Positions 1-64,000 of a stretch of 64,000 nt of DNA are shown piece after piece. A program made the translations under genes and the position numbers. Origin of the DNA: Branchiostoma lanceolatum (Eukaryota; Chordata; Leptocardii; Amphioxiformes; Branchiostomatidae); NCBI RefSeq assembly GCF_035083965.1, contig NC_089732.1, positions 14,056,424 through 14,120,423 on the forward strand, in the 5' to 3' direction. Positions within the stretch are counted from its first letter, which is position 1; each line of letters opens with the position of its first letter. A model generated the notes under the pieces. The model saw only the letters and a program-made list of their open reading frames with translations. It was not told the origin of the DNA and searched no databases.

Positions 1-820
1 CGTCTACTATACGGATACTGTGGGGAATAAATGTCTGTTTTAGTACATGTTAGTTATCGTCATTCTTGGAAATGCTACACATAGGTTGCACTACTAACTT
101 GTAGATAATACTGTAGATTTCATAGTGATATTTGCACAGCGGCAGAGTAACAGTGGCAATGTCTGGGCATGGTGTGGGGAGGGGGTAACAATACTAACAT
201 ATAATTTAGCCGCCAATCAAAATGACCATTAAGAATCATATCAAGTCGCTTGAGTAATTGCTATTTAGCATACAAATGTATCTTATTACCTGGATGTCTA
301 ACTTTCATTGACATATAATCTAGCCCTTTTTAATGGTTATATAAAGCTTTCGGCTCCATGTATAGAGGAAGCTTCGGGTGCCAAACTTATGCACCCAAAA
401 GAACCCAACACACTTATCAAGAAGAGTTTTGGTAACCCGATGTACTTGGCTTGTAGTTGCACTAGCAGTAGTAAATCGAGCATGGCGTCTTCTATCTTGT
501 GTCTGTTAAAGTTACTAGCAAGTTGTCTCAGACAAAGCACGACGATTACTCAAGAAAAGAAGATTTGCCATGATACAGAAAAGAAAATGGAGAGGTACAG
601 CTATTGGAGATTCCCTTTATCAAGAAATTCTGGGTATGAGGCTACGGGTAGCCTTGGTAGCCTATAAATAAATTTAGGACAGAGGTCTGCAAATGATGCC
701 CCCCTCCCACAGCACTGATCGCGCATGAGCTTCCGCGTGCAATCAGACTTCAGAGGCTTGTACGAACGGCAAAAGAATTCCTGCGGAGCAAATATTCACA
801 CAAAATGACCCAATCTTTAC
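1..820 (-). other. BUD13: Part of BUD13 intron 1
   Basis: This stretch lies downstream of the BUD13 first-exon donor on the minus strand, so it is intronic if the gene model is right. The short open frames at 308-667 and 337-540 overlap on opposite strands and show no recognisable motif or codon bias. I see no repeat with clear ends here. Confidence 0.5.
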
Positions 821-924
821 CTTGTCTTAGATTTCACTTTAGCTTTCTTCTTTTTCTTCTTCGTTTCTTCGGTTGGGCCCGATAAATACCGTTTCAGGTA
901 TTCTTCTTTGCTCATCGACGCCAT
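821..924 (-). CDS. BUD13: BUD13 homolog, first coding exon (partial gene)
   Basis: Read on the minus strand, an ATG at 924-922 opens a frame that begins MASMSKEEYLKRYLSG and continues into a lysine-rich run before a GTAAAG donor just below 821. The exon holds 34 codons plus two bases. The S-K-x-E-Y-L-K-R-Y-L-S-G start followed by a basic tract is the hallmark N-terminus of BUD13, a subunit of the pre-mRNA retention and splicing (RES) complex that acts in the nucleus with SNIP1 and RBMX2 on activated spliceosomes. The remaining exons lie beyond the left edge of the window. The exon is too short for an ordinary ORF scan. The start is chosen because it matches the family N-terminus; a second in-frame ATG lies three codons later. 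Recognition rests on this short motif only. Confidence 0.8.
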
Positions 925-2285
925 GTTGACGTTAACCGGATACGGATACTGGACCAGACCATTGAAATATGGGGCGATAAAAGGTCATGGATTCAACCAC
1001 CTGTTATACATGTACTCGTTGTGAATCACTCTGTTGACAAGTTTTCTACGTCTGTTTGGTTGCTTGTTTGTTTGTTTGTTTCTTTCTATTTCCGAGACGT
1101 TTGTAAAATTTGTTAACTTGATAGCAGTGTCTTGCCCAGGGTTTCTATCAAAGGTTTCGTTTCTATGAGTCAACCGTAGTGCGTAGGTGGACTAATCCTC
1201 CCAATTTAAAGGCATTCATGCGAAAATATCGTCCCAAAACAACACACCGAATATCTTAGGTATTCTGCTTTTTACAACTATAAGAATAAAGTAAAGTAAG
1301 ACGGTATTCTGTTAAACGTGAAGATGAAATTTGAAAGTAGTTTCTAAAACCAAACGTAAATCCATGGACATAACGTTACAATATTTACTGTCAGGTCATT
1401 ATTGACACGCGGTAAATTTATAAACACGCACTCAAATACTCATTATTGGGTCAGGAAATTCCCCCTCGCGTTTCCCTCATTCAAAACACCTGGCCGACAT
1501 GTAACAAATATGCTTCTAAGACTATTAACAGCTACTTGTTTGGTCGTCTGGGACTTTCCGGCTTCGGGGAATCCCCGTTTGCGACAGCGTCTCGTGACTG
1601 TAGCTGGCGCGCGGTAAACAGACTGTAGTAAGCGTCGTAGTGTGGTTGTGTCGTGTCTAGACTGTCCGTGTTCTATGTGAAATGACCAGTGTCTGTCCAG
1701 TGTGGCCTTTTAAGTTGTTTTAGTAGTATTGTAGTACTGGGAACTGTGTGCCACTGTCATTTGCTGAACTTCTTGCCAAGATAAGATCAAGTTTTCGCCG
1801 TTCCGTGAAGTCTACCAAGCTCTCAAGCCAAATCGCTCGGTGACAGGGTGAGTAGAGCAAATATTTTGTTTGGAGATCGTGCCAAATTTCGAATGAATCA
1901 TGATGTGTGGACGTGGTTATAATTAGATCCTTAAAATCTATGGCATATTGAAGTCTTAGAGTAGTACAAAGTAACTGATTTCAACATAGTGTCTAGATTT
2001 TATGCAAACATTTATTAAACATGGCAGCGACCAGGAAGTCCCGCGTAGACAGGGCGTTGTGTTTGTTTTTGTGTGACGTAACTGCGCCGCCCTAATATTT
2101 AAGCAAACTTTAAGCTGATTTACCTCTTATTCGAAGAAATCACTGTGTCCGGAATGTAGGTAGGATGATTGCTATTGTCTTGTTCATATACATGTATAGT
2201 CTAGAAGGAAATAGCTATATAATGTAATTTGCACCATACAAAACTACTGCGTATTTGACTGTGTATCTGTTTTATATGGTGATAG

Positions 2286-3740
2286 GTCACAAGGACAAGG
2301 TACAGTGTACTGTTTTCAAAAACATATACATGCAATATATAATATGGCTGTGAATGCATTCTTTGCCATAGATTCTGCGATCACTTTTGTTGAGTCATGC
2401 GTGAAAAAATGACACGCGTGTGCGGGCACACTGCCTGTACTATGCCAGCTTGACAAGTCTTGAATGTACTGAGAATTTACCGCCGTGGTTTCCTGTTGCG
2501 CTTTTACTGAGTCTCCAAGCAGATGTTGGGAGGGCAATTTCTGGACTTTTTGTGACTGCCCGGCTTTAGAAGCATTTAGAAAAAGTAGCTATGATAGTCT
2601 TTCCCACAATCTACTTCAGGAGATTATCACTGTTAATCTTATTCTCCAAGCAGAGGTTTCGGTCGAGTAGAAGTGTCCGGGATTTTTAACATTTCTCTCC
2701 GATCCCTTCATATGAATTTACATTTGGTGGCAGAGGTGAAGGGATAGAAACGTTAAAAATTCCAGACACTCCTACCCCACTTGACCGAAACCTCTGTTTG
2801 GAGAATATGTTAATCTATCCACAATCACAAAGTTGGTGTTATAGTTAGTATCTAACTGAGTTATGTGATGGATTCTAATGATTTTGTAGTCATTTTCGAG
2901 TTTTTTAACAGTCGAATTAGCTAGTTGTATTTCATTGCAGACTTTGTGGCAAATATAATTACTGCGCACTTGACTCCATAGTTCACCGTGTCTAGTTTAT
3001 TGAGTGAAAGGTCACAAGGACAAGGTACAGTGTGCTGTCTTCAAAAACACATACATGTAATATATAATATGGCTGTGAATGCATTCTTTGCCATAAATGT
3101 CATTCCGCGATCACCACTAGGTCATTGTTGAGTCATGCGTTCAAAAATGACACGCGGGCGGGCCTGTACTATGCCAGCTAGACAGGTCTTGAATGTACTG
3201 AGAATTTACCGCCGTGGTTTCATGTTGCACTTTAACTGAATCTCAAAGCAGATGTGAGAAGGGCAATTTCTTGACGTTTTCAGTGGCTGCCTGGCTTTTT
3301 CAGTGGCGGTTTAATAGAAAAAGCCGCCATTATATTTTCCCTCGATATCTGCTTGGTGATTTTCCCCTTTAATTACATCTATTCACGATCACAACTTGAT
3401 GTTGTTTTGAACTAACTGCGATGTCTGGTGGATTCTACGGAATTTATATTATGTGTCATTTTAGATTTTAAAAAAGCCGAAATAGGCAGTGTATTTCATT
3501 GTAGACTTTGTGGCATATCAAATTACTACGAACTTGACTCCTTTAATCGTGTCGATCTACGTTTATTGGGTGATAGGTTGCAAGGGCAAGGTGCATTGGG
3601 ATGTTTTCAACAACACGGTTCAAAAATCATGAGTCACGTTGCTTGGGGCCATAGCAACCGAATATTCCATTTCAAAATGATTGCGGGTGTGTTTACAGAG
3701 TTGAATGCCGTTGACATTGCAGTGCTTTGAAAAAGAGAAA
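2286..3740 (+). repeat. Three imperfect tandem units
   Basis: A block starting GTCACAAGGACAAGGTACAG at 2286 recurs at 3010 with few changes, including the following TATAATATGGCTGTGAATGC segment, and a degraded third copy starts near 3578. Unit spacing is about 724 and 568 bases; the difference is largely a small transposon inserted in the first unit at 2640-2807. The open frame at 3428-3730 lies in the third unit and has no family motif. Confidence 0.65.
2640..2807. mobile_element. Palindromic MITE with perfect 9-bp target duplication (Mutator-like)
   Basis: The element starts TATTCTCCAAGCAGAGGTTT and ends in the near-inverse, with arms of about 50 bases containing GACCGAAACCTCTG. It is flanked on both sides by TGTTAATCT (2631-2639 and 2808-2816), a perfect 9-bp target-site duplication. 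Nine-base duplications and long inverted repeats are typical of Mutator-like elements. It carries no coding region. Relatives with the same CTCCAAGCAGAT end occur at 13250, 20752 and 61010 and, more degraded, at about 3242 and 7486. Confidence 0.85.
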
Positions 3741-4089
3741 GAAATGGACAGGATATTACCAAGAAATATGGATGATCCTAGGTGATATAAAATTGCAATA
3801 TCTTCATCGTATTTGTATCGGTCCGTATGTAAAATTTTCAGATAACATTTGATACTAATATGTTCTGCTAGAGTGAAAATTCATGAAAATTCAAGGTGAA
3901 TGATACTAAATGTAAACTATGCTGTACTTATCCTTATCTGGTAGAATGATGATATGTCATAGAACAATGCATTACGGCGGAATTTCATATTTGTATACAT
4001 TTGGGTTGCATATGTGCTGATATGATTTTCCGGTGTTTATATGGCTGTATACACAAAGGTACCCCATTTTTACTACTAGTACATTCAAG

Positions 4090-4370
4090 TTATCATCTCC
4101 ATGAAAAAATACTTTTTCATGAGGATATTGTTTTGAGTGCGTTTGCGTGTGTGTTTGAGCGTGTGCATGTGTGTCTCTCCGGATGCTTAAAGTCAGCATA
4201 ACTGAAGAACGTCTAGATGGATTGTAATGATATTTGGTATGTGGGTAGGTGTTGGGGGGAGAAATGTCAAGGTCGATTTTGGGCCCCCTGGTATGTGTCA
4301 CTGGAACTGCAATGCCGTATTTGTTAAAATCTTCTAAGGAGAATAACTGAAGAAAGGAGCGACCGATTTT
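4090..4370 (+). repeat. Interspersed repeat, copy A
   Basis: The segment with CATAACTGAAGAACGTCTAG and the following GGTATGTGGGTAGGTG and GGGCCCCCTGG motifs recurs in reverse orientation at about 26890-27150. Related but diverged sequence is near 29215-29470, 43510-43640 and 54510-54760, often next to a TG or TATG microsatellite. No terminal inverted repeats or coding frame are seen, so the class is unknown. Confidence 0.55.
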
Positions 4371-5599
4371 AATGTTATTTACTATGCAGGTAGCTTAGAC
4401 TGAGATGTACACAATGAATTGTAAATTATGCAAATTGGGACTGAATTTGCATAAGCAACGAGAAAAATCTGTACTTCCATTCTAGTTAAAGTTGAAAGGG
4501 AAAGATCGTGAGTCATCTTGATATTTATGTAAACATGGGCCACCCATTGTAAACATACCACCCACTCAATACAGAAGTGGTACGGTCTAATGACGTACGC
4601 ACCCCAGACTGTTCCATTATCTGAAGGATCAGGGGGGAAGGTAGAACATTTTCTTTGATTCCAAATCATCTTTTTTCAATAACAATGTCAACATTACTGA
4701 GATTTCAATTAAGGACGGATGTTCTTTCGATGATCCATATCAATAATGTCGTTCTATAAGGCGGTTTTCGAGAGGCTTTGTGAAAAAAAAAACACCTTGC
4801 ACTGTTCTAGTTCCTATACCAAGGACATTTCCTGGTCAGTTTCAAAAGAGTGCTGAATATCAAATGTGGGATACTAAGAAAAGGTAGGGTCGCACTGTTT
4901 CCAAAGCAAAAAATTGGCAACGTATCAGTTCTTGGGAACCCTTGTCTGTAAATATTTGTATCGTCGGCGCGTGTCTCTGTTGCGAGGCATATGAATATTA
5001 AAGTTCGTCTATTTGAAAACATTACAGTTACCCACGACGAGGGATGTTTGATATAACATATAACGTCCTCAGTTCTACGATACAGCATTGCCATTGTGGA
5101 CTTGATGTATTTGTAAGTTCGACTTTTTTTTAGTTTTTTTTTTTTTTAGATTTGCTATATAGTGCTTCACGAAGATGTTGCAGTGTTTTTGGCGACGCCT
5201 CAGGGGCGAGCCTAATGGTATATATATATATATCTTTTTTAAATGTATTGCAAATACAATGGAGTCTTTATTGTTATCATTTACTATATACGGTTGTATC
5301 GCTTAGTCGAATTAATTTATTCAAATTATTCATTGAATTGCAGGATCCCGTCAAATGTGGAGGAAGAAAGAACGTATAAACGTCACAAATGAAATGTGTA
5401 ACTGCCGACATTCCATCTTGAAGACACTAGTATTGGCTTAAGTAAACATAGCGCACCGTTCCTCAAAATCAAGCCAACAACCAGTGGCGTTCTCAGGACT
5501 TTAATGACATCTGTAAATATTGAATGTGAAGTGGGAAAACAATATTCAAAAGCCTTATTAATTTGATTGCCGAGAAATATATATACATCTTATACAGCA

Positions 5600-6557
5600 A
5601 TGACAGGCTATCCAGTGGAACTTGTGACTACAGGAAATGGAACTATCCAAAACAAAGGCAGGGGGCGGTCCCTTTCCATGTCGGCAATCCAGTCAAAAAC
5701 CTTTGACGAAAATGATAATGTTGCACCATATCCTGCCAAATTGAAACTAAGGAGAAGCCAGTCACTTAAAGTTTTGGACGCTAACTCGTGGCAAAACCGC
5801 ATTGCTCGGACACGGTCAGAGGACAATATCCACCGCAAGTCGCCAGAGGGCGTGTTTGAAGAATCACATGATAACACAGAAAACATTGACGCGAAACAGT
5901 CAACTGTAACGAATGCGCATGCGGCTAAATCAAATTCACAGGCACGAAAATCTTCGGAAGACGTGTGCAAAAAGAATGTGGTACCGATCGCGAAGATTGA
6001 CGGGAATCAGCAAAACAACCAGAAACAGTTTCGAAGACACATTCAAGAAGACAAGTCTCGCTGTGAAGGCATAGAGGAAGAGGCTAACGAGTTTGTAGAG
6101 ACAGCACGAACAATGGAAGACGCACAATGTGTGCCGCCGTCGCCTGATGAGGTTGGAACTGCTTCTGGTAATGAACGTGTCATCAGCACCGCAACTTGTA
6201 ATCTTCGTGACGGGGCCGACAGCTACAAAATCGGGGCAGAAGGTAGCGCTTGTACCGTTGCTCAGGAGTCCAAAACCCCTAAACCGGATGTGCGACAGCA
6301 TACTCCCCCATCTTCAGCATCTGCATCTGGATCGCAAGTTCCTCCATATGCAGCCGCATTCGCCCAGTTTATGAATGCGTTAGGGTCAGCTGCCGGCTCC
6401 CCACCGCAAGGAGGATCCCCATCTCCGCCAGCAGGGTGCGTCTTCAACATCACCATGAACAACTGCAACAATGTCCAGTTTGGGAACCAGAACATCATCA
6501 ACTCCACACAGCATCATGAACAACAATTTGGAGGAAAATTTGATGGTCTGAATCAAG
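5600..6557 (+). CDS. Fusion gene exon 1: disordered region with RHIM-like motif
   Basis: This exon encodes about 319 residues starting MTGYPVELVTTGNGTIQNKG. It is rich in Ser, Gln, Asn and charged residues, with RRSQSL- and RTRSED-type basic-Ser motifs that look like phosphorylation sites. Near its end comes a Pro/Gly stretch and then an Asn-rich block with V292-Q293-F294-G295-N-Q-N, close to the RHIM core (I/V)-Q-(I/V/L)-G followed by Asn-rich polar residues. Phe at the third core position is unusual. The exon ends with phase 1 at AATCAAG|GTACAG. RHIM assignment is inference from the tetrad and its setting. Confidence 0.6.
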
Positions 6558-9500
6558 GTACAGCCTAATCAATCGTGGGGTCGTGTGGCGTAACGGCAGG
6601 GTGTTCGACTCAGAACCAAGAGGTCCCGAGTTCGAATCCCCCTGACGCCACCGATGTTGTGCCCTTGGGAAAGGCACTTAACACGACTTTCCTCACTTCG
6701 CCCAGGTGTATAAAAATAAAAATGGTGCGTTGTTATCTGTACGTGGCACTGTTAATATAAGTTATCAAAAAAACTTGAGTGCAGTGCCACGTCGTCCTTG
6801 TCAGTCAAAAACCGAAGTAAAAAAAAGTATATTTAACGTTAACACTTCAGTTAAATTAAATTCTTATCATTATCATCAACATCATAATTATCCTTCGACA
6901 CTGATTTTCAGTTGACCACAAAAACATGTGTTAACGTTAAAAAACGTGCATATGTTATTTTCATATTCTAGTAAATGTTCAGATTAAGGGAATATAATAA
7001 TCAATGAATCAAGATGTTCAATTAGTTTAATCTAAATTGTTTTACATCGCATGTTCAGGCATCATGCGGTTGCTTATGAACTTGGAGGACCCACAAAAAG
7101 AACAAGAGATGGTGAGCGACCTACAGGATGAAGACAAGTGTAAAGACCTTGTCAGTGGTCTCAAAGAATTCGGCACACAGGTAACACAAAACTTTCTATT
7201 CACTATCATAATCCATGGTATACTTTATGAGTTCATAAACATAAGAATATTATTCTTTTTGTTATGTTTGCGTATGGCTTAAGTTCATGTAAAAAATTTC
7301 TGTTCTTCTACCTGCGTAGTTGAAAACTGCTAAAGAAGGCTGTGTCCTCCTCGACTTTGAACTGTCCAAAGATCCAGAGGAACGTTTGCGCTTTCTGCGG
7401 TCCTGCCAAAGTGGGGAGTTTCAACGGTTTATCCAGGTATGGTTAAACGATAACATACAAAAGAAGCTTGCCTTGTTCAACCTCTCCTCTGCTTGGAGAG
7501 TAAGGAGTGGCCGCGATTTTTAACGTGGAGAGAGGGAGGCGTTAAAATCGCGACCACTACTAGCCCCCCAACCGAAACATCTGCTTGGAGAATGGGCCAG
7601 TTAGCTGTCAGCCAATCAGATACTCGGCTTCCTCCTGTTAACACTGCTAACCAATCACATTGTCTCTTGACCCTAGGTGGCGACGTGGTTGGCCGGTAAC
7701 TTTCATTTAGTTAGTTGAGAAAGAAAATTTTGATGAGTAAAAATGAGAAAATTGTGCATAAAAAAGGCATACATATGCGCCTGTATCAACATTTTTCATA
7801 CACGCTACAGAATAATACAAATAATATACTTTCATTTCTTTTTTAATCAAAATTGCAGGAAAATTTGCTGTCCCGGTACGTCCAGGACCCGACTAAGGTA
7901 TCGATGGTCCTGTGCTTCAGCATCGCCTCCATCACAGACACGGGGTGTGGCGAGATGTCGTTCAATTTCAACTGTGAGTCGTTGTAATTTCTTTGTATTC
8001 ACAGACATTTAACATTGACGACATTAAAAGTTTGCCTGTGTAAAAGTATCCTGGAATTTAAACCTAAAACTACAACAAAACTACCAGAAATGCAAACTTG
8101 ACTGACTATCGTATTCAAAACTCTTGCTGAAAAGCTTCGACAACCTTACATTCAAATATGACGAGGTCAAAAAATCAACGTTACTCCTAAACTAACTATA
8201 CGTCCCTATATTCCATACGACATAGAAACATGACATTTTGTTCGTTTATTCAGTACTTCAGGGTGGCCCCGACGTCACGACGTCAGGAGGTTTGGAGGGT
8301 CTGCGGCAGTATACAACCTTGTCCGGACTGAAGTTTGTTGAGAGCTGTGTGCCACACCAGAGCGACGTCCAATCCTGTCTTGGCGACGTCTTAGACCCAG
8401 GACAGCGCAGTGCATTTCAGCTGCACTTATCAAACGCACAGGTAATTAATAAGTTCCCTGACACATGCGTGGTAAGACAGGATGACGACAGCAAATTGTG
8501 GACACTCTTACTACAGTGATAGTCTCTACCAGACTAACCGCGTCGGAAATAGAGAGAACATTTGCCGGGGGACTTTGGCCATGGAGGATAATATTCCCAT
8601 TCTAGGGTTGCCTATTGGACCCTCTCTCCGTAGCCGACTCCCTTCAAACAATTGACTCTATTTGGCCAATTTCTACTATTTTCCCAGCGACCCGCGGAGA
8701 CTGGTAGAGGCTAGGACAGTGGTGGGTGTGTCTGTGACGGTAGAGTTTACCCAGTAGATCCTTACCGATTGTTCTGTCATAGCCATGGCTGGAAATATCG
8801 TATGCCAAAAACAGTCAAACCCTCATAGGACGTATTTTACTGCGACTTCAGCTGAAATATGTTGCATATGTTAATAAAAGAATTTTGCTTCGGCCAAGCC
8901 CAATATGAGCAATGGTGATGTTTTCATCAAAAAATAAAGCTCTAACGGATGATCTCTTGCAATTTTTGAACTTAGACCACCTCAGCAGAATTGCCAGCCG
9001 TTGGAAACCAGTTGAAGATGTCCGCGATGGCAGAGGTTCTACAGCGACCCGTGCGACTGATCACTGCACTACACAACAGCTTCGTGGATGTCCTCATCCT
9101 TCCATCACAGCCCCTGAACCCGACCCATCCCACCGTCCCTGTGGTGATCGGAGCCTACGATAAAGACCACTACGTCAGGATGGACTACGTCACACCAGGT
9201 ACGTGAATGGAAATCAAATAGCGACTAATAGCTATAGGTACATGGCTTTCAGTATGGCATCGTGTGGTGTGTGGCGCAATCGGTAGAATGTTTCGCCCAG
9301 AACCGAGAGGTCCCGTGTTCGAAACCCCGATGTGCCCCGATATTGTGCCCTTGGGAAAGGCACTTTTCACGACTTTCCTCACTCCACCTAGGTGCGTATT
9401 GAAGTCAGCTGCTGGCACCGAATGGCAGCCGCCCAGACCCTTGCGACAGTTCCACAAAGTGCGAATGTATCTGTTCTGTATTATATGATTGTAAACCCTG

Positions 9501-12500
9501 CAGCAATTCAGCACTGGCTGCCATTGCACGGGTAATTTTTGACCAATAAACCATTATTATTTCTTAGATTTACACATTCTTTTTAGTGGTAGCGAGAAGT
9601 ATCTATCTTCTGGGTGTGTATTATGCATATGCGCATACGTGTCATTGTTTTGATACAGGAACATCTTGGTATCAGTTTCTTTTCAATCAATTCATGTTCA
9701 CTCTGTGCCATGCACTGAGCTGTTTATATACGTTTCTCACAATGTATTAATGTTTCAAACCCAAATAAGATAGAATATTTTGTGTTAGTATTTGAACTAG
9801 AGTAGTCACATGCTATATTGTTACCAATTGTCTGTCCGTCCTTTCATGTTACATGTACTTGCAATTAGCCTACGGGCAAGAACTTGAAATAAACTCATTA
9901 AACTTATTATCATTAATCTCAATTACAGAGGCACAAGCGGCGACATCTGGTGGTCCGGAGCTCCACTCTGACGACCACAGAGACGGCGCAGCGGAAGAAG
10001 AAGAAGAAGGCATTACATGGGAGAAAACAGACAGTGGACACGCTCTCCACTTCAACACGACCATCAGCGATCTTACCAGACAGACGCGCGTCCCAGACAA
10101 GACGGACTCACGATGGGCCTCCCTAACTACTGTCACCTTCGCCGACTGCACCGTGGAACTCAAGAACACAGAAGACTCACCGACCATCGAAGTACGTACT
10201 CCGAATATGAAGCAAGACCTAACAACCCTTTCGAGCGCCCTTGCTCTATTTCCTCATCGCTCTCAAGTGTCGAAGATATACCTTGGCGGTAACAAATTAC
10301 GACAGATACCCGGCGGAATTGTCCTCCTACCAAATCTAACATGTCTGTCGGCACCAAAGAACAAGTTAAAGAAACTCCCGGCCAGTATTCTAGACCTCAC
10401 CAGCCTCACCGTGGTTGACCTCAGCCGAAACCATCTGACCAAGTTTCCCGAAGATCTCCAACTCCTACCGCTGTTGGAGAAAGTCTTCCTCTGCTCTAAC
10501 AAGATCAAATCCATCCCAGTCGGAATTCTTAATAAGATGAAGAACCTTCAGGTCCTGGCTATTGATAGGAACAATCTTAAAGGTGTCCCCAAAGACATCG
10601 TTGAATCCAAAAGCCTTGTGGAGTTACACATTAAGGGAAACCCTCTCAGCAGTTTGCCCAGAATGGTGTTCAGCATGTCAAGTCTAAACTTGCTTGGGGT
10701 TGACAGAAATGTGTGGGAAGGCTTTCTGAAACACAACGACGACGCAAGATATCGTCCATCATTTAACGTGTGCTTCGACAGATGCCAACACATGGGCACC
10801 GATAGGAAACAGAACCTTCCCGACACAACAAGCACCACCATTCAGAAAGCAGAAGACAAGCAAATGGGCCCATTGGAAGAGGACAATCTACCAAATCAAG
10901 GATCTTCAACAGAAGAGGAGCCGAGGCAAGATGGCCCAACGGAACAGGGTCAAGAAGAGCCGCCTATCTCCCCGTCAGCTGAGATGAGTTTGACAACGCA
11001 CGTCTCAAGCATGGACGACTACAGCAGCACTTACCGAAGGTCCATCGAAGACCCTGCCGAATTCTGGCGAGAGGTCGCCGAAGAGTTTCACTGGGAAACC
11101 GGCCCGAAAGGAAAGTTTGTCGAGCACAACTTCGACCCCAACGTCGGTGACGTCTTCGTCAGGTGGATGTCGGGAGCGACAACCAACATCACCTACAACC
11201 TACTGGAGAAGAACATCCGAGAGAAGTGTCTTGGGTCTGCCCTTGCTTTACAGTGGCAGGGAGACGATGACGCGGAAAGACGGGAAGTGACGTATGCACA
11301 GTTGAAGAGCCTGGTTTGTCGCGCAGCCAACATGCTCAAGGCTAAGGGCATCAAGAGAGGCCATAGGGTGATGATCTACATGCCGCAGACGATAGAACAG
11401 GTTGTGGCCATGCTGGCCTGTGCACGTATCGGCGCCGTGCACTGCGTAGTGTACGGAGGGGCGACGGCAGAGTACCTGGCTGACCGGGTGAAAGATTCCA
11501 AATGCACCGCTATCATCACGGCTGACTTTGCTAAAAAGGATGGCGGCAGGCAACCCATGAAGACCGAAGTGGACAGGGCCTTGAAGATCTGTGGGGAAGA
11601 ACACTCCGTGCACTCTTGCATCGTCGTGCGGCGTGCAGGCGACGGCGAGCCCGACGTCTGGACGACATCGGGCGGGTCGCAGGAGAAGAATGTCCCGTGG
11701 TGTGACGGCAGGGACTACTGGTGGCAGGAGGAGATGGGGAGAGTGGATGACGAGTGTGAACCGGAGTGGATGGATGCGGAGGATCCCCTGCTCATCCTCT
11801 ACACAAGTGGGTCTACTGGTGAGTATAGAGATGAAGAATTCAATCTTGACTTTAAGGAGGGGCAGAAGACATTGGGAAAATCGGGGTTTCAAGAAACGAC
11901 TCTGGCGTACCGATCCGCATTTCGTAAAGCCGCTGTCCAGTCATCAGCCAATCAGATAATCGCACTCCTGTTGTTGGTTACTAGCCAATCATGCTGAATC
12001 GTAGGCGGTGACGTGCTTGGATGGTAACTTTTCCTCCAACAATAGTAGGGGGATTATCTGATTGGCTGACGGCTGACCAGTGCTAACACAGTTAGGACGA
12101 ATCACAGGCCGGTACGCCAGGGTCGTTGCTTGATACATACAAGTGGTGGGCCAGGTATAAGAGGATGGGAAAGGGTGTGTCAACAAAGTATGTAAAACAA
12201 ATCTGAAAAGTTGTAACCAATTTCCAATACAGAAATTTTCGACTGTACAACACCAGTCTCTGTCAAGGAATAAGCAATCCACCGCTGAGATGAATTCTGT
12301 TTGTGATTTCATCTTGTTAAATATTGGTTCTCGCTTTGATTGACAGGCTCACCAAAAGGAGTCATCCACACAGTTGGTGGCTACATGATGTACACAGCAA
12401 CCACCTTCAAATACGTGTTCGACTGCGGCAACGTCGCCAACAAAGTCCACTTCTGTACGGCGGACCTTGGCTGGGTGACCGGACAGAGTTACGTCATCTA

Positions 12501-14119
12501 CGGCCCGCTGCTAAACGGCGTCACCACGGTCCTGCTCGAGGGCGATCCTCTCAAGGCCAACAGGATCGTTACCATGGTGAGGAGGTACAACGTCACCAGC
12601 CTCTACACCACGCCCACAGCCATACGTCACATGAAGGCGACTAGCGGTTCTGACGCGAACTACAAGCTGGACACTCTCCGCGTTGTTGGCACCGTCGGTG
12701 AACCGATCGCGAGGTCAACATGGCGGTGGTACCGGAGCACGATCGGAGGCAACCACTGCTCTGTAGTCGACACGTACTGGCAAACGGAGACCGGCGGGCA
12801 TGTCATGACACCCCTCCCGGGAGCCACTCCGATGAAACCCGGCTTCACCACGCTTCCGTTCTTCGGAGTCGAACCGGCTGTTCTGACCGACGATGGGAAA
12901 GAAATGGCCGGGCAATGCGAGGGGCACCTGGTTTTCAAGTCGCCGTGGCCGGGGATGATGCGGGGGATAAACGGGAAGCCGGAGAAGTTCACCTCCTACT
13001 TCCAACAGTTCCCCGGGTACTACTACACTGGAGATCGGTGCCGGCGGGACGCAGACGGGTACTACCGGATCCTTGGGAGGCGGGAGGATAGAGTCAGCAT
13101 CCCCGGCGCCATGGGACAAGTCTTCAACCAGCTGGACGTGGAGGCAACACTTCTCCAGGTTAGTAGCATGCCAACTTAGCTATTCATTATAAGCTTGTTC
13201 ACTTTTTAAGTACGCAATCCGTACGCATGTACATGTCATACATTGCGGTAATCTCCAAGCAGATCTATAGGTTGCGAAGTCCGTATCAAACTGGCAGAAG
13301 AAGTACGTTGCTATACAAGCTCATTCTTCCAGTTGGATACGGTCTTTGTAATCCATTGGGCCTGCTTGGAGACTAGCATTGCGGGTACTTTGTCAAAGTT
13401 GAAAGCTAGTGGATTACCTATTTTTAAGGACCTTTGACATTTTACCCATAATGCATCAAATTGTGCACGCGCACTTCAGCTAGTGAACTAGCTTTTTGCT
13501 ATCGCCGAAGTTTGCTCTTCGGTGCAAAATATCCAATCAGGAAATGCCTTTCAAAGTCATGAGATTTGTTGAAGCCAATACTGTCTCCTTGCATTTCTGT
13601 AATCTCAAACCGTGAGATCTAAGTATTCAGCGGAGAGTGTAAAGAATCCACTACTAGAAACAACTTGTACTAAATGCTGCAAAAAATTCTTCCGCCACAC
13701 AGCATCCCGACGTAGAGGACGTTGCAGTGGTCACGACAGACCCGACCGACGACAGCTTCAGCGGCAGCGGTACCAGCAGCGGCGGATACGACAACTGGTA
13801 CATTTTCGTCACACTCCGCCAGACGGCGTGCCTGACAGAAACGATCTTCAACAACCTTCGCGAGATGCTGGCTACAACGCTACACATCTTCACCCCACCC
13901 AGCCACATCCACTGCGCGAGTGAGCTACCTAAAACCTGGTCAGACAAGGTCCTCCGACGGCTGTTGCGTAAGGTCGTGCTCAATGACCTTGACCTTGGTG
14001 ACTTCCATGTCGTGGCTAATTTGAGGTCACTCACCACACTTTTCAGGCAGTGCCGTGACATGCAAACTTCATGTGACTCCATAGAATTTTTTACAAAACC
14101 AAGAACCATGCCATCGTGA
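5600..14119 (+). CDS. RHIM-like/LRR/acetyl-CoA-synthetase fusion protein (nine exons)
   Basis: Exons: 5600-6557, 7059-7180, 7320-7436, 7859-7973, 8254-8441, 8976-9198, 9929-11818, 12347-13158, 13703-14119. All have AG/GT borders and matching phases (1,0,0,1,0,1,1,0), giving 4842 bases and 1613 residues. Order: Ser/Gln-rich disordered N-terminus, RHIM-like VQFGNQN at about 292-298, an unassigned region (320-575), an acidic linker, six to seven LRRs (about 672-840), an acidic/Gln linker, then an ACSS2-like synthetase (about 938-1613). The known enzyme makes acetyl-CoA from acetate, ATP and CoA; RHIMs nucleate amyloid-like signalling assemblies. No signal peptide or membrane segment is seen, so the protein is probably cytosolic. 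The start is the first ATG in the open frame; a TTG-led extension to 5567 is rejected. The gene could be two adjacent genes if a terminator is hidden in intron 1, but phase agreement argues against it. A possible AATAAA is at 14609. Confidence 0.7.
6584..6745 (+). mobile_element. tRNA-derived SINE, copy 1 (truncated)
   Basis: The head resembles a tRNA gene: an A-box-like TGGCGTAACGG and a B box GAGTTCGAATCC. It is followed by GTGCCCTTGGGAAAGGCACTT, present also in copy 2 at about 9262. It sits in intron 1 of the fusion gene, same strand. It lacks the 3' tail seen in the other copies. Confidence 0.8.
7059..9198 (+). CDS. Fusion gene exons 2-6: unassigned central region
   Basis: Exons 7059-7180, 7320-7436, 7859-7973, 8254-8441 and 8976-9198 encode residues about 320-574. 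Exons 2-3 give a charged helical segment followed by KEGCVLLDFELSKDPEERLR and SCQSGEFQRFI. That pattern (small/hydrophobic strand, charged turn, then S-G-E/H-L-x-R) resembles a TRADD-N-like module common in invertebrate innate-immunity proteins, but I cannot confirm it. Exons 5-6 contain RPVRLITALHNSFVDVLILP and a terminal GAYDKDHYVRMDY, loosely like the last strands and His-Tyr of OTU-type proteases; no catalytic Asp-Gly-x-Cys was found. Treat as a region of unknown function. Confidence 0.5.
7486..7600. mobile_element. Degraded CTCCAAGCAGAT-family palindrome
   Basis: CTCTGCTTGGAGAG at the left and GACCGAAACATCTGCTTGGAG at the right, with an internal inverted pair (CGCGATTTTTAACG / CGTTAAAATCGCG), match the family seen intact at 2640-2807. 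It lies in intron 3 of the fusion gene. Confidence 0.55.
8523..8716. mobile_element. MITE with CTCTACCAG termini
   Basis: The ends GTCTCTACCAGACT and its inverse AGACTGGTAGAGGC bound about 190 bases in intron 5 of the fusion gene. Flanks resemble ACAGTGATA/ACAGTGGTG, an imperfect 9-bp duplication. A larger relative with the same ends is at 45611-46080. Confidence 0.55.
9262..9555 (+). mobile_element. tRNA-derived SINE, copy 2 (near full length)
   Basis: It shares the B box region (GTGTTCGAAACCCC here), the GTGCCCTTGGGAAAGGCACTT block and the downstream CTTTCCTCACT segment with copy 1, and adds a tail CTGCCATTGCACGGGTAATT...GACCAATAAACCATT. The tail recurs alone at about 45810-45890. It lies in intron 6 of the fusion gene. 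Confidence 0.8.
9929..14119 (+). CDS. Fusion gene exons 7-9: leucine-rich repeats plus ACSS2-like acetyl-CoA synthetase
   Basis: LRRs of 22-24 residues (e.g. LTVVDLSRNHLTKFPEDLQL) span about 10220-10720. From about 11017 the frame matches the whole ACSS2 length: N-terminal YRRSIEDPAEFWREVAEEF, RIGAVHCVVYGG, the ATP-binding YTSGSTGSPKG (its Gly codon is split by the intron 11819-12346), the substrate/ATP DTYWQTETGGH, and TGDRCRRDADGYY. Past the hinge it diverges: family GR-x-D-D-x-x-N-V-S-G-H is GRREDRVSIPG, and family PKTRSGKIMRR around the catalytic Lys is PKTWSDKVLRR, so the Lys remains but its Arg and Gly neighbours do not. Exon 9 joins cleanly as ATLLQ|HPDVEDVAVV. Activity is therefore uncertain. 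Confidence 0.88.
11889..12132. mobile_element. MITE in the intron that splits the ATP-binding loop
   Basis: The left end CAAGAAACGACTCTGGCGTA and the right end TACGCCAGGGTCGTTGCTTG are inverted repeats with about four mismatches. Inner AGCCAATCAGATAATC and its inverse GATTATCTGATTGGCT extend the palindrome. No clear target duplication or coding region is visible. It occupies roughly half of intron 7 of the fusion gene. Confidence 0.7.
13250..13376. mobile_element. CTCCAAGCAGAT-family palindromic MITE
   Basis: Ends ATCTCCAAGCAGAT and CTGCTTGGAGACT, with an imperfect inner inverted pair (TCCGTATCAAACTGG / CCAGTTGGATACGG). Flanks CATTGCGGT (13241-13249) and CATTGCGGG (13377-13385) form an 8/9 target duplication. 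It lies in intron 8 of the fusion gene. Confidence 0.75.
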
Positions 14120-14480
14120 AAAAAAGCACGTCAAACCTGATTTGGTAAAAGTCATGCCATCATTAAACAAATACTGAGACTGAAGTCACTTCCCAAAATT
14201 TTCAGGCAGTGTCTAGACAATGCAAATTTCGTGCCACTCTATCGACTTTTTACAAAACCAAGAACCGCCGTCGTGAAAAAATCAAACATGTCACGACAAA
14301 GCTGATCCGTTACAAGTCATGCCATCCGACTAAACAAATACCAAGACTTAAGTGACTTCCCAAACTTTTCATGTCTGTTTTTTTTTTAATTTACAAGGCC
14401 AAGAACCATGCCATCGTGAAAAAAGAAGTCACGGAAAACCTGATCTATGAAAAAATCATGCCATCATGAAAGCAAGAAAA
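14030..14480 (+). repeat. Tandem 3' repeat that includes the fusion gene's last codons
   Basis: Units of about 161-165 bases start near 14030, 14190 and 14355, each with TTTTCA(GGCAGTG) followed by TTTACAAAACCAAGAACC and a (GCCAT)CGTGAAAAAA block. The first unit encodes the final residues after RSLTTLF and carries the stop at 14117-14119; the later units are untranslated. Confidence 0.7.
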
Positions 14481-15431
14481 CTTCATATAACACCAAAGTT
14501 GAATTTGTTTACAAAACCGTCATGTCATCTTTAAAGCAAATAAACGGATACGCAAATTTCATATCACGCACTGAAATCTTATCGGTTTGAAGAATCCTGA
14601 AACCATGAAATAAATACAGAAATTTTCGTTTCATTGCAAACTTAAATTCGATTCGACATTTTTCAGGATACCATTTAAAAATGTAGAGATAGAAAACTAA
14701 GTCGGATGATAAAAGGGCGTGAAACTGAATATAAGAGCAGCAGCAAGTGCCCTTACTGACTGAACATACTAACTTCATCGCCATTTTGCTCCATTTGCAA
14801 TAGACTTCGGATTCCAGTAACTGCGGCCATCTTGAAATGTACTCTCGCGAGAGCACATACAATCTAGCGAGATTGAGCCTGTCCTTGCACGCAAATGAGG
14901 GCCACTATATAGAGGTAGTACTCTTGTAACATGTATTATCTGATCGTGACTAAAAAAATGAATATGGTTCATGTAAAAAGGGCTGCAAAACTGTTTTGAA
15001 GTAGCCAAAAGTTATCTTGCCAACTATGCAGGTAAAGTATTGTCTCTTCTTCAGCCATAACTCAGGAATTGTCAGAATGGTAAAACGTATATAGCCTCAT
15101 GTTGTCATGAGTAAGATGAATAGGAAAATGCCCAACGCTACAACCCGTTTGTTATGGAATTTTTGTATGTAATTGCATCAACACTGCATGTGTCATCGTA
15201 GTTTAAATCTGGTACAGTGTTTTAGTATTTCATTTTTATTACGTCATAGAAAATACACATTCTGTATTGGAGATGTCCAATGTGGATTTGAAAATAAGTC
15301 ATTAGCTTTATTTGATCATATGTGTCACGAAGAATAGAATTTAAGCATTCTGTAGGATGAATTGCTTGTATGCAATAACCCTTCGTGGTCGACCATTGTT
15401 TGTTCAACATGTAAAATAAACAAAAAAGTAA

Positions 15432-15471
<40 letters not shown>

Positions 15472-18400
15472 TTGTACAATTTTGAATGTAAAACGACAAA
15501 ACGTATGATCTATACTCTTATTTCTGCATGTAAAATTGTATTATATTTCTGACCACTTACAGCAATATTTGATATGGTTGCAGCTAAAAATATTTTCACT
15601 GACTTCTGAAATGTAAAGTTTGAAATGTTTTTTGAAACAAATTTGTTGTTTTACCTTTCCGTAATTAAACAACTATTTATGTTTAGCCATACCTAGTATG
15701 GCTCAACATATTGTTTTTGTTCACGTTCTTCTTCTTCTCCTCCTGCCAAATCTTCAAATGGAATCTACTCCGTCAGTTTTGGGCCAAACGACCTGAAATT
15801 TGGCATGTAGGTAAAGATGGCAAATACCCTTAGGTGATTTTTCATTTGTTTCGAAACAGGCCTTAAAAACATTTTTATGGAGGTTTTTTGGGGCATTTTT
15901 AGACAATTTTTATATTTTGGGTTCCTGTGCCCTGGTATTGCAAGCAAGTGACCTGAAATTCGGTACAAGGGTGCCTTGAACATGTCCCTACAGGACTTCA
16001 ATCACATTTCTGGTGTACATCACTTCAGAATGCTTCATTTTGGGGACTTTTGGACCCATTTTCAGACCAAAAACAGGCCAAAAGTGGTATCCACGTTCCA
16101 TGTTCTATTTGCTGCTGGCCAAGGAATCCATGTTCTATCTAAGGATCCCCGCGTTCCATTTGCTACTGGCCAAAGAACACTGTTCTATTTAGGTTAACTG
16201 AGGTCATATTGCAGGAACACACGCAAGCCTTTGCAGTAAGAAGCTCTTGGGGTCTCGCAGAACTTGTAGAGAGAGTTTTTGTACGGGTGATTTTGGAACA
16301 GTCCATTTATGCATCAGGAGGGAGATTGTCGAAGTATAATGCTCTCGCAAATGTTGCCTTTCTACATGCAGTTAATATTTCGATTTGCCCAGGTGTTATT
16401 TTGGGACATCCCACTTCTTGCATGGGGAGGAGTATGGCTAAACATGCTGTATTTGCTCAGGGGCAAATGACGGCCTTTCTATTTTTTAAGTGTGTTCTAT
16501 TTTTAGGTGGAATTCGTAATGGAAATACAACGAACAGAACTCTTTTGTGACGTGTGGTGTAATACAATAAAATGTGTCAAAATCCATGGTAGAAGATTCA
16601 TTCTTGGCTCATATATGACTTATAAACTCAAACGTATCCAATCAAAAAGTGGCTAATGACTTGAAGAAACGTAGTGTTGCGTAAATGGTCTATAATCATG
16701 TGCTTATCTAATGTACACGTGCTGTTACTAAAAATGTAAACGTTTTAGCCTCAAACAGAAAGGAAAACACAGTCTAATTGGTTTGACAGCTGCTTCAACA
16801 AGCAGTTGATCCCCATTTCATCCATGCATGAAGTGTAAATAAACATAGCATGTAGCAATGAAATTTATAGCTGTGCAGCTATAGTGCTGTACTATAGTGT
16901 CAAACAATTTAAGCTTCAGCCTACCATGTAAAGAAAGGGCCATGCTTTGGGAACCTTTCAAAACCACCCCTATCGTACTCAAACAGTAGCTGTGGACTGA
17001 TCTTCCAACCCCCATTGAGGTTTTCAGTTAATTGTAGTATTGAAACCTGCTTAGTTTTGTTTGTAAACACTGGAAATACGAATAAATGATGCAAACGATT
17101 TAGTACAAATAACATGAAGATTGTTTTTCGTTTTCTCATTTGCCCTTAGTCTTACATTGAGTACACTTTCTAACTGATAAGAGTCGTCAAAATACAAATA
17201 GAATTTAGGCGTTCCTTTGGCATTGGGCAACAAATCACAGCGGCCTGTCACGTCCAATATGCCCGTCACTTGCCGTACTTGGCGTGACTCAGACGACATG
17301 CATGTCACTGCGTATCAGAGTCAACAGGCGATCATTCATCTGTCTATATATAGATACGATACGGTCATTTGGTGATATCTTTTTCGGTAGCCATGTTATT
17401 GGGGTGGATAGGAAAGTTACAAGTGTAATGGCTGAATGTTTGTGCAACTCCTTACCTTTATTTATCAAAACCTTTATCACTGCTTCTTTTGAAATAAACA
17501 AACAAATGAATATTGTGGATATGACCTTGCTACTTGACCTTGGCAGCCTAAGTTCATAGGTCAAAGATGCCAGCTGTGATCACACAAACATCTCCTCCCT
17601 GAAATGTGACTTGGGTCGTACCATACCATTGTAGGGACTTAAATTTTACATCTATTCATAGCTATTCCAAAAACGCATAGAAACTTATTGAAACCTGTCA
17701 TTTATTTGCACAACGATGTAACCTATACAGATAACAGTGTTATCACTTCAAATCTAATCTAGAGTTTCTTAACTGCTAAAGAAATAAAACGCAGGCGACG
17801 ATAGAATTGAGCAAGTGCATTCTAGCAATTCACTGCAAGACATATCAAAGCATGGTGATCAAACACTTTTACACGCCAGAAGTGTTAAAACAAAAACTGA
17901 TCAGACAATGTAGAAAACATCCTATCTTTCTTATACATAAACAAAATATGTTTTTTCGGTTCTATCCGCGGTTTCCTAATCTAATGCAGTCCGATTCTGT
18001 TTAGCAAAACGTATCGACAGTTCTTTACAGTCCCCCAGCATAGCCTAATCCGGGACCTTCCACCGCAGACAAAAGTAAAGCAGATGCATAACATTCACCG
18101 CCGACAAATGTAAGCACATACTAACATTCTCTACATCGCAGTATTCAGACAGGAACATTTCAATAACGCAAGAGCTTGCAGTATGTTAGCTTGATAGGAT
18201 GACTGTACTACTGTCTATACATACGTCAAGTACTTACCACTTTAAATTCTTACCATTCTGTGTTTCTAACTACGATTTTAAACTAGACATATCAGCACAC
18301 ATTAGATTCGACATATCTATAACATACTAGTCTTATTTCTACATAAGTGTACAGAAAAAAAAACTATCACTAAGCTTGTCAATAATGAACTAAAATCTAG

Positions 18401-18941
18401 TTGTCTTATTTAGTTTGTGGAATTAAAAAATATAACAGTCAATAGATTGATCTAAACTAAAATTTGGTCACGAGAAAAAAATGTGCCAGACCAGAACAGT
18501 TTGTAAATAAGGTCACAGTAAATATAGAGGTGAGAAATATGTAATACTCTGGAACTCTGTTTGGTGATATCGTGTAACGGACGATTAACCAGTGAAGCAC
18601 TAACACGTTCATTGGATACCTTCCATAACTGCTGATTGGCTATTTGCTTTAATCTAATCAGTATATCTATTAAACACTACACCCATCAAAGACCTAAGCA
18701 AGCTACGTCTCGATATCGAATAAGTCAAATAATGCATACAAATAAGCTCCTAAACTCTTCGCGTGCATTGATAAAATGCTTTTTCTAATCCTACGAACTT
18801 CTGTCGAAATATATACGAAGGAAATGCCATATATACACGACTGTCGTCTGATATAACCAGTATAGTATCATATTTCTTACAAGTAAAAATAGGAGGGTTC
18901 AGTTACCACTGGGGGATATGATGTTGAAGGTCATGTGATGT
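14120..18941. other. Intergenic: 3' UTR of the fusion gene, then repeats
   Basis: A possible poly(A) signal AATAAA is at 14609-14614. A TA microsatellite is at 15437-15470. Around 15690-16200 there is repeat-like sequence with duplicated phrases (GACCTGAAATTTGGCATG/GACCTGAAATTCGGTACA; GTTCTATTTGCTGCTGGCCA/ATTTGCTACTGGCCA). The open frames at 16209-16550 and on both strands at 17284-17564 show no family motif. I find no supported gene here. Confidence 0.45.
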
Positions 18942-21533
18942 TTAGAGGTCAATGTCATGGCTGGAGAAGCTACACTGTCCTCCCATCTCTTCGTCCATTG
19001 ATGAGGAGAAACTTCCTCCCCTCTTCATGTAGGTCTTCCTGGTCGACCCACCTCCTTTTTGGCTGCTTATTTTCTTCATCATTTCTTCCATGGCGCTGCC
19101 TCCCTCCATCTTCATTCTCTTTCCTCCCATCGTCATTCTCTCCATCTCTTCTTCCATTTCTTTCATCTTGTCGTCACTCTCTTGCTCGAAGCACGCCCCC
19201 ATCTTTCTCCGTCCCTTCTGTGGCTTCCTGCTGGTTTTACTCTCCGGGAAGCCCATCCCCCAATCTTCGTCGTCAAAATCAGCCATGCCCATGGTGATGT
19301 TTCCTCCCTCGAAACTCTCTTCCCTTCTCTCACTCTTCGACGACCGACTGCTGGATTTGCTGGTCTCCATCATTCCTCCGTTGAAGGATTCCACCTTGCT
19401 TTCTTCCTTGTGCTCTTCCTCCTTCTGAGATTCCTCGAGCTCCATTCTTCTCCCGTCTTCGGTCTCTTCTGTTGTCTGTTGGACCTTCTTGCTTTTCTCT
19501 TGCGACTTCATCTTGTGGCCTCCTTCGAACTCCTCTCTTTGTTTCTCTTTCATTCCTTCCTCTTCGAGCTCGAAGCTCTTACCTTTTTCTCTTACAGCAA
19601 GTCGCTTCCCTCTTTCTTCAAGCTCCATCGACTTTCCTTTCGACTTGTCGTCGAGCTGCATCTTCCTCTCGCGTTCTTGAAGCGCGGTTTTTCTACCTTT
19701 CTCTTCCAGCGCCATTTTCTTTTGTGAATCCTGTGATGCGATCTTCCTTCCTGTCCACAGGTCCTCCGACTCCATTTTCTTATGTTTCTCTTCCAACTCC
19801 AGATCTTTCCCCTCCTCTTGTAGCGCCATGGCTTTCGATTTCTCGTCTAACATGATCCTCTTCCCTTCCTTCGCCATGGCTAAGCGTTTCTCGTCCTCCT
19901 TGAGGCCCATTTTTCTTCCCTTTTCTTTAATTGACAACTTCCTGCAATACAAGAGGCAAAAAGGTTAATTTTAAAGGCAGCCTAATATATTTTATAAACA
20001 ATATTAGGGCGTTGAAAGTCGTATTTTCAAAATTATTGTTTTAGTGATTTCTATTCATAGGAAGTTTGATTAACACTATTCCATTGCATATCGACCATCA
20101 TGGAGCAAAAATGCGTTGTGTGGTGGGAACTCATTGAGCATCTGAGGACTTGGAGGCCAGCCATCATTTCAAATCTTCCGAACATGCACGATTCGGAAGA
20201 TAAGTCCTGAACGCTTCCATAGAAATAATCACGTGGCCATACTCAATGTGGTCGGGCATTGTGACGTCACGCGGCCGGAGGTTACCGAAAATTGTCGACC
20301 GAAAACGGTTATGGCTGGATTGTTGGATGATTATTTGGTGGTACCAATAAATAAAATACTCCTTTTGCGGCTAGTTTCTGTGCTCTTTTTGAATGCCCAT
20401 AGTATGAAATAATGATGCAAATGTGCTAATATGGGGAAGTAAATGTCAATTTCATATAGATTGCTTTATCCAGAATATTTCCAGTTTTACCCCCTGAAAT
20501 CGCTTTGGGCACCTTTAAGTTAACAGTCCACAATGACAATCACAACTTGACATTAGGTTCAGAAAAGATGTACTTCAAATGTTACAATCAGCAAAAGTGG
20601 TGGATAGCGTTACCTAAATTCTTTCTATGATAAACCGGAAATAATCCTTTCATAAGCAGGATTTGGCTGATTGCATAACGTACTAATCTACAGCCTGTGT
20701 TACGCCATCATTCTCGCCTGTCAGGGCTGATACCCCCCTCCCCCACTAGCTAATCTCCAAGCAGATGTGTTACGTGGACGTGCTTTAGTTTGATCAGAAA
20801 AATTAAAATGGCCGCTTTTTTCTTCAGTGGCCTCCAGTCGACGAGCGATGCCCAAACTAAACGTCTGCTTGAGGGTTTATTGACTAGTTACTATGTATCA
20901 CCTATATGATTGTTGCGTTAATGTAAAATCAACTATAAAACAACAATAATTGAAGAAAAATCAAATCACAACTAGATACGATGAGGGAATTTTTTTCTTT
21001 TACCTTGTGTCTTCTTCCATCGCCATCATCCTGTCATCTTCATCCATTTCCATCCTGCTCCCCTTTTCTTCCAACTGCATCAGTTTGTCTCTATCCTGTA
21101 GCGCCACCCTGCGACCTTCCTCCTGCATTGCAAGGTTCTTCCCTCCTAGATCCATCTGTGTCCTGGTTCCCCTCTCTTCCACGCCGATCAGGCGGCCATC
21201 TTCTTCCATTTCCAGAACTTTCCCCACTTCTTCCGTTGTCATCTCCTTTCCCTTTTCCTTCACCGTCATGGTCCGTCCCTTCTCCTTCATTTTAGCCCTT
21301 CTATCGCCATCGTCCATGTCAATGTTTCTGACCTTCTCGTCGAGTTTGCCCTTCCGTCCCTTCTCCTCGTCTTTTATCTCTATTTGCCTCCCTTCTTGAT
21401 GAACGTCACATTTCTTGCCGTCTTCTGCAAGCTCCATTTCTTTCTTCTCGTCCTTCTTCGAAACTGGGAGCTTATTTCCTAACTTCAAGTTGATATTTCT
21501 TTTCGCCATATCTTTCTGTGCTTGTGAATACAT
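18942..21533 (-). CDS. Nonapeptide-repeat protein (two exons)
   Basis: Exons on the minus strand are 21533-21004 and 19941-18942 (donor ACAAG|GTAAAA, acceptor ATTGCAG|GAAG), phase 2, giving 509 residues. The start MYSQAQKDMAKRNINLKLGN is the first ATG downstream of a probable TATA box. From about residue 30 to beyond 300 the sequence is a nine-residue repeat, consensus x-E-x-G-(R/K)-x-(M/L)-x-(L/M), e.g. EEKGSRMEM, KEKGRKMGL, AKEGKRIML, DEKSKAMAL, QEEGKDLEL; I count about 30 units with a few two-residue insertions. The repeat runs across the exon junction without a break. The C-terminus becomes Ser/Glu-rich, then Met/Gly-rich, ending in a basic segment and SSSMDEEMGG. There is no signal peptide or membrane segment. 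Family and function unknown. Alternating M-x-L after a charged turn would suit a beta-solenoid; a charged single helix is the alternative, though the Gly argues against it. Confidence 0.75.
19975..20514. mobile_element. piggyBac-like MITE with TTAA target duplication
   Basis: The element is bounded by TTAA at 19971-19974 and 20515-20518. It starts AGGCAGCC and ends GGGCACCT. Its interior, for example CATATCGACCATCATGGAGC and TTGTGTGGTGGGAACT, is diverged from the left arm of the large element at 35083. It lies in the intron of the nonapeptide-repeat gene. Confidence 0.7.
20752..20884. mobile_element. CTCCAAGCAGAT-family MITE
   Basis: The left end is AATCTCCAAGCAGATG and the right end CGTCTGCTTGAGGGTT, with inner TAGTTTG/CAAACTA. 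Flanks ACTAGCTA and ACTAGTTA are a partial duplication. It lies in the intron of the nonapeptide-repeat gene. Confidence 0.6.
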
Positions 21534-21857
21534 CAGAGTCGGGATAGTATGGCCCTCTTCTCGCAGTAGATGTTTTAACGAATGTTTGCCGTCCGAAACC
21601 CTTGTCACGTACACAGTATTCCAGTCGGCGAGGGCTCGTTTCAACAACTGCGGCCACGGGGATCTCTTGTCGTCAAATGAAAGACGCCCTCTCTTTTGTC
21701 GCCTCTGTGATCTAGTCTCTAGTACCCAAGACGCTTGTTTCCAATAACGAAATAATCCCAGGGTCCTTCTAGGTTAGAGAGAACACAGAAAACACGCAGG
21801 ATATTGTCTACAGGGTCCCTACTAATTGCTTTGCAGCTGTTCTCTCGCTAGACCCAC

Positions 21858-21863
21858 TTATAA
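21858..21863 (-). promoter_or_regulatory. Probable TATA box of the nonapeptide-repeat gene
   Basis: On the minus strand TATAAG follows a GC-rich CCGCCGGCGGCG palindrome. A start about 30 bases downstream would place the transcript start near 21825, and the first ATG after it is the predicted start codon at 21533. Position and GC context are the only evidence. Confidence 0.4.
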
Positions 21864-23000
21864 CGCCGCCGGCGGAGGAAGCGAGTCACCCGCACTATCA
21901 TTGGACATCGTGCCGGGCGTTGTACATATTTGACAGTTGAGTTCAAATTCCTTTGGCACGGCATCATCCCGTTTCGTAATGCTGCCTTTCGGGGAGCCTT
22001 GCTATTGCAGCTGGCGATGGATGTTTTCTATGATGCAAAAACTACATTCTTTCTGATATAGATGTAAATAAATAAGTCCCACTGGGGGATGAGAAAATTT
22101 GGTATGAGATAACGCCCTTGTAAGGCACTTTGACCTGAATACGGGTCTTAATTGTACAATAGCTTCAACGGAGGAGGAGGAGGGGGGGGGGGGGGGGGGG
22201 GTAGTTGTACCTTATTTGGATGATGTAACGTACACCCCTCACATCGCTATGGGACGACACTCACATCTAATAATAGCCGGCCAGGGTGATTTCTGGTCAA
22301 GCCAAGGGACAGGCCAATAACATACCGAAGGATGCAGAATATTCGAGAACATTAAACACACAGCAAACAAAATAATTAAAAAAATTGTGTTTTTTTACTG
22401 GCTCCTCTTTGGCTGGCGTTAACATATATTTCGCTGCACTTTATATTCATAATATGAACGATATTCACACGCGTATTTACTCCTACAAAGTATCAAGTAA
22501 AGGTTTAGGAAGTCTACAGCTATATTAAGAAGGGGTTTACGTTTATTTAAAGGGTGATAAATGGATATTCCAAGAAGACGATTTTATCAGATGAGTGTCG
22601 AAGATTGATTGCTTCCTGTGTATCAAATTTGCTGACAGGCTTAATTGACAAATCGCAGAAAGGGCGTGGTGAAATGTATACAGCTATTTATGTGGTCTGG
22701 AGTCATTATCTATAATGTAACATTGGTTAATGGATAAAACTTTTGTCGTATCCAGAATAGCGACGTCATATCACATCGAACTTGCGGCATTTGGTCCTTG
22801 GTAGTTAACGAATGACCTTGAACTTTTAGGAATACGAATGTTCCGTTTATCTCTATATCGTATGTACACCTGTTGCTACGATACGATGGGGAAAAGGTCG
22901 ATCATTTTGATTTCTCTCTTCTGTTTATCACTTAGTCGGATTAACGAATCGCTTAACAGCAAATACTGAACCATCAGCCACAGTTAACATGTATTTGTAA

Positions 23001-24746
23001 GGCCACAGCAAGTCATTTTTATGGATGACATCAGCGCGCTCATTAATTTTCGCCTGATTTCGAAATAAAAAACAAGAAATTTCATTGCCCTCCGACGGTG
23101 GTCAACATGCCAAAAATTGGCAAATATGTAGTAAACGTTGACAGTCTAAGGTGTTTCATTGCATATGAATACCCAGTGTAGTTCCTGCCCATGATGCACG
23201 ATGGTAAAATATGGGCCCAAAATTTCCAGACTTTTTTAGAATTCGAACAACATTCTATTACGTTCGAAGTGACGTAATCGAATAGAACGTGCATTCTATT
23301 CGGGGTCACTCACGGTCATATGCAGGTTTTCACTGTAAATTCGCGCCAAAAGGCCCTTTCTGTCCTAGGTCCCTTGCACAAGAAGAAAAAACACTTTATC
23401 ACAAATACAAACTTTTTTCTGGACAGTATATCTTTGCTGACATTTTGCTGTGGACATGGAACATGTAGCCAAGCTACTGGCGCCACTGTTGATGACTTTG
23501 AATGTTGCAGGACTTGTTTACGCCGGCTTTAAGTACCCCCTCCCCCTATCTGTGAGGCATGACATTGTTCCAAAGTGGTATGAAAAACTCGAGCAATGTG
23601 CGTTCAAACTCACTCATCGAGGTCTTAAATTTTCGAGAACTAATATCCCCAGGCTTTTGTTTTAGGGATTTTTTTGATACGGCGGAAATTTTGATTTACG
23701 GGTGTTTGAGTGTAGAAAAATGTATTTTTCGACCTATTTTCGGTCGTAGAAATAATTTGAATGAGAAATTAAAAAATTCCTAAAACAGAAAGTTTAGAAT
23801 TGTTGTTATTGTTCAGAATATAGAAGATTTGGATTTTCAGTAACGTTTAGAACCGACTTATTTACACCATTTTGATATTTTTTACACCGAACATCCTTTC
23901 TATAACAGCAAACTTTGCCTATTTCAGCAAATATTCAGACAAAATGATGCAACATTAGTAAAACGGTAGGATTTTAGGTATACACATTGGCTAGTTTCAT
24001 TTCCAATTGGCGAGACATGTGCGAGATATCGTTTGTCTAACTATCATGATCTTTTAGAAGACGTTACAGCTCCCCCGGGGACCGCGCGGGAGTCCCGGTA
24101 ACCTGATACGCTCCCTTACAGTGGAAATTTTCCCTTAGCAACGAACCATCGTGATGGTATGACAAGCTGTTTTCTGCATTTGTTCTAGTTAATTGAGCTG
24201 TATACACATCTTCAAGAACAGTTTAATGTTGACAGTCTAAGGTGTTTCGTTGAATATGAATACCCAGTGTAGTTCCTGCCCATGATGGTATAATAACAAG
24301 CTGTTTTCTGAATTTTTTCTAGCAAGGACATTATATAAATAATTGGGGGGGGGGTCTAGTTAATTGAGCTGTATACACAAGGTGTTTCATCGCATATGAA
24401 TACCCAGTGTAATTGCTTCAGATGATGGTACAACAAGCTCTTTTCTGCATTTGTTGTAGTTAGTCTATTGAGATGATGTATACACATCTACAAGGACATG
24501 TTTACTGTTGAATCAAGGAGGTTTTATATTATATATGAAAACTCATTGGTTGAATACAGGATCAAAAGACCTGTTGGTCATGACATCATATTTCGTCGCC
24601 TCAATTCTTGTTTAACAAGATTTATGATCTCAATAATTGAAAATATTGGAATCTCGTTTTTTTTGCCCGCCTTTTTTTTTTCGCCCTCTCTCATTAATTT
24701 TGGAGTCTGCGGAGGATGTCATCCATAAAATTTACTTGCTGTGGCC
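23001..24746. mobile_element. TAA-flanked TIR element (PIF/Harbinger-like), 1.75 kb
   Basis: It starts GGCCACAGCAAGTCATTTTT and ends in the inverse (ATCCATAAAATTTACTTGCT then GTGGCC), flanked by TAA at 22998-23000 and 24747-24749. Inside, a block containing TGAATACCCAGTGTA appears three times (about 23140-23200, 24230-24290, 24375-24420). No transposase frame is seen. A 3-bp T(A/T)A duplication suggests PIF/Harbinger, by inference. Related ends bound 37675-38581. Confidence 0.65.
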
Positions 24747-24772
24747 TAACTACTAATTCCTAGGTTTTGTAC

Positions 24773-25234
24773 TTGTGCTGCGTACCGGTACTGTGTACCG
24801 GTACTGTACCGTAAGAATTGATTCGGTACAGGTCCAAAATACCGGGTCCTGAAGTACCGGTACTGTACCGATATAAATTCACACCAAGTATGTGCTGACC
24901 TCATGCAACACCAAACGTGACCAAAGTGACACCTTGGAACAGCATAACTGATATGCAACAGATCATTCAGGCAGACCGGGACTTTTGATAGCAAGGCCAA
25001 GGGAGTTCGGCGGTAGGAAACCTAGTTATGTTCTTTGAATAAAGATACTGGCACGTTGAAAACAGTTTGTTTGTGTTTCTGCACATGTCATGATTGAAGA
25101 AGTTCAGAGGAACACATGTTAATTTGTCAAACTATTCAGGTACAGGTACAGGTGCGGACCTGTTCCTAAATCTCTATACCGGTTACCTGTACCTGATGTT
25201 ACATGCTACGTTTAGGTACGTAACGTTAGCACTA
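24773..25234. mobile_element. hAT-like MITE, copy 1
   Basis: Left end TTGTGCTGCGTACCGG, right end GTTAGCACTA; flanks TTTTGTAC (24765-24772) and GTTTGTAC (25235-25242) make a 7/8 target duplication. Both ends carry clusters of GGTACAGGTAC/ACCGGTAC short inverted motifs. The interior matches, in reverse orientation, the element at 56362-56786. It is non-coding. Confidence 0.75.
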
Positions 25235-26889
25235 GTTTGTACATATACGCATGTATATTCATATAAACTGTATTGATGTTTGTTTTTTCATCGTCGATAC
25301 ATGTTTTACATACAAGTAACTATGCTTTGTTTGTAAATGCAAATAAACTTTAACTACATGTTGAATTATATCCTTCAATGTATCAACTACCGTACGCTGT
25401 ATTGACGATACCATTTGTTTTCATGGGTGTACAACGAACCAAAATGCATCTGTCAATATAACAATCTCCCTAAATTCTGACATAAGAATTTATTACCAAT
25501 GATCGAAAGCAGTCATATAAGAGCATCTAACGTACGCGTGTGTCACAAAAATCAAGTGCAGGAAAGGCTTCACCGATAATCTTGATGGAGTCACAGCGCC
25601 ACTTATCAGATTTAGTACAAACTGCAGTAAACGATTTACGTGGAACTGCTTTACAGAACTGCGGTTATGAAACCGAGAGGATTCTTTGTATTGTAATGGT
25701 TATTTTACCAAACCAATTGCATTAATTCTGTCCTTACTATTAGTCTGACCATGAAAGTAGCAATATTCATAGTTTCCTTGAAATTATCCAAATAAAAAGA
25801 GGGGGCAATAGAAAATGGAATGTTCGCGGTGGTGTTGAGTTCGCTGTTGAAACTGCAATGCAGAAGTGTACTGCACTGTAAGAAAAGGGGGAAATCTTCG
25901 TTGTGGTTTAAAAATTGAGGTGAATAGGACACTATGAAATACATAAAACATAAAACCACCGCGAACATTTCCCCACTTCTTCCGTTGTCTATAGTACCAG
26001 AGCTTCTGCACTTTTAGCACTTACCGCTAGATGACGTTTGTTTGCAGTTATAGGTGTTTAGAGTAGCAAAAGCTTGTGCCTGTTTAATGTAGTCTTATGC
26101 CTTATGTAGCAAAACAAGTGTTTTCTTTGAATAGATAAAGTCAAAATCGAAGATTATCAATCAATCTACAATGATTAGTTTAATCAATAGAAATGAAATC
26201 AAAAGATTGACAATTTTGCAATATAATCTGGCAGGTAAATAAACACATTAAACAGCTACATAAGATTGGGTCCTGCAAATACAAGAAATACGTGGAAAAG
26301 ACGCGTTTTTGCAGCATTATTCTGGTGCAATGTTGATTATTTAATAATCCCAAAACGCTTCAATATTTTTGATCATGGGATGATCTCTACGCTCCTCTAT
26401 ATTAAAATCAGGTAAGTTTTTGCTCGTATTATTTATCGCACATAGAGGGAAAATTTAGTGCAAACAAATTGTGGATGAAGCGCTTTTGTTACAATGATGT
26501 CTAGCAAATTATTTCATTCCGTACCGTTATGTTAATGAAACTAGTAATACTATATTATATGTGAGAATTTTAGGCGCATCTCCAAAGTTATAACACGTAA
26601 TAGCATGTTGCAGGTTTAGTTATTCAACAATGAAGAGCGGTCTAAACTGGAACAGTCCTACCTGACCGAAAATTCTACTCTACTCTACTCTACTCTAGTT
26701 ATATTTATTCAGGGTGCATAGCATTGGAATACTCGTAAGCTTGTTTGTCACACGTCATTTTGTTTTTTAAATAATAAACGTTAGTTATAACACTAGTAAC
26801 TAGAGTCTGAAGACCCCAAATCTCAAATAATTTGCAATTCATTGTGAACATCTCTGTCTAAGCTACCTGTATAGTAAATAACATGAAAA

Positions 26890-27150
26890 TCTGTTTCTCC
26901 TTTCTTCAGTTATTCTCCTTAGAAGATTTTGACAAATACGCCATTGCAGTTACAGTGACACATACCAGGGGGCCAAAATCGACCTTGACCTTTCTCCTCC
27001 CAACGTACCCACATACCAAATATCATTAAAATCCATCTTGAAGTTCTTCAGTTATGCTGACTTTAAGCATCCGGACGCACACAAACATACACGCACGCAA
27101 ACACACAAGCAACACACTCAAAACAATATCCCCATGAAAAAGTCTTTTTT
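26890..27150 (-). repeat. Interspersed repeat, copy B (inverse of copy A)
   Basis: TTCTTCAGTTATTCTCCTTA, CATACCAGGGGGCC and TTCAGTTATGCTGACTTTAA are the reverse complement of the segment at about 4090-4370, with high identity, ending in a CATACACGCACGCAAACAC microsatellite-like run. Confidence 0.65.
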
Positions 27151-28048
27151 CATGGAGATAGAAATCAATACATTGCAGACACAGATGTTGTTCAAAGCAA
27201 TTATTGTGTGGTGTGCCTTCTTCAAGCTGTTGTTGTATACATAAAAAAAGGGGGGGGGTAAAACTGTGCACTCTTTTAAAAGTAGAATGTCCCTGAATGA
27301 AGGTGAAGGCTCTGGTGTATAATTAACAGGTCAGACAGGTTGTTCGTTGATATAGTGACAGGGCAAAAAATACCATCAGTGTATGCAGGTCAGTGTAGGT
27401 GAAATTAAAGTTGTGCTGGTATTTCTGATATCTATATAACCTGCTCTAGTCCATCATTAAGTCAGCCTACAACACAAGGATGAATTATGGCCAGCAGTGT
27501 ACCTGAAATGTCCTGTTGTTCATTATAGTAGCATCCTTGAATATATAACTTACATGTACTAGCACAGCTTAATGACATAAATATTCAAATTATAGGAACC
27601 TTTTTCGAGCCTGATTTTGTTATGGACTAAAAGGCGTAAGATAAATTTTGAAATTGTTTGGTGCAGATTTTGCTCATAAATGTCATAGTACCCTACCCTA
27701 AGCGAGTGTAGGAGCCCCGGTAGAAATAGGATGGCACCCAGGCTAATAATATCATATTCATAGTTAAAGAAAATTTAGTGACTACATGTAATTACAATTT
27801 GGTTTGCTTACTTGCTACAACCTGTTACTTCCGAGAAAGAGGGTCACCTCCAACCACCTACAGTTTTTAGTTGTGTGTGTTCTAGCCTACATGTTACTCA
27901 AGATCCTTTTGATGGATTTGTATAGATATTGGTATGTGGGTACTCGCTACGTTAAGTTGACTGAATTCTGATTTTCTTGATGTCCATTTCTAGGTGGACA
28001 GAAATGACCACTGGTGACTGATTGGTCCACCGTACCTGTCCACGGGCC

Positions 28049-31000
28049 ATGAAAAGATTCCCCCACTATCTGCCCTTGAACCCGAACAGCGCGGACTCGT
28101 CGACCATGTCCACCCTGACGCGCACGTATCTCGTCATCATCGTCATCGGCTTCTCCGTGGTGCTGTCGCTGCTATACTACGTCAGCAGTCACATGATGAC
28201 GCCTCAGCACAGGAGGGAACATCTGCAAAACACACCGGGTGGGTAACTTGAGAATTTTTTATGTACATGTATGTTCGATGCATGTTATGTTCCTATATGT
28301 CATGTAGTTTTTACAGGTTTGGGATAGCAAAACCTGTTCTGTTTTCTTGCAAGGATGGGGGCTACCATGTTGGATGTGACCATTTTATTAGGAGGGTTTT
28401 TTTTGGGGGGGGGGGTCGCTAATGTTGGATTCACATTTAATTCTTTATCTTACTTCTGTTTTGCAGGACTCTTAAGAAAGCACACAGGTAGTCAACACTC
28501 TCTGTTTGAAGAACCTGGGCTCAGGTATGTTAAACTCTACTGTCACAGTGATACTAACAACTTTGGTTGATCAGAATTTCTTTCTCTCAGTCTCAGTCAT
28601 GCATATTACTTTTTGAAGAACGTTTAATGTAATTTTTTTAGTCTTAGTGTCTGGTACAAGAATCTACCTTAAAAATTGTCAATGATTTCTCTTAGAATTA
28701 TGACTCATGATGATAAATTACCTTTAGTGATTACCATTAGATATAAGATTCTAGTTAATGTTCCCCTTTTTGTAATAATTTAGAATATTCTTCCTTTATT
28801 CCTAAATGGAAGGATTAATATCATCATATTTTTCTTATCTCTCTACAGTAATGCAACAGAAAAACCCACTATTTCAAAAGATGACAACGGAGACAATCAG
28901 ATAAGAATCCTAGAAGAAACAATCAACAACTTAACCTACAATACCACAACTCATGGTTTAAAACAGACGACAAAAACTGTGCCAAAAGGGGATGTAATTA
29001 AATCAGGAGACAGACCAGTCACTGTGCAGAAAGTAGAGGAGAAGGTGACAGTTAAAGATGCGGTTGCCATGGAGACGGGTGATGAGAAGGGCGTGGCAGA
29101 TGGAGAGGAACAATGTCGTGCACACCACGCCTCCAGTACTATTGTCAACACACATCCGAAGTAAGAAGTTGTTCCGATCCTAATAGACATGGACTTCAGT
29201 CCATACATATTCAATGTCTACGTTTTTTGCAGCCCCTCAGGGGCGAGCCAAATTGGTATTTATATTGTGTGCAGTTTGCAAGAATTCTAGGAATTGCACC
29301 TGGAATGTGAAAGTCAACAGGATGATAACTGAAGATGTATTGTCTATTGCCTGGATGTATTGTCTTCATATTTTGTAGGTGGGTAGGCCTGTCTGAGACC
29401 TTGAAATGATTGGGTTTTGGGCCCCCTAGCAATCTTTAATGGTACTGCAGGGGAATTTTCGCTTTTCAAATCTCATGTTCTGAACATGCTATGGTCATGA
29501 TTTTTTAGTGGTAGATAGATCTTTGTTGGGAAAGTAGGTGCTGTAGATCTGGACACCCTAGCAGCTTTTTTTGGAACGGCAGCTGATTTTGTTGTATTTT
29601 TGCAGGAAAACGCTGAAGCAGAAACATGGGAAAATTTCACAATTCTGTCGGATAAAAGTGTATCGAATGCCCCTAGACACAGTTGAATATGTTCACCACA
29701 GAATAATGACATCCAAAGACACCAAAATATATGTCTGAATGCGTCACTTTTACAATAGAATGTTCATGAAACGTCTTATCAAAGTGTTTTTATTTTTATT
29801 ACTATTAGATATTTATGATGCTTGTAGCCATGTAATAGTACAATCATATTCTGACATCATATGTGGTAGTTAGAAAGACTATACGATATCATTATGTGAT
29901 TGTATACCGTAAAATTCCTAATTACGTACACACTTTTTAAACTTTTCAAGTCGCAAGCAGGTGCTCCAGGCTGACGGCAAAGTCGGGGTGCGTACGTTAG
30001 GAGGGGTTCTTTCTCATAAAAATCGCATATCAGCTTGAGAGTATGGTACATCTTCATGCAAATGAAGTGTGGAATTTTCACACAATCAATCAGTAATAAA
30101 GAATAATTAATAATACATATATTTGAATTTTTTTACATTTTCTACCCAGAAACATTTTCTCAGTAACCCTTTAAGTCGGTAAACATTATTGGAAGGATGA
30201 CCATGTCAACCTCTAACTATCCACCGAAATGCTGGAGAGGGGGTGCGTACGTTAGGAGGGGTTTTCCCCTGAACGTTTCAACTCACTGAGTCAGGCCCGC
30301 AATCGTCCCCAAATCGGGGATGCGTACGTTAGAAGGGGTGCGTACGTAAATAAGAATTTTACGGAAGTAAACATTTTCCCATCCCTTTTACCTTCCAGGT
30401 TCAGAAAGGACATTCCTCTGTTTGTGACCAATGACTACAAGTCGTACAGCTCTGTTATGAACTACCCCCCTCCCTTTGGTTTAAGAGGAACAGGTAGGAA
30501 AAAGCCCTTTTCACATATTACAAATGTCAGCAGCTATAATAGGTTTAAAGGAGTCCTAAACTCCAGAGGTGGGAGTTATTTTCCAATAGATGATGATTTT
30601 AGGAAGTAAAATTTTTTACAGTATACGATAAAGTACCCACTAGTGGTACCGTGCGCATCAAAAAGCATTCAGTATTCTACCGAATTCCCCAGGTGACCCT
30701 CTATTTTCTGATTAATTAAATTAAACAACCTCAGCCTATGGCCTAATACAGTGTGCCTGACAAGGCCTGACAAAAGTTAGATTATAAAAGGAATGTCAGG
30801 GTGGTTATAAAGAAAAACTCGTCTTGCTATGTGTCCTTTTATATCTTATTAACAATTCGCCTTCTTATTGTGTTTAACCACCCTCATTTATGCCACACAC
30901 TCACACACATAGGGAATACATGAGTAGGGTCTGCACGGGTTTAATGAGCATCATATTGTTTTGAAAAACACATCTTGTGAAATTAACCACAAGCAGAATT

Positions 31001-34000
31001 CTGTAAAAAGTCGGCTGATTATGTATTAATTGATACATAATCTAGTGGAAAATAACACCGCCTTCTGGAGTTTAGGACTCCTTTAAATAGCAGGCTAATT
31101 ACAGTGATACATGCGCATTACATTCTTAAGATGTGCATATTATTGGCCTCTTGAGTTGTGCTGTTACTAGTAGATGACTTATCTGTGACTGATATAATGA
31201 CTGATCTGTATGTGATGTTTTGTGTTTTTTTTTCAGATAAAGACTTGACCAGTGTGCTGAAGGTTCTTCCACAGGCATCCACCATGCCAGAGAACATTGA
31301 GAGGTACCAGAAAAGGCTCTGTTGTTAGTGGATCTCACTAGATTCCCTTGCCAAACTGTTCTCTAATGTAGCATTAATGCTGCACTACGCGCTCCTTAGC
31401 GGAGCACATTGGGCATTAATGCTGGATTCCCTCTGCTCCCTTTGGAACAGAGCATTAATGCCAGCATACATGTACATCCCTGTCCATTAATCATCATTTA
31501 TCACCCAGTCTTCTTGGACTGAAGGGGAAGTGGAAACCCTTTCCCCTGGCTTGTGCCAGTGTGGTTGGTCACACCAAATTAACCCTCTGCCCCCTAACTA
31601 CAGTCCACCCTTGTCAAAAACCTCAGTTGTTGCAGGGTGCTAATGTATAGGTCAAGCATGACTAAAGGCAGTGGCAGAAAGCACTAAATGCATGGCTGCT
31701 AGGACATTAAGGGAGGTATTTGGACAGCCATAATTACCATGAAATTACCATGGCAGTGTGCACTAACCAAGCATTAGTGCTGCATATGTATTTCTGGCAT
31801 TAATGCTATATTAGACAACAGTTTGGCAAGGGTTAACTTAACTTTGAATTCAACATTGAAAACACACTCTCGGTTTTATAATTATCTAAGCCCAAACAAA
31901 TCCACAGAATTTTATGTAAAGGTGGACATATAGTCCTTCAATTCTTTTTTTTTTTTACAAAATGTTCCTTGCTAAATCTCAAGAAGACATGTTATGGTAG
32001 AAGAATAATATTCATTGTGTATTTTCTATCAAATCGCACTGTTTTGATATTATACTATATAGAATACAGAACTTACAACATGATGATGTAAGAGGAAATG
32101 AGTCTTTAAATTCTAGATTCTAGTTCTTTATTTAGAATCTCACATGTCTAATGCTATATGTTTGTGATTTTGTACAGAATACAATGTAAGCGCTGTGTTG
32201 TGGTGGGAAGTGGTGGCATTTTGCTGGGGAAGAAACTCGGACCACAGATAGACGACTTTGATATAGTCATAAGGTAAGGTTGTAAAATCCTTTGGTGTAG
32301 TTAATTGTGCACATCAGGGGTGGATACCGGTTCACTGGACCTGATTCGGACCTTTATAACATCCAAGAACCGAGTCCAAAAAACCTGAAAGCCAAAAACC
32401 TGAGTCCAAAAAAACCTGAACAAAGTACAAATATATGTTTCTATTTTGTTTGATAAAAAGTGTTTTGAGTCTCCCCTCTGACAAAAAAGGCATTTAAAAT
32501 AAGTGTAACATTCAAATATCAAACACTGGTTTATCTTGAAAGTGCCCTCACCAAGAAACCTTTAATAGTCGAGCGTGTCAGTATTAATTCTCTATGCTTA
32601 ATATTGGTCTAATAAAACAAAACATAAACTGGACAGGATCAGGTCTAGGTTCAGGTCCAGACCTGAACCTAAATCTCTGAACCTAAACTTGGACTTGGAC
32701 CTTATTATTAAGCCGAACCGGTATCCACCCCTAGTGCACATGCACCCCAATTCTTCCATGTACAGCTAAAAAGGGACGATAGGCTTTCAAGGGTCTAAGT
32801 CTGAGTTTACATTTCTCTTCCGGATAATCTTCTGCGAAATGACAGTCATTATGTACTAACTTGAATGAAAATGGTGCGTGTTTTTGTGGAATACAGCTGG
32901 CCATGGTGTCCTCTTGATAACTGCATGGATTTTAACCATCTCCCTGCTGCCTAACTCTGTAATCAATTGGGAGTTAAGGTTACTCTCATCTCCCAAATAA
33001 ACATACCCCCCGGAATAAACATACCCCCTGGACAAATCTTCAAAATCTAATAAACGTACCCCCCGGAATAAACATACCCCCCGGAAATTGACCAAATTTA
33101 CAGATAAACTGTGTCCATGCTACTTCTGTCTGAGGGATACAAGATGATTAGCAGGTTCTCTTTATTCATTTATTGACTATTTATGCCTGTCTGAGGACCA
33201 TACCAATTAAGTGTATAACTATTGAACAGAATAACTGTACACGTCTTGTTCAAATTATAATATTCCTTGCCACTTCAAAAAGATATACTGTAGTAGCAAT
33301 GTTGAAAAAAATTGGGCATAGGTTCCCTGATATGACCCCTAACCAGGGGCCAACACTGCTTCAAATTCAACAAGTTAAGATGTACATGATCATTGATACA
33401 TGCATTTTCTGCTTGGAACTTGAAGCAAGTAAATTGTTGTATTTACTGACATATAATCAAAACATGAAAAGTAGTCGCCAACTTCTCAGTTCACTTGGAT
33501 AAGGCAACACTTTGAAAGTCTAGTCTTTTTCCATACAAATGTATCAACATTTAGAAGATGAACAGAAAATTACAATATCCTGAATATATGGTCATCACAG
33601 GTATTACTTATATTTTGTAAAAGTCATGATAGAGAAAAGGAAGACTATGACAATCACATGTATATGATGTAACTTTTTGTCTTTCCCAACTTGCCATTTA
33701 TCTTCTATGCCTTCCATATAGAAACATAGATTTGTAAACATTACATGCCACAAATCATTGTGTTGTGTCAAGGGCATTTAATATCATATAATATAATATC
33801 ATGGACAATATTATATAATGTTCTTGGCTTTTGTTGTTGCAATACAAATAATTTAAAATCTTAAAATTACCCTTGTATGTATCATTTTGAGAAACTAAAT
33901 TGTCAACAAATTTGTGAGAAACCTCCTGAAGGCTTGTTACAATGTTGCCACAAACTACAGGGTTCTCATGTTACATGAAAGGGTGAGCTATAGACAGTGG

Positions 34001-37000
34001 CAGCGCCACAGACAGAAAGGGGCGGGGCTAACAGAACGTACACTCATGTTCTTAGAAACCTCCGGCATTCTTTTTGTAGGGGAGTAATCTTTTTTCAAGC
34101 ATTTTTCAGTGATGATAATGGTGACTAGATTGCAATCGATTTTTTATATATATACTAAGGTATTAAAAGTCTTTTTGTTAAACTGCAAAAAACACATTTC
34201 TGACAAAGGCAAAGGAGTTTTGGTTTTAGATCAAAAAGAGTTATTTCCCCTTCTTGGAAGTGAGATCTTCCAAAACAAAATATTCCCACGGACTGTTACT
34301 GCCGGGTGCGTTACCGTGGCGCTTTTCGATTGACGAAGGGCTAAATTTTCATGTTTGCGGCTAAATTTTCATGTTTGCGGTAGGATTGAAATGTTGTGAT
34401 ATACTTTCAAAGTAATTGTAAGGTTTGTGATGCTAAGACACAGCTGTTTGTGGTGTTATTTTTATATTTTCATTTTGGGAAAGACTGTATCTCACGTGAG
34501 TAGAGTAATGTATTACATGCGCAACGTTACTTGAAACACTTTGCGCCGCTGACATATATTGGTTTCTGGTCAGCATGCTTTGGTTTACGATGTAATGAGA
34601 CTGCTAAAGTTGTTCTTATAAAAAGAATTGCATTTCAAAACGTCAGTGTGGCGTCTTATTTTCGCCCAATAACAACGTTGACTTTGAAGTGTTATAGAGA
34701 TCGACCGATACGTTACGAGTTCCGCCAGGATTTCACAAAGGCCGAGTCATAGCGGCAGGGAAATCAACGCCGCTTAGCAGGAAAATAATGAATTATGAGC
34801 AAAAATGCCGGGGAAATATTGGTAGGAAAACCCAAACTTTGAATTTTAAGGGGATCACAGGTTAGCAAAACTCAAATTTTCACAAAAATAATAAACGTAC
34901 CGTCCCAAATAAGAACATACTGGGTGGATTTTGAGGCTGAAAAAAATAAACGTACCGGTACGTTTATTTGGGAGATGAGAGTAAGGATTAATTGACCAAT
35001 GTTTGCAAGTCACCAAACCTGCCCATTTTATAACAGTATATTTTCAGGAGAGAAATATGCTCAAATCTCTTGCAAATGTTAAAGGCACCCAGAGCATTTT
35101 ATGAGGCTTGAAACTCAAATTTCTATTCATTCCTACACATAGTAAATTTCAATAACACTATATCATTACATATCGACATTAAAGGAGCAAAGATACTATG
35201 TCGTTGTGTGGTGAGAACTGATAGAAAATCTAAGCCATAATAGACTGATTCTGACTGTCCTTCACAATTAGCGGTTTGACCAATGAGAGAGTGACTGCAT
35301 GTCCGTGAAATATTTGCATTTCTATGTTTTAATTTTGCATTTCTACGTTTTGACGGAGCTGGGCGGGGCTATGGGATCGGTTCATTTACACCAGGCGTGT
35401 GAAACTAAAAGATCGCCATGTAGCTTATTTTTGTGCCGCTTTTGAGCACTTTTGATATGAAATTAGCACTCAAATGTGGTAAACAGTGGCATTAAATGTC
35501 AGTTTTAGTCCATGGGCCAGGTCCCTCAAAATAGCCATTTGGTACCAAACAGAGGGACAAAGGATGACTTACTTTTTTGAATAGGTTGATTCCTCTACTT
35601 TAGAATTATGCATGATAATAATGTCAAAAGTCCAGCTTTTTAGGAATTATCACGTGATATGGTGACGTCATCAAAATGGACCTCGATTTTTGGGACTTAA
35701 TTCAGAGGACTGGAACAAAATATCAAACATCAATAATTTTCGGTGAAAATCGGTTTGTAGGCAAAAGATACCACAGGAATCACGAAATAGTATGTTTTTG
35801 GTTGATATTTTGACTCTATAAGAAGCTATGAGTCTTTTAAGTCCATTTTTTGGGATAATTTTGTGTAAAAAAATGTATTGTTTACTTCCAAAATCAGGCA
35901 TTTATTTGGGCTACCTATGGGGTCTTGTGTAATACATTATGTTGATAGGCCATATCATTTTCTGCATTTTAGGCTTTGAATCAACAATATCCGTCAAAAA
36001 TATAAGGAGTTATAAGGGTTTTAAGAATTACACCCAACGGCCATGTTATCAAATCGCCGCAAATATCGCAATGCATCATGGGTAATTTTAAGAGGTTCTG
36101 TCTGTAAAATACCTAGTAGCAAAGGACAAAATGTCGATTTTTAAAACATTTTGGGTGGTGGTAAGGCCTTGGTCCAATTGTAGAAAAATGGGTAAGTTTT
36201 GGGTTAACTGGTGGTCACCGGTTGCCATGGAAACGGTCATTTTTGAAAGATGGCGAATTTTTATCTGCCAAGGCTCAATCTCGTCCAGAATACACCATCT
36301 TTGGCCTACAGAAACGCCAACTAATTAACATATATTCTACATGCCTGACATATACTTTACATCTTTATCTTGATCTAAACAATAATTAGATAAACTTGCA
36401 TAATTATATGTTTAAAGGTGCAGCAAATATTTAAACATAACCTATTTCTAACATTGACTTTTGACAAAAAGCTGTTATTCGGGAATTCTTAGCGATCATT
36501 AGGGCAGATCAATTTGGTTGATATACGGCCAAGTTACAGTTTGAACCTTTGTCTGACACTAGCTACTTGAAAAAGCATAATGCTTCACCTCAATTGAGGA
36601 TGCCTGCTTTACCTTTTACCTGACTCAGATACACCCTAGCGGACTTCTGACGGCTAAACCGTTGCTAAGTCCGTTCAGCGGTTGTAAAATAGGAGTTTGG
36701 ACATTATATTCACACAAGGAAGGATTCGAAAGTACATGCATTAGCAGAAAATTCTGTTAACTTCCATAACAGTTTACAGAGACCTCACTGTGAGACTGAT
36801 ATCAAGGTTGGGGGGGGGGGGTGTTCTCCTACATATATACCAATACAATATACAGTTACTGCAAAACTCAAGAATTTATGATACAGAAGAAGACACTTAC
36901 TGTTGCACCTCGGATTAACACACATTCCATTTAATCGCACCGAATCCCAAAAAGGTGCGCTAGAAATCGGCAAACGCGGTACAAATGCGTCGATACCTGC

Positions 37001-40000
37001 CAGTGTAATACCGCCAATATGTTTAAAACTGTTTTGAGTAACAAAAGAAGGCAGTCCCATTGACATTTGAATAACTTAAAGGAAAATCTATATTTTCATT
37101 CTAGGCGTGTTGTGACACCTTACATCTGTTAGTTTTGAAACTGGTTCAAATATTCCCCAGGGGCCCCGACATCTACTGGTCAAACTACAAAGCGATATAC
37201 ATGCACAGCCAAACCTGTATTGTTTCTATCATGTGGATAGCTTGAGTGTTACTTGATATGATGAAATGGTAACAATGCAAATCAGAATCTAATGTTCATA
37301 ATTAATGGGGAAGTTTATAAACCCACTCCATTCAATGGTATGACAGTTTAAAAATGCAACATATGGAACCGAGAAATAAAGCATATTAATAGATAAAAGT
37401 TATGCAAATTAAGACCTAATTTGCATAACCAATGACAAAATACTGTAATTCCATATTAGTAGATACAATGTAACTGGAATTTCATACTTGTGGCATTTGG
37501 AAGTTATGTGACAGTGAACATAACATGAATCTGCGAAATTTGTGTCTCATGAAGATATGAGGTCTCCAAACTATTGTTTTCCACTGCAGTTCTTTGTGTT
37601 CGGGCTGAGTATTTCGGAATTCATTCCCACATTCCGACCCTCGACGTTCTCGTTCTGTAGACTTTACGGAATAAGGCCACAGCAAGTAAATTTTATGGAC
37701 GATATCCTCTGCAGACTCCAAATTGGGTGGGTGCGGTCAGAAAAACCAGTGCGGGCAAAAAAAAGATATCCACATTTTCAAAGTGAATAAAGCATGTAAA
37801 AGGAATTGTAGCAATAAAACATGGTATTACAACCAAGTATTTCATGACTGTATTCAACAAAATACCAACAATGGCGTCAACATTATAATCATGATAAATT
37901 TACATACGGGTTTGCATAGCATATCAAGAACGCAGAGACCGTACACTAGGCACTGGACTCCCCTGAGTCATAGGGCAGACTGACTGTGACTACATAATGC
38001 TGGCTCTGCTCACTTTGCCTCAATTGAAATTCTCTCCGCTGTCCTGACCGTCCTGTCGAGACCTACCTCGGAAATCCCCCGCCTTTTTATTCTGTCTTCA
38101 ATGGACAGACAGCTAGACAATGGTCTACCTAAACCGCATGGCAAAAGTTACTTAATCTGACCTTGATATCCAATTGATTCATTCAAGAATAACAAATCGG
38201 CCGGTTACAATACACGTTGTTAACAATAATGGCACAGCAACAACAAACTAATTCCAATTACTAGTTTGGTATGAGGGCTGTACTACATGTATGTGTGTTC
38301 CTGTAAGCTTGTGACGAGAAGCAATCTTTTTTGGAGCTTGCATACACACTAATTCTACAACATATTTCTACAGATTTTTCAACATTCCGACGAGTGCAAC
38401 TGTTACAGCATATAAGAACGTTTTTGCAATAGAACTGACTGGCTTTGGCAACATTTAGCCCCATTTTCGGTATATTGACCATTGCTGATGGGTAAAAATC
38501 TTTTCTTTTTTTTAAATTTCAAAATCTGGCAAAAATCAATGTACGCGCTGTAGTCATCCATAGAATTTACTTGCTGTGGCCGTATTAAAATAAGGCCATA
38601 GAACACAACAATCTATTCTGCTTGAGTGTGATTCTTTGCATATATCTCTCAACCAGCATCTTGGAATCTCTTTCCAATGAATGAATGAATGAATGACACT
38701 GAGACAGCAGAGTTGGAGGGTGCTTCCATATGATCTCTCTGTGTAGCCTTTGCATATAGTGCCTGGTCGAACACCAGCAATATGCTCTTCAAGTGTAGTG
38801 CCTCTTTGAGTGTCAGTGATCTGACTAAAATCACATGAACAGTTGATATGTTAGTAGCGGGTGTATCTATTGTGGGGACATATCCTATAGTGCCTTGGAT
38901 AATCTCAGTCTCATTATGCACTAAAATGTTATAGCCAGTCCAATTCCGTTAACTTTCTGCCTGGTCTCCCTATGTAGGAGCACCAAAATCCACAGTAGGT
39001 TTCTTCTTCTCAAGTCCTCTTTTGCAACCTGACAAGTGTTACATACCTTCTTGTCTTAGGGCCTTGACGCTCTCCCCCGAGTTATTCTCCTAAGTATTTC
39101 TGGTGATTGCTTGTGAACTGTAGATACACGGTCCAAAATATCTAGCCTGTACTGCTATTCCATTTACACAATTCCCTCTCCTGATAGGGTCTCTTCATTG
39201 TAAAATACAAAATCATCCCGTGCTAATGTTGTAACCAGGTACTAACATAAGGCGGTATGCTGTCCGGCAATGGGATTTCGCTGTGCTGTTACAATAAAAG
39301 ATAATCATTACTATAGGATGTCCAGAGCACGAGATTGAAAACCAAAATTTCTTTTGCAGTTCCACAAACAGCCACCAGGTGGTAATCGAAGTGCGACATC
39401 CTTCCTTCTGTATATAATGCATGTACTTTCGAATCCTTCCTAGTGTGAACTATGTCCAAAATCCTCTTTTACAACCGCTGAACGCACTAAGCAACGGTTT
39501 ATACCCCCATTCCACTTGGACGGCGCTCTCACCGCGCACTCACGGCGACCTCATTTTGGCCTGATCGCCGTGAGAGCGCCAACAGCGCAGCGAGAGCGCC
39601 ATTGAGCGCGGCGAGAGCGCAGCGAGAGCGCGGCGAGAGCGTCGTGAGAGCGCCGACAGCGCGGCGAGAGCGCCATGCGCACCGTCACCTCGGCGATGGT
39701 TTTGAACATGCTCAAAACCTTCGCCGTGAGAACGCCGAGGATGGCGATCAAAAAACGAGCGCTGAGAGAGCGCGGTGAGAGCGCGGTGAGTGCCGTGAGA
39801 GCGCCCAAGGTGGGATCAAAGGGCCGCAGCGAGCGCTCAAGGATCGCAGCGAGCGCTCTATGAGGAGCTCTATTGAATGGTCTTAACTGTAGTTCAGACA
39901 AATTTCATTCTAGAAGTGGTGTATCTTGAATTTCTGGGAACTTTGTGGCAAAATCAAAGTTTTGCTCGTGGGTAATACAAATTGACCAATACCTACAAGT

Positions 40001-43000
40001 ACTTGCTTCCATTCAAATTAAATTCCTTCCAAGTTTTATTGTCAGTGATTCAAAATGTGTTCCAAAATTCTATGATTTATGTTTCTATCATAACGTAGAA
40101 TGATAAAATATATTTATTGCAAACAGTTTACATGACATACAACACAAAAAAACCAGGTTGAACATACATATATTACTTAAAGACACACACTGAGTGACCG
40201 TGCAGCGACTAGAATTAAATCTGTTTTCCCCTAGATTTTATCATTCAAATATGATGCAAGAGGTAAAGATATGACTGAGAAGACAACAAAGCACACAAAA
40301 CGTAACAAAAATTCGTTCTTTATCTCTGGAATTCGTTGAGTGATCTGAAAAATCTTTAAAAAGTTGCTGACATTTGACATTTTGGTCGCGCTGAGAGCGC
40401 GCAAGGGTCGCCGTAGAGATTCCACTTGAGCACGTTTTCCAGGAGTTCGGCGCTCTCACGGCGATCTGGGCCATTTTAGGTCGCCGTGAAAGCGCCGTGA
40501 GAGCGCCGTCCAAGTGGAATGGGGGTCTTAGCTGTCAAAAGTCTGCCGGGGTGTATCTTATAGGTTCAAACTGTAACTTAACCGTATATCAACCAAATTG
40601 ATCTGACCTACTGATCGCTAAAAAATCCCGAATAACAGCTTTTTGTCAAAAGTCAATGTTAGAAATCAATCAAAATAGGTTATGTTTAAATATTTGCTGC
40701 ACCTTTAAACATATAATTATGCAAGTTTATCTAATTATTGTTTAGATCAAGATAAAGATGTAAAGTATATGTCAGGCATGTAGAATATATGTTAATTAGT
40801 TGGCGTTTCTGTAGGCCAAAGATGGTGTATTCTGGACGAGATTGAGCCTTGGCAGATAAAAATTCGCCATCTTTCAAAAATGACCGTTTCCATGGCAACC
40901 GGTGACCACCAGTTAACCCAAAACTTACCCATTTTTCTACAATTGGACCAAGACCTTACCACCACCCAAAATGTTTTAAAAATCGACATTTTGTCCTTTG
41001 CTACTAGGTATTTTACAGACAGAACCTCTTAAAATTACCCATGATGCATTGCGATATTTGCGGCGATTTGATAACATGGCCGTTGGGTGTAATTCTTAAA
41101 ACCCTTATAACTCCTGATATTTTTGACGGATTTTGTTGATTCAAAGCCCAAAATGCAGAAAATGATATGGCCTATCAACATAATGTATTACACAAGACCC
41201 CCTAGGTAGCTCAAATAAATGCCTGATTTTGGAAAGTAAACAATACATTTCTTTACACAAAATTACCCCCCAAAATGGACTTAAAAGACTCATAGCTTCT
41301 TTAAGAGTCAAAATATCAACCAAAAACATACTATTTCGTGATTCCTGTGGTATCTTTTGCCTACAAACCGATTTTCACCGAAAATTATTGATGTTTGATA
41401 TTTTGTCCCAGTCCTCTGAATTAAGTCCCAAAAATCGAGGTTTATTTTGATGACGTCACTATATCAAGTGATAATTCCTAAAAAGCTGGATTTTTGACAT
41501 TATTATCATGCATAATTATAAAGTAGAGGAATCAACCTATTCAAAAAAGTAAGTCACCCTTTGTCCCTCTGTTTGGTACCAAAAAGCTGCTTGGCCCATG
41601 GACTATTTCATGAAGATTACAGCAACTAGAATATTTCCAGTTTTCAAGCCTCATGAAATGCTCTGGGTGCCTTTAAATTAAAGTTTAATATAGACAGTGT
41701 GATGCCCAATAAACTTGACTTGTATATATATATATATATAAGTTGTATAGCAGTGATTTACAATGTACAGACATTTAGCAAGAATGAGAGTGGGGAGTGG
41801 GGCATACTCTGCTAATATATAACTCTTTTATCACGATTTCCTTTGTGCAGAATGAACAACGGTCCTGTGACAGGGTATGAGGAAGATGTCGGGCACAAGA
41901 CCACGATCAGGATGTCGTACCCGGAGGGCGCGCTGCAGGACCCCGACGGTTACCACCCGGATTCGCTGTTCCTCATGGTGCCATTCAAGTCTATAGACTT
42001 TCTCTGGCTCCAGAGAATCATAGGAAAACAATCAGTGGTAAGGAATCAGTTCAGTTCAGTTCATCCTCTTTTTAGAGGTGACACAAGTGTTTCCACAAGT
42101 TCCTGTCGCACATGACAGATCGAATTTCCTCATCTTCAAGGCCAACATACTCTTCGATTACGTTCTTTAGTGTCAACGACGGGCGACCACGCCTACGCCT
42201 TTCATTCGGTTTCCAGAGGAGAAGCATACCCGCTGTTTCCTCGCGGCGCATAACATGGCCGGCCAGAGACAACCTACGGTCGTGAATAACCTTAGTAATC
42301 TGTGGCATGTCACCATACAGCTCACTGTTTGTTATATGGCTCCTCCAGGAAATGTCGAGGGCTGCACAGAGTTGGCGGGTGTAGTTAAGGGTGAGGAATA
42401 AATGTGCTTTATGTCGACATACCTGGGCTGCTAAAACATTCCATACGGGTGCTCTGGACCAGGTGATAACTTTGGGTTATCATTCATGCTTCCATAAAAT
42501 ATTTAGAATGCATTTCGAGTGCCGGGTATGCCACTATCAAAAATTTGAATACTGAATTCAGTTGGAATGTGTGGCTGTTACATGTACAATCTTTTGTTCG
42601 AGGACACCAACTTTTGTCAACTTCTGGCACATTTCGTATTGAAATGTGTGTTTTCTCGGGAGGATCATCATAAATAATAATGAAATGAATAAGATACAAT
42701 ATGGTGTATTTCGCATCACCCTCGGTCCCAGCCTTCCCGTGAGTCAGATCGGCCCCAGGGTCCCACGAAAGTGCGAAATGGAACGAAATGGAACAAACTA
42801 GACAACATATTTAACGTTATGAAATGACATAAGTACTGAAATACCGATACCAGATACCAATAGAATCTTTTTTGTTCCATTTCCTCCATTTCGTTCCATT
42901 TTGCACTTTCGGGGGACCACGGCCCCGGTCGGGGTGCTACCACGGCTGATACGGAATACCCCATGTTGTATTCTATATGTGCATACATCAGTATCTATGT

Positions 43001-45002
43001 GTGGGCACTGTGAAAGCAATGCTAGCTGGAGCACCGACAGTTGATACAAGGGCACAGACTCAAAGATACTACAAACTCTTGATTGTTACCGTACCAAGAA
43101 ATTCAAGTGCCACAGAAGATCACTGGTAAGAAATGTGTTGCATACATGTATGTATCTATACTAGGAACTGTGGAAACAATCCTAGCTTGAGCACTGACAT
43201 GCCAGGGTACAAGCTCAAAGATACTACGATTGTTATCATACCAAAAACTTCAAGTGCTACAGAAGGTCATTGGTTCAACTGTTTTCTAACATCAAGTTCA
43301 TGTTGTTTTTCAGGGTAACATCGCCTCAAGGTTCTGGAAGTCCATCGCCCACGTGATTCCAAAAGAAGCGGACAAGTTCCGTATCGTGAACCCCGCCCTT
43401 CTTCAGGAGACGTCCTTTGATCTGATTGGCTTTCCTACTAAGGGTGGGAAGATGGGAAAGGTGGGCAGCGCAACTTTAACTAACTGTTTTGTTATCTCCA
43501 AGAAAAATGGAGATATCATGTTTTGGGTGTGTCTGTGTGTGTGTCTGTCTGTTTGTGTTTCCGCCCTACTGTAGTCAGCATAACTCAGGAACCTCTTGAT
43601 GGATTACGATGACATTTTGTATGTGGTATAATTCCTAATATGCATAATTAATGCAAAAACACCATAATTCATCTAATTGGAAAATTACAGGGCTTGAGCC
43701 TACATGTATTAAGTTACATTTAGTGAATTTTTGTGTAAGAAAGATCACAACTCAAATTTGAGTCCAAATCTGAATTCAGTGAGAGTTCAATTGATATAAC
43801 AGTAATTTTCCATATCACACATTAGCTAAATTGCAGTAACTCCGCATCAGCTGGCTTTATCACACTGAGCAACTTGTCACCCCTAAACCATTCATCTGCA
43901 ACTGCAATTTTCTTCTATCTAACAAAGAAGCCCCTGCCATATCTCATCACAACAGGTTCCATTCTGTTATAGTTTGAGAGAAAATTGATTTGTTAATATG
44001 TCAATTCTAGGTTGATAAAACTTAGACCAATACAGTACTTACATATTCTATATAACTCTTTCTTATTTCTTTTGTGCTGGCTTAAGGTATTCACTTGACC
44101 GGCTCCACAAGCTTGTTTGTCATTTGCACAATTATACGCACCCTGGATGTCTTTCTTCTGTCTTCAAGCTGGTTTCTACTGTGAATCTAAGTTGGTTTCT
44201 GCGGTAACTTTAAATCTGTAAGTCGAGCTCACATTAAAGGTATGTTATGAAAGACCAGTGTTCTCACCAGGATTTTTTCACAGCTTAGGGGTCAGGTACA
44301 CTGAAGACCAACTTTGCGTGGTGCAAGTCACTTGCGGAGTGCCAAAGACATGATAACGGTTGGGAGTGTGGCATCTTCCCACACAAAATTTTGAAATTCA
44401 TAACCAAATAAGACACTATTTCCTGCATTTTGAAGGATAAATTTTGTGAAGTTAAGTTTTTCCTCTGTCACATCCTCATTCTAAAGCCAAATATGACCTT
44501 TTTATTAGACTTATGAAGGGTCTTCCCAGAAAGAAGCACCCCTATGCTCATTGAAACACAGCATCGGGGTCCAGGTCACAGCATCGGGGGTCCAGATCAC
44601 AGCATCGGGGGTCCAGATCACAGCATCGGGGGTTCAGATCACAGCATCGGGGGTCCAGATCGTAGCATCGGGGGTCCAGATCACAGCATCGTGGGCCCCT
44701 ATGCTGAAAAGGCCTGGCGAGAACACTGAAGACTTTATATCAATGTTTTCCAGAATGTACCAACATTGGGCTCGCTGGCGATCATCTGGGCCATCAACTA
44801 TTGTGACGAGGTTACCGTGGCCGGGTTCGGTTACGACCTATCGAAGCCGTCAGTGTGGCTGCATTACTACAAAGACGTCAAGATGTCCACCATCAAAAAT
44901 TCCTGGACACACGACATCAACAAGGAGAAGGACTTCTTGAAGACTCTCGTACGAAATGGCGTTATCACGGACTTGACCGGCGGAATTCTGGGAGATATTT
45001 GA
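28049..45002 (+). CDS. ST3GAL5-like: ST3Gal-family alpha-2,3-sialyltransferase, ST3GAL5 (GM3 synthase)-like (nine exons)
   Basis: Exons: 28049-28238, 28467-28524, 28849-29160, 30399-30493, 31237-31303, 32178-32273, 41851-42037, 43314-43460, 44754-45002. Phases match throughout, giving 1401 bases and 466 residues. A short basic cytosolic tail and one membrane helix (about 24-46, [19 protein letters not shown]) make a type II Golgi protein; residues about 65-190 are a variable stem. Sialylmotif L (CVVVGSGG then [17 protein letters not shown], about 244-280) and [12 protein letters not shown] follow. Motif S is [20 protein letters not shown] (387-406), motif III H421-Y-Y, and motif VS H437-x4-E442. 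The enzyme would move sialic acid from CMP-Neu5Ac to galactose; ST3GAL5 uses lactosylceramide. Resemblance is strongest in [17 protein letters not shown] and the GGI C-terminus, but orthology within the ST3Gal3/4/5/6 group is inference. An acceptor at 27993 suggests an upstream noncoding exon. Confidence 0.92.
28313..28440 (+). repeat. Partial copy of a CAGGTTTGC-ended repeat
   Basis: In intron 1 of the sialyltransferase, a segment with TACAGGTTTG, a poly-T/poly-G run and GTCGCTAATGTTGG resembles parts of the repeats at 48436-48672 and 51283-51537 (poly-G next to GCTAGTG/GCTAGCG). It is truncated. Confidence 0.4.
29906..30364. mobile_element. TIR element with internal GCGTACGTTAG repeats
   Basis: The left end CCGTAAAATTCCTAATTACG and the right end CGTAAATAAGAATTTTACGG are inverted repeats. 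Four internal copies of GCGTACGTTAG(G/A)AGGGG occur at about 29990, 30243, 30321 and, partly, 30339. It lies in intron 3 of the sialyltransferase and ends 34 bases before exon 4. The target duplication is unclear. Confidence 0.6.
30549..31082. mobile_element. piggyBac-like MITE, second family (TTAA)
   Basis: Both flanks are TTAA (30545-30548, 31083-31086). The ends AGGAGTCCTAAACTCCAGA and TCTGGAGTTTAGGACTCCT are perfect inverses. It is non-coding and lies in intron 4 of the sialyltransferase. Confidence 0.82.
31345..31838. mobile_element. MITE with CCCTTGCCAAACTGTT termini
   Basis: The left end CCCTTGCCAAACTGTT followed by CTAATGTAGCATTAATGC is matched inversely on the right (GCATTAATGCTATATTAG then AACAGTTTGGCAAGGG). 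It lies in intron 5 of the sialyltransferase. No exact target duplication was found. Confidence 0.75.
32315..32733. mobile_element. hAT-like MITE with perfect 8-bp target duplication
   Basis: The element starts CAGGGGTGGATACCGGTTC and ends GAACCGGTATCCACCCCTA. GTGCACAT flanks it exactly at 32307-32314 and 32734-32741. The CAGGGGTG terminus and 8-bp duplication are diagnostic of hAT elements. The 419-base interior has no coding frame. It sits 41 bases into intron 6 of the sialyltransferase. Confidence 0.92.
32980..34984. mobile_element. TIR element of 2.0 kb, class uncertain
   Basis: TTACTCTCATCTCCCAAATA at the left and TATTTGGGAGATGAGAGTAA at the right are exact inverses. Near the left end a phrase AATAAACATACCCCCCGGA or close variants repeats several times; near the right end AATAAACGTACCG repeats. 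No transposase motif and no clear target duplication were found. It lies in intron 6 of the sialyltransferase. Confidence 0.75.
37675..38581. mobile_element. Degraded TIR element related to 23001-24746
   Basis: It begins GGCCACAGCAAGTAAATTTT and ends in the inverse (GAATTTACTTGCTGTGGCC). The left flank is TAA but the right flank is GTA, so the target duplication is not conserved or the element is recombined. It is nested in the 6.6-kb element. Confidence 0.5.
38649..38921 (-). pseudogene. Decayed conserved protein fragment inside the large transposon
   Basis: The minus-strand frame reads [20 protein letters not shown], then [14 protein letters not shown], then [15 protein letters not shown] recognise this run ([10 protein letters not shown]...IGKRFQDAG) as part of an uncharacterised protein family common in invertebrate genomes, but cannot name it or cite a match. 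The frame is interrupted on both sides and no upstream start is credible. Other minus-strand frames in the same element (36785-37066 and 39213-39422) may be further pieces of it. Confidence 0.4.
39502..40527. mobile_element. Nested PIF/Harbinger-like element with GC-rich GAGAGCGC repeats
   Basis: The element starts TACCCCCATTCCACTTGG and ends CCAAGTGGAATGGGGGTC, flanked by TTA (39499-39501, 40528-40530). Subterminal regions are tandem variants of CGCCGTGAGAGCGC (about 39520-39860 and 40385-40515), much richer in GC than the surroundings. The other arm of the host element at about 36655 shows the uninterrupted sequence. No transposase is seen; the arginine-rich frames are by-products of the repeats. 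Confidence 0.8.
42072..42410 (-). pseudogene. LINE reverse-transcriptase C-terminal fragment
   Basis: The minus-strand frame reads [20 protein letters not shown], then [17 protein letters not shown] and [20 protein letters not shown], ending at a stop at 42072. The pattern W-R-x-H-x-T-N-x-E-L-Y-G, R-R-x-x-x-x-G-H-x-x-R, (K/R)R-x-R-G-R-P is typical of the tail of the ORF2 protein in non-LTR retrotransposons. The frame stays open upstream of the first ATG, so this is a 5'-truncated insertion in intron 7 of the sialyltransferase. Confidence 0.75.
42430..42760 (+). repeat. Interspersed repeat, copy 1
   Basis: Phrases GAATGCATTTCGAG, GAAATGTGTGTTTTCTCGGG and CACCCTCGGTCCCAGCC occur in the same order and spacing at about 55590-55915, same strand, with many point differences. 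Class unknown. Confidence 0.65.
42995..43275 (+). repeat. Tandem duplication in sialyltransferase intron 7
   Basis: Two units of roughly 140 bases share CACTGTGAAAGCAATGCTAG/AACTGTGGAAACAATCCTAG, CTCAAAGATACTAC and TTCAAGTGC(C/T)ACAGAAG. They lie just upstream of exon 8 and are non-coding. Confidence 0.55.
44568..44700 (+). repeat. 21-bp minisatellite before the last sialyltransferase exon
   Basis: Six to seven tandem copies of GGGGGTCCAGATCACAGCATC with few substitutions. 21 is a multiple of three, so open frames such as one of repeated ITASGVQ arise, but they are intronic. The array ends about 53 bases before the exon 9 start at 44754. Confidence 0.9.
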
Positions 45003-45610
45003 GAAACGTGTAGGGGACTTTATGCTACAGTTATGGATGTATCAACGAACTTCTTCACATGTTGTTAGCACTTACTTAAAGGAAAAACTGAATTTGATTT
45101 GGCGAACCTGAAATCTTGCTCAAGACTTAAAAGACTACAGCAATGAGCTGTTCTAGCACTAAAGCAGGTAACATGTTATAAGAAGTGACTATGTAAAAAA
45201 TGTACTCTTCGCTATGTAACAAACATACATGTAGCTGATTAGCTAATGAAAATGTTTCAAATTTTACCGATGGATTCTTATTTATCATAATGTTTTATTT
45301 TAAAGTAAGTCATGTATGTTTTATTTTTCTTGTACATGTGGTCAAATTATCAGAATTGTTTATTCTGTTAACATGCACAGCTATATGCTTATGTATAAAG
45401 CTTTACAAGTATGCAATTTTTGTTTCTTTTAGATACCTAAGTTTAGTGTCAAAATTATATAAATCCATGTAAATGGTTATAGTGCATTATATTTATGTGG
45501 TGTATAATGAAATGCTGAGTCTGAAAAGTCATAATGTCTTCTTCATAGCACAGGTTATATAATATTATCATTGAGGTGAAGCATGACGCTTTTTCATTTG
45601 GCTGATAGTA

Positions 45611-46080
45611 CTAGCCTCTACCAGGCTCCAGAGGTGGATGGAAAGGGGACTGTTGATGCAGAAATGTTCGCAGTTTTCGTGGCGACTGTTTCACCGCAAA
45701 CTTAAAGACACCGCAAACATTTTTGTCCAATACTGTAGCAGCATGTGACTATAGCGCTGCTGCGAACTTAGTGTGGATAAGATATGTATATGTATATGTA
45801 GTGTATTATGTAAAACCTGTAAACCTTGCATCAATTCAGCGCTAGAAAGGCTGCCATTGCGGGTAATTTCTGACCAATAAAAACCATTCTTTAAAATCAC
45901 CGCAAACACTCAAGTTTCGCCTTAGCGCGAAATAAAAACCATGCGAACTTAAATGCATTTACAGTAATAAAGGAGATGGCAAACTGTACTCCTTGTTCAG
46001 CTAACTCCTCTGGCATGTTATCGGTCTATTTAGCCAATTTCTACTCTTTCCAGCCACCTCTGGAGCCTGGTAGAGGCTTG
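45611..46080. mobile_element. MITE with CTCTACCAGGCT termini enclosing a SINE tail
   Basis: The left AGCCTCTACCAGGCTCCAGA and right TCTGGAGCCTGGTAGAGGCT ends are perfect inverses. Inside, about 45810-45890 (TTCAGCGC...GGCTGCCATTGCGGGTAATT...GACCAATAAAAACC) matches the 3' tail of the SINE at 9262-9555, suggesting a truncated SINE inserted in the MITE or was captured by it. Confidence 0.75.
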
Positions 46081-46739
46081 GTAGTAATGTAATGTGGCTT
46101 TGCTATACAGGGCTGTCTACAGGACCCGTCCCTCCGTCCCAGGACGGAAATTTGCTTCTTGGGACGGAAAAAAATGTCACCCTGTCCGTCCTAAAATCTG
46201 AATTTCTGGGCATGAAATTGGTGAAAATGTATTGTTATAAGCTAAAAATGACAGATTTAGGCCACACCAATTTAATTTTTTGGTTAACGGATTTTTATTT
46301 AAAAAAAAAAAATTTAGAAAAAAAAATCATGAAAACAGAAGGCTACCTAGGAAAATTAACAAGATGGGGTCCGAAACAACAAGCGGGATGGAAAAAAAAT
46401 TAAAAGCTGGAGACAGCCCTGCTTTGCTAGCTATAGGGCGCACGTTTTTTCTACCAAGCACGCCACTACTCTTCTCAACATGTGTTGTTGTTGTTTTTTA
46501 CGCACAGATATTTAACACAAGTTTCTTGTAGTTTGTGCCAAAGATAGGAATTTCAATGATACAGTAAAATATTTTCAGTACTATAGTTTGCATATGATCT
46601 AGTGCTAGTGCAAATGTCTTTTAAGTTATTCAAATGTGCTTATACTGCAATGAAGGTGCAGATTTCTTATTAGTTTAATGGTGGTTTGCTAATGATGCTA
46701 GTGTATGTATATACATTGCAGTGTGCTTTTATCATGCCA

Positions 46740-47480
46740 TATTTATTAGTGAGAATTTCTTCCTAGTTTTGCAATACAAATTGTAGTATTCCTGTGTGCA
46801 AATTGTGGAATGTTAGTGAAAATTTGTTTGCAATGTACTTAGGATGCCATATTTAGTACAAATTTCTTTTTGCATAATTTGTTAATGATATTGTAAAGCA
46901 CGTATGATGCAAATTTCTCTAAAGTATTGCAATATGCTTATAATGCCAGATAACTGCAAATTTCTTTGAAATTCTAGTATTGCAATGTACTTAGGATGCC
47001 ATATTTAGTACAAATTAATTTTTGCACAATAATATGATATAATAATTGTAAAGCACTTATGATGCAAATTTCTCCATAGTATTGCAATGTGTTTATAATG
47101 CCAGATAACTGCAAATTTCTTTCTAGTATTGTTATGTGCTTAGAATGCCATATTAGTGCAAATTTTATTCTGCACAATAATATGATATTGTAAAGCACTT
47201 ATGATGCAGATTTCTCCGTAGTAATGCAATATGCTTATGATTCCAGATAATTGCAAACTTCTTTCTAAATTTACAACATGCTTATGATGCCAAATTAGTA
47301 CCAATTTCTTTCTGCACAATAATATGATATTGTAAAGCACTTATGATGTAAATTTCTCCATAGTATTGCAATATGCTTATAGTGCCAGATAACTGCAAAT
47401 TTCTTTCTAGTATTGTAATGTACTTATGATGCAATATTAATACCAGGTGCTTTTTATGAAATGTAAGCGCAAACCGCTTC
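46740..47480 (+). repeat. Tandem array, about 140-155 bp units
   Basis: GCCAGATAACTGCAAATTTC or close variants recur near 46946, 47100, 47242 and 47381, each followed by TTTCTAGTATTG-like sequence and ATATGATATTGTAAAGCACT. At least four imperfect AT-rich units. The minus-strand frames here are repeat artefacts. Confidence 0.7.
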
Positions 47481-48435
47481 TTAGTATTGCAAAGCTGTTA
47501 TGACATTAAGGTCTTTATAAGAGTTGTCCAAAATCTTTAAATTATTTCCTGCAGAAGGAATAGTTGCCATAGTACTAGTAGTGTAGAATATTGGATAAAG
47601 ATAGACAGTGCGTCGTTTATGACAACCACTATTAATAGTACAGTAGACATTGAACACCCTTTGGTGGGGGAATTTCAAAGTTAGTGGAACTTTGATTTTA
47701 AAGTTAATGTCATGAACTTACAATTACTGCCACTAAATACCTGTAAAGATTTTCTCAAATGATTTATCCTTTGATGTAAGAATTTGAAACTACCCCATGA
47801 TGTAGAATGCAATTACCATGTATTATGTTAAATATTATATTTTGTAAAGTTAGTCAAAGGAGTATAGAACTTACCTCAAGTTATATTTAATTTTAAGTTT
47901 TAATTTGACACGTTTTGAGTATGCAGTGATGGACTACAATATTACATTGACACTTTAGTACTAGAGTGTACAAAAACATAGCTGTGCTATCTTCAGAAAC
48001 AAGGAAGTTGTGCCAGAGGAATGTCTTATATTAAAAAAGCTACGGATGTAATAGATTGTGAACTTAAGAAACTACGTCTCTGAAGGAACAAAGCCTTGAA
48101 AATAGCTTGTATATTTGCTTTAAAATGAGAAATGTATCATGTATTTAAGGAAATAGTATCTATTTGTCGATTTATAAAACGACGAATATGTATGGTGTAT
48201 GTAACAAACGTAAAACTTTAGGGTCATGACAAAGTACAAAATAAAAGGGCAATAACCATGACTTGCCCGGAAACAGCTGATTTTTTATTTTGACATTCTT
48301 ATTGATAACTTTTCTCTTGTATTAAGTGTATGTGTACAAAGTATCTGCACTACACATGTACATGTATATGAATTAATATGACATTTTGTTGCAATGTACA
48401 CGAGTTACATGTAAGTATTTGTGCTACATATACTT

Positions 48436-48672
48436 CAGGTTTGCTGTGGTAGTTTAGCGATTACGGGGTCTTTCTGTTATTGATTTTTTGTTTGAGTGGA
48501 ATGTGTGACAGTTGTGTGCCGCTTTGTTAAGAATAGAGAGAACGCTAGCGACCCCAAAAAACACCCTTCCCAATGAGATGGCACGGCTACCCTGCGACGT
48601 CACAAAATCAAGATGGCGGCCACCACACAAGCCATAGGATCCAACAAAGGTTTTGCTACGCAAACCTGTAGA
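48436..48672. mobile_element. CAGGTTTGC-ended MITE-like repeat
   Basis: The segment starts CAGGTTTGCTGTGG and ends GCTACGCAAACCTG, a short inverted repeat. The interior (GATTACGGGGTCTTT, GTTAAGAATAGAGAGAACGC, AAGATGGCGGCCACCAC) matches in reverse orientation at 51283-51537. No clean target duplication was found. Confidence 0.55.
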
Positions 48673-49105
48673 TATACATCAGGGCACACCCACCATCACT
48701 CAATAGAGACAGCGGGCGGTATAGATTTCCTGACTGTTTTGACGTCACATGCCCGTAAGGTCACGTGATCTATGTGATCAGTCACATGAATTTTGAGGAA
48801 GACTGCAGTGGGACGGTCGGAATTTTGATGCGCAATTTTTTGTGTTGGAACAAAGCTCTGGTTCTGTACTAGGTCAGCCACAAACACATGTTATATTTAA
48901 ATGTGCAATTAAAGTTCACGAAATGGCCTCGGATCCTGACGTATCCGGACAGGAGAACTTGAAGATCCGGAACCTCAGATCCGTAAGAATCCAGACCGAT
49001 ATGGGGGCCGTATTGTGTCACATTTAGGATGAATTTGAAATTTGTAAACTGACCTACGTAATTAGGTATAGTAAAAAAAAGCCATGATAGTAGTGTGTGA
49101 AAATA

Positions 49106-50440
49106 TCAGCCCGTATAAGTTACAGGTTCAAAATGTTTTTTAACAAATCGAAGCTCCTGATATTTCACATTTTCCCTAGGATCACACATAGAAAGGTTCT
49201 CTCCTTCAAACCAAGTTTTCAAGTCTGTGTAAACTTTCCTTTTTGTTGGGCACCTCTGAAGAAGTTCCCTACACAGATTACACCACCTGCCTTCCTCTAA
49301 GGGTATGTTCTTAGGAGTATTAGTCTTCCACTTGAAGTACGCGTTATATCTATCTTTATCTTGATCAAGCATCTTTAAGTAATCTGCTAGTTCCTTGGGT
49401 GACTTGAAGTCATCCACGTGGATGTATGAGTGCGGTGGTGCGAGCCTTTCGAAGTCAGATCTGTTGGCTCCCAGAACAACTGGAACGACGTCGTTTTCCA
49501 GAGCATTCCTACAGAACTTCTCGGTAATGTACTCTTTGCATTTCATGTTCTCAAACGCTAGATAGAACTTATACCGTCTGATGACATCAGGCATGCATTT
49601 GATTTTCCATTTCGCGCATGCGTCGTCAATTCCACATCTGCCATAGACATCGACGTGCATATGTTTGACGAGTTCAGTAGCATAAGCGACACGGTTGGCT
49701 TGAGTGTTACATTTGCTGATGAACCAGACCGCAAGCTTATTTTTCCCTGCCGCGTAGTCCTTATTAGAATCCTCAACTTTGAGTTTCTGGTAAGTCTGAT
49801 ATAACGACCCCCACGTACCAAGCGAGTCAGCATCAGCTCTGTAGGTGATAGTCCAGTTAAAAACACTCCTGTACGTTTCAAAGTTTATAGACCGATAGTT
49901 CGGACACTCTGAGCTTAACCATACCCAATGCTGATGAGGGTAGCGAACTGTAGGCATCACAGACGAGTTATAATCCACCGGCAAGTTGCTATTTTCGAAG
50001 ATGACGGCATCAGCTTCATGAATTTCGTCCCGGTATTTAGAAAAGATACAATTAGGAAAACGTGGACACAATGAACGTCTTCCTTTCGGTAGTTTCTTCT
50101 TCAAATGGTTGTTCCAAAGATCTGTCCAAAATACAATCTTTACTTGTTTCCGTTTGGCCAGTGTTTTTACATTAGTTGAATCGTACCATACAGAATAAAA
50201 CTTAGATAAAGGATTGACAAGGAGGTCATCTTTAGGATCGCTATGACAGGTTTGATCGGTCTGTTTAGGATTTTGGAGGACAACGTTGCTTTTATTGCAG
50301 TCACAGGCAACCTTCAGATCCCTTGAATTTCTATATTTTTCATACTTTTGATCTGTAAAATAAATCACCATAAATGCGCATAGGCATGTTGGGAATATCA
50401 CCAAGGACAGTGCGAACAAGTGTTTTGCTGGCAATTTCAT
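49106..50440 (-). CDS. Alpha-1,3-fucosyltransferase-like protein (GT10), copy 1
   Basis: A single-exon frame of 444 residues. A short basic cytosolic start and a membrane helix at about 8-28 (LFALSLVIFPTCLCAFMVIY) give a type II Golgi topology. The GT10 catalytic region includes NWTITYRADADSLGTWGSL and, from about residue 290, YKFYLAFENMKCKEYITEKF...NALENDVVPVVLGANRSD...SYIHVDDFKSPKELADYL. These enzymes transfer fucose from GDP-fucose to GlcNAc in glycan chains. The C-terminus has paired cysteines (WCNLCRELLQRC, MCDP). In the ITEKFxRNAL motif this copy has Cys where copy 2 has Trp. The N-glycosylation sequons NSS, NWT and NRS are shared. It is divergent from copy 2, with 2.2 kb between the starts. 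Acceptor specificity cannot be told. Confidence 0.92.
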   Translation of the reverse strand: MKLPAKHLFALSLVIFPTCLCAFMVIYFTDQKYEKYRNSRDLKVACDCNKSNVVLQNPKQTDQTCHSDPKDDLLVNPLSKFYSVWYDSTNVKTLAKRKQVKIVFWTDLWNNHLKKKLPKGRRSLCPRFPNCIFSKYRDEIHEADAVIFENSNLPVDYNSSVMPTVRYPHQHWVWLSSECPNYRSINFETYRSVFNWTITYRADADSLGTWGSLYQTYQKLKVEDSNKDYAAGKNKLAVWFISKCNTQANRVAYATELVKHMHVDVYGRCGIDDACAKWKIKCMPDVIRRYKFYLAFENMKCKEYITEKFCRNALENDVVPVVLGANRSDFERLAPPHSYIHVDDFKSPKELADYLKMLDQDKDRYNAYFKWKTNTPKNIPLEEGRWCNLCRELLQRCPTKRKVYTDLKTWFEGENLSMCDPRENVKYQELRFVKKHFEPVTYTG

Positions 50441-50736
50441 TTTGAAGGCGGTTAGACCTGTGGACGGTTTGGTGTGAAGATGTCTCCTTGTCCTTTGAAG
50501 TGGTTCAAGGTCTCGCAGTTCCAGAGCCTCTTATTCTTGAAGAAGTAGCTGTCCACCTACAAGTGTGAAATGAAGTATAGAGTGAAGATATGCAGGAGTT
50601 TCATAAGACATTTTACTTTAGGCTATCAATGAAAACATTTGAAGTGTGACTGCATGTTTATTTGAGTGTGTTTTCTTATCGCTGCACATTTGTGTTTACG
50701 TGTGTTTATATGTATGCATGTACATGTGTGTGAATG

Positions 50737-50877
<141 letters not shown>

Positions 50878-51282
50878 TGTACCAGTATGTTTCCGTTTCC
50901 TGTCTCAACCAGGGACAGCTAACAGCACTATCCACCATACTTAATTGAACGTGAATTTAAAGGTCACTTACCTAAACGTACTGACAGTCTGCCACTATAG
51001 AGGCAGGATGGTTTCAAAAACAGGATACCTTATCAAATGACCTGACCATTAAAAACGAGTCAACCCAGATAACTGTTCTGTTGGAGCTCAAAACGTAAAA
51101 AAATCATACGGCAAATCTGACTACACCTCAACAAATTAAAATTAGATTGTAGCATGTTGTCCGACGTGTTGAGCAAGTATTGGCCACTCCTGGAGGTAAA
51201 AGGTCAATCTACGTCATACGTGTACTATATCTATGGTTGTGTCGTACAAAAATATTCACCAGCAATTACTCGGATTGTTACA

Positions 51283-51537
51283 GTGTAGAAAAACCTTTGA
51301 TGGATCCGTTGGCATGTGTGGTGGCCGCCATCTTGAATTGTGACGTCCCAGATCGAGTCGCCATACAATTTTATTGGGAGGGGTATTTTGGGGGGGGGGG
51401 TGCTAGTGTTCTCTCTATTTTTAACAAATCGGCACACAACTATCACACATTCAACCCAAATACAAAGAAAAATTCAATACCGATTCGTATCTATTAAAAA
51501 AGACCCCGTAATCGCTAAAGTAACATAGCAAACCTGA
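51283..51537. mobile_element. Inverse copy of the repeat at 48436-48672
   Basis: It contains GTGGTGGCCGCCATCTTG, a poly-G run, GTGTTCTCTCTATTTTTAAC and AAAGACCCCGTAATCGC, ending GCAAACCTGAAG. It is the reverse complement of the repeat on the far side of copy 1. Confidence 0.6.
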
Positions 51538-51745
51538 AGTTTATGTAGCACAAATACTTAACTCTAGTTTTCTCTCTCTGCTAAGTGCAGATCGACCTTT
51601 GACCCGCAGGAGAAGACAAGACTTGTTCAACCTGTCGGGCTCCAACGTAGGATTACTGAGAGTAGTAACTTACTGTATGATTTTGGATTATGTGTTTGAG
51701 CAGTCGTCATCTTACGATTTTTGACGTAGGATTTTCAGCTAGGTT

Positions 51746-51755
51746 TATATATATA
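51746..51755 (+). promoter_or_regulatory. Possible TATA box and noncoding first exon of fucosyltransferase copy 2
   Basis: TATATATATA is followed by a stretch ending in a strong donor (GATGAAG|GTGAGTAG, exon end 51886). Splicing to an acceptor near 52601 (CAACAG|GTTTC), 16 bases before the ATG at 52617, would make a noncoding first exon. Based on position and site strength only. Confidence 0.3.
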
Positions 51756-52277
51756 GCAGAACTGTTTGCCGACAAGAATCTAAGACAACCATTCGCGTCA
51801 GACGACAGAATGTTGTGCGACAGAATCACGACTGTCCTAAAAATGCCCTCAACTTGCTGACGTTATAAGCGTGTAGTACGATGAAGGTGAGTAGACAATT
51901 ATTATGTGCTCAATTTGGGCAAGAGTTGCCGAAATGTGGATCAAAACGTTTTCTAAAATTTTCACATGTCGTTAGATTTCATTTTAAAATCTAGATGTCG
52001 AAAGCATCATGTTTATTTTATGGCTACTGGTCGTCTCCAAGTTTAGGTAATTGTCCTAATAATTTACGCTTAATTGATGGATAGTTGTTAATGATTTGAA
52101 TTATTTCTGGCTGACTTGGCTTCAACTGAGACGTGCTCAAAATAGTGTGCACAATTTCTACCATATAGATATTCGAAAACACTTGCCGTTTGATACGGAT
52201 TTCGTTTTTCACTTACATCGTACATCGTATACATCATATTTTATTTATTTCAGCTGGCTTGGCTACTCCTGTACTTC

Positions 52278-52499
52278 TAGCCTGGAAACCATACCCTCGG
52301 TGGCTCCCAGATATCTCTACGGCACTGTGAGTGACCCCGCCTGCCCTGACAGCTTAGCCCGCTCGGGGTGTTGGTTTACGGCCTTGGATTAAATTAGCTC
52401 ACCACGAAAGTAGGGTGGCAGCGGAAGTAGGGTGGCAGCGGAAGTAGGATGGCAGACGAAGTAGAAAGGCTATCAGAAACGGTTCATGGGACCAGGCTA
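52278..52499. mobile_element. MITE with TAGCCTGG termini and 9-bp duplication
   Basis: It starts TAGCCTGGAAACCATACCCT and ends CATGGGACCAGGCTA. Flanks CTGTACTTC (52269-52277) and CTGTACTCC (52500-52508) match 8/9. Inside is a short tandem of GAAGTAGG(G/A)TGGCAG. A second copy in the opposite orientation is at about 60594-60837. Confidence 0.8.
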
Positions 52500-52616
52500 C
52501 TGTACTCCGAACAGCTACTACTTATGAGAGAAAAGCTACGTAAAACCTTATAAACCACTTATAGGAGGTCAGGAGACATCTTCACACAAAACAGTCAACA
52601 GGTTTCAACTGTCCAA

Positions 52617-53960
52617 ATGAGGTCATCGCCAAGATATCTATTCACATTATCCTTGGTGATATTCCCAACATGCCTGGGCGCCCTTATAGTGGTGTATTTC
52701 ACCACCATGGTTAAACAAAACAGACATTCGAGGGATTTGAAGGTTGACCTTGACCATAACAAAAGCAGTATTGTCCCCAAAAATCCTGAACAGACCCATC
52801 CAAGCTGCAGCATCGATCCTAAAGATAACCCTCTTGTCAATCCTTTTTCGAAGTTTTATTCTGTATGGTACGATCCACCAACTGAAAAGACATTCACCAA
52901 CCGGGAAAACGTAACAATTTTGATGTGGTTTCAGGCAGAGTCATTGGCCAGTCGACTGATGAAAAAACTACCAAAAGAAAGACGTGCAAGGTGTTCACGT
53001 TTCAGTAATTGCATCTTTTCTAGGTACAGGGAAGACATACATGAATCTGAGGCTGTCCTCTTTGAAGTGAGCAACTTGCCGATGGATTATAACTCCTCCG
53101 TGATGCCTACAATTCGGTACCCCCACCAGCATTGGGTATGGTACCGAACAGAGTGTCCGAACTATCGGTCTATAAATTTCGAAACGTACAGGAGTGTTTT
53201 TAACTGGACTGTCACCTACAGAGCTGACTCTGATTCGTCAGGTGCTTGGGGGTCGTTACATAGGATCTACCAGAAACTAAACGTTGTTGGTGTCGATCCT
53301 AACAAGGACTACGCAGCAGGGAGGACTAAGCTGGCGGTTTGGTTCATCCGCAAATGTAACACTCAAGCCAACCGTGTCGCTTATGCTACTGAACTCGTCA
53401 AACATATGCACGTCGATGTCTATGGTAGATGTGGAAAGGACGACGCATGCGCGAAACGGAAATATAAATGTATGAATGGCATAATCAGACAGTATAAGTT
53501 TTATCTAGCCTTCGAGAACATGAGGTGTAAGGAATACATTACCGAGAAATTCTGGAGAAACGCTCTGGAAAACGACGTCGTTCCAGTTGTTCTGGGAGCC
53601 AACAGATCTGACTACGAGAGGCTCGCACCCGCGCACTCATACATCCACGTGGATGATTTCAAGTCACCCAAGGAACTAGCAGATTACTTAAAGATGCTTG
53701 ATCAAGATAAAGATAAATATAATGCATACTTTAAGTGGAAGACTACTCCTCCTAAGAACATACCCTTAGATGAAGGCAGGTGGTGTAATCTTTGTAGAGA
53801 ACTTCTTCAGAGGTGCCCAACGAAAAGGAAAGTTTACACAGACTTGAAAACTTGGTTTGAAGGAGAGAACCTTTCGATGTGCGATCCCTGGGAAAATGTG
53901 AAATATCATGAACTTCGATTTGTTAAAAACCACTTTGAGCCTGTAACTTATACGGACTGA
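52617..53960 (+). CDS. Alpha-1,3-fucosyltransferase-like protein (GT10), copy 2
   Basis: A single-exon frame of 447 residues, highly similar along its length to copy 1 and encoded on the other strand. Membrane helix at about 8-27 (LFTLSLVIFPTCLGALIVVY). GT10 motifs are intact: NWTVTYRADSDSSGAWG, YKFYLAFENMRCKEYITEKF then W-R-N-A-L, NDVVPVVLGANRSDYERLAP, and SYIHVDDFKSPKELADYL. The C-terminal half is almost unchanged between the copies, while residues about 30-130 (stem) have diverged. AATAAA at 54174-54179 is a candidate poly(A) signal. Predicted Golgi fucosyltransferase using GDP-fucose; acceptor unknown. Confidence 0.93.
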   Translation: MRSSPRYLFTLSLVIFPTCLGALIVVYFTTMVKQNRHSRDLKVDLDHNKSSIVPKNPEQTHPSCSIDPKDNPLVNPFSKFYSVWYDPPTEKTFTNRENVTILMWFQAESLASRLMKKLPKERRARCSRFSNCIFSRYREDIHESEAVLFEVSNLPMDYNSSVMPTIRYPHQHWVWYRTECPNYRSINFETYRSVFNWTVTYRADSDSSGAWGSLHRIYQKLNVVGVDPNKDYAAGRTKLAVWFIRKCNTQANRVAYATELVKHMHVDVYGRCGKDDACAKRKYKCMNGIIRQYKFYLAFENMRCKEYITEKFWRNALENDVVPVVLGANRSDYERLAPAHSYIHVDDFKSPKELADYLKMLDQDKDKYNAYFKWKTTPPKNIPLDEGRWCNLCRELLQRCPTKRKVYTDLKTWFEGENLSMCDPWENVKYHELRFVKNHFEPVTYTD

Positions 53961-54266
53961 TATTTTCACACACTATATACCTCCATGCCGCATTCTATCT
54001 GATATCGTGGGTTAATTCACATATAAATTTCAATATGTTGCCCTATCCCATATGAGTGTATGTAAACAAAGTCATTCGTATGCACTTATTTCTTTTTATG
54101 TATGTATGTATGTATGTATGTATGTATGTATAGATATAGTAGACCTTACGAAAGTCGCTACTTTTGTTGTGTCAATAAAGATTGATTCATATGATTCATT
54201 CCCAAAGCGAGATCATATACCACATCACCGTATGATGATAGGATCACAATACTTACTTAAATTAGC

Positions 54267-54360
54267 CTGGAATCCAGACCTATTATAGCTCCCGAGTCTC
54301 TCTCCGCAAATATTTGCGCAGAGAGACTCGGGAGCTATAATAGGTCTGGATTCCAGGCTA
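54267..54360. mobile_element. Short near-perfect palindrome
   Basis: AGCCTGGAATCCAGACCTAT, then TATAGCTCCCGAGTCTCTC, is followed after a few bases (around AAATATTT) by its exact inverse ending ATAGGTCTGGATTCCAGGCT. Arms are about 44 bases. It shares the AGCCTGGAA terminus with the MITE at 52278, so it may be an internally deleted relative. Confidence 0.85.
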
Positions 54361-54826
54361 TACTTAAATATCTTCGCCAAGAAGATTATGGTTTGGGTAG
54401 CGTTTGTGTGTATGTGTGTATGTATGTAAGTATGTATGTATGTATGTATGTATGTATGTATGTATGTATGTATGTATGCATGTATGTTTGTTTGTATGTG
54501 ATTGAACAGCATGACTCGAGAGGGTTTGGATGGATTGTCTTGATGTTTGGTATGTGGGTAGTCCTTGATGAGACCTGGAAATGATTACATTTTGGGTCCC
54601 CTAGCGGCTTGTTACGGTACTGCAGCGGAACTTCCTGTTTTGATATCTCGTGTTCTGGACATGCTATGGTCCTACATGATTTTGTAGTGGCAGATAGCTC
54701 TTTGGACAGAGAGTAAGTGGTATATGTTCGGGCCCCCTAGTTGTACTTGCTGATGTCTGATACATATTGTACGTTATCGAATGTGAATTCTATGGCACAA
54801 GTAATTTTCGTGGAAAATGGAGGTAT

Positions 54827-54828
<2 letters not shown>

Positions 54829-54924
<96 letters not shown>
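54829..54924. repeat. Long TG microsatellite
   Basis: About 45 TG units with one TA interruption near 54872. Cys/Val-repeat open frames arise from it and are not genes. Confidence 0.97.
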
Positions 54925-54925
<1 letters not shown>

Positions 54926-55589
54926 CTTGCGTTGGGAAGACGAAGGTTAGTGTTGATTATAGGCCTCCTGGTGCATGACCTTGGTACTGCAGCAGAACGT
55001 TTGTACCTTTTGTCCTGTATATGCCATGGTCTTAATTCTTTGGTGGCAGGTAGTTTTGCCCCCCCCCCCCCAGCAGCTTGTTTCCTAACGTATTTTCACC
55101 CACCCAAAAGCTTCATCATCTTCCGAAAATCAAATTATTTTGCAATCAGCAAACTCTTTTACATACATGATAAAGTTAAACCAGATTTAATTACAGGAAA
55201 GATAATCTAATTACAGTTCAGTAGCACCAATCATGGTGCTTCTATTCAACTTTGACCTTGAAGGAATTCAGCTAGTAACGACCGTGGGAAAGGAGGGTAA
55301 TCAAATAGAACATTTTCAATTCTGTGTCTCGGTCTAGAAACGACTCTCTCATATGATGCCCGACGACTTAAGGTACACACTTCGTTTATATTATCTTTTT
55401 TTCTTCCCTATGACGATTCTTTCTGTTTTTTCTATCTCTGTGTTCTTGTATGTCTCTCCGCGTTCCTAGTGTTCAGATCGATGTGCGAAAGAGCTTGTTC
55501 TAACGTGTCTAGTTTGAGCGGGAACGGTAACTGTTTTAAGTGTGGAATTTTGCCTTGTGAACCTTTTTCTTTTACTTTATGTCATGCCT

Positions 55590-55915
55590 GGGCCTGATAC
55601 GGTGTTCCGGACCTTGTGATAATTATCCGTATCACATGAGGTTCTAGAGTTGTATCACACGGGCTTCCATAGAATATTTCGAATGCATTTCGAGCGCGCC
55701 GGTTGCGCCGCTGTCGAAAATTCGAATACCGGATTTGGAGGTTGGAATCAATGTTGTTACAGTTTTTTGTTAGAGGACACAAAACTCCCTCGACTGGCGC
55801 ATTCCGCATTGAAATGTGTGTTTTCTCGGGTGGGTATGACATAAATAAAATACAACACGGTGTATTCCACATCGCCCTCGGTCCCAGCCCTCCCGCGGGT
55901 CGGATCTCTATATTT
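55590..55915 (+). repeat. Interspersed repeat, copy 2
   Basis: Homologous to 42430-42760 by GAATGCATTTCGAG, GAAATGTGTGTTTTCTCGGG and CGCCCTCGGTCCCAGCC in the same order. Confidence 0.65.
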
Positions 55916-56361
55916 ATAACACAGTGTCAACGTTAGGGGGCACAACTCGACTTAGACGCAGAATACTTCGTAGAGAACAGTCCAAGCAGATGTAAGGACC
56001 TTGCAATGAGTTTTTTAATTTTCTTGTATTGTACTTTTCAAAACTATTCCCCTTAGTTCATAAGTAGACGGGTTGAATCGTTGTGTACTACTAGAAAGGT
56101 GTATAGGAACCACGTGTAAAATACTGAGGACTAGTAAGGTTAAATGTGTAGGCAATACATAATGTTTACCCTTCAAATGGTCTAGCCTAACAAACTACTG
56201 CTCTGTTTATTCATACTAAAACACATTCATATATATGGCGACCAGCCCCTGTTACTGTCTTGCTACATCATGTAATCGAACACCATAGGCTGTCTGCTAC
56301 GTAACCAGTAACTATGGTGACAGCCATCTGCTCCAGGTCATTGACCTTATTTGTTTGGAAC

Positions 56362-56786
56362 TAGTGCTGCGTGCCTATACGAAACATCAGGTACAGGTAC
56401 CGGTACAGAGGTTTAGGTACAGGTCCGGACCTGTACCTGTACCTGAACTTTTTCAATAATGACAGAAACATAAATAGCTGTGTTCAACTTGTCAGTATCT
56501 TTATAGAAAGAACATAACTACGTTTCCTATCGCCAAACTCCCTTGACCTTGCAATCAAAACTCCCGACCTGCCTGAATGATCTGTTGCATATTAGTTACG
56601 CTGTTCCAAGGTGTCACTTTGGTCATGCTTGGTGTTGCATGAGGCCATAAGATCAGGAAATCAGTCACAAAATAAGCACATATATTGGTGAACATTTATA
56701 TCGGTACAGTACCAGTACTTCATGATCCGGTATTTTGGACCTGAACCTTATCAATTTTTACGGTACAGTACCGGTACGCAGCACTA
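56362..56786. mobile_element. hAT-like MITE, copy 2, perfect 8-bp target duplication
   Basis: Starts TAGTGCTGCGTGCC, ends GGTACGCAGCACTA, flanked exactly by TTTGGAAC (56354-56361 and 56787-56794). Terminal GGTACAGGTAC/ACCGGTAC clusters and interior (CCTGCCTGAATGATCTGTTG, GTTCCAAGGTGTCACTTTGG) match the reverse complement of 24773-25234. Non-coding. Confidence 0.9.
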
Positions 56787-56990
56787 TTTGGAACGGATAA
56801 GGAAGAAACGGAGCAAATACAGTAACAATGTTTTCCCCTTCCCTGAAGGTAAACCTGATAAGCTCATTTTGGTGTCAGTAGACGACATGGGTTACAACTC
56901 TTTCCCTGATTTCCAGCGTATTTCTGAAGACACAGGTAACAACCAATAACAAGGCACAGTACAACTGATTTTCCACAGCCTGTAACAACC

Positions 56991-59900
56991 ATGAAAGCCA
57001 TGATTGGATTGGCCGTGACATCTGCGATAGTTCTGCTTGTGGCGTCTCTGGCCAATGCCGCTCCAGCTTCTAAAGAATCATCTTTCGAGGATCAGCTACG
57101 GGCTCTTTCAGGTGAGTTCACATATGCAATTACAATTCCGGCTTCATACCCATATACACTATGAAACATTTATATTGCACTTTTTTATGAAAAACGTTGA
57201 ATTTTTACTTTGTGGTATTAACATTTCGTAACCGATAACCTCTTAGAAATGAACTGTAAAGTGCGTTGAGCTTTCAACCGCCGTTAACTGATACTACAAA
57301 TGACAAAGGACTTTATTGTATATTCTCTTATGGCAACCGTACTGATAAAACAATTGTAGGGAACCTAAGTGTACTATGCGAAAGACTTTGTAGTACAGTT
57401 TATAACAATACTTTATTGTTCAGTCTTCGGTGGATTTCATAATAACTAGCACTCTCACAATACAGTGATTATCATATGTTAATATATTATTAAACTAAAC
57501 TTTGATCCATTGAAGAGAATTCTGGTATTGGAGACTACGGACATGTATGAGATGTATTCTAAAGACAGAATGAGCATGCCAATCACCGAAGAGAATTTAC
57601 TAACCAATCATAGCTAAGCACGCATCAACTAACATGGAGTAGCCAATCAAATGGTTGCTTGCATATGCTGATAACCAATCAAAAATGCCGACTGCCTGAA
57701 AGACAACCAATCAGAATTAAGGTCATGTTTATAATTTGTTACGCAGCAAGGATCAAGAAGAGTTTGGCTATCCTGATGGACATAGACGACGACCTCACGA
57801 CACTTGGCAAGCGGACGAAAGACTTCGACAAGAATATGGCAAAATTGACCGGTAATTAAAAGCACCCAGAGCATTTTATGAGGCTTGAAAACTGGAAATA
57901 GTCTATTCTAGTTAGAAATATTCTAGGATTTATTTTCAAAAGTCCTAAAAAGCGACACAAAAATAAGCTAAATTGATTTTTATTAGTTTCACGCGCCTAG
58001 TGTAAATAGACCGATACCATAGCCCCGACCACCTCCGTCGAAACGTAGAAATGCAAAATGAAAACATAAAAATGCAAATACTTGACGGACATGCAGTCCC
58101 TCTCTCATTGTTCGAACCGCTAATTGTGATGGACAGTCAGGATCAGTCTATCAGGGCTTGGATTTTCTATCAGTTCTCACCACACAACGATATCGTATCT
58201 TTGCTCCGTTAATGTCGGTATGTAATGGTATGGTATTATTGAAACTTACTTGAATGACTAGAAATTGAATTTTTTTATTCAGGTTTTTGTATTCAAGTTT
58301 CATGCCTCATAAAATGCTCTGGATGCTTTTAGTGTAACTCTACAAAGTTTACTCGCAAGTTCATGCCAAAAGGCTTATTGAGAGTACATGATAGATATAC
58401 ATGTGGCAGTGAACAGTGATTGTGGTTGTTATAACGTTAACAAGAGACTAATTAAGTCGATATTGGTGTTGGCTATATACATTTGTAGCTGGGTTTCAGT
58501 TCTTTTTTTTTGAAAGTAGAGGAAAACAAAAAGCCCCTGTTGCGTCACGAACCGTGCCCTATCCCGAACCGTGCCCAGGCACGGTTCGTGACAGTGCCCG
58601 TGTATCCCAAACCGTGCCTGGGGCAAAAGCACGTTCTAATTCGAATGCATCAAAAACATATAGTAGGTAGTCGCTGTACTTTTGTTGTGTCAATAAAGAT
58701 TGTATATCATATGAACGAGTAGGTAACAAAAAGCGATGTTCCGGAAAATGTTGTTTTTCCAGACCGCAGGATATTTCATTTAGGGCATTTTTTTTATTAG
58801 AAACCGTTTTTTTGTAACGTTTAAACTTCACCCATTCTGACTCCCAAATCTATACCGTAATTTCAGTATGATGCATTTAAATGCGTTAGCTTTATAAATA
58901 TATGCCCTTATCATAATGTTAGGTTGAAGGTGGGTAATATCTATTTTCAATATCCTCCTATCTTAGTGCACATCGTCTTTATTGCTATATATAAGACTTT
59001 CTTTTTATATTTTTCTGAAGTGAACGTGACCGAATTGGACACCTTCTATTATAACTTTCAATGGACGCCCGTGCGACAAACTACTGGAACTGCAACGGTA
59101 GATGGCGCTACTGAGAATGCTGAAAATGTGGCTGTGGAAGTCGTTCGAGGTACTCATATTTTCATCATACATAACAAAATCAACACATTGATTCAACCAA
59201 TTTAATCATTTCTACTCAAAATGTGCTGGTGGCTGTGTTTATTGCTAAGTTTTAAAACAAATTCGTAAACACTTTAACCATCTAATAACAGAAAAGAACA
59301 AAAACGTTAGTTTCAATAATACAGTTTTGAGTAAATAACACAATTTGATTGAGAGTTTGCCACATGAGATGCGATTTTTCATGGAAGTGGCAATTTTTCA
59401 TGATCCTGTCAGCAGTGCAGATTTTTCAACTACTGACAGGATCATCTGCAGTGTAATCCTGTCAGCAATGCAAATGTTTCTACTGCTGACAGGATGATCC
59501 TGTCAGCAGACGTGTAATTTTTTCTACCGTTGACAGGATCGTCCTGTCAGCAATGCAGATTTTTCCACTGCTGACAGGACGATCCTCGATTTTTCTACTG
59601 CTGACAGAATGATCCTGCCAATAGCCTCAGTCATTTTTCATATGCATCTATTCAAAAGTTAAAAAGCCGTCACTAACTTGTGTACATCTTGTCTAGATTG
59701 TACAGACGTCCTGGCCAACGGTAACACCCAGAGTGGGGTGTACTCTGTGAATCTGGCATCACAAGAATCACAAACCCAAATCTACTGCCGTATGGAGGGT
59801 GACGAAGCCTGGAATATCATTCAGGTAGTGATTGCTTTATTTCACACACCCTCCAAAAAGCAGGATCCCTATCGCTCGATTCGTTGGCTCGCTCGCGTAG

Positions 59901-61769
59901 GGGCCCTGCTCTTTAGCCCCGGTAGACACGGTTCTGGCGACGTTACTGACAGTTGCTCATGAATAATTAATGACCTATCCTTATTTGGCACAATTTGGCG
60001 GTTAATTTGTTCTGAACCTAAAGTAACGATGTGAGACGTAACCTGATTGGTTGATAGCTTCCCAGCGTCCTTTGCGCTTTTGCTCCAGATGAGGTTTAGC
60101 AAACCCTATGATTGGTTGAAGCTGTTTTGGTGGCGACGTCGCCAGAACCGTGTCTACCGGGGCTAAGAGGAGGCCCCTACGCGAGCGAGCCAACGAATCG
60201 AGCAATAGGGGCCCTGCTTTTACATGTAGGAGGGTGATTTCACAAAACACTGAACATGTCGGCTTTGCAGCAAAAGCTGAATTAAGCCAACATTTAAATA
60301 CATAAAACAATAAAAATGATGATATGAGATTACACTTACAGTATGTAAAAGTGACCACAATAGAGCTATATAATTTTGGACGAGCACACATATTGTTTTC
60401 CATGCGACTGAAAGCTGGTTAAGCGATACTGACCAATACAATTGAATGAAGAATGCCTGTTGCAAACTTTCAAAACCAAATGTTTTTGTCCAACACTACC
60501 ATTATCAAGACTTAGTTCAGTAGTCCGACAGGGAGTTTTGCGAGCGCAGGTTTCACGCTTGTTGTGGTGTAGCGTTTAGATCCCCAGGAGCAGTAGCCTG
60601 GTCCCAGTCTCTAGGGGTCGGCTTGGGGGTGTTTTACCGGGCCCAGTCTGCTTTATTGGGCCATTTCTGTCAGCCTTTCTACTTTAGCTGCCACAGAGAG
60701 TTCGGCCGCTACCCTAATTTAATCTAATAGGCTGTAAACACACCCCGAGCGGACTAAGCTGTCTGGGCAGGCGGGGATCACTCCCAGCGCCGTAGAGATA
60801 TCGGGGAGCCCCCGATGGTATGGTTTCCAGGCTAGGGAGTAGTGGAGTGAGTTCCTCAGCAGTCTGTCGTGCTGTTCCCTTGGAGTCGGATGCATCCAGG
60901 AACAAGCATGTCTAATAGGTCAAAAATAATTACTCAAGCAGCTGGATGAAATTTTGAAACAGTCAGACGTTTCAGACAGCATCCGCTGTCTTCCGTCAGT
61001 GACTGACATAAATCTCCAAATAGATCTACACGGGGCGCTGAAAATCGAATATGCTAGCCAGAGAAGCTCCAGTCAGCCAGATAAGCTCCAGTCAGCCACG
61101 TAGGAGCTGCCCTATGTCGCAAAAGAACGGGGCTGACTGGAGCTTATTTGGCTGACTGGAGCTTCTCTGGCTAGCATATACGATTTTCAGCGCCCCGTGT
61201 AGATCTGCTTGGAGATTAACTGATATGTCTAATACTTTGTTTCAATACAGCGACGGTCGGACGACAGCGTCGACTTTGACCGTAGCTGGGACTCTTACAA
61301 GAACGGCTTCGGCGACTTAGAAGGAAGTCTCTGGCTCGGTAACGACAACATCCACCTACTGACCACCCAGGGGCTGTACAAACTCCGCGTGCGCCTGGAG
61401 CGGTTCAACGGACAGTCGGCCCACGCGGACTACGACTCCTTCCGAGTCAAAGACGAGGAAAACAAGTACCAGTTGGTCGTTGGGTACTATACGGGCGGGG
61501 GTGCGGGCGATTGCCTTTATTATAATTCCTACCAATATTTCACCACATACGATCAGGACAATGATGAGATATCGATTCCGGGGTGGAACTGCGCGGAAAA
61601 CTTGCACGGTGGCTGGTGGTTTAAAGCTTGCGCTCAGTGTAACCCGAACGGTTTGTATCATAACAATGCAGTGAGAGAAGCTACTACTGCCAGTTGGTCC
61701 CCTTGGACATACTACATGGAGAGCCTGAAGTTTGTGGAGTTTGGCTTGCTCCGTGTGTGGATCGAATGA
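56991..61769 (+). CDS. Secreted fibrinogen-related-domain (FReD) protein (five exons)
   Basis: Exons: 56991-57111, 57747-57851, 59021-59149, 59697-59824, 61251-61769; phases 1,1,1,0 match, giving 1002 bases and 333 residues. A signal peptide (residues 1 to about 23, MKAMIGLAVTSAIVLLVASL...ANA) precedes a helical, possibly coiled-coil region (about 30-75) and a linker. The fibrinogen domain runs from D119-C120 to the end, about 215 residues, the usual length. Visible motifs: SGVYSVNL, IYCRMEGDEAWNIIQ, WDSYKNGFGDLEGSLWLGND, calcium-site YDQDNDE, NCAENLHGGWWFKAC and NPNGLYH. Such proteins (ficolin, tachylectin, FREP types) often bind acetylated sugars outside cells. The partner of the Cys in CLYYNSYQYF and the extra AC-x-x-C are unusual details. 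AATAAA at 62071 fits a 3' end. Confidence 0.9.
57860..58328. mobile_element. piggyBac-like MITE directly at a splice donor
   Basis: Ends AAGCACCCAGAGCATTTTAT and ATAAAATGCTCTGGATGCTT are inverses; flanks are TTAA (57856-57859) and TTAG (58329-58332). Its termini match the 6.6-kb element at 35083, and interior phrases (GGACATGCAGTCCCTCTCTC, ACGTAGAAATGCAAAATG) match that element's left arm in reverse. It starts eight bases after the last base of FReD exon 2. Confidence 0.85.
59365..59630 (+). repeat. Cluster of spaced CTGACAGGATCATCCTGTCAG palindromes
   Basis: Perfect or near-perfect palindromes of about 20-24 bases built on CTGACAGGAT(C/G) and its inverse recur at roughly 55-60-base intervals, separated by TTTTTC(T/C)AC-rich spacers. 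They lie in intron 3 of the FReD gene, close to exon 4. No coding content. Confidence 0.8.
59840..60243. mobile_element. MITE with inverted arms of about 100 bases
   Basis: Left arm includes TCGATTCGTTGGCTCGCTCG and TAGCCCCGGTAGACACGGTT; the right arm at about 60130-60243 is its close inverse, with outer TTTCACACACCCTCC / GGAGGGTGATTTCAC also inverted. It lies in intron 4 of the FReD gene, starting about 16 bases after exon 4. Confidence 0.8.
60594..60837. mobile_element. TAGCCTGG MITE, second copy
   Basis: Starts TAGCCTGGTCCCAG and ends ATGGTATGGTTTCCAGGCTA; interior phrases GGGCAGGCGGGGATCACTC and CCGTAGAGATATC are the reverse complement of 52278-52499. Intron 4 of the FReD gene. Confidence 0.75.
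61010..61218. mobile_element. Long palindromic CTCCAAGCAGAT-family MITE
   Basis: Arms of about 80 bases are near-perfect inverses: ATCTACACGGGGCGCTGAAA, then AGCCAGAGAAGCTCCAGTCA on the left and their inverses on the right, ending CTGCTTGGAGATTA. Flanks ACTGACAT and ACTGATAT match 7/8. It ends 32 bases before the last exon of the FReD gene. Confidence 0.82.
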
Positions 61770-62463
61770 ATACGAATATATAGCAAATCTCCAAGCAGAT
61801 GTTTGGGGAAAGTGCTGTCTGGTTGCCATCCTTCCAGTGATGGTTGTGTGTCAGAAAAACAGCGACTTTCCTTTGAATAGATTAAACTTCACTGTAGTTT
61901 GTCGTACTGCCTATGATAGTTAACATGGTGACGAAGGCCGGCCTGGTCTGCAGTTTGTTCATGTTCAGCTAGGGGACGCTGTTGAGCCGTATCATTCACA
62001 GTTGTAACGTTAGTTCACGTAAAACCGGGATTTTTTCGATACGAGTTAAGTGAAACCAATCTGGCAGAACAATAAACCATCCTTTTTTCTGTTATTCTCT
62101 GTCTGTTCTGCAGTTTGTTGATCTTCAAAAATGCCGTCCCACTGTATTTTTCACATTTTGCAAATAGCAATCAGATATGTTACATGTATTTGTTTAATTT
62201 GGCAGCCGTATCTTTAATGGGAAATAAAAGATCTATAGTTCCGAAACATGTTGTTGTGTGCCTTTTATAACATTTCAAAACATACATTATCTGCCTGAAT
62301 TATACTACACTGATGCTAGATTTTTTTATACATGTACTTTATGCATTTTCTGAAAAGACGGATTCATGAACCAAATATGTATCAACTTTGTAGTTGTTTC
62401 AAATGGTTTGCAAACAAAAAAGGTATGAAGTAAAACACAGGCAACAATCAGAGTCGAACATAG
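61770..62463. other. 3' region of the FReD gene and convergent spacer
   Basis: Contains a single CTCCAAGCAGATGTTTGG end near 61790 and AATAAA signals at 62071 and about 62223. The rest is unremarkable sequence between two convergent genes. Confidence 0.5.
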
Positions 62464-63596
62464 TTTATTCATTTTTATATAACATGCAGAGTCAGTTATA
62501 TCAAGGATTCTCTCCCAAAGCAACTCTTATGTACAATTACAAAATACAAATGCAGTAGACATTTTTTCACAAAATCTCAAAAATTTTGGACGCAAAAATC
62601 GTTCACACTCATGTATGATATAACATGGCAAAATATCACATACTTTTATAAAGAGGCAAAACTTTTACAGACAGTGATTTTCAATGATCAAGTAAAATGC
62701 CAAATGTATAAGCTGTAGTTTACGCTTCAGGCACTAGGGGGCCTCGTACATAAATATGTGACCATACAAAATGATTTCAGTCTACATTGTATTTCTTCTG
62801 CCAGCAAAGCCTTAAAAGAATAGAATATAGATAGGCTTGGCAATGCTCCTATTATATATATGGTTTAATCAAATTCAGGTCAGCAATACACTATTGAGAA
62901 TTGCAACAATAGATTTTTCTCAAACCCAGTGGAACGTTATAAATGTTTACATACTGTACAAAATCTACTTGTCAATGGCTTCTACACAATATACATGAAA
63001 GCGGCAAACTATACATAGCATAAAAATGTACTTAAAAGTCTCAGAGTGCAAATTCACAAACATCTGTAGGATATATGAAAAATTCTATACATGTCAAAGT
63101 AAAATGCAATTGCAATGGTAAAAAGAAAAAAAAAAGAAAAAAAAAAGAATGGGGAAAAAACCTGCAGATAAGAATACTGTGACAAATATGGCTAGTTGTT
63201 ATGTTGTTTGTTTTGACAGTGGTTGTATTAAAACTCTCACTGCAACATGATTTTGCTCCAAGTGTTAAATTGGTCCTTTTTGTCATGCTTTGCTTTTGGC
63301 AATATTGCCAAAGTTGAGTACTAGAGGAATACCATGGCACTTAAAAACTAAATCCTACTCTTATGAAAATGACTATGTCAGTGGTATCCAAAAATGTAGG
63401 AGTACAGAAAACATTGATGTGATACCATATGGATGGTCTCAGAACAATGTTCTAGTCTAACAGAATACAATTCTTATACAAATGACGGTGAATGGTATGG
63501 ATTAAGGTGAGAGTACACAAAACATTGATATGATACCATATGTATGGTCTCAGACCAATGTTCTAATTTAACAGAGTATACTGTAATGTATTCATG
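62464..63596 (-). other. Probable 3' UTR of the minus-strand gene at 63597
   Basis: AATAAA on the minus strand (62464-62469) is a candidate poly(A) signal about 1.1 kb past the stop. The stretch includes an A-rich run (63120-63148) and a local duplication (GTGATACCATATGGATGGTC near 63420 and ATGATACCATATGTATGGTC near 63532). The A/T-rich frame at 63041-63340 shows no motif. Confidence 0.4.
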
Positions 63597-63758
63597 TCAT
63601 GTTGGGGGCATGACCTTGGCTGGCATGTACCCAGGCTGCACCTTGTCCATGGAGTGCATGATGTTGCTGTGCTGGTTGCGAGTCAGGGCAGCATGGATCT
63701 TTTTCTGCGTCAGCTCCGCCCGTAGAGCACGGAGTTCCGTCTCCGCTTGATTTCTCAG
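63597..63758 (-). CDS. Last coding exon of an unidentified coiled-coil protein
   Basis: On the minus strand an acceptor (ACTTTTAG|CTGAGA) opens a 53-codon frame to a TGA at 63599-63597. It begins LRNQAETELRALRAELTQKK with heptad-like hydrophobic spacing, then IHAALTRNQHSNIMHSMDKV and ends KVMPPT. The exon enters in phase 0. The helical start and conserved-looking polar tail suggest the C-terminus of a coiled-coil protein; I do not recognise the family. Upstream exons lie outside the window. Confidence 0.65.
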   Translation of the reverse strand: MRNQAETELRALRAELTQKKIHAALTRNQHSNIMHSMDKVQPGYMPAKVMPPT

Positions 63759-64000
63759 CTAAAAGTACCAGAAAAGCACAATGTCATTGATGATACGTGC
63801 ACATGTACGTAAAATGGACACTATTCTGACTAAAATATGGAAATGCCATACATTTCAAGTCTGTCAATGATTTTTTTTTTTAATGTCAAAATCATGTGAC
63901 AATTTTTTTGAGCAATACTTGAAAGTAACATTACAAAGGCAATACAACATTGTATACAAAAACTAACTACCTTTGACAAATAGGTGCATAAAATAAGAAT
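63759..64000 (-). other. Intron of the unidentified coiled-coil gene
   Basis: AT-rich sequence with a poly-T run near 63872 and no coding signal. Confidence 0.4.

Follow-up and report, generated by a model that had tools for sequence, protein, structure and literature searches.

Among the described systems closest to the gene considered here are the TRADD-N proteins of marine invertebrates, which, in the account of Kaur et al. (2021, PMC8195603), carry leucine-rich repeats (LRRs) together with varied effectors. According to the main text of that article, the TRADD-N domain tends to sit between other domains, where constant and variable parts of the protein meet, and the enzymes attached in such architectures are read as effectors; a GT4-TRADD-N-LRR arrangement is known in cephalochordates, hemichordates, and cnidarians, and metazoan proteins of the DEDD2 and NCOA6 clades combine TRADD-N with LRRs, WD40, GT4, and other effectors. 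Two further groups of proteins deserve comparison: the RHIM proteins, represented in lancelets by RIPK1, which has its RHIM, and TICAM (PMC12119088, PMC9444067), and the hybrid innate genes of amphioxus, for example LRR-caspase and TNFR-caspase, the output of which is a caspase (PMC2575513). The gene that we have analyzed lies on the forward strand of a 64,000-nucleotide stretch of amphioxus DNA, hereafter the window, and its combination of domains suggests the TRADD-N proteins with LRRs and effectors described in PMC8195603. Beyond the gene itself, tblastn gave three matches in the window (E = 2.0, 8.1, and 9.4) and no paralogue, ARAGORN found no tRNA genes there, and, for a view of the neighbouring sequence, 10 of its 207 stop-to-stop open reading frames (ORFs) of at least 70 codons were compared with Pfam.

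The spliced translation joins nine exons, separated by eight GT..AG introns, into a single open frame of 1613 codons, with intron phases (1,0,0,1,0,1,1,0 for introns 1 to 8) that are mutually consistent; all nine exons were found in place at the borders that an earlier note on this DNA had assigned to them. Exon 1 (5600-6557, aa 1-319) starts at the first ATG past an in-frame TGA (5564-5566), within an ORF spanning 5567-6568, and encodes a long N-terminus of low complexity with the RHIM-like motif at its end. Exons 2 to 6 (7059-7180, 7320-7436, 7859-7973, 8254-8441, and 8976-9198; together 7059..9198, aa 320-574) are flanked on both sides by phase-1 introns and encode the middle region of the protein. 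They are followed by exon 7 (9929-11818, aa 575-1204), exon 8 (12347-13158), and exon 9 (13703-14119), which contains the bulk of a diverged C-terminal subdomain and ends with a TGA stop. Because exon 7 alone holds the LRRs, the N-terminus of the acetate-CoA-ligase region and about half of its adenylation core, the fusion of LRRs with the enzyme requires no assumption about splicing. A pseudogene is ruled out by the lack of any stop or frameshift across the 1613 codons and nine exons, and a chance ORF in exons 7-9 is ruled out by homology.

A codon model ranked the reading frame proposed here above the other two forward frames in every one of the nine exons, with a narrow margin in exons 1, 3, and 5; a reverse-strand frame scored higher still in exons 3, 4, and 5, and all eight introns were negative in the three forward frames, the ones scored for them. 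Exons 7-9 belonged to the training set of this model, so that exons 1-6 alone constitute a test, and in the modelled frame these score above the introns. Ranked by splice consensus weights among the 510 GTs of the region, the donor of intron 1 (AAG/GTACAG) is the weakest, at the 92nd percentile, and the remaining seven fall between the 97th and the 100th. The exon with the RHIM-like motif is tied to the rest of the gene more weakly than the LRRs are to the enzyme, and all nine exons would presumably share one transcript. Could the locus be divided instead into two or more genes, with a RHIM-exon gene (exon 1 by itself, 322 codons long, its stop lying shortly past the donor), a TRADD-N gene, or both, preceding an LRR-synthetase gene that begins in intron 6 or exon 7? 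Such a division would account for the weak donor of intron 1, for the methionine at position 322 near the start of exon 2 and for an open in-frame stretch with an ATG in intron 6 that abuts exon 7 (ORF 9796-11997). However, this extension into intron 6 is non-coding by the codon model and has 34% GC, intron 6 has a donor at the 99.8th percentile, the phases agree over all eight introns, and TRADD-N followed by LRRs is a described order (PMC8195603). We consider separate genes rather unlikely.

The RHIM-like core NNCNNVQFGNQNII (6458..6499, forward strand, aa 287-300) was recognized from a PDB match to RIPK3, from its score with the Pfam RHIM family and from a pattern search; it includes VQFGNQN (aa 292-298), of which VQFG (aa 292-295) is the tetrad. 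The motif NNCNNVQFGNQN resembles the RHIM of RIPK3 in chain 6jpd, which was the second of two PDB matches for the peptide (E = 1.2), the top match being a xylanase. With Pfam RHIM it gave E = 0.63 and 10.1 bits, under the cut-off of 20, and for this reason we call it RHIM-like. Among 20,000 shuffled versions of the protein, 121 contain the pattern [VI]Q[VILF]GxxN, picked after the motif had been seen, and 2,479 contain the bare tetrad, so that the tetrad by itself is little proof. VQFG, the core tetrad found here, is a natural variant that works in RIPK3, as described in PMC12119088, where most tetrad variants are reported to fall below wild type for NF-kB activation, with TQIG and VQSG as exceptions, and all of them to activate ZBP1-dependent cell death. 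By resemblance to these sequences, the VQFG motif is predicted to be a working RHIM.

In the middle region, the earlier note had seen no assignable domain. The TRADD-N fold is of the RRM-like alpha+beta kind, and a match to the corresponding Pfam family, TRADD-like_N (PF20694), covers aa 351-393 across exons 2 and 3 (7151..7418, forward strand). This match came from nine sub-segments of the protein that we chose ourselves and was not found in the full-length Pfam scan; when aa 320-436 were scanned alone it had E = 0.0024 and 18.1 bits, under the Pfam cut-off of 23.7, and a 61-residue piece gave E = 0.0054, also under the cut-off. TRADD-like_N was the sole Pfam family reported for aa 320-436, and none of 10 shuffled or reversed controls matched any Pfam family. 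The same sub-segment scan produced a match of the low-complexity N-terminus to Tmemb_cc2 with E = 0.0031, which we take for a coiled-coil artefact, and E-values at the level of the TRADD-like_N match are therefore not decisive. No TRADD chain appeared among the PDB matches obtained by phmmer with the middle region, such searches giving weak unrelated matches (ULK4, protein disulfide-isomerase A3, and IlvA; E = 0.53 to 1.6), and PF20694 was found in none of 4 and none of 400 prokaryote genomes, nor in any of 14 control genomes, results that do not show absence. The pair G367-C368, placed by eye, lies just before the hydrophobic stretch VLLDFEL; TRADD-N domains have a tiny residue and a serine, occasionally a cysteine, at the turn that links strands 2 and 3 (PMC8195603). 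LRRs and an enzyme lie C-terminal to this region, and on its N-terminal side stands the low-complexity, RHIM-bearing exon with no recognised globular domain. As judged from this profile, the middle region is probably TRADD-N-like in aa 351-393, and the remainder of aa 320-574 still has no family. An OTU-protease-like look of aa 501-574, noticed by eye, was dropped since no Pfam family matched. The link to innate immunity proposed in the earlier note is likely, and the TRADD-N-like match, under cut-off as it is, gives it a family basis.

Some seven LRRs, repeating every 23-24 residues, follow at aa 688-850 (10267..10755, forward strand), recognized by Pfam (LRR_8, E = 9.4e-16 in the full-length scan), by PDB matches, and by a pattern that counts six of them, the seventh, at aa 711, being added by eye. 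The acetate-CoA-ligase-like region then extends over aa 936-1613 (11011..14116, forward strand), split by introns 7 and 8, and aligns with PDB 2p20 over aa 936-1581 (503.6 bits). Pfam identified AMP-binding (E = 5.3e-81) and ACAS_N (E = 9e-15) in it; AMP-binding_C scored 21.2 versus a cut-off of 24.5 in the full-length scan and 29.0, above the cut-off, for aa 1468-1613 alone. These profile and PDB matches on the 1613-residue model uphold the order first proposed, namely RHIM-like motif, middle region, LRRs, and acetate-CoA ligase.

How much of a working synthetase does this region retain? We compared it with 80 prokaryote enzymes, using the residue numbering of the Salmonella enzyme as read from chain 2p20. 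W309, V310, T311, V386, W414, E417, D500, R515, and K609 are all kept; we take V310, T311, V386, and W414 to form the acetate pocket and several of the others to belong to the ATP site. All four pocket residues are present, which in the 80 enzymes are found in 54 (V310), 79 (T311), 80 (V386), and 80 (W414). The region passes the cut-off of NF001208, the NCBIfam acetate-CoA ligase subfamily (665.3 vs. 657), and together with the retained pocket this would suit an ordinary acetyl-CoA synthetase that recruited an N-terminal regulatory part for local supply of acetyl-CoA, with no role as an immune effector. Yet it does not reach the cut-off of the AcsA equivalog TIGR02188 (655.7 vs. 724.95), and for this reason we class it as a homologue of AcsA, not as a working AcsA; its C-terminal subdomain is diverged and it is joined to parts of immune type. 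An ordinary synthetase is consequently improbable.

The changes are concentrated towards the end of the protein: 12 of 106 near-invariant positions are altered up to the end of the adenylation core, as against 21 of 44 after it. The hinge aspartate D517, present in 80/80 prokaryote enzymes, is replaced by glutamate, and the A10 motif PKTRSGK has become PKTWSDK (13928-13948), with R606>W and G608>D, where arginine and glycine are found in 80/80; GRVDD and PKTRSGK are kept in the five PDB chains aligned, of 58 matched. There is also a three-residue insertion that all 80 enzymes lack, and the P-loop lysine, present in 76 of the 80, is a serine. Among residues that we presume to contact the CoA phosphates, R191 is replaced by K, R194 by G, and R584 by A, at positions where the comparison set has a non-arginine residue in 42/80 (R194) and alanine in 6/80 (584). 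The ratio of C-terminal to core identity versus the 80 enzymes is 0.50-0.76, the lowest value among the 6320 ordered pairs of these enzymes being 0.79. The first part of the synthetase looks largely preserved and the last part drifted, so that what had been described as a complete ACSS2-like enzyme indeed has ACAS_N, AMP-binding, and AMP-binding_C but carries a strongly diverged C-terminal subdomain. Lysine K609, presumably needed for adenylation, persists within PKTWSDK; the changes flank it, and the adenylation half-reaction may therefore also be lost.

This C-terminal divergence is equally compatible with an enzyme that is dead and with one whose function has changed. As a pseudoenzyme, the synthetase part would bind acetate, ATP, or acetyl-AMP as an integrated sensor or decoy, or would bait a factor that a pathogen directs against acetyl-CoA synthetase, with the RHIM and TRADD-N as output; in favour of this are the loss of near-invariant residues on one side only, past the core, including those of the hinge and A10 motif, the insertion, the P-loop serine, and the retained ligand pocket. 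Against it stand K609 and the listed ATP and acetate residues, all retained, and the reading of enzymes on published TRADD-N architectures as effectors (PMC8195603). We regard it as a serious rival, if an unlikely one. The explanation that we favour is an inducible effector that forms adenylates but whose transfer to CoA is weakened: one intact gene for an immune protein of the TRADD-N class, in which RHIM clustering drives an adenylating enzyme, a tentative proposal to which we give somewhat less than an even chance.

Under this favoured explanation, the protein would be cytoplasmic, danger would be sensed by the LRRs or by upstream partners, and the TRADD-N-like domain would act as a switch. 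The RHIM would nucleate amyloid-like clusters by association with itself or with further RHIM proteins of the animal, for example RIPK1, thereby activating or concentrating the C-terminal effector. The latter would still convert ATP and a small carboxylate into acyl-AMP while handing it over poorly to CoA, and the output could be consumption of ATP and acetate, acyl-AMP itself, or acylation of nearby proteins. A bolder version, which we consider doubtful, is an amyloid-gated metabolic effector with efficient CoA transfer lost, in which RHIM clustering turns on the acetate-adenylating enzyme and the response to infection is acyl-AMP, protein acylation, or a drain of ATP; RHIM output would in that case proceed with no kinase, caspase, or MLKL belonging to the same protein. 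Standard enzyme assays could tell whether, as predicted, adenylation is preserved and CoA transfer damaged. If the locus is transcribed as one unit, death and inflammation signalling of RHIM/TRADD type would be tied directly to short-chain carboxylate metabolism, acetate-CoA ligase would join the enzymes known on TRADD-N proteins, and a RHIM would stand in for their usual death-fold domain.

In comparison with known systems, the gene departs from AcsA and ACSS2 in its hinge, A8 and A10 motifs and C-terminal subdomain, and in its placement behind LRRs, while sharing with them the order of ACAS_N, AMP-binding, and AMP-binding_C, the acetate pocket, several ATP residues, and K609. Its core resembles that of RIPK3 chain 6jpd, NNCSEVQIGNYN, and has a tetrad natural to RIPK3, as in the RHIM proteins RIPK1, RIPK3, TRIF, and ZBP1, but the motif lies N-terminal to a TRADD-N-like domain, and no kinase, TIR, death, or Z-nucleic-acid-binding domain is among the 10 Pfam families reported in the full-length scan. 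With LRR-caspase and TNFR-caspase of amphioxus it shares the character of a lineage-specific shortcut, recognition and output being combined in one protein, except that the output end is acetate-CoA-ligase-like instead of a caspase; the main text of that report (PMC2575513) contains no occurrence of synthetase, AMP-binding, RHIM, or TRADD. The suggestion of an undescribed system is not supported, because the combination of TRADD-N with LRRs and various effectors is already described, cephalochordates included (PMC8195603). In the main text of the same article, acyl-CoA, RHIM, and acetyl have no occurrence as word starts, and no protein with RHIM, TRADD-N, LRRs, and acetate-CoA ligase is named among the matches listed in the open-licence literature; the order is likely new in print. 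Like the DEDD2- and NCOA6-clade proteins of PMC8195603, our protein appears to place its TRADD-N-like domain after an N-terminal interaction part and ahead of C-terminal LRRs with an enzyme. Unlike them, it carries a RHIM-like motif where a DED is usual, and its enzyme part is an acetate-CoA ligase; these two appear to be its new elements. The gene may therefore constitute a metabolic branch, not yet described, of a published kind of patchwork immune protein.

The earlier note had placed nine exons with consistent phases at 5600-14119, and this structure holds on the forward strand: in the predicted model every intron is GT-AG, the intron phases run 1,0,0,1,0,1,1,0 and the frame stays open for 1613 codons up to a TGA stop, with polyadenylation-type signals past the gene (ATTAAA at 14162, AATAAA at 14539 and 14609). 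Since exon 7 (9929-11818) encodes without interruption the leucine-rich repeats (LRRs), the ACAS_N domain and the first part of the AMP-binding domain, the fusion of LRRs and synthetase is present in the genome itself. The joining of exons 1-6 to exon 7 is predicted from splice signals and reading frame. Using assumed consensus weights, the donors of seven introns rank between the 97th and 100th percentile among the 510 GT sites of the region; the weakest, that of intron 1, lies at the 92nd, a point in favor of two separate genes instead of one. So is the ATG in the in-frame extension 5' of exon 7, but this extension has 34% GC and is non-coding by our codon model, and we consider a pair of genes rather unlikely. 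The codon model was trained on exons 7-9 and two fucosyltransferase ORFs. In all six test exons (1-6) the modelled frame beats both remaining forward frames, its lead being small in exons 1, 3 and 5. A frame on the reverse strand outscores it in exons 3, 4 and 5. Every one of the eight introns scores below zero in each forward frame.

The acetate-CoA-ligase region (aa 936-1613) passes the NCBIfam cut-off of the acetate-CoA ligase subfamily (665.3 vs. 657) and misses that of the AcsA equivalog (655.7 vs. 724.95). We compared it with the best 80 of 590 confirmed prokaryote stretches, all used, nine of which carry the title archaeon. In Salmonella numbering, the window enzyme keeps W309, V310, T311, V386, W414, E417, D500, R515 and K609. 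It has lost residues found in all 80 relatives, namely R191 (to K), the hinge D517 (to E), V519 (to R), R606 (to W) and G608 (to D), as well as the P-loop lysine (to S; K in 76) and the glycine following D500 (to R; G in 78), and its A8 region carries a three-residue insertion shared by none of the 80. Less telling are R194 to G (38 of the 80 have R, 36 have K) and R584 to A (67 have R, 6 have A). Because the named changes lie inside exons 8 and 9, away from exon borders, the splice model does not account for them. Among columns conserved in 97% or more of the prokaryote enzymes, 12 of 106 are changed up to the GD motif vs. 21 of 44 beyond it; when each prokaryote enzyme was left out in turn, the maximum departure was 6.5% and 11.4%, respectively. 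Mean identity with these 80 enzymes amounts to 0.47 for the core and 0.29 for the C-terminal subdomain. Taken per pair, the ratio of C-terminal to core identity is 0.50-0.76, whereas none of the 6320 ordered prokaryote pairs falls below 0.79. The motifs GRVDD and PKTRSGK occur in all five PDB chains aligned (of 58 matched), namely 2p20 from Salmonella and 7kds, 7kdn, 5ifi and 8rwj, which we take to be fungal. The "complete ACSS2-like enzyme" of the earlier note passes over the strong divergence of the C-terminal subdomain. The main rival reading is a complete loss of activity, which would leave the synthetase part as a sensor or decoy. Judging from residues only, we favor an enzyme that would form acyl-AMP with poor thioester output, since the adenylation core, unlike the C-terminal part, is largely preserved.

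The middle region, unassigned before, yielded a TRADD-like_N match below the Pfam cut-off (aa 351-393, E=0.0024, 18.1 bits vs. 23.7) when aa 320-436 were scanned alone, and a 61-residue piece matched at E=0.0054. Nine shuffles and one reversal matched no Pfam family (0/10); the domain did not appear in the full-length Pfam scan of the 1613-residue model, nor a TRADD chain in PDB searches with this region. Such an E value is not decisive by itself, since the same sub-segment scan gave E=0.0031 for Tmemb_cc2 in the low-complexity N-terminus. Exons 5-6 otherwise carry no assigned domain; by eye, aa 501-574 (8976-9198), with DKDHYVRMDYV, resemble an OTU-type protease in its C-terminal half, with no Pfam match.

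The RHIM-like motif in exon 1 (aa 287-300, NNCNNVQFGNQNII) aligned with Pfam RHIM under the family cut-off (E=0.63). A PDB search with its peptide gave two matches, a xylanase (E=0.5) and then RIPK3 chain 6jpd (E=1.2), aligned as NNCSEVQIGNYN. Among 20,000 shuffles, 2,479 contain the bare RHIM tetrad and 121 the pattern [VI]Q[VILF]GxxN, which was picked after the fact. According to PMC12119088, VQFG is a natural RIPK3 tetrad, every RIPK3 tetrad variant tested activated ZBP1-dependent death, NF-kB activation, weaker than with the wild type, was seen for all of them but TQIG and VQSG, and lancelets have a RHIM-bearing RIPK1. The LRRs number about seven (pattern search, one by eye) at a spacing of 23-24 residues; we take them to be of intracellular type, as the solved LRR chains closest to them in sequence are those of LRRD1, SHOC-2 and LIC11098.

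In evolutionary terms, exons 2-6 (7059-9198), which hold the TRADD-N-like domain, form a symmetric block with phase 1 on both sides, consistent with exon shuffling. The two flanking phase-1 introns, 1 and 6, each carry a copy of a SINE-like 138-nt repeat (6572-6708 and 9259-9394, 81% alike), in which ARAGORN called no tRNA gene. Genes of the TRADD-N kind have been linked to retrotransposons (Kaur et al. 2021, PMC8195603); for the window gene the repeats are only suggestive of such a link. A degenerate tandem repeat with a unit of ~160 nt spans 14022-14540; its first copy is the terminal coding stretch, so that about 30 residues at the C-terminus (14027-14116) have a common origin with the 3' flank, into which the repeat continues. 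Imperfect, MITE-like palindromes were seen with blastn in introns 7 (11886-12136, 64%) and 8 (13249-13375, 71%). Elsewhere in the window lie a charged, repetitive 340-codon open frame without Pfam match (18945-19964, minus strand), two divergently oriented GT10 fucosyltransferase genes of a single ORF each (49109-50530, minus strand; 52554-53957, plus strand) and an open stretch (61233-61766, plus strand) that codes for the greater part of a fibrinogen C-terminal domain.

The earlier interpretation rested on a real observation, and its reading is now improved and narrowed. Detection by the LRRs or by a partner would release the TRADD-N-like switch, the RHIM would bring about clustering and the enzyme might then be activated by proximity. 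According to Kaur et al. (2021), TRADD-N proteins show large lineage-specific expansions in marine invertebrates, Branchiostoma among them. In these proteins TRADD-N follows an interaction domain at the N-terminus, in most cases DED, and precedes variable C-terminal parts such as LRRs and enzymes; GT4-TRADD-N-LRR is among the orders described in cephalochordates, and TRADD-N is proposed to keep its flanking domains inactive until a signal frees them. The main text of that paper has no word starting with "acyl-CoA", "RHIM" or "acetyl". The window gene would share the plan of these proteins (N-terminal part, TRADD-N-like domain, LRRs, enzyme), whereas it differs in having a RHIM-like motif where they usually have DED, and on this plan its enzyme is an acetate-CoA ligase.
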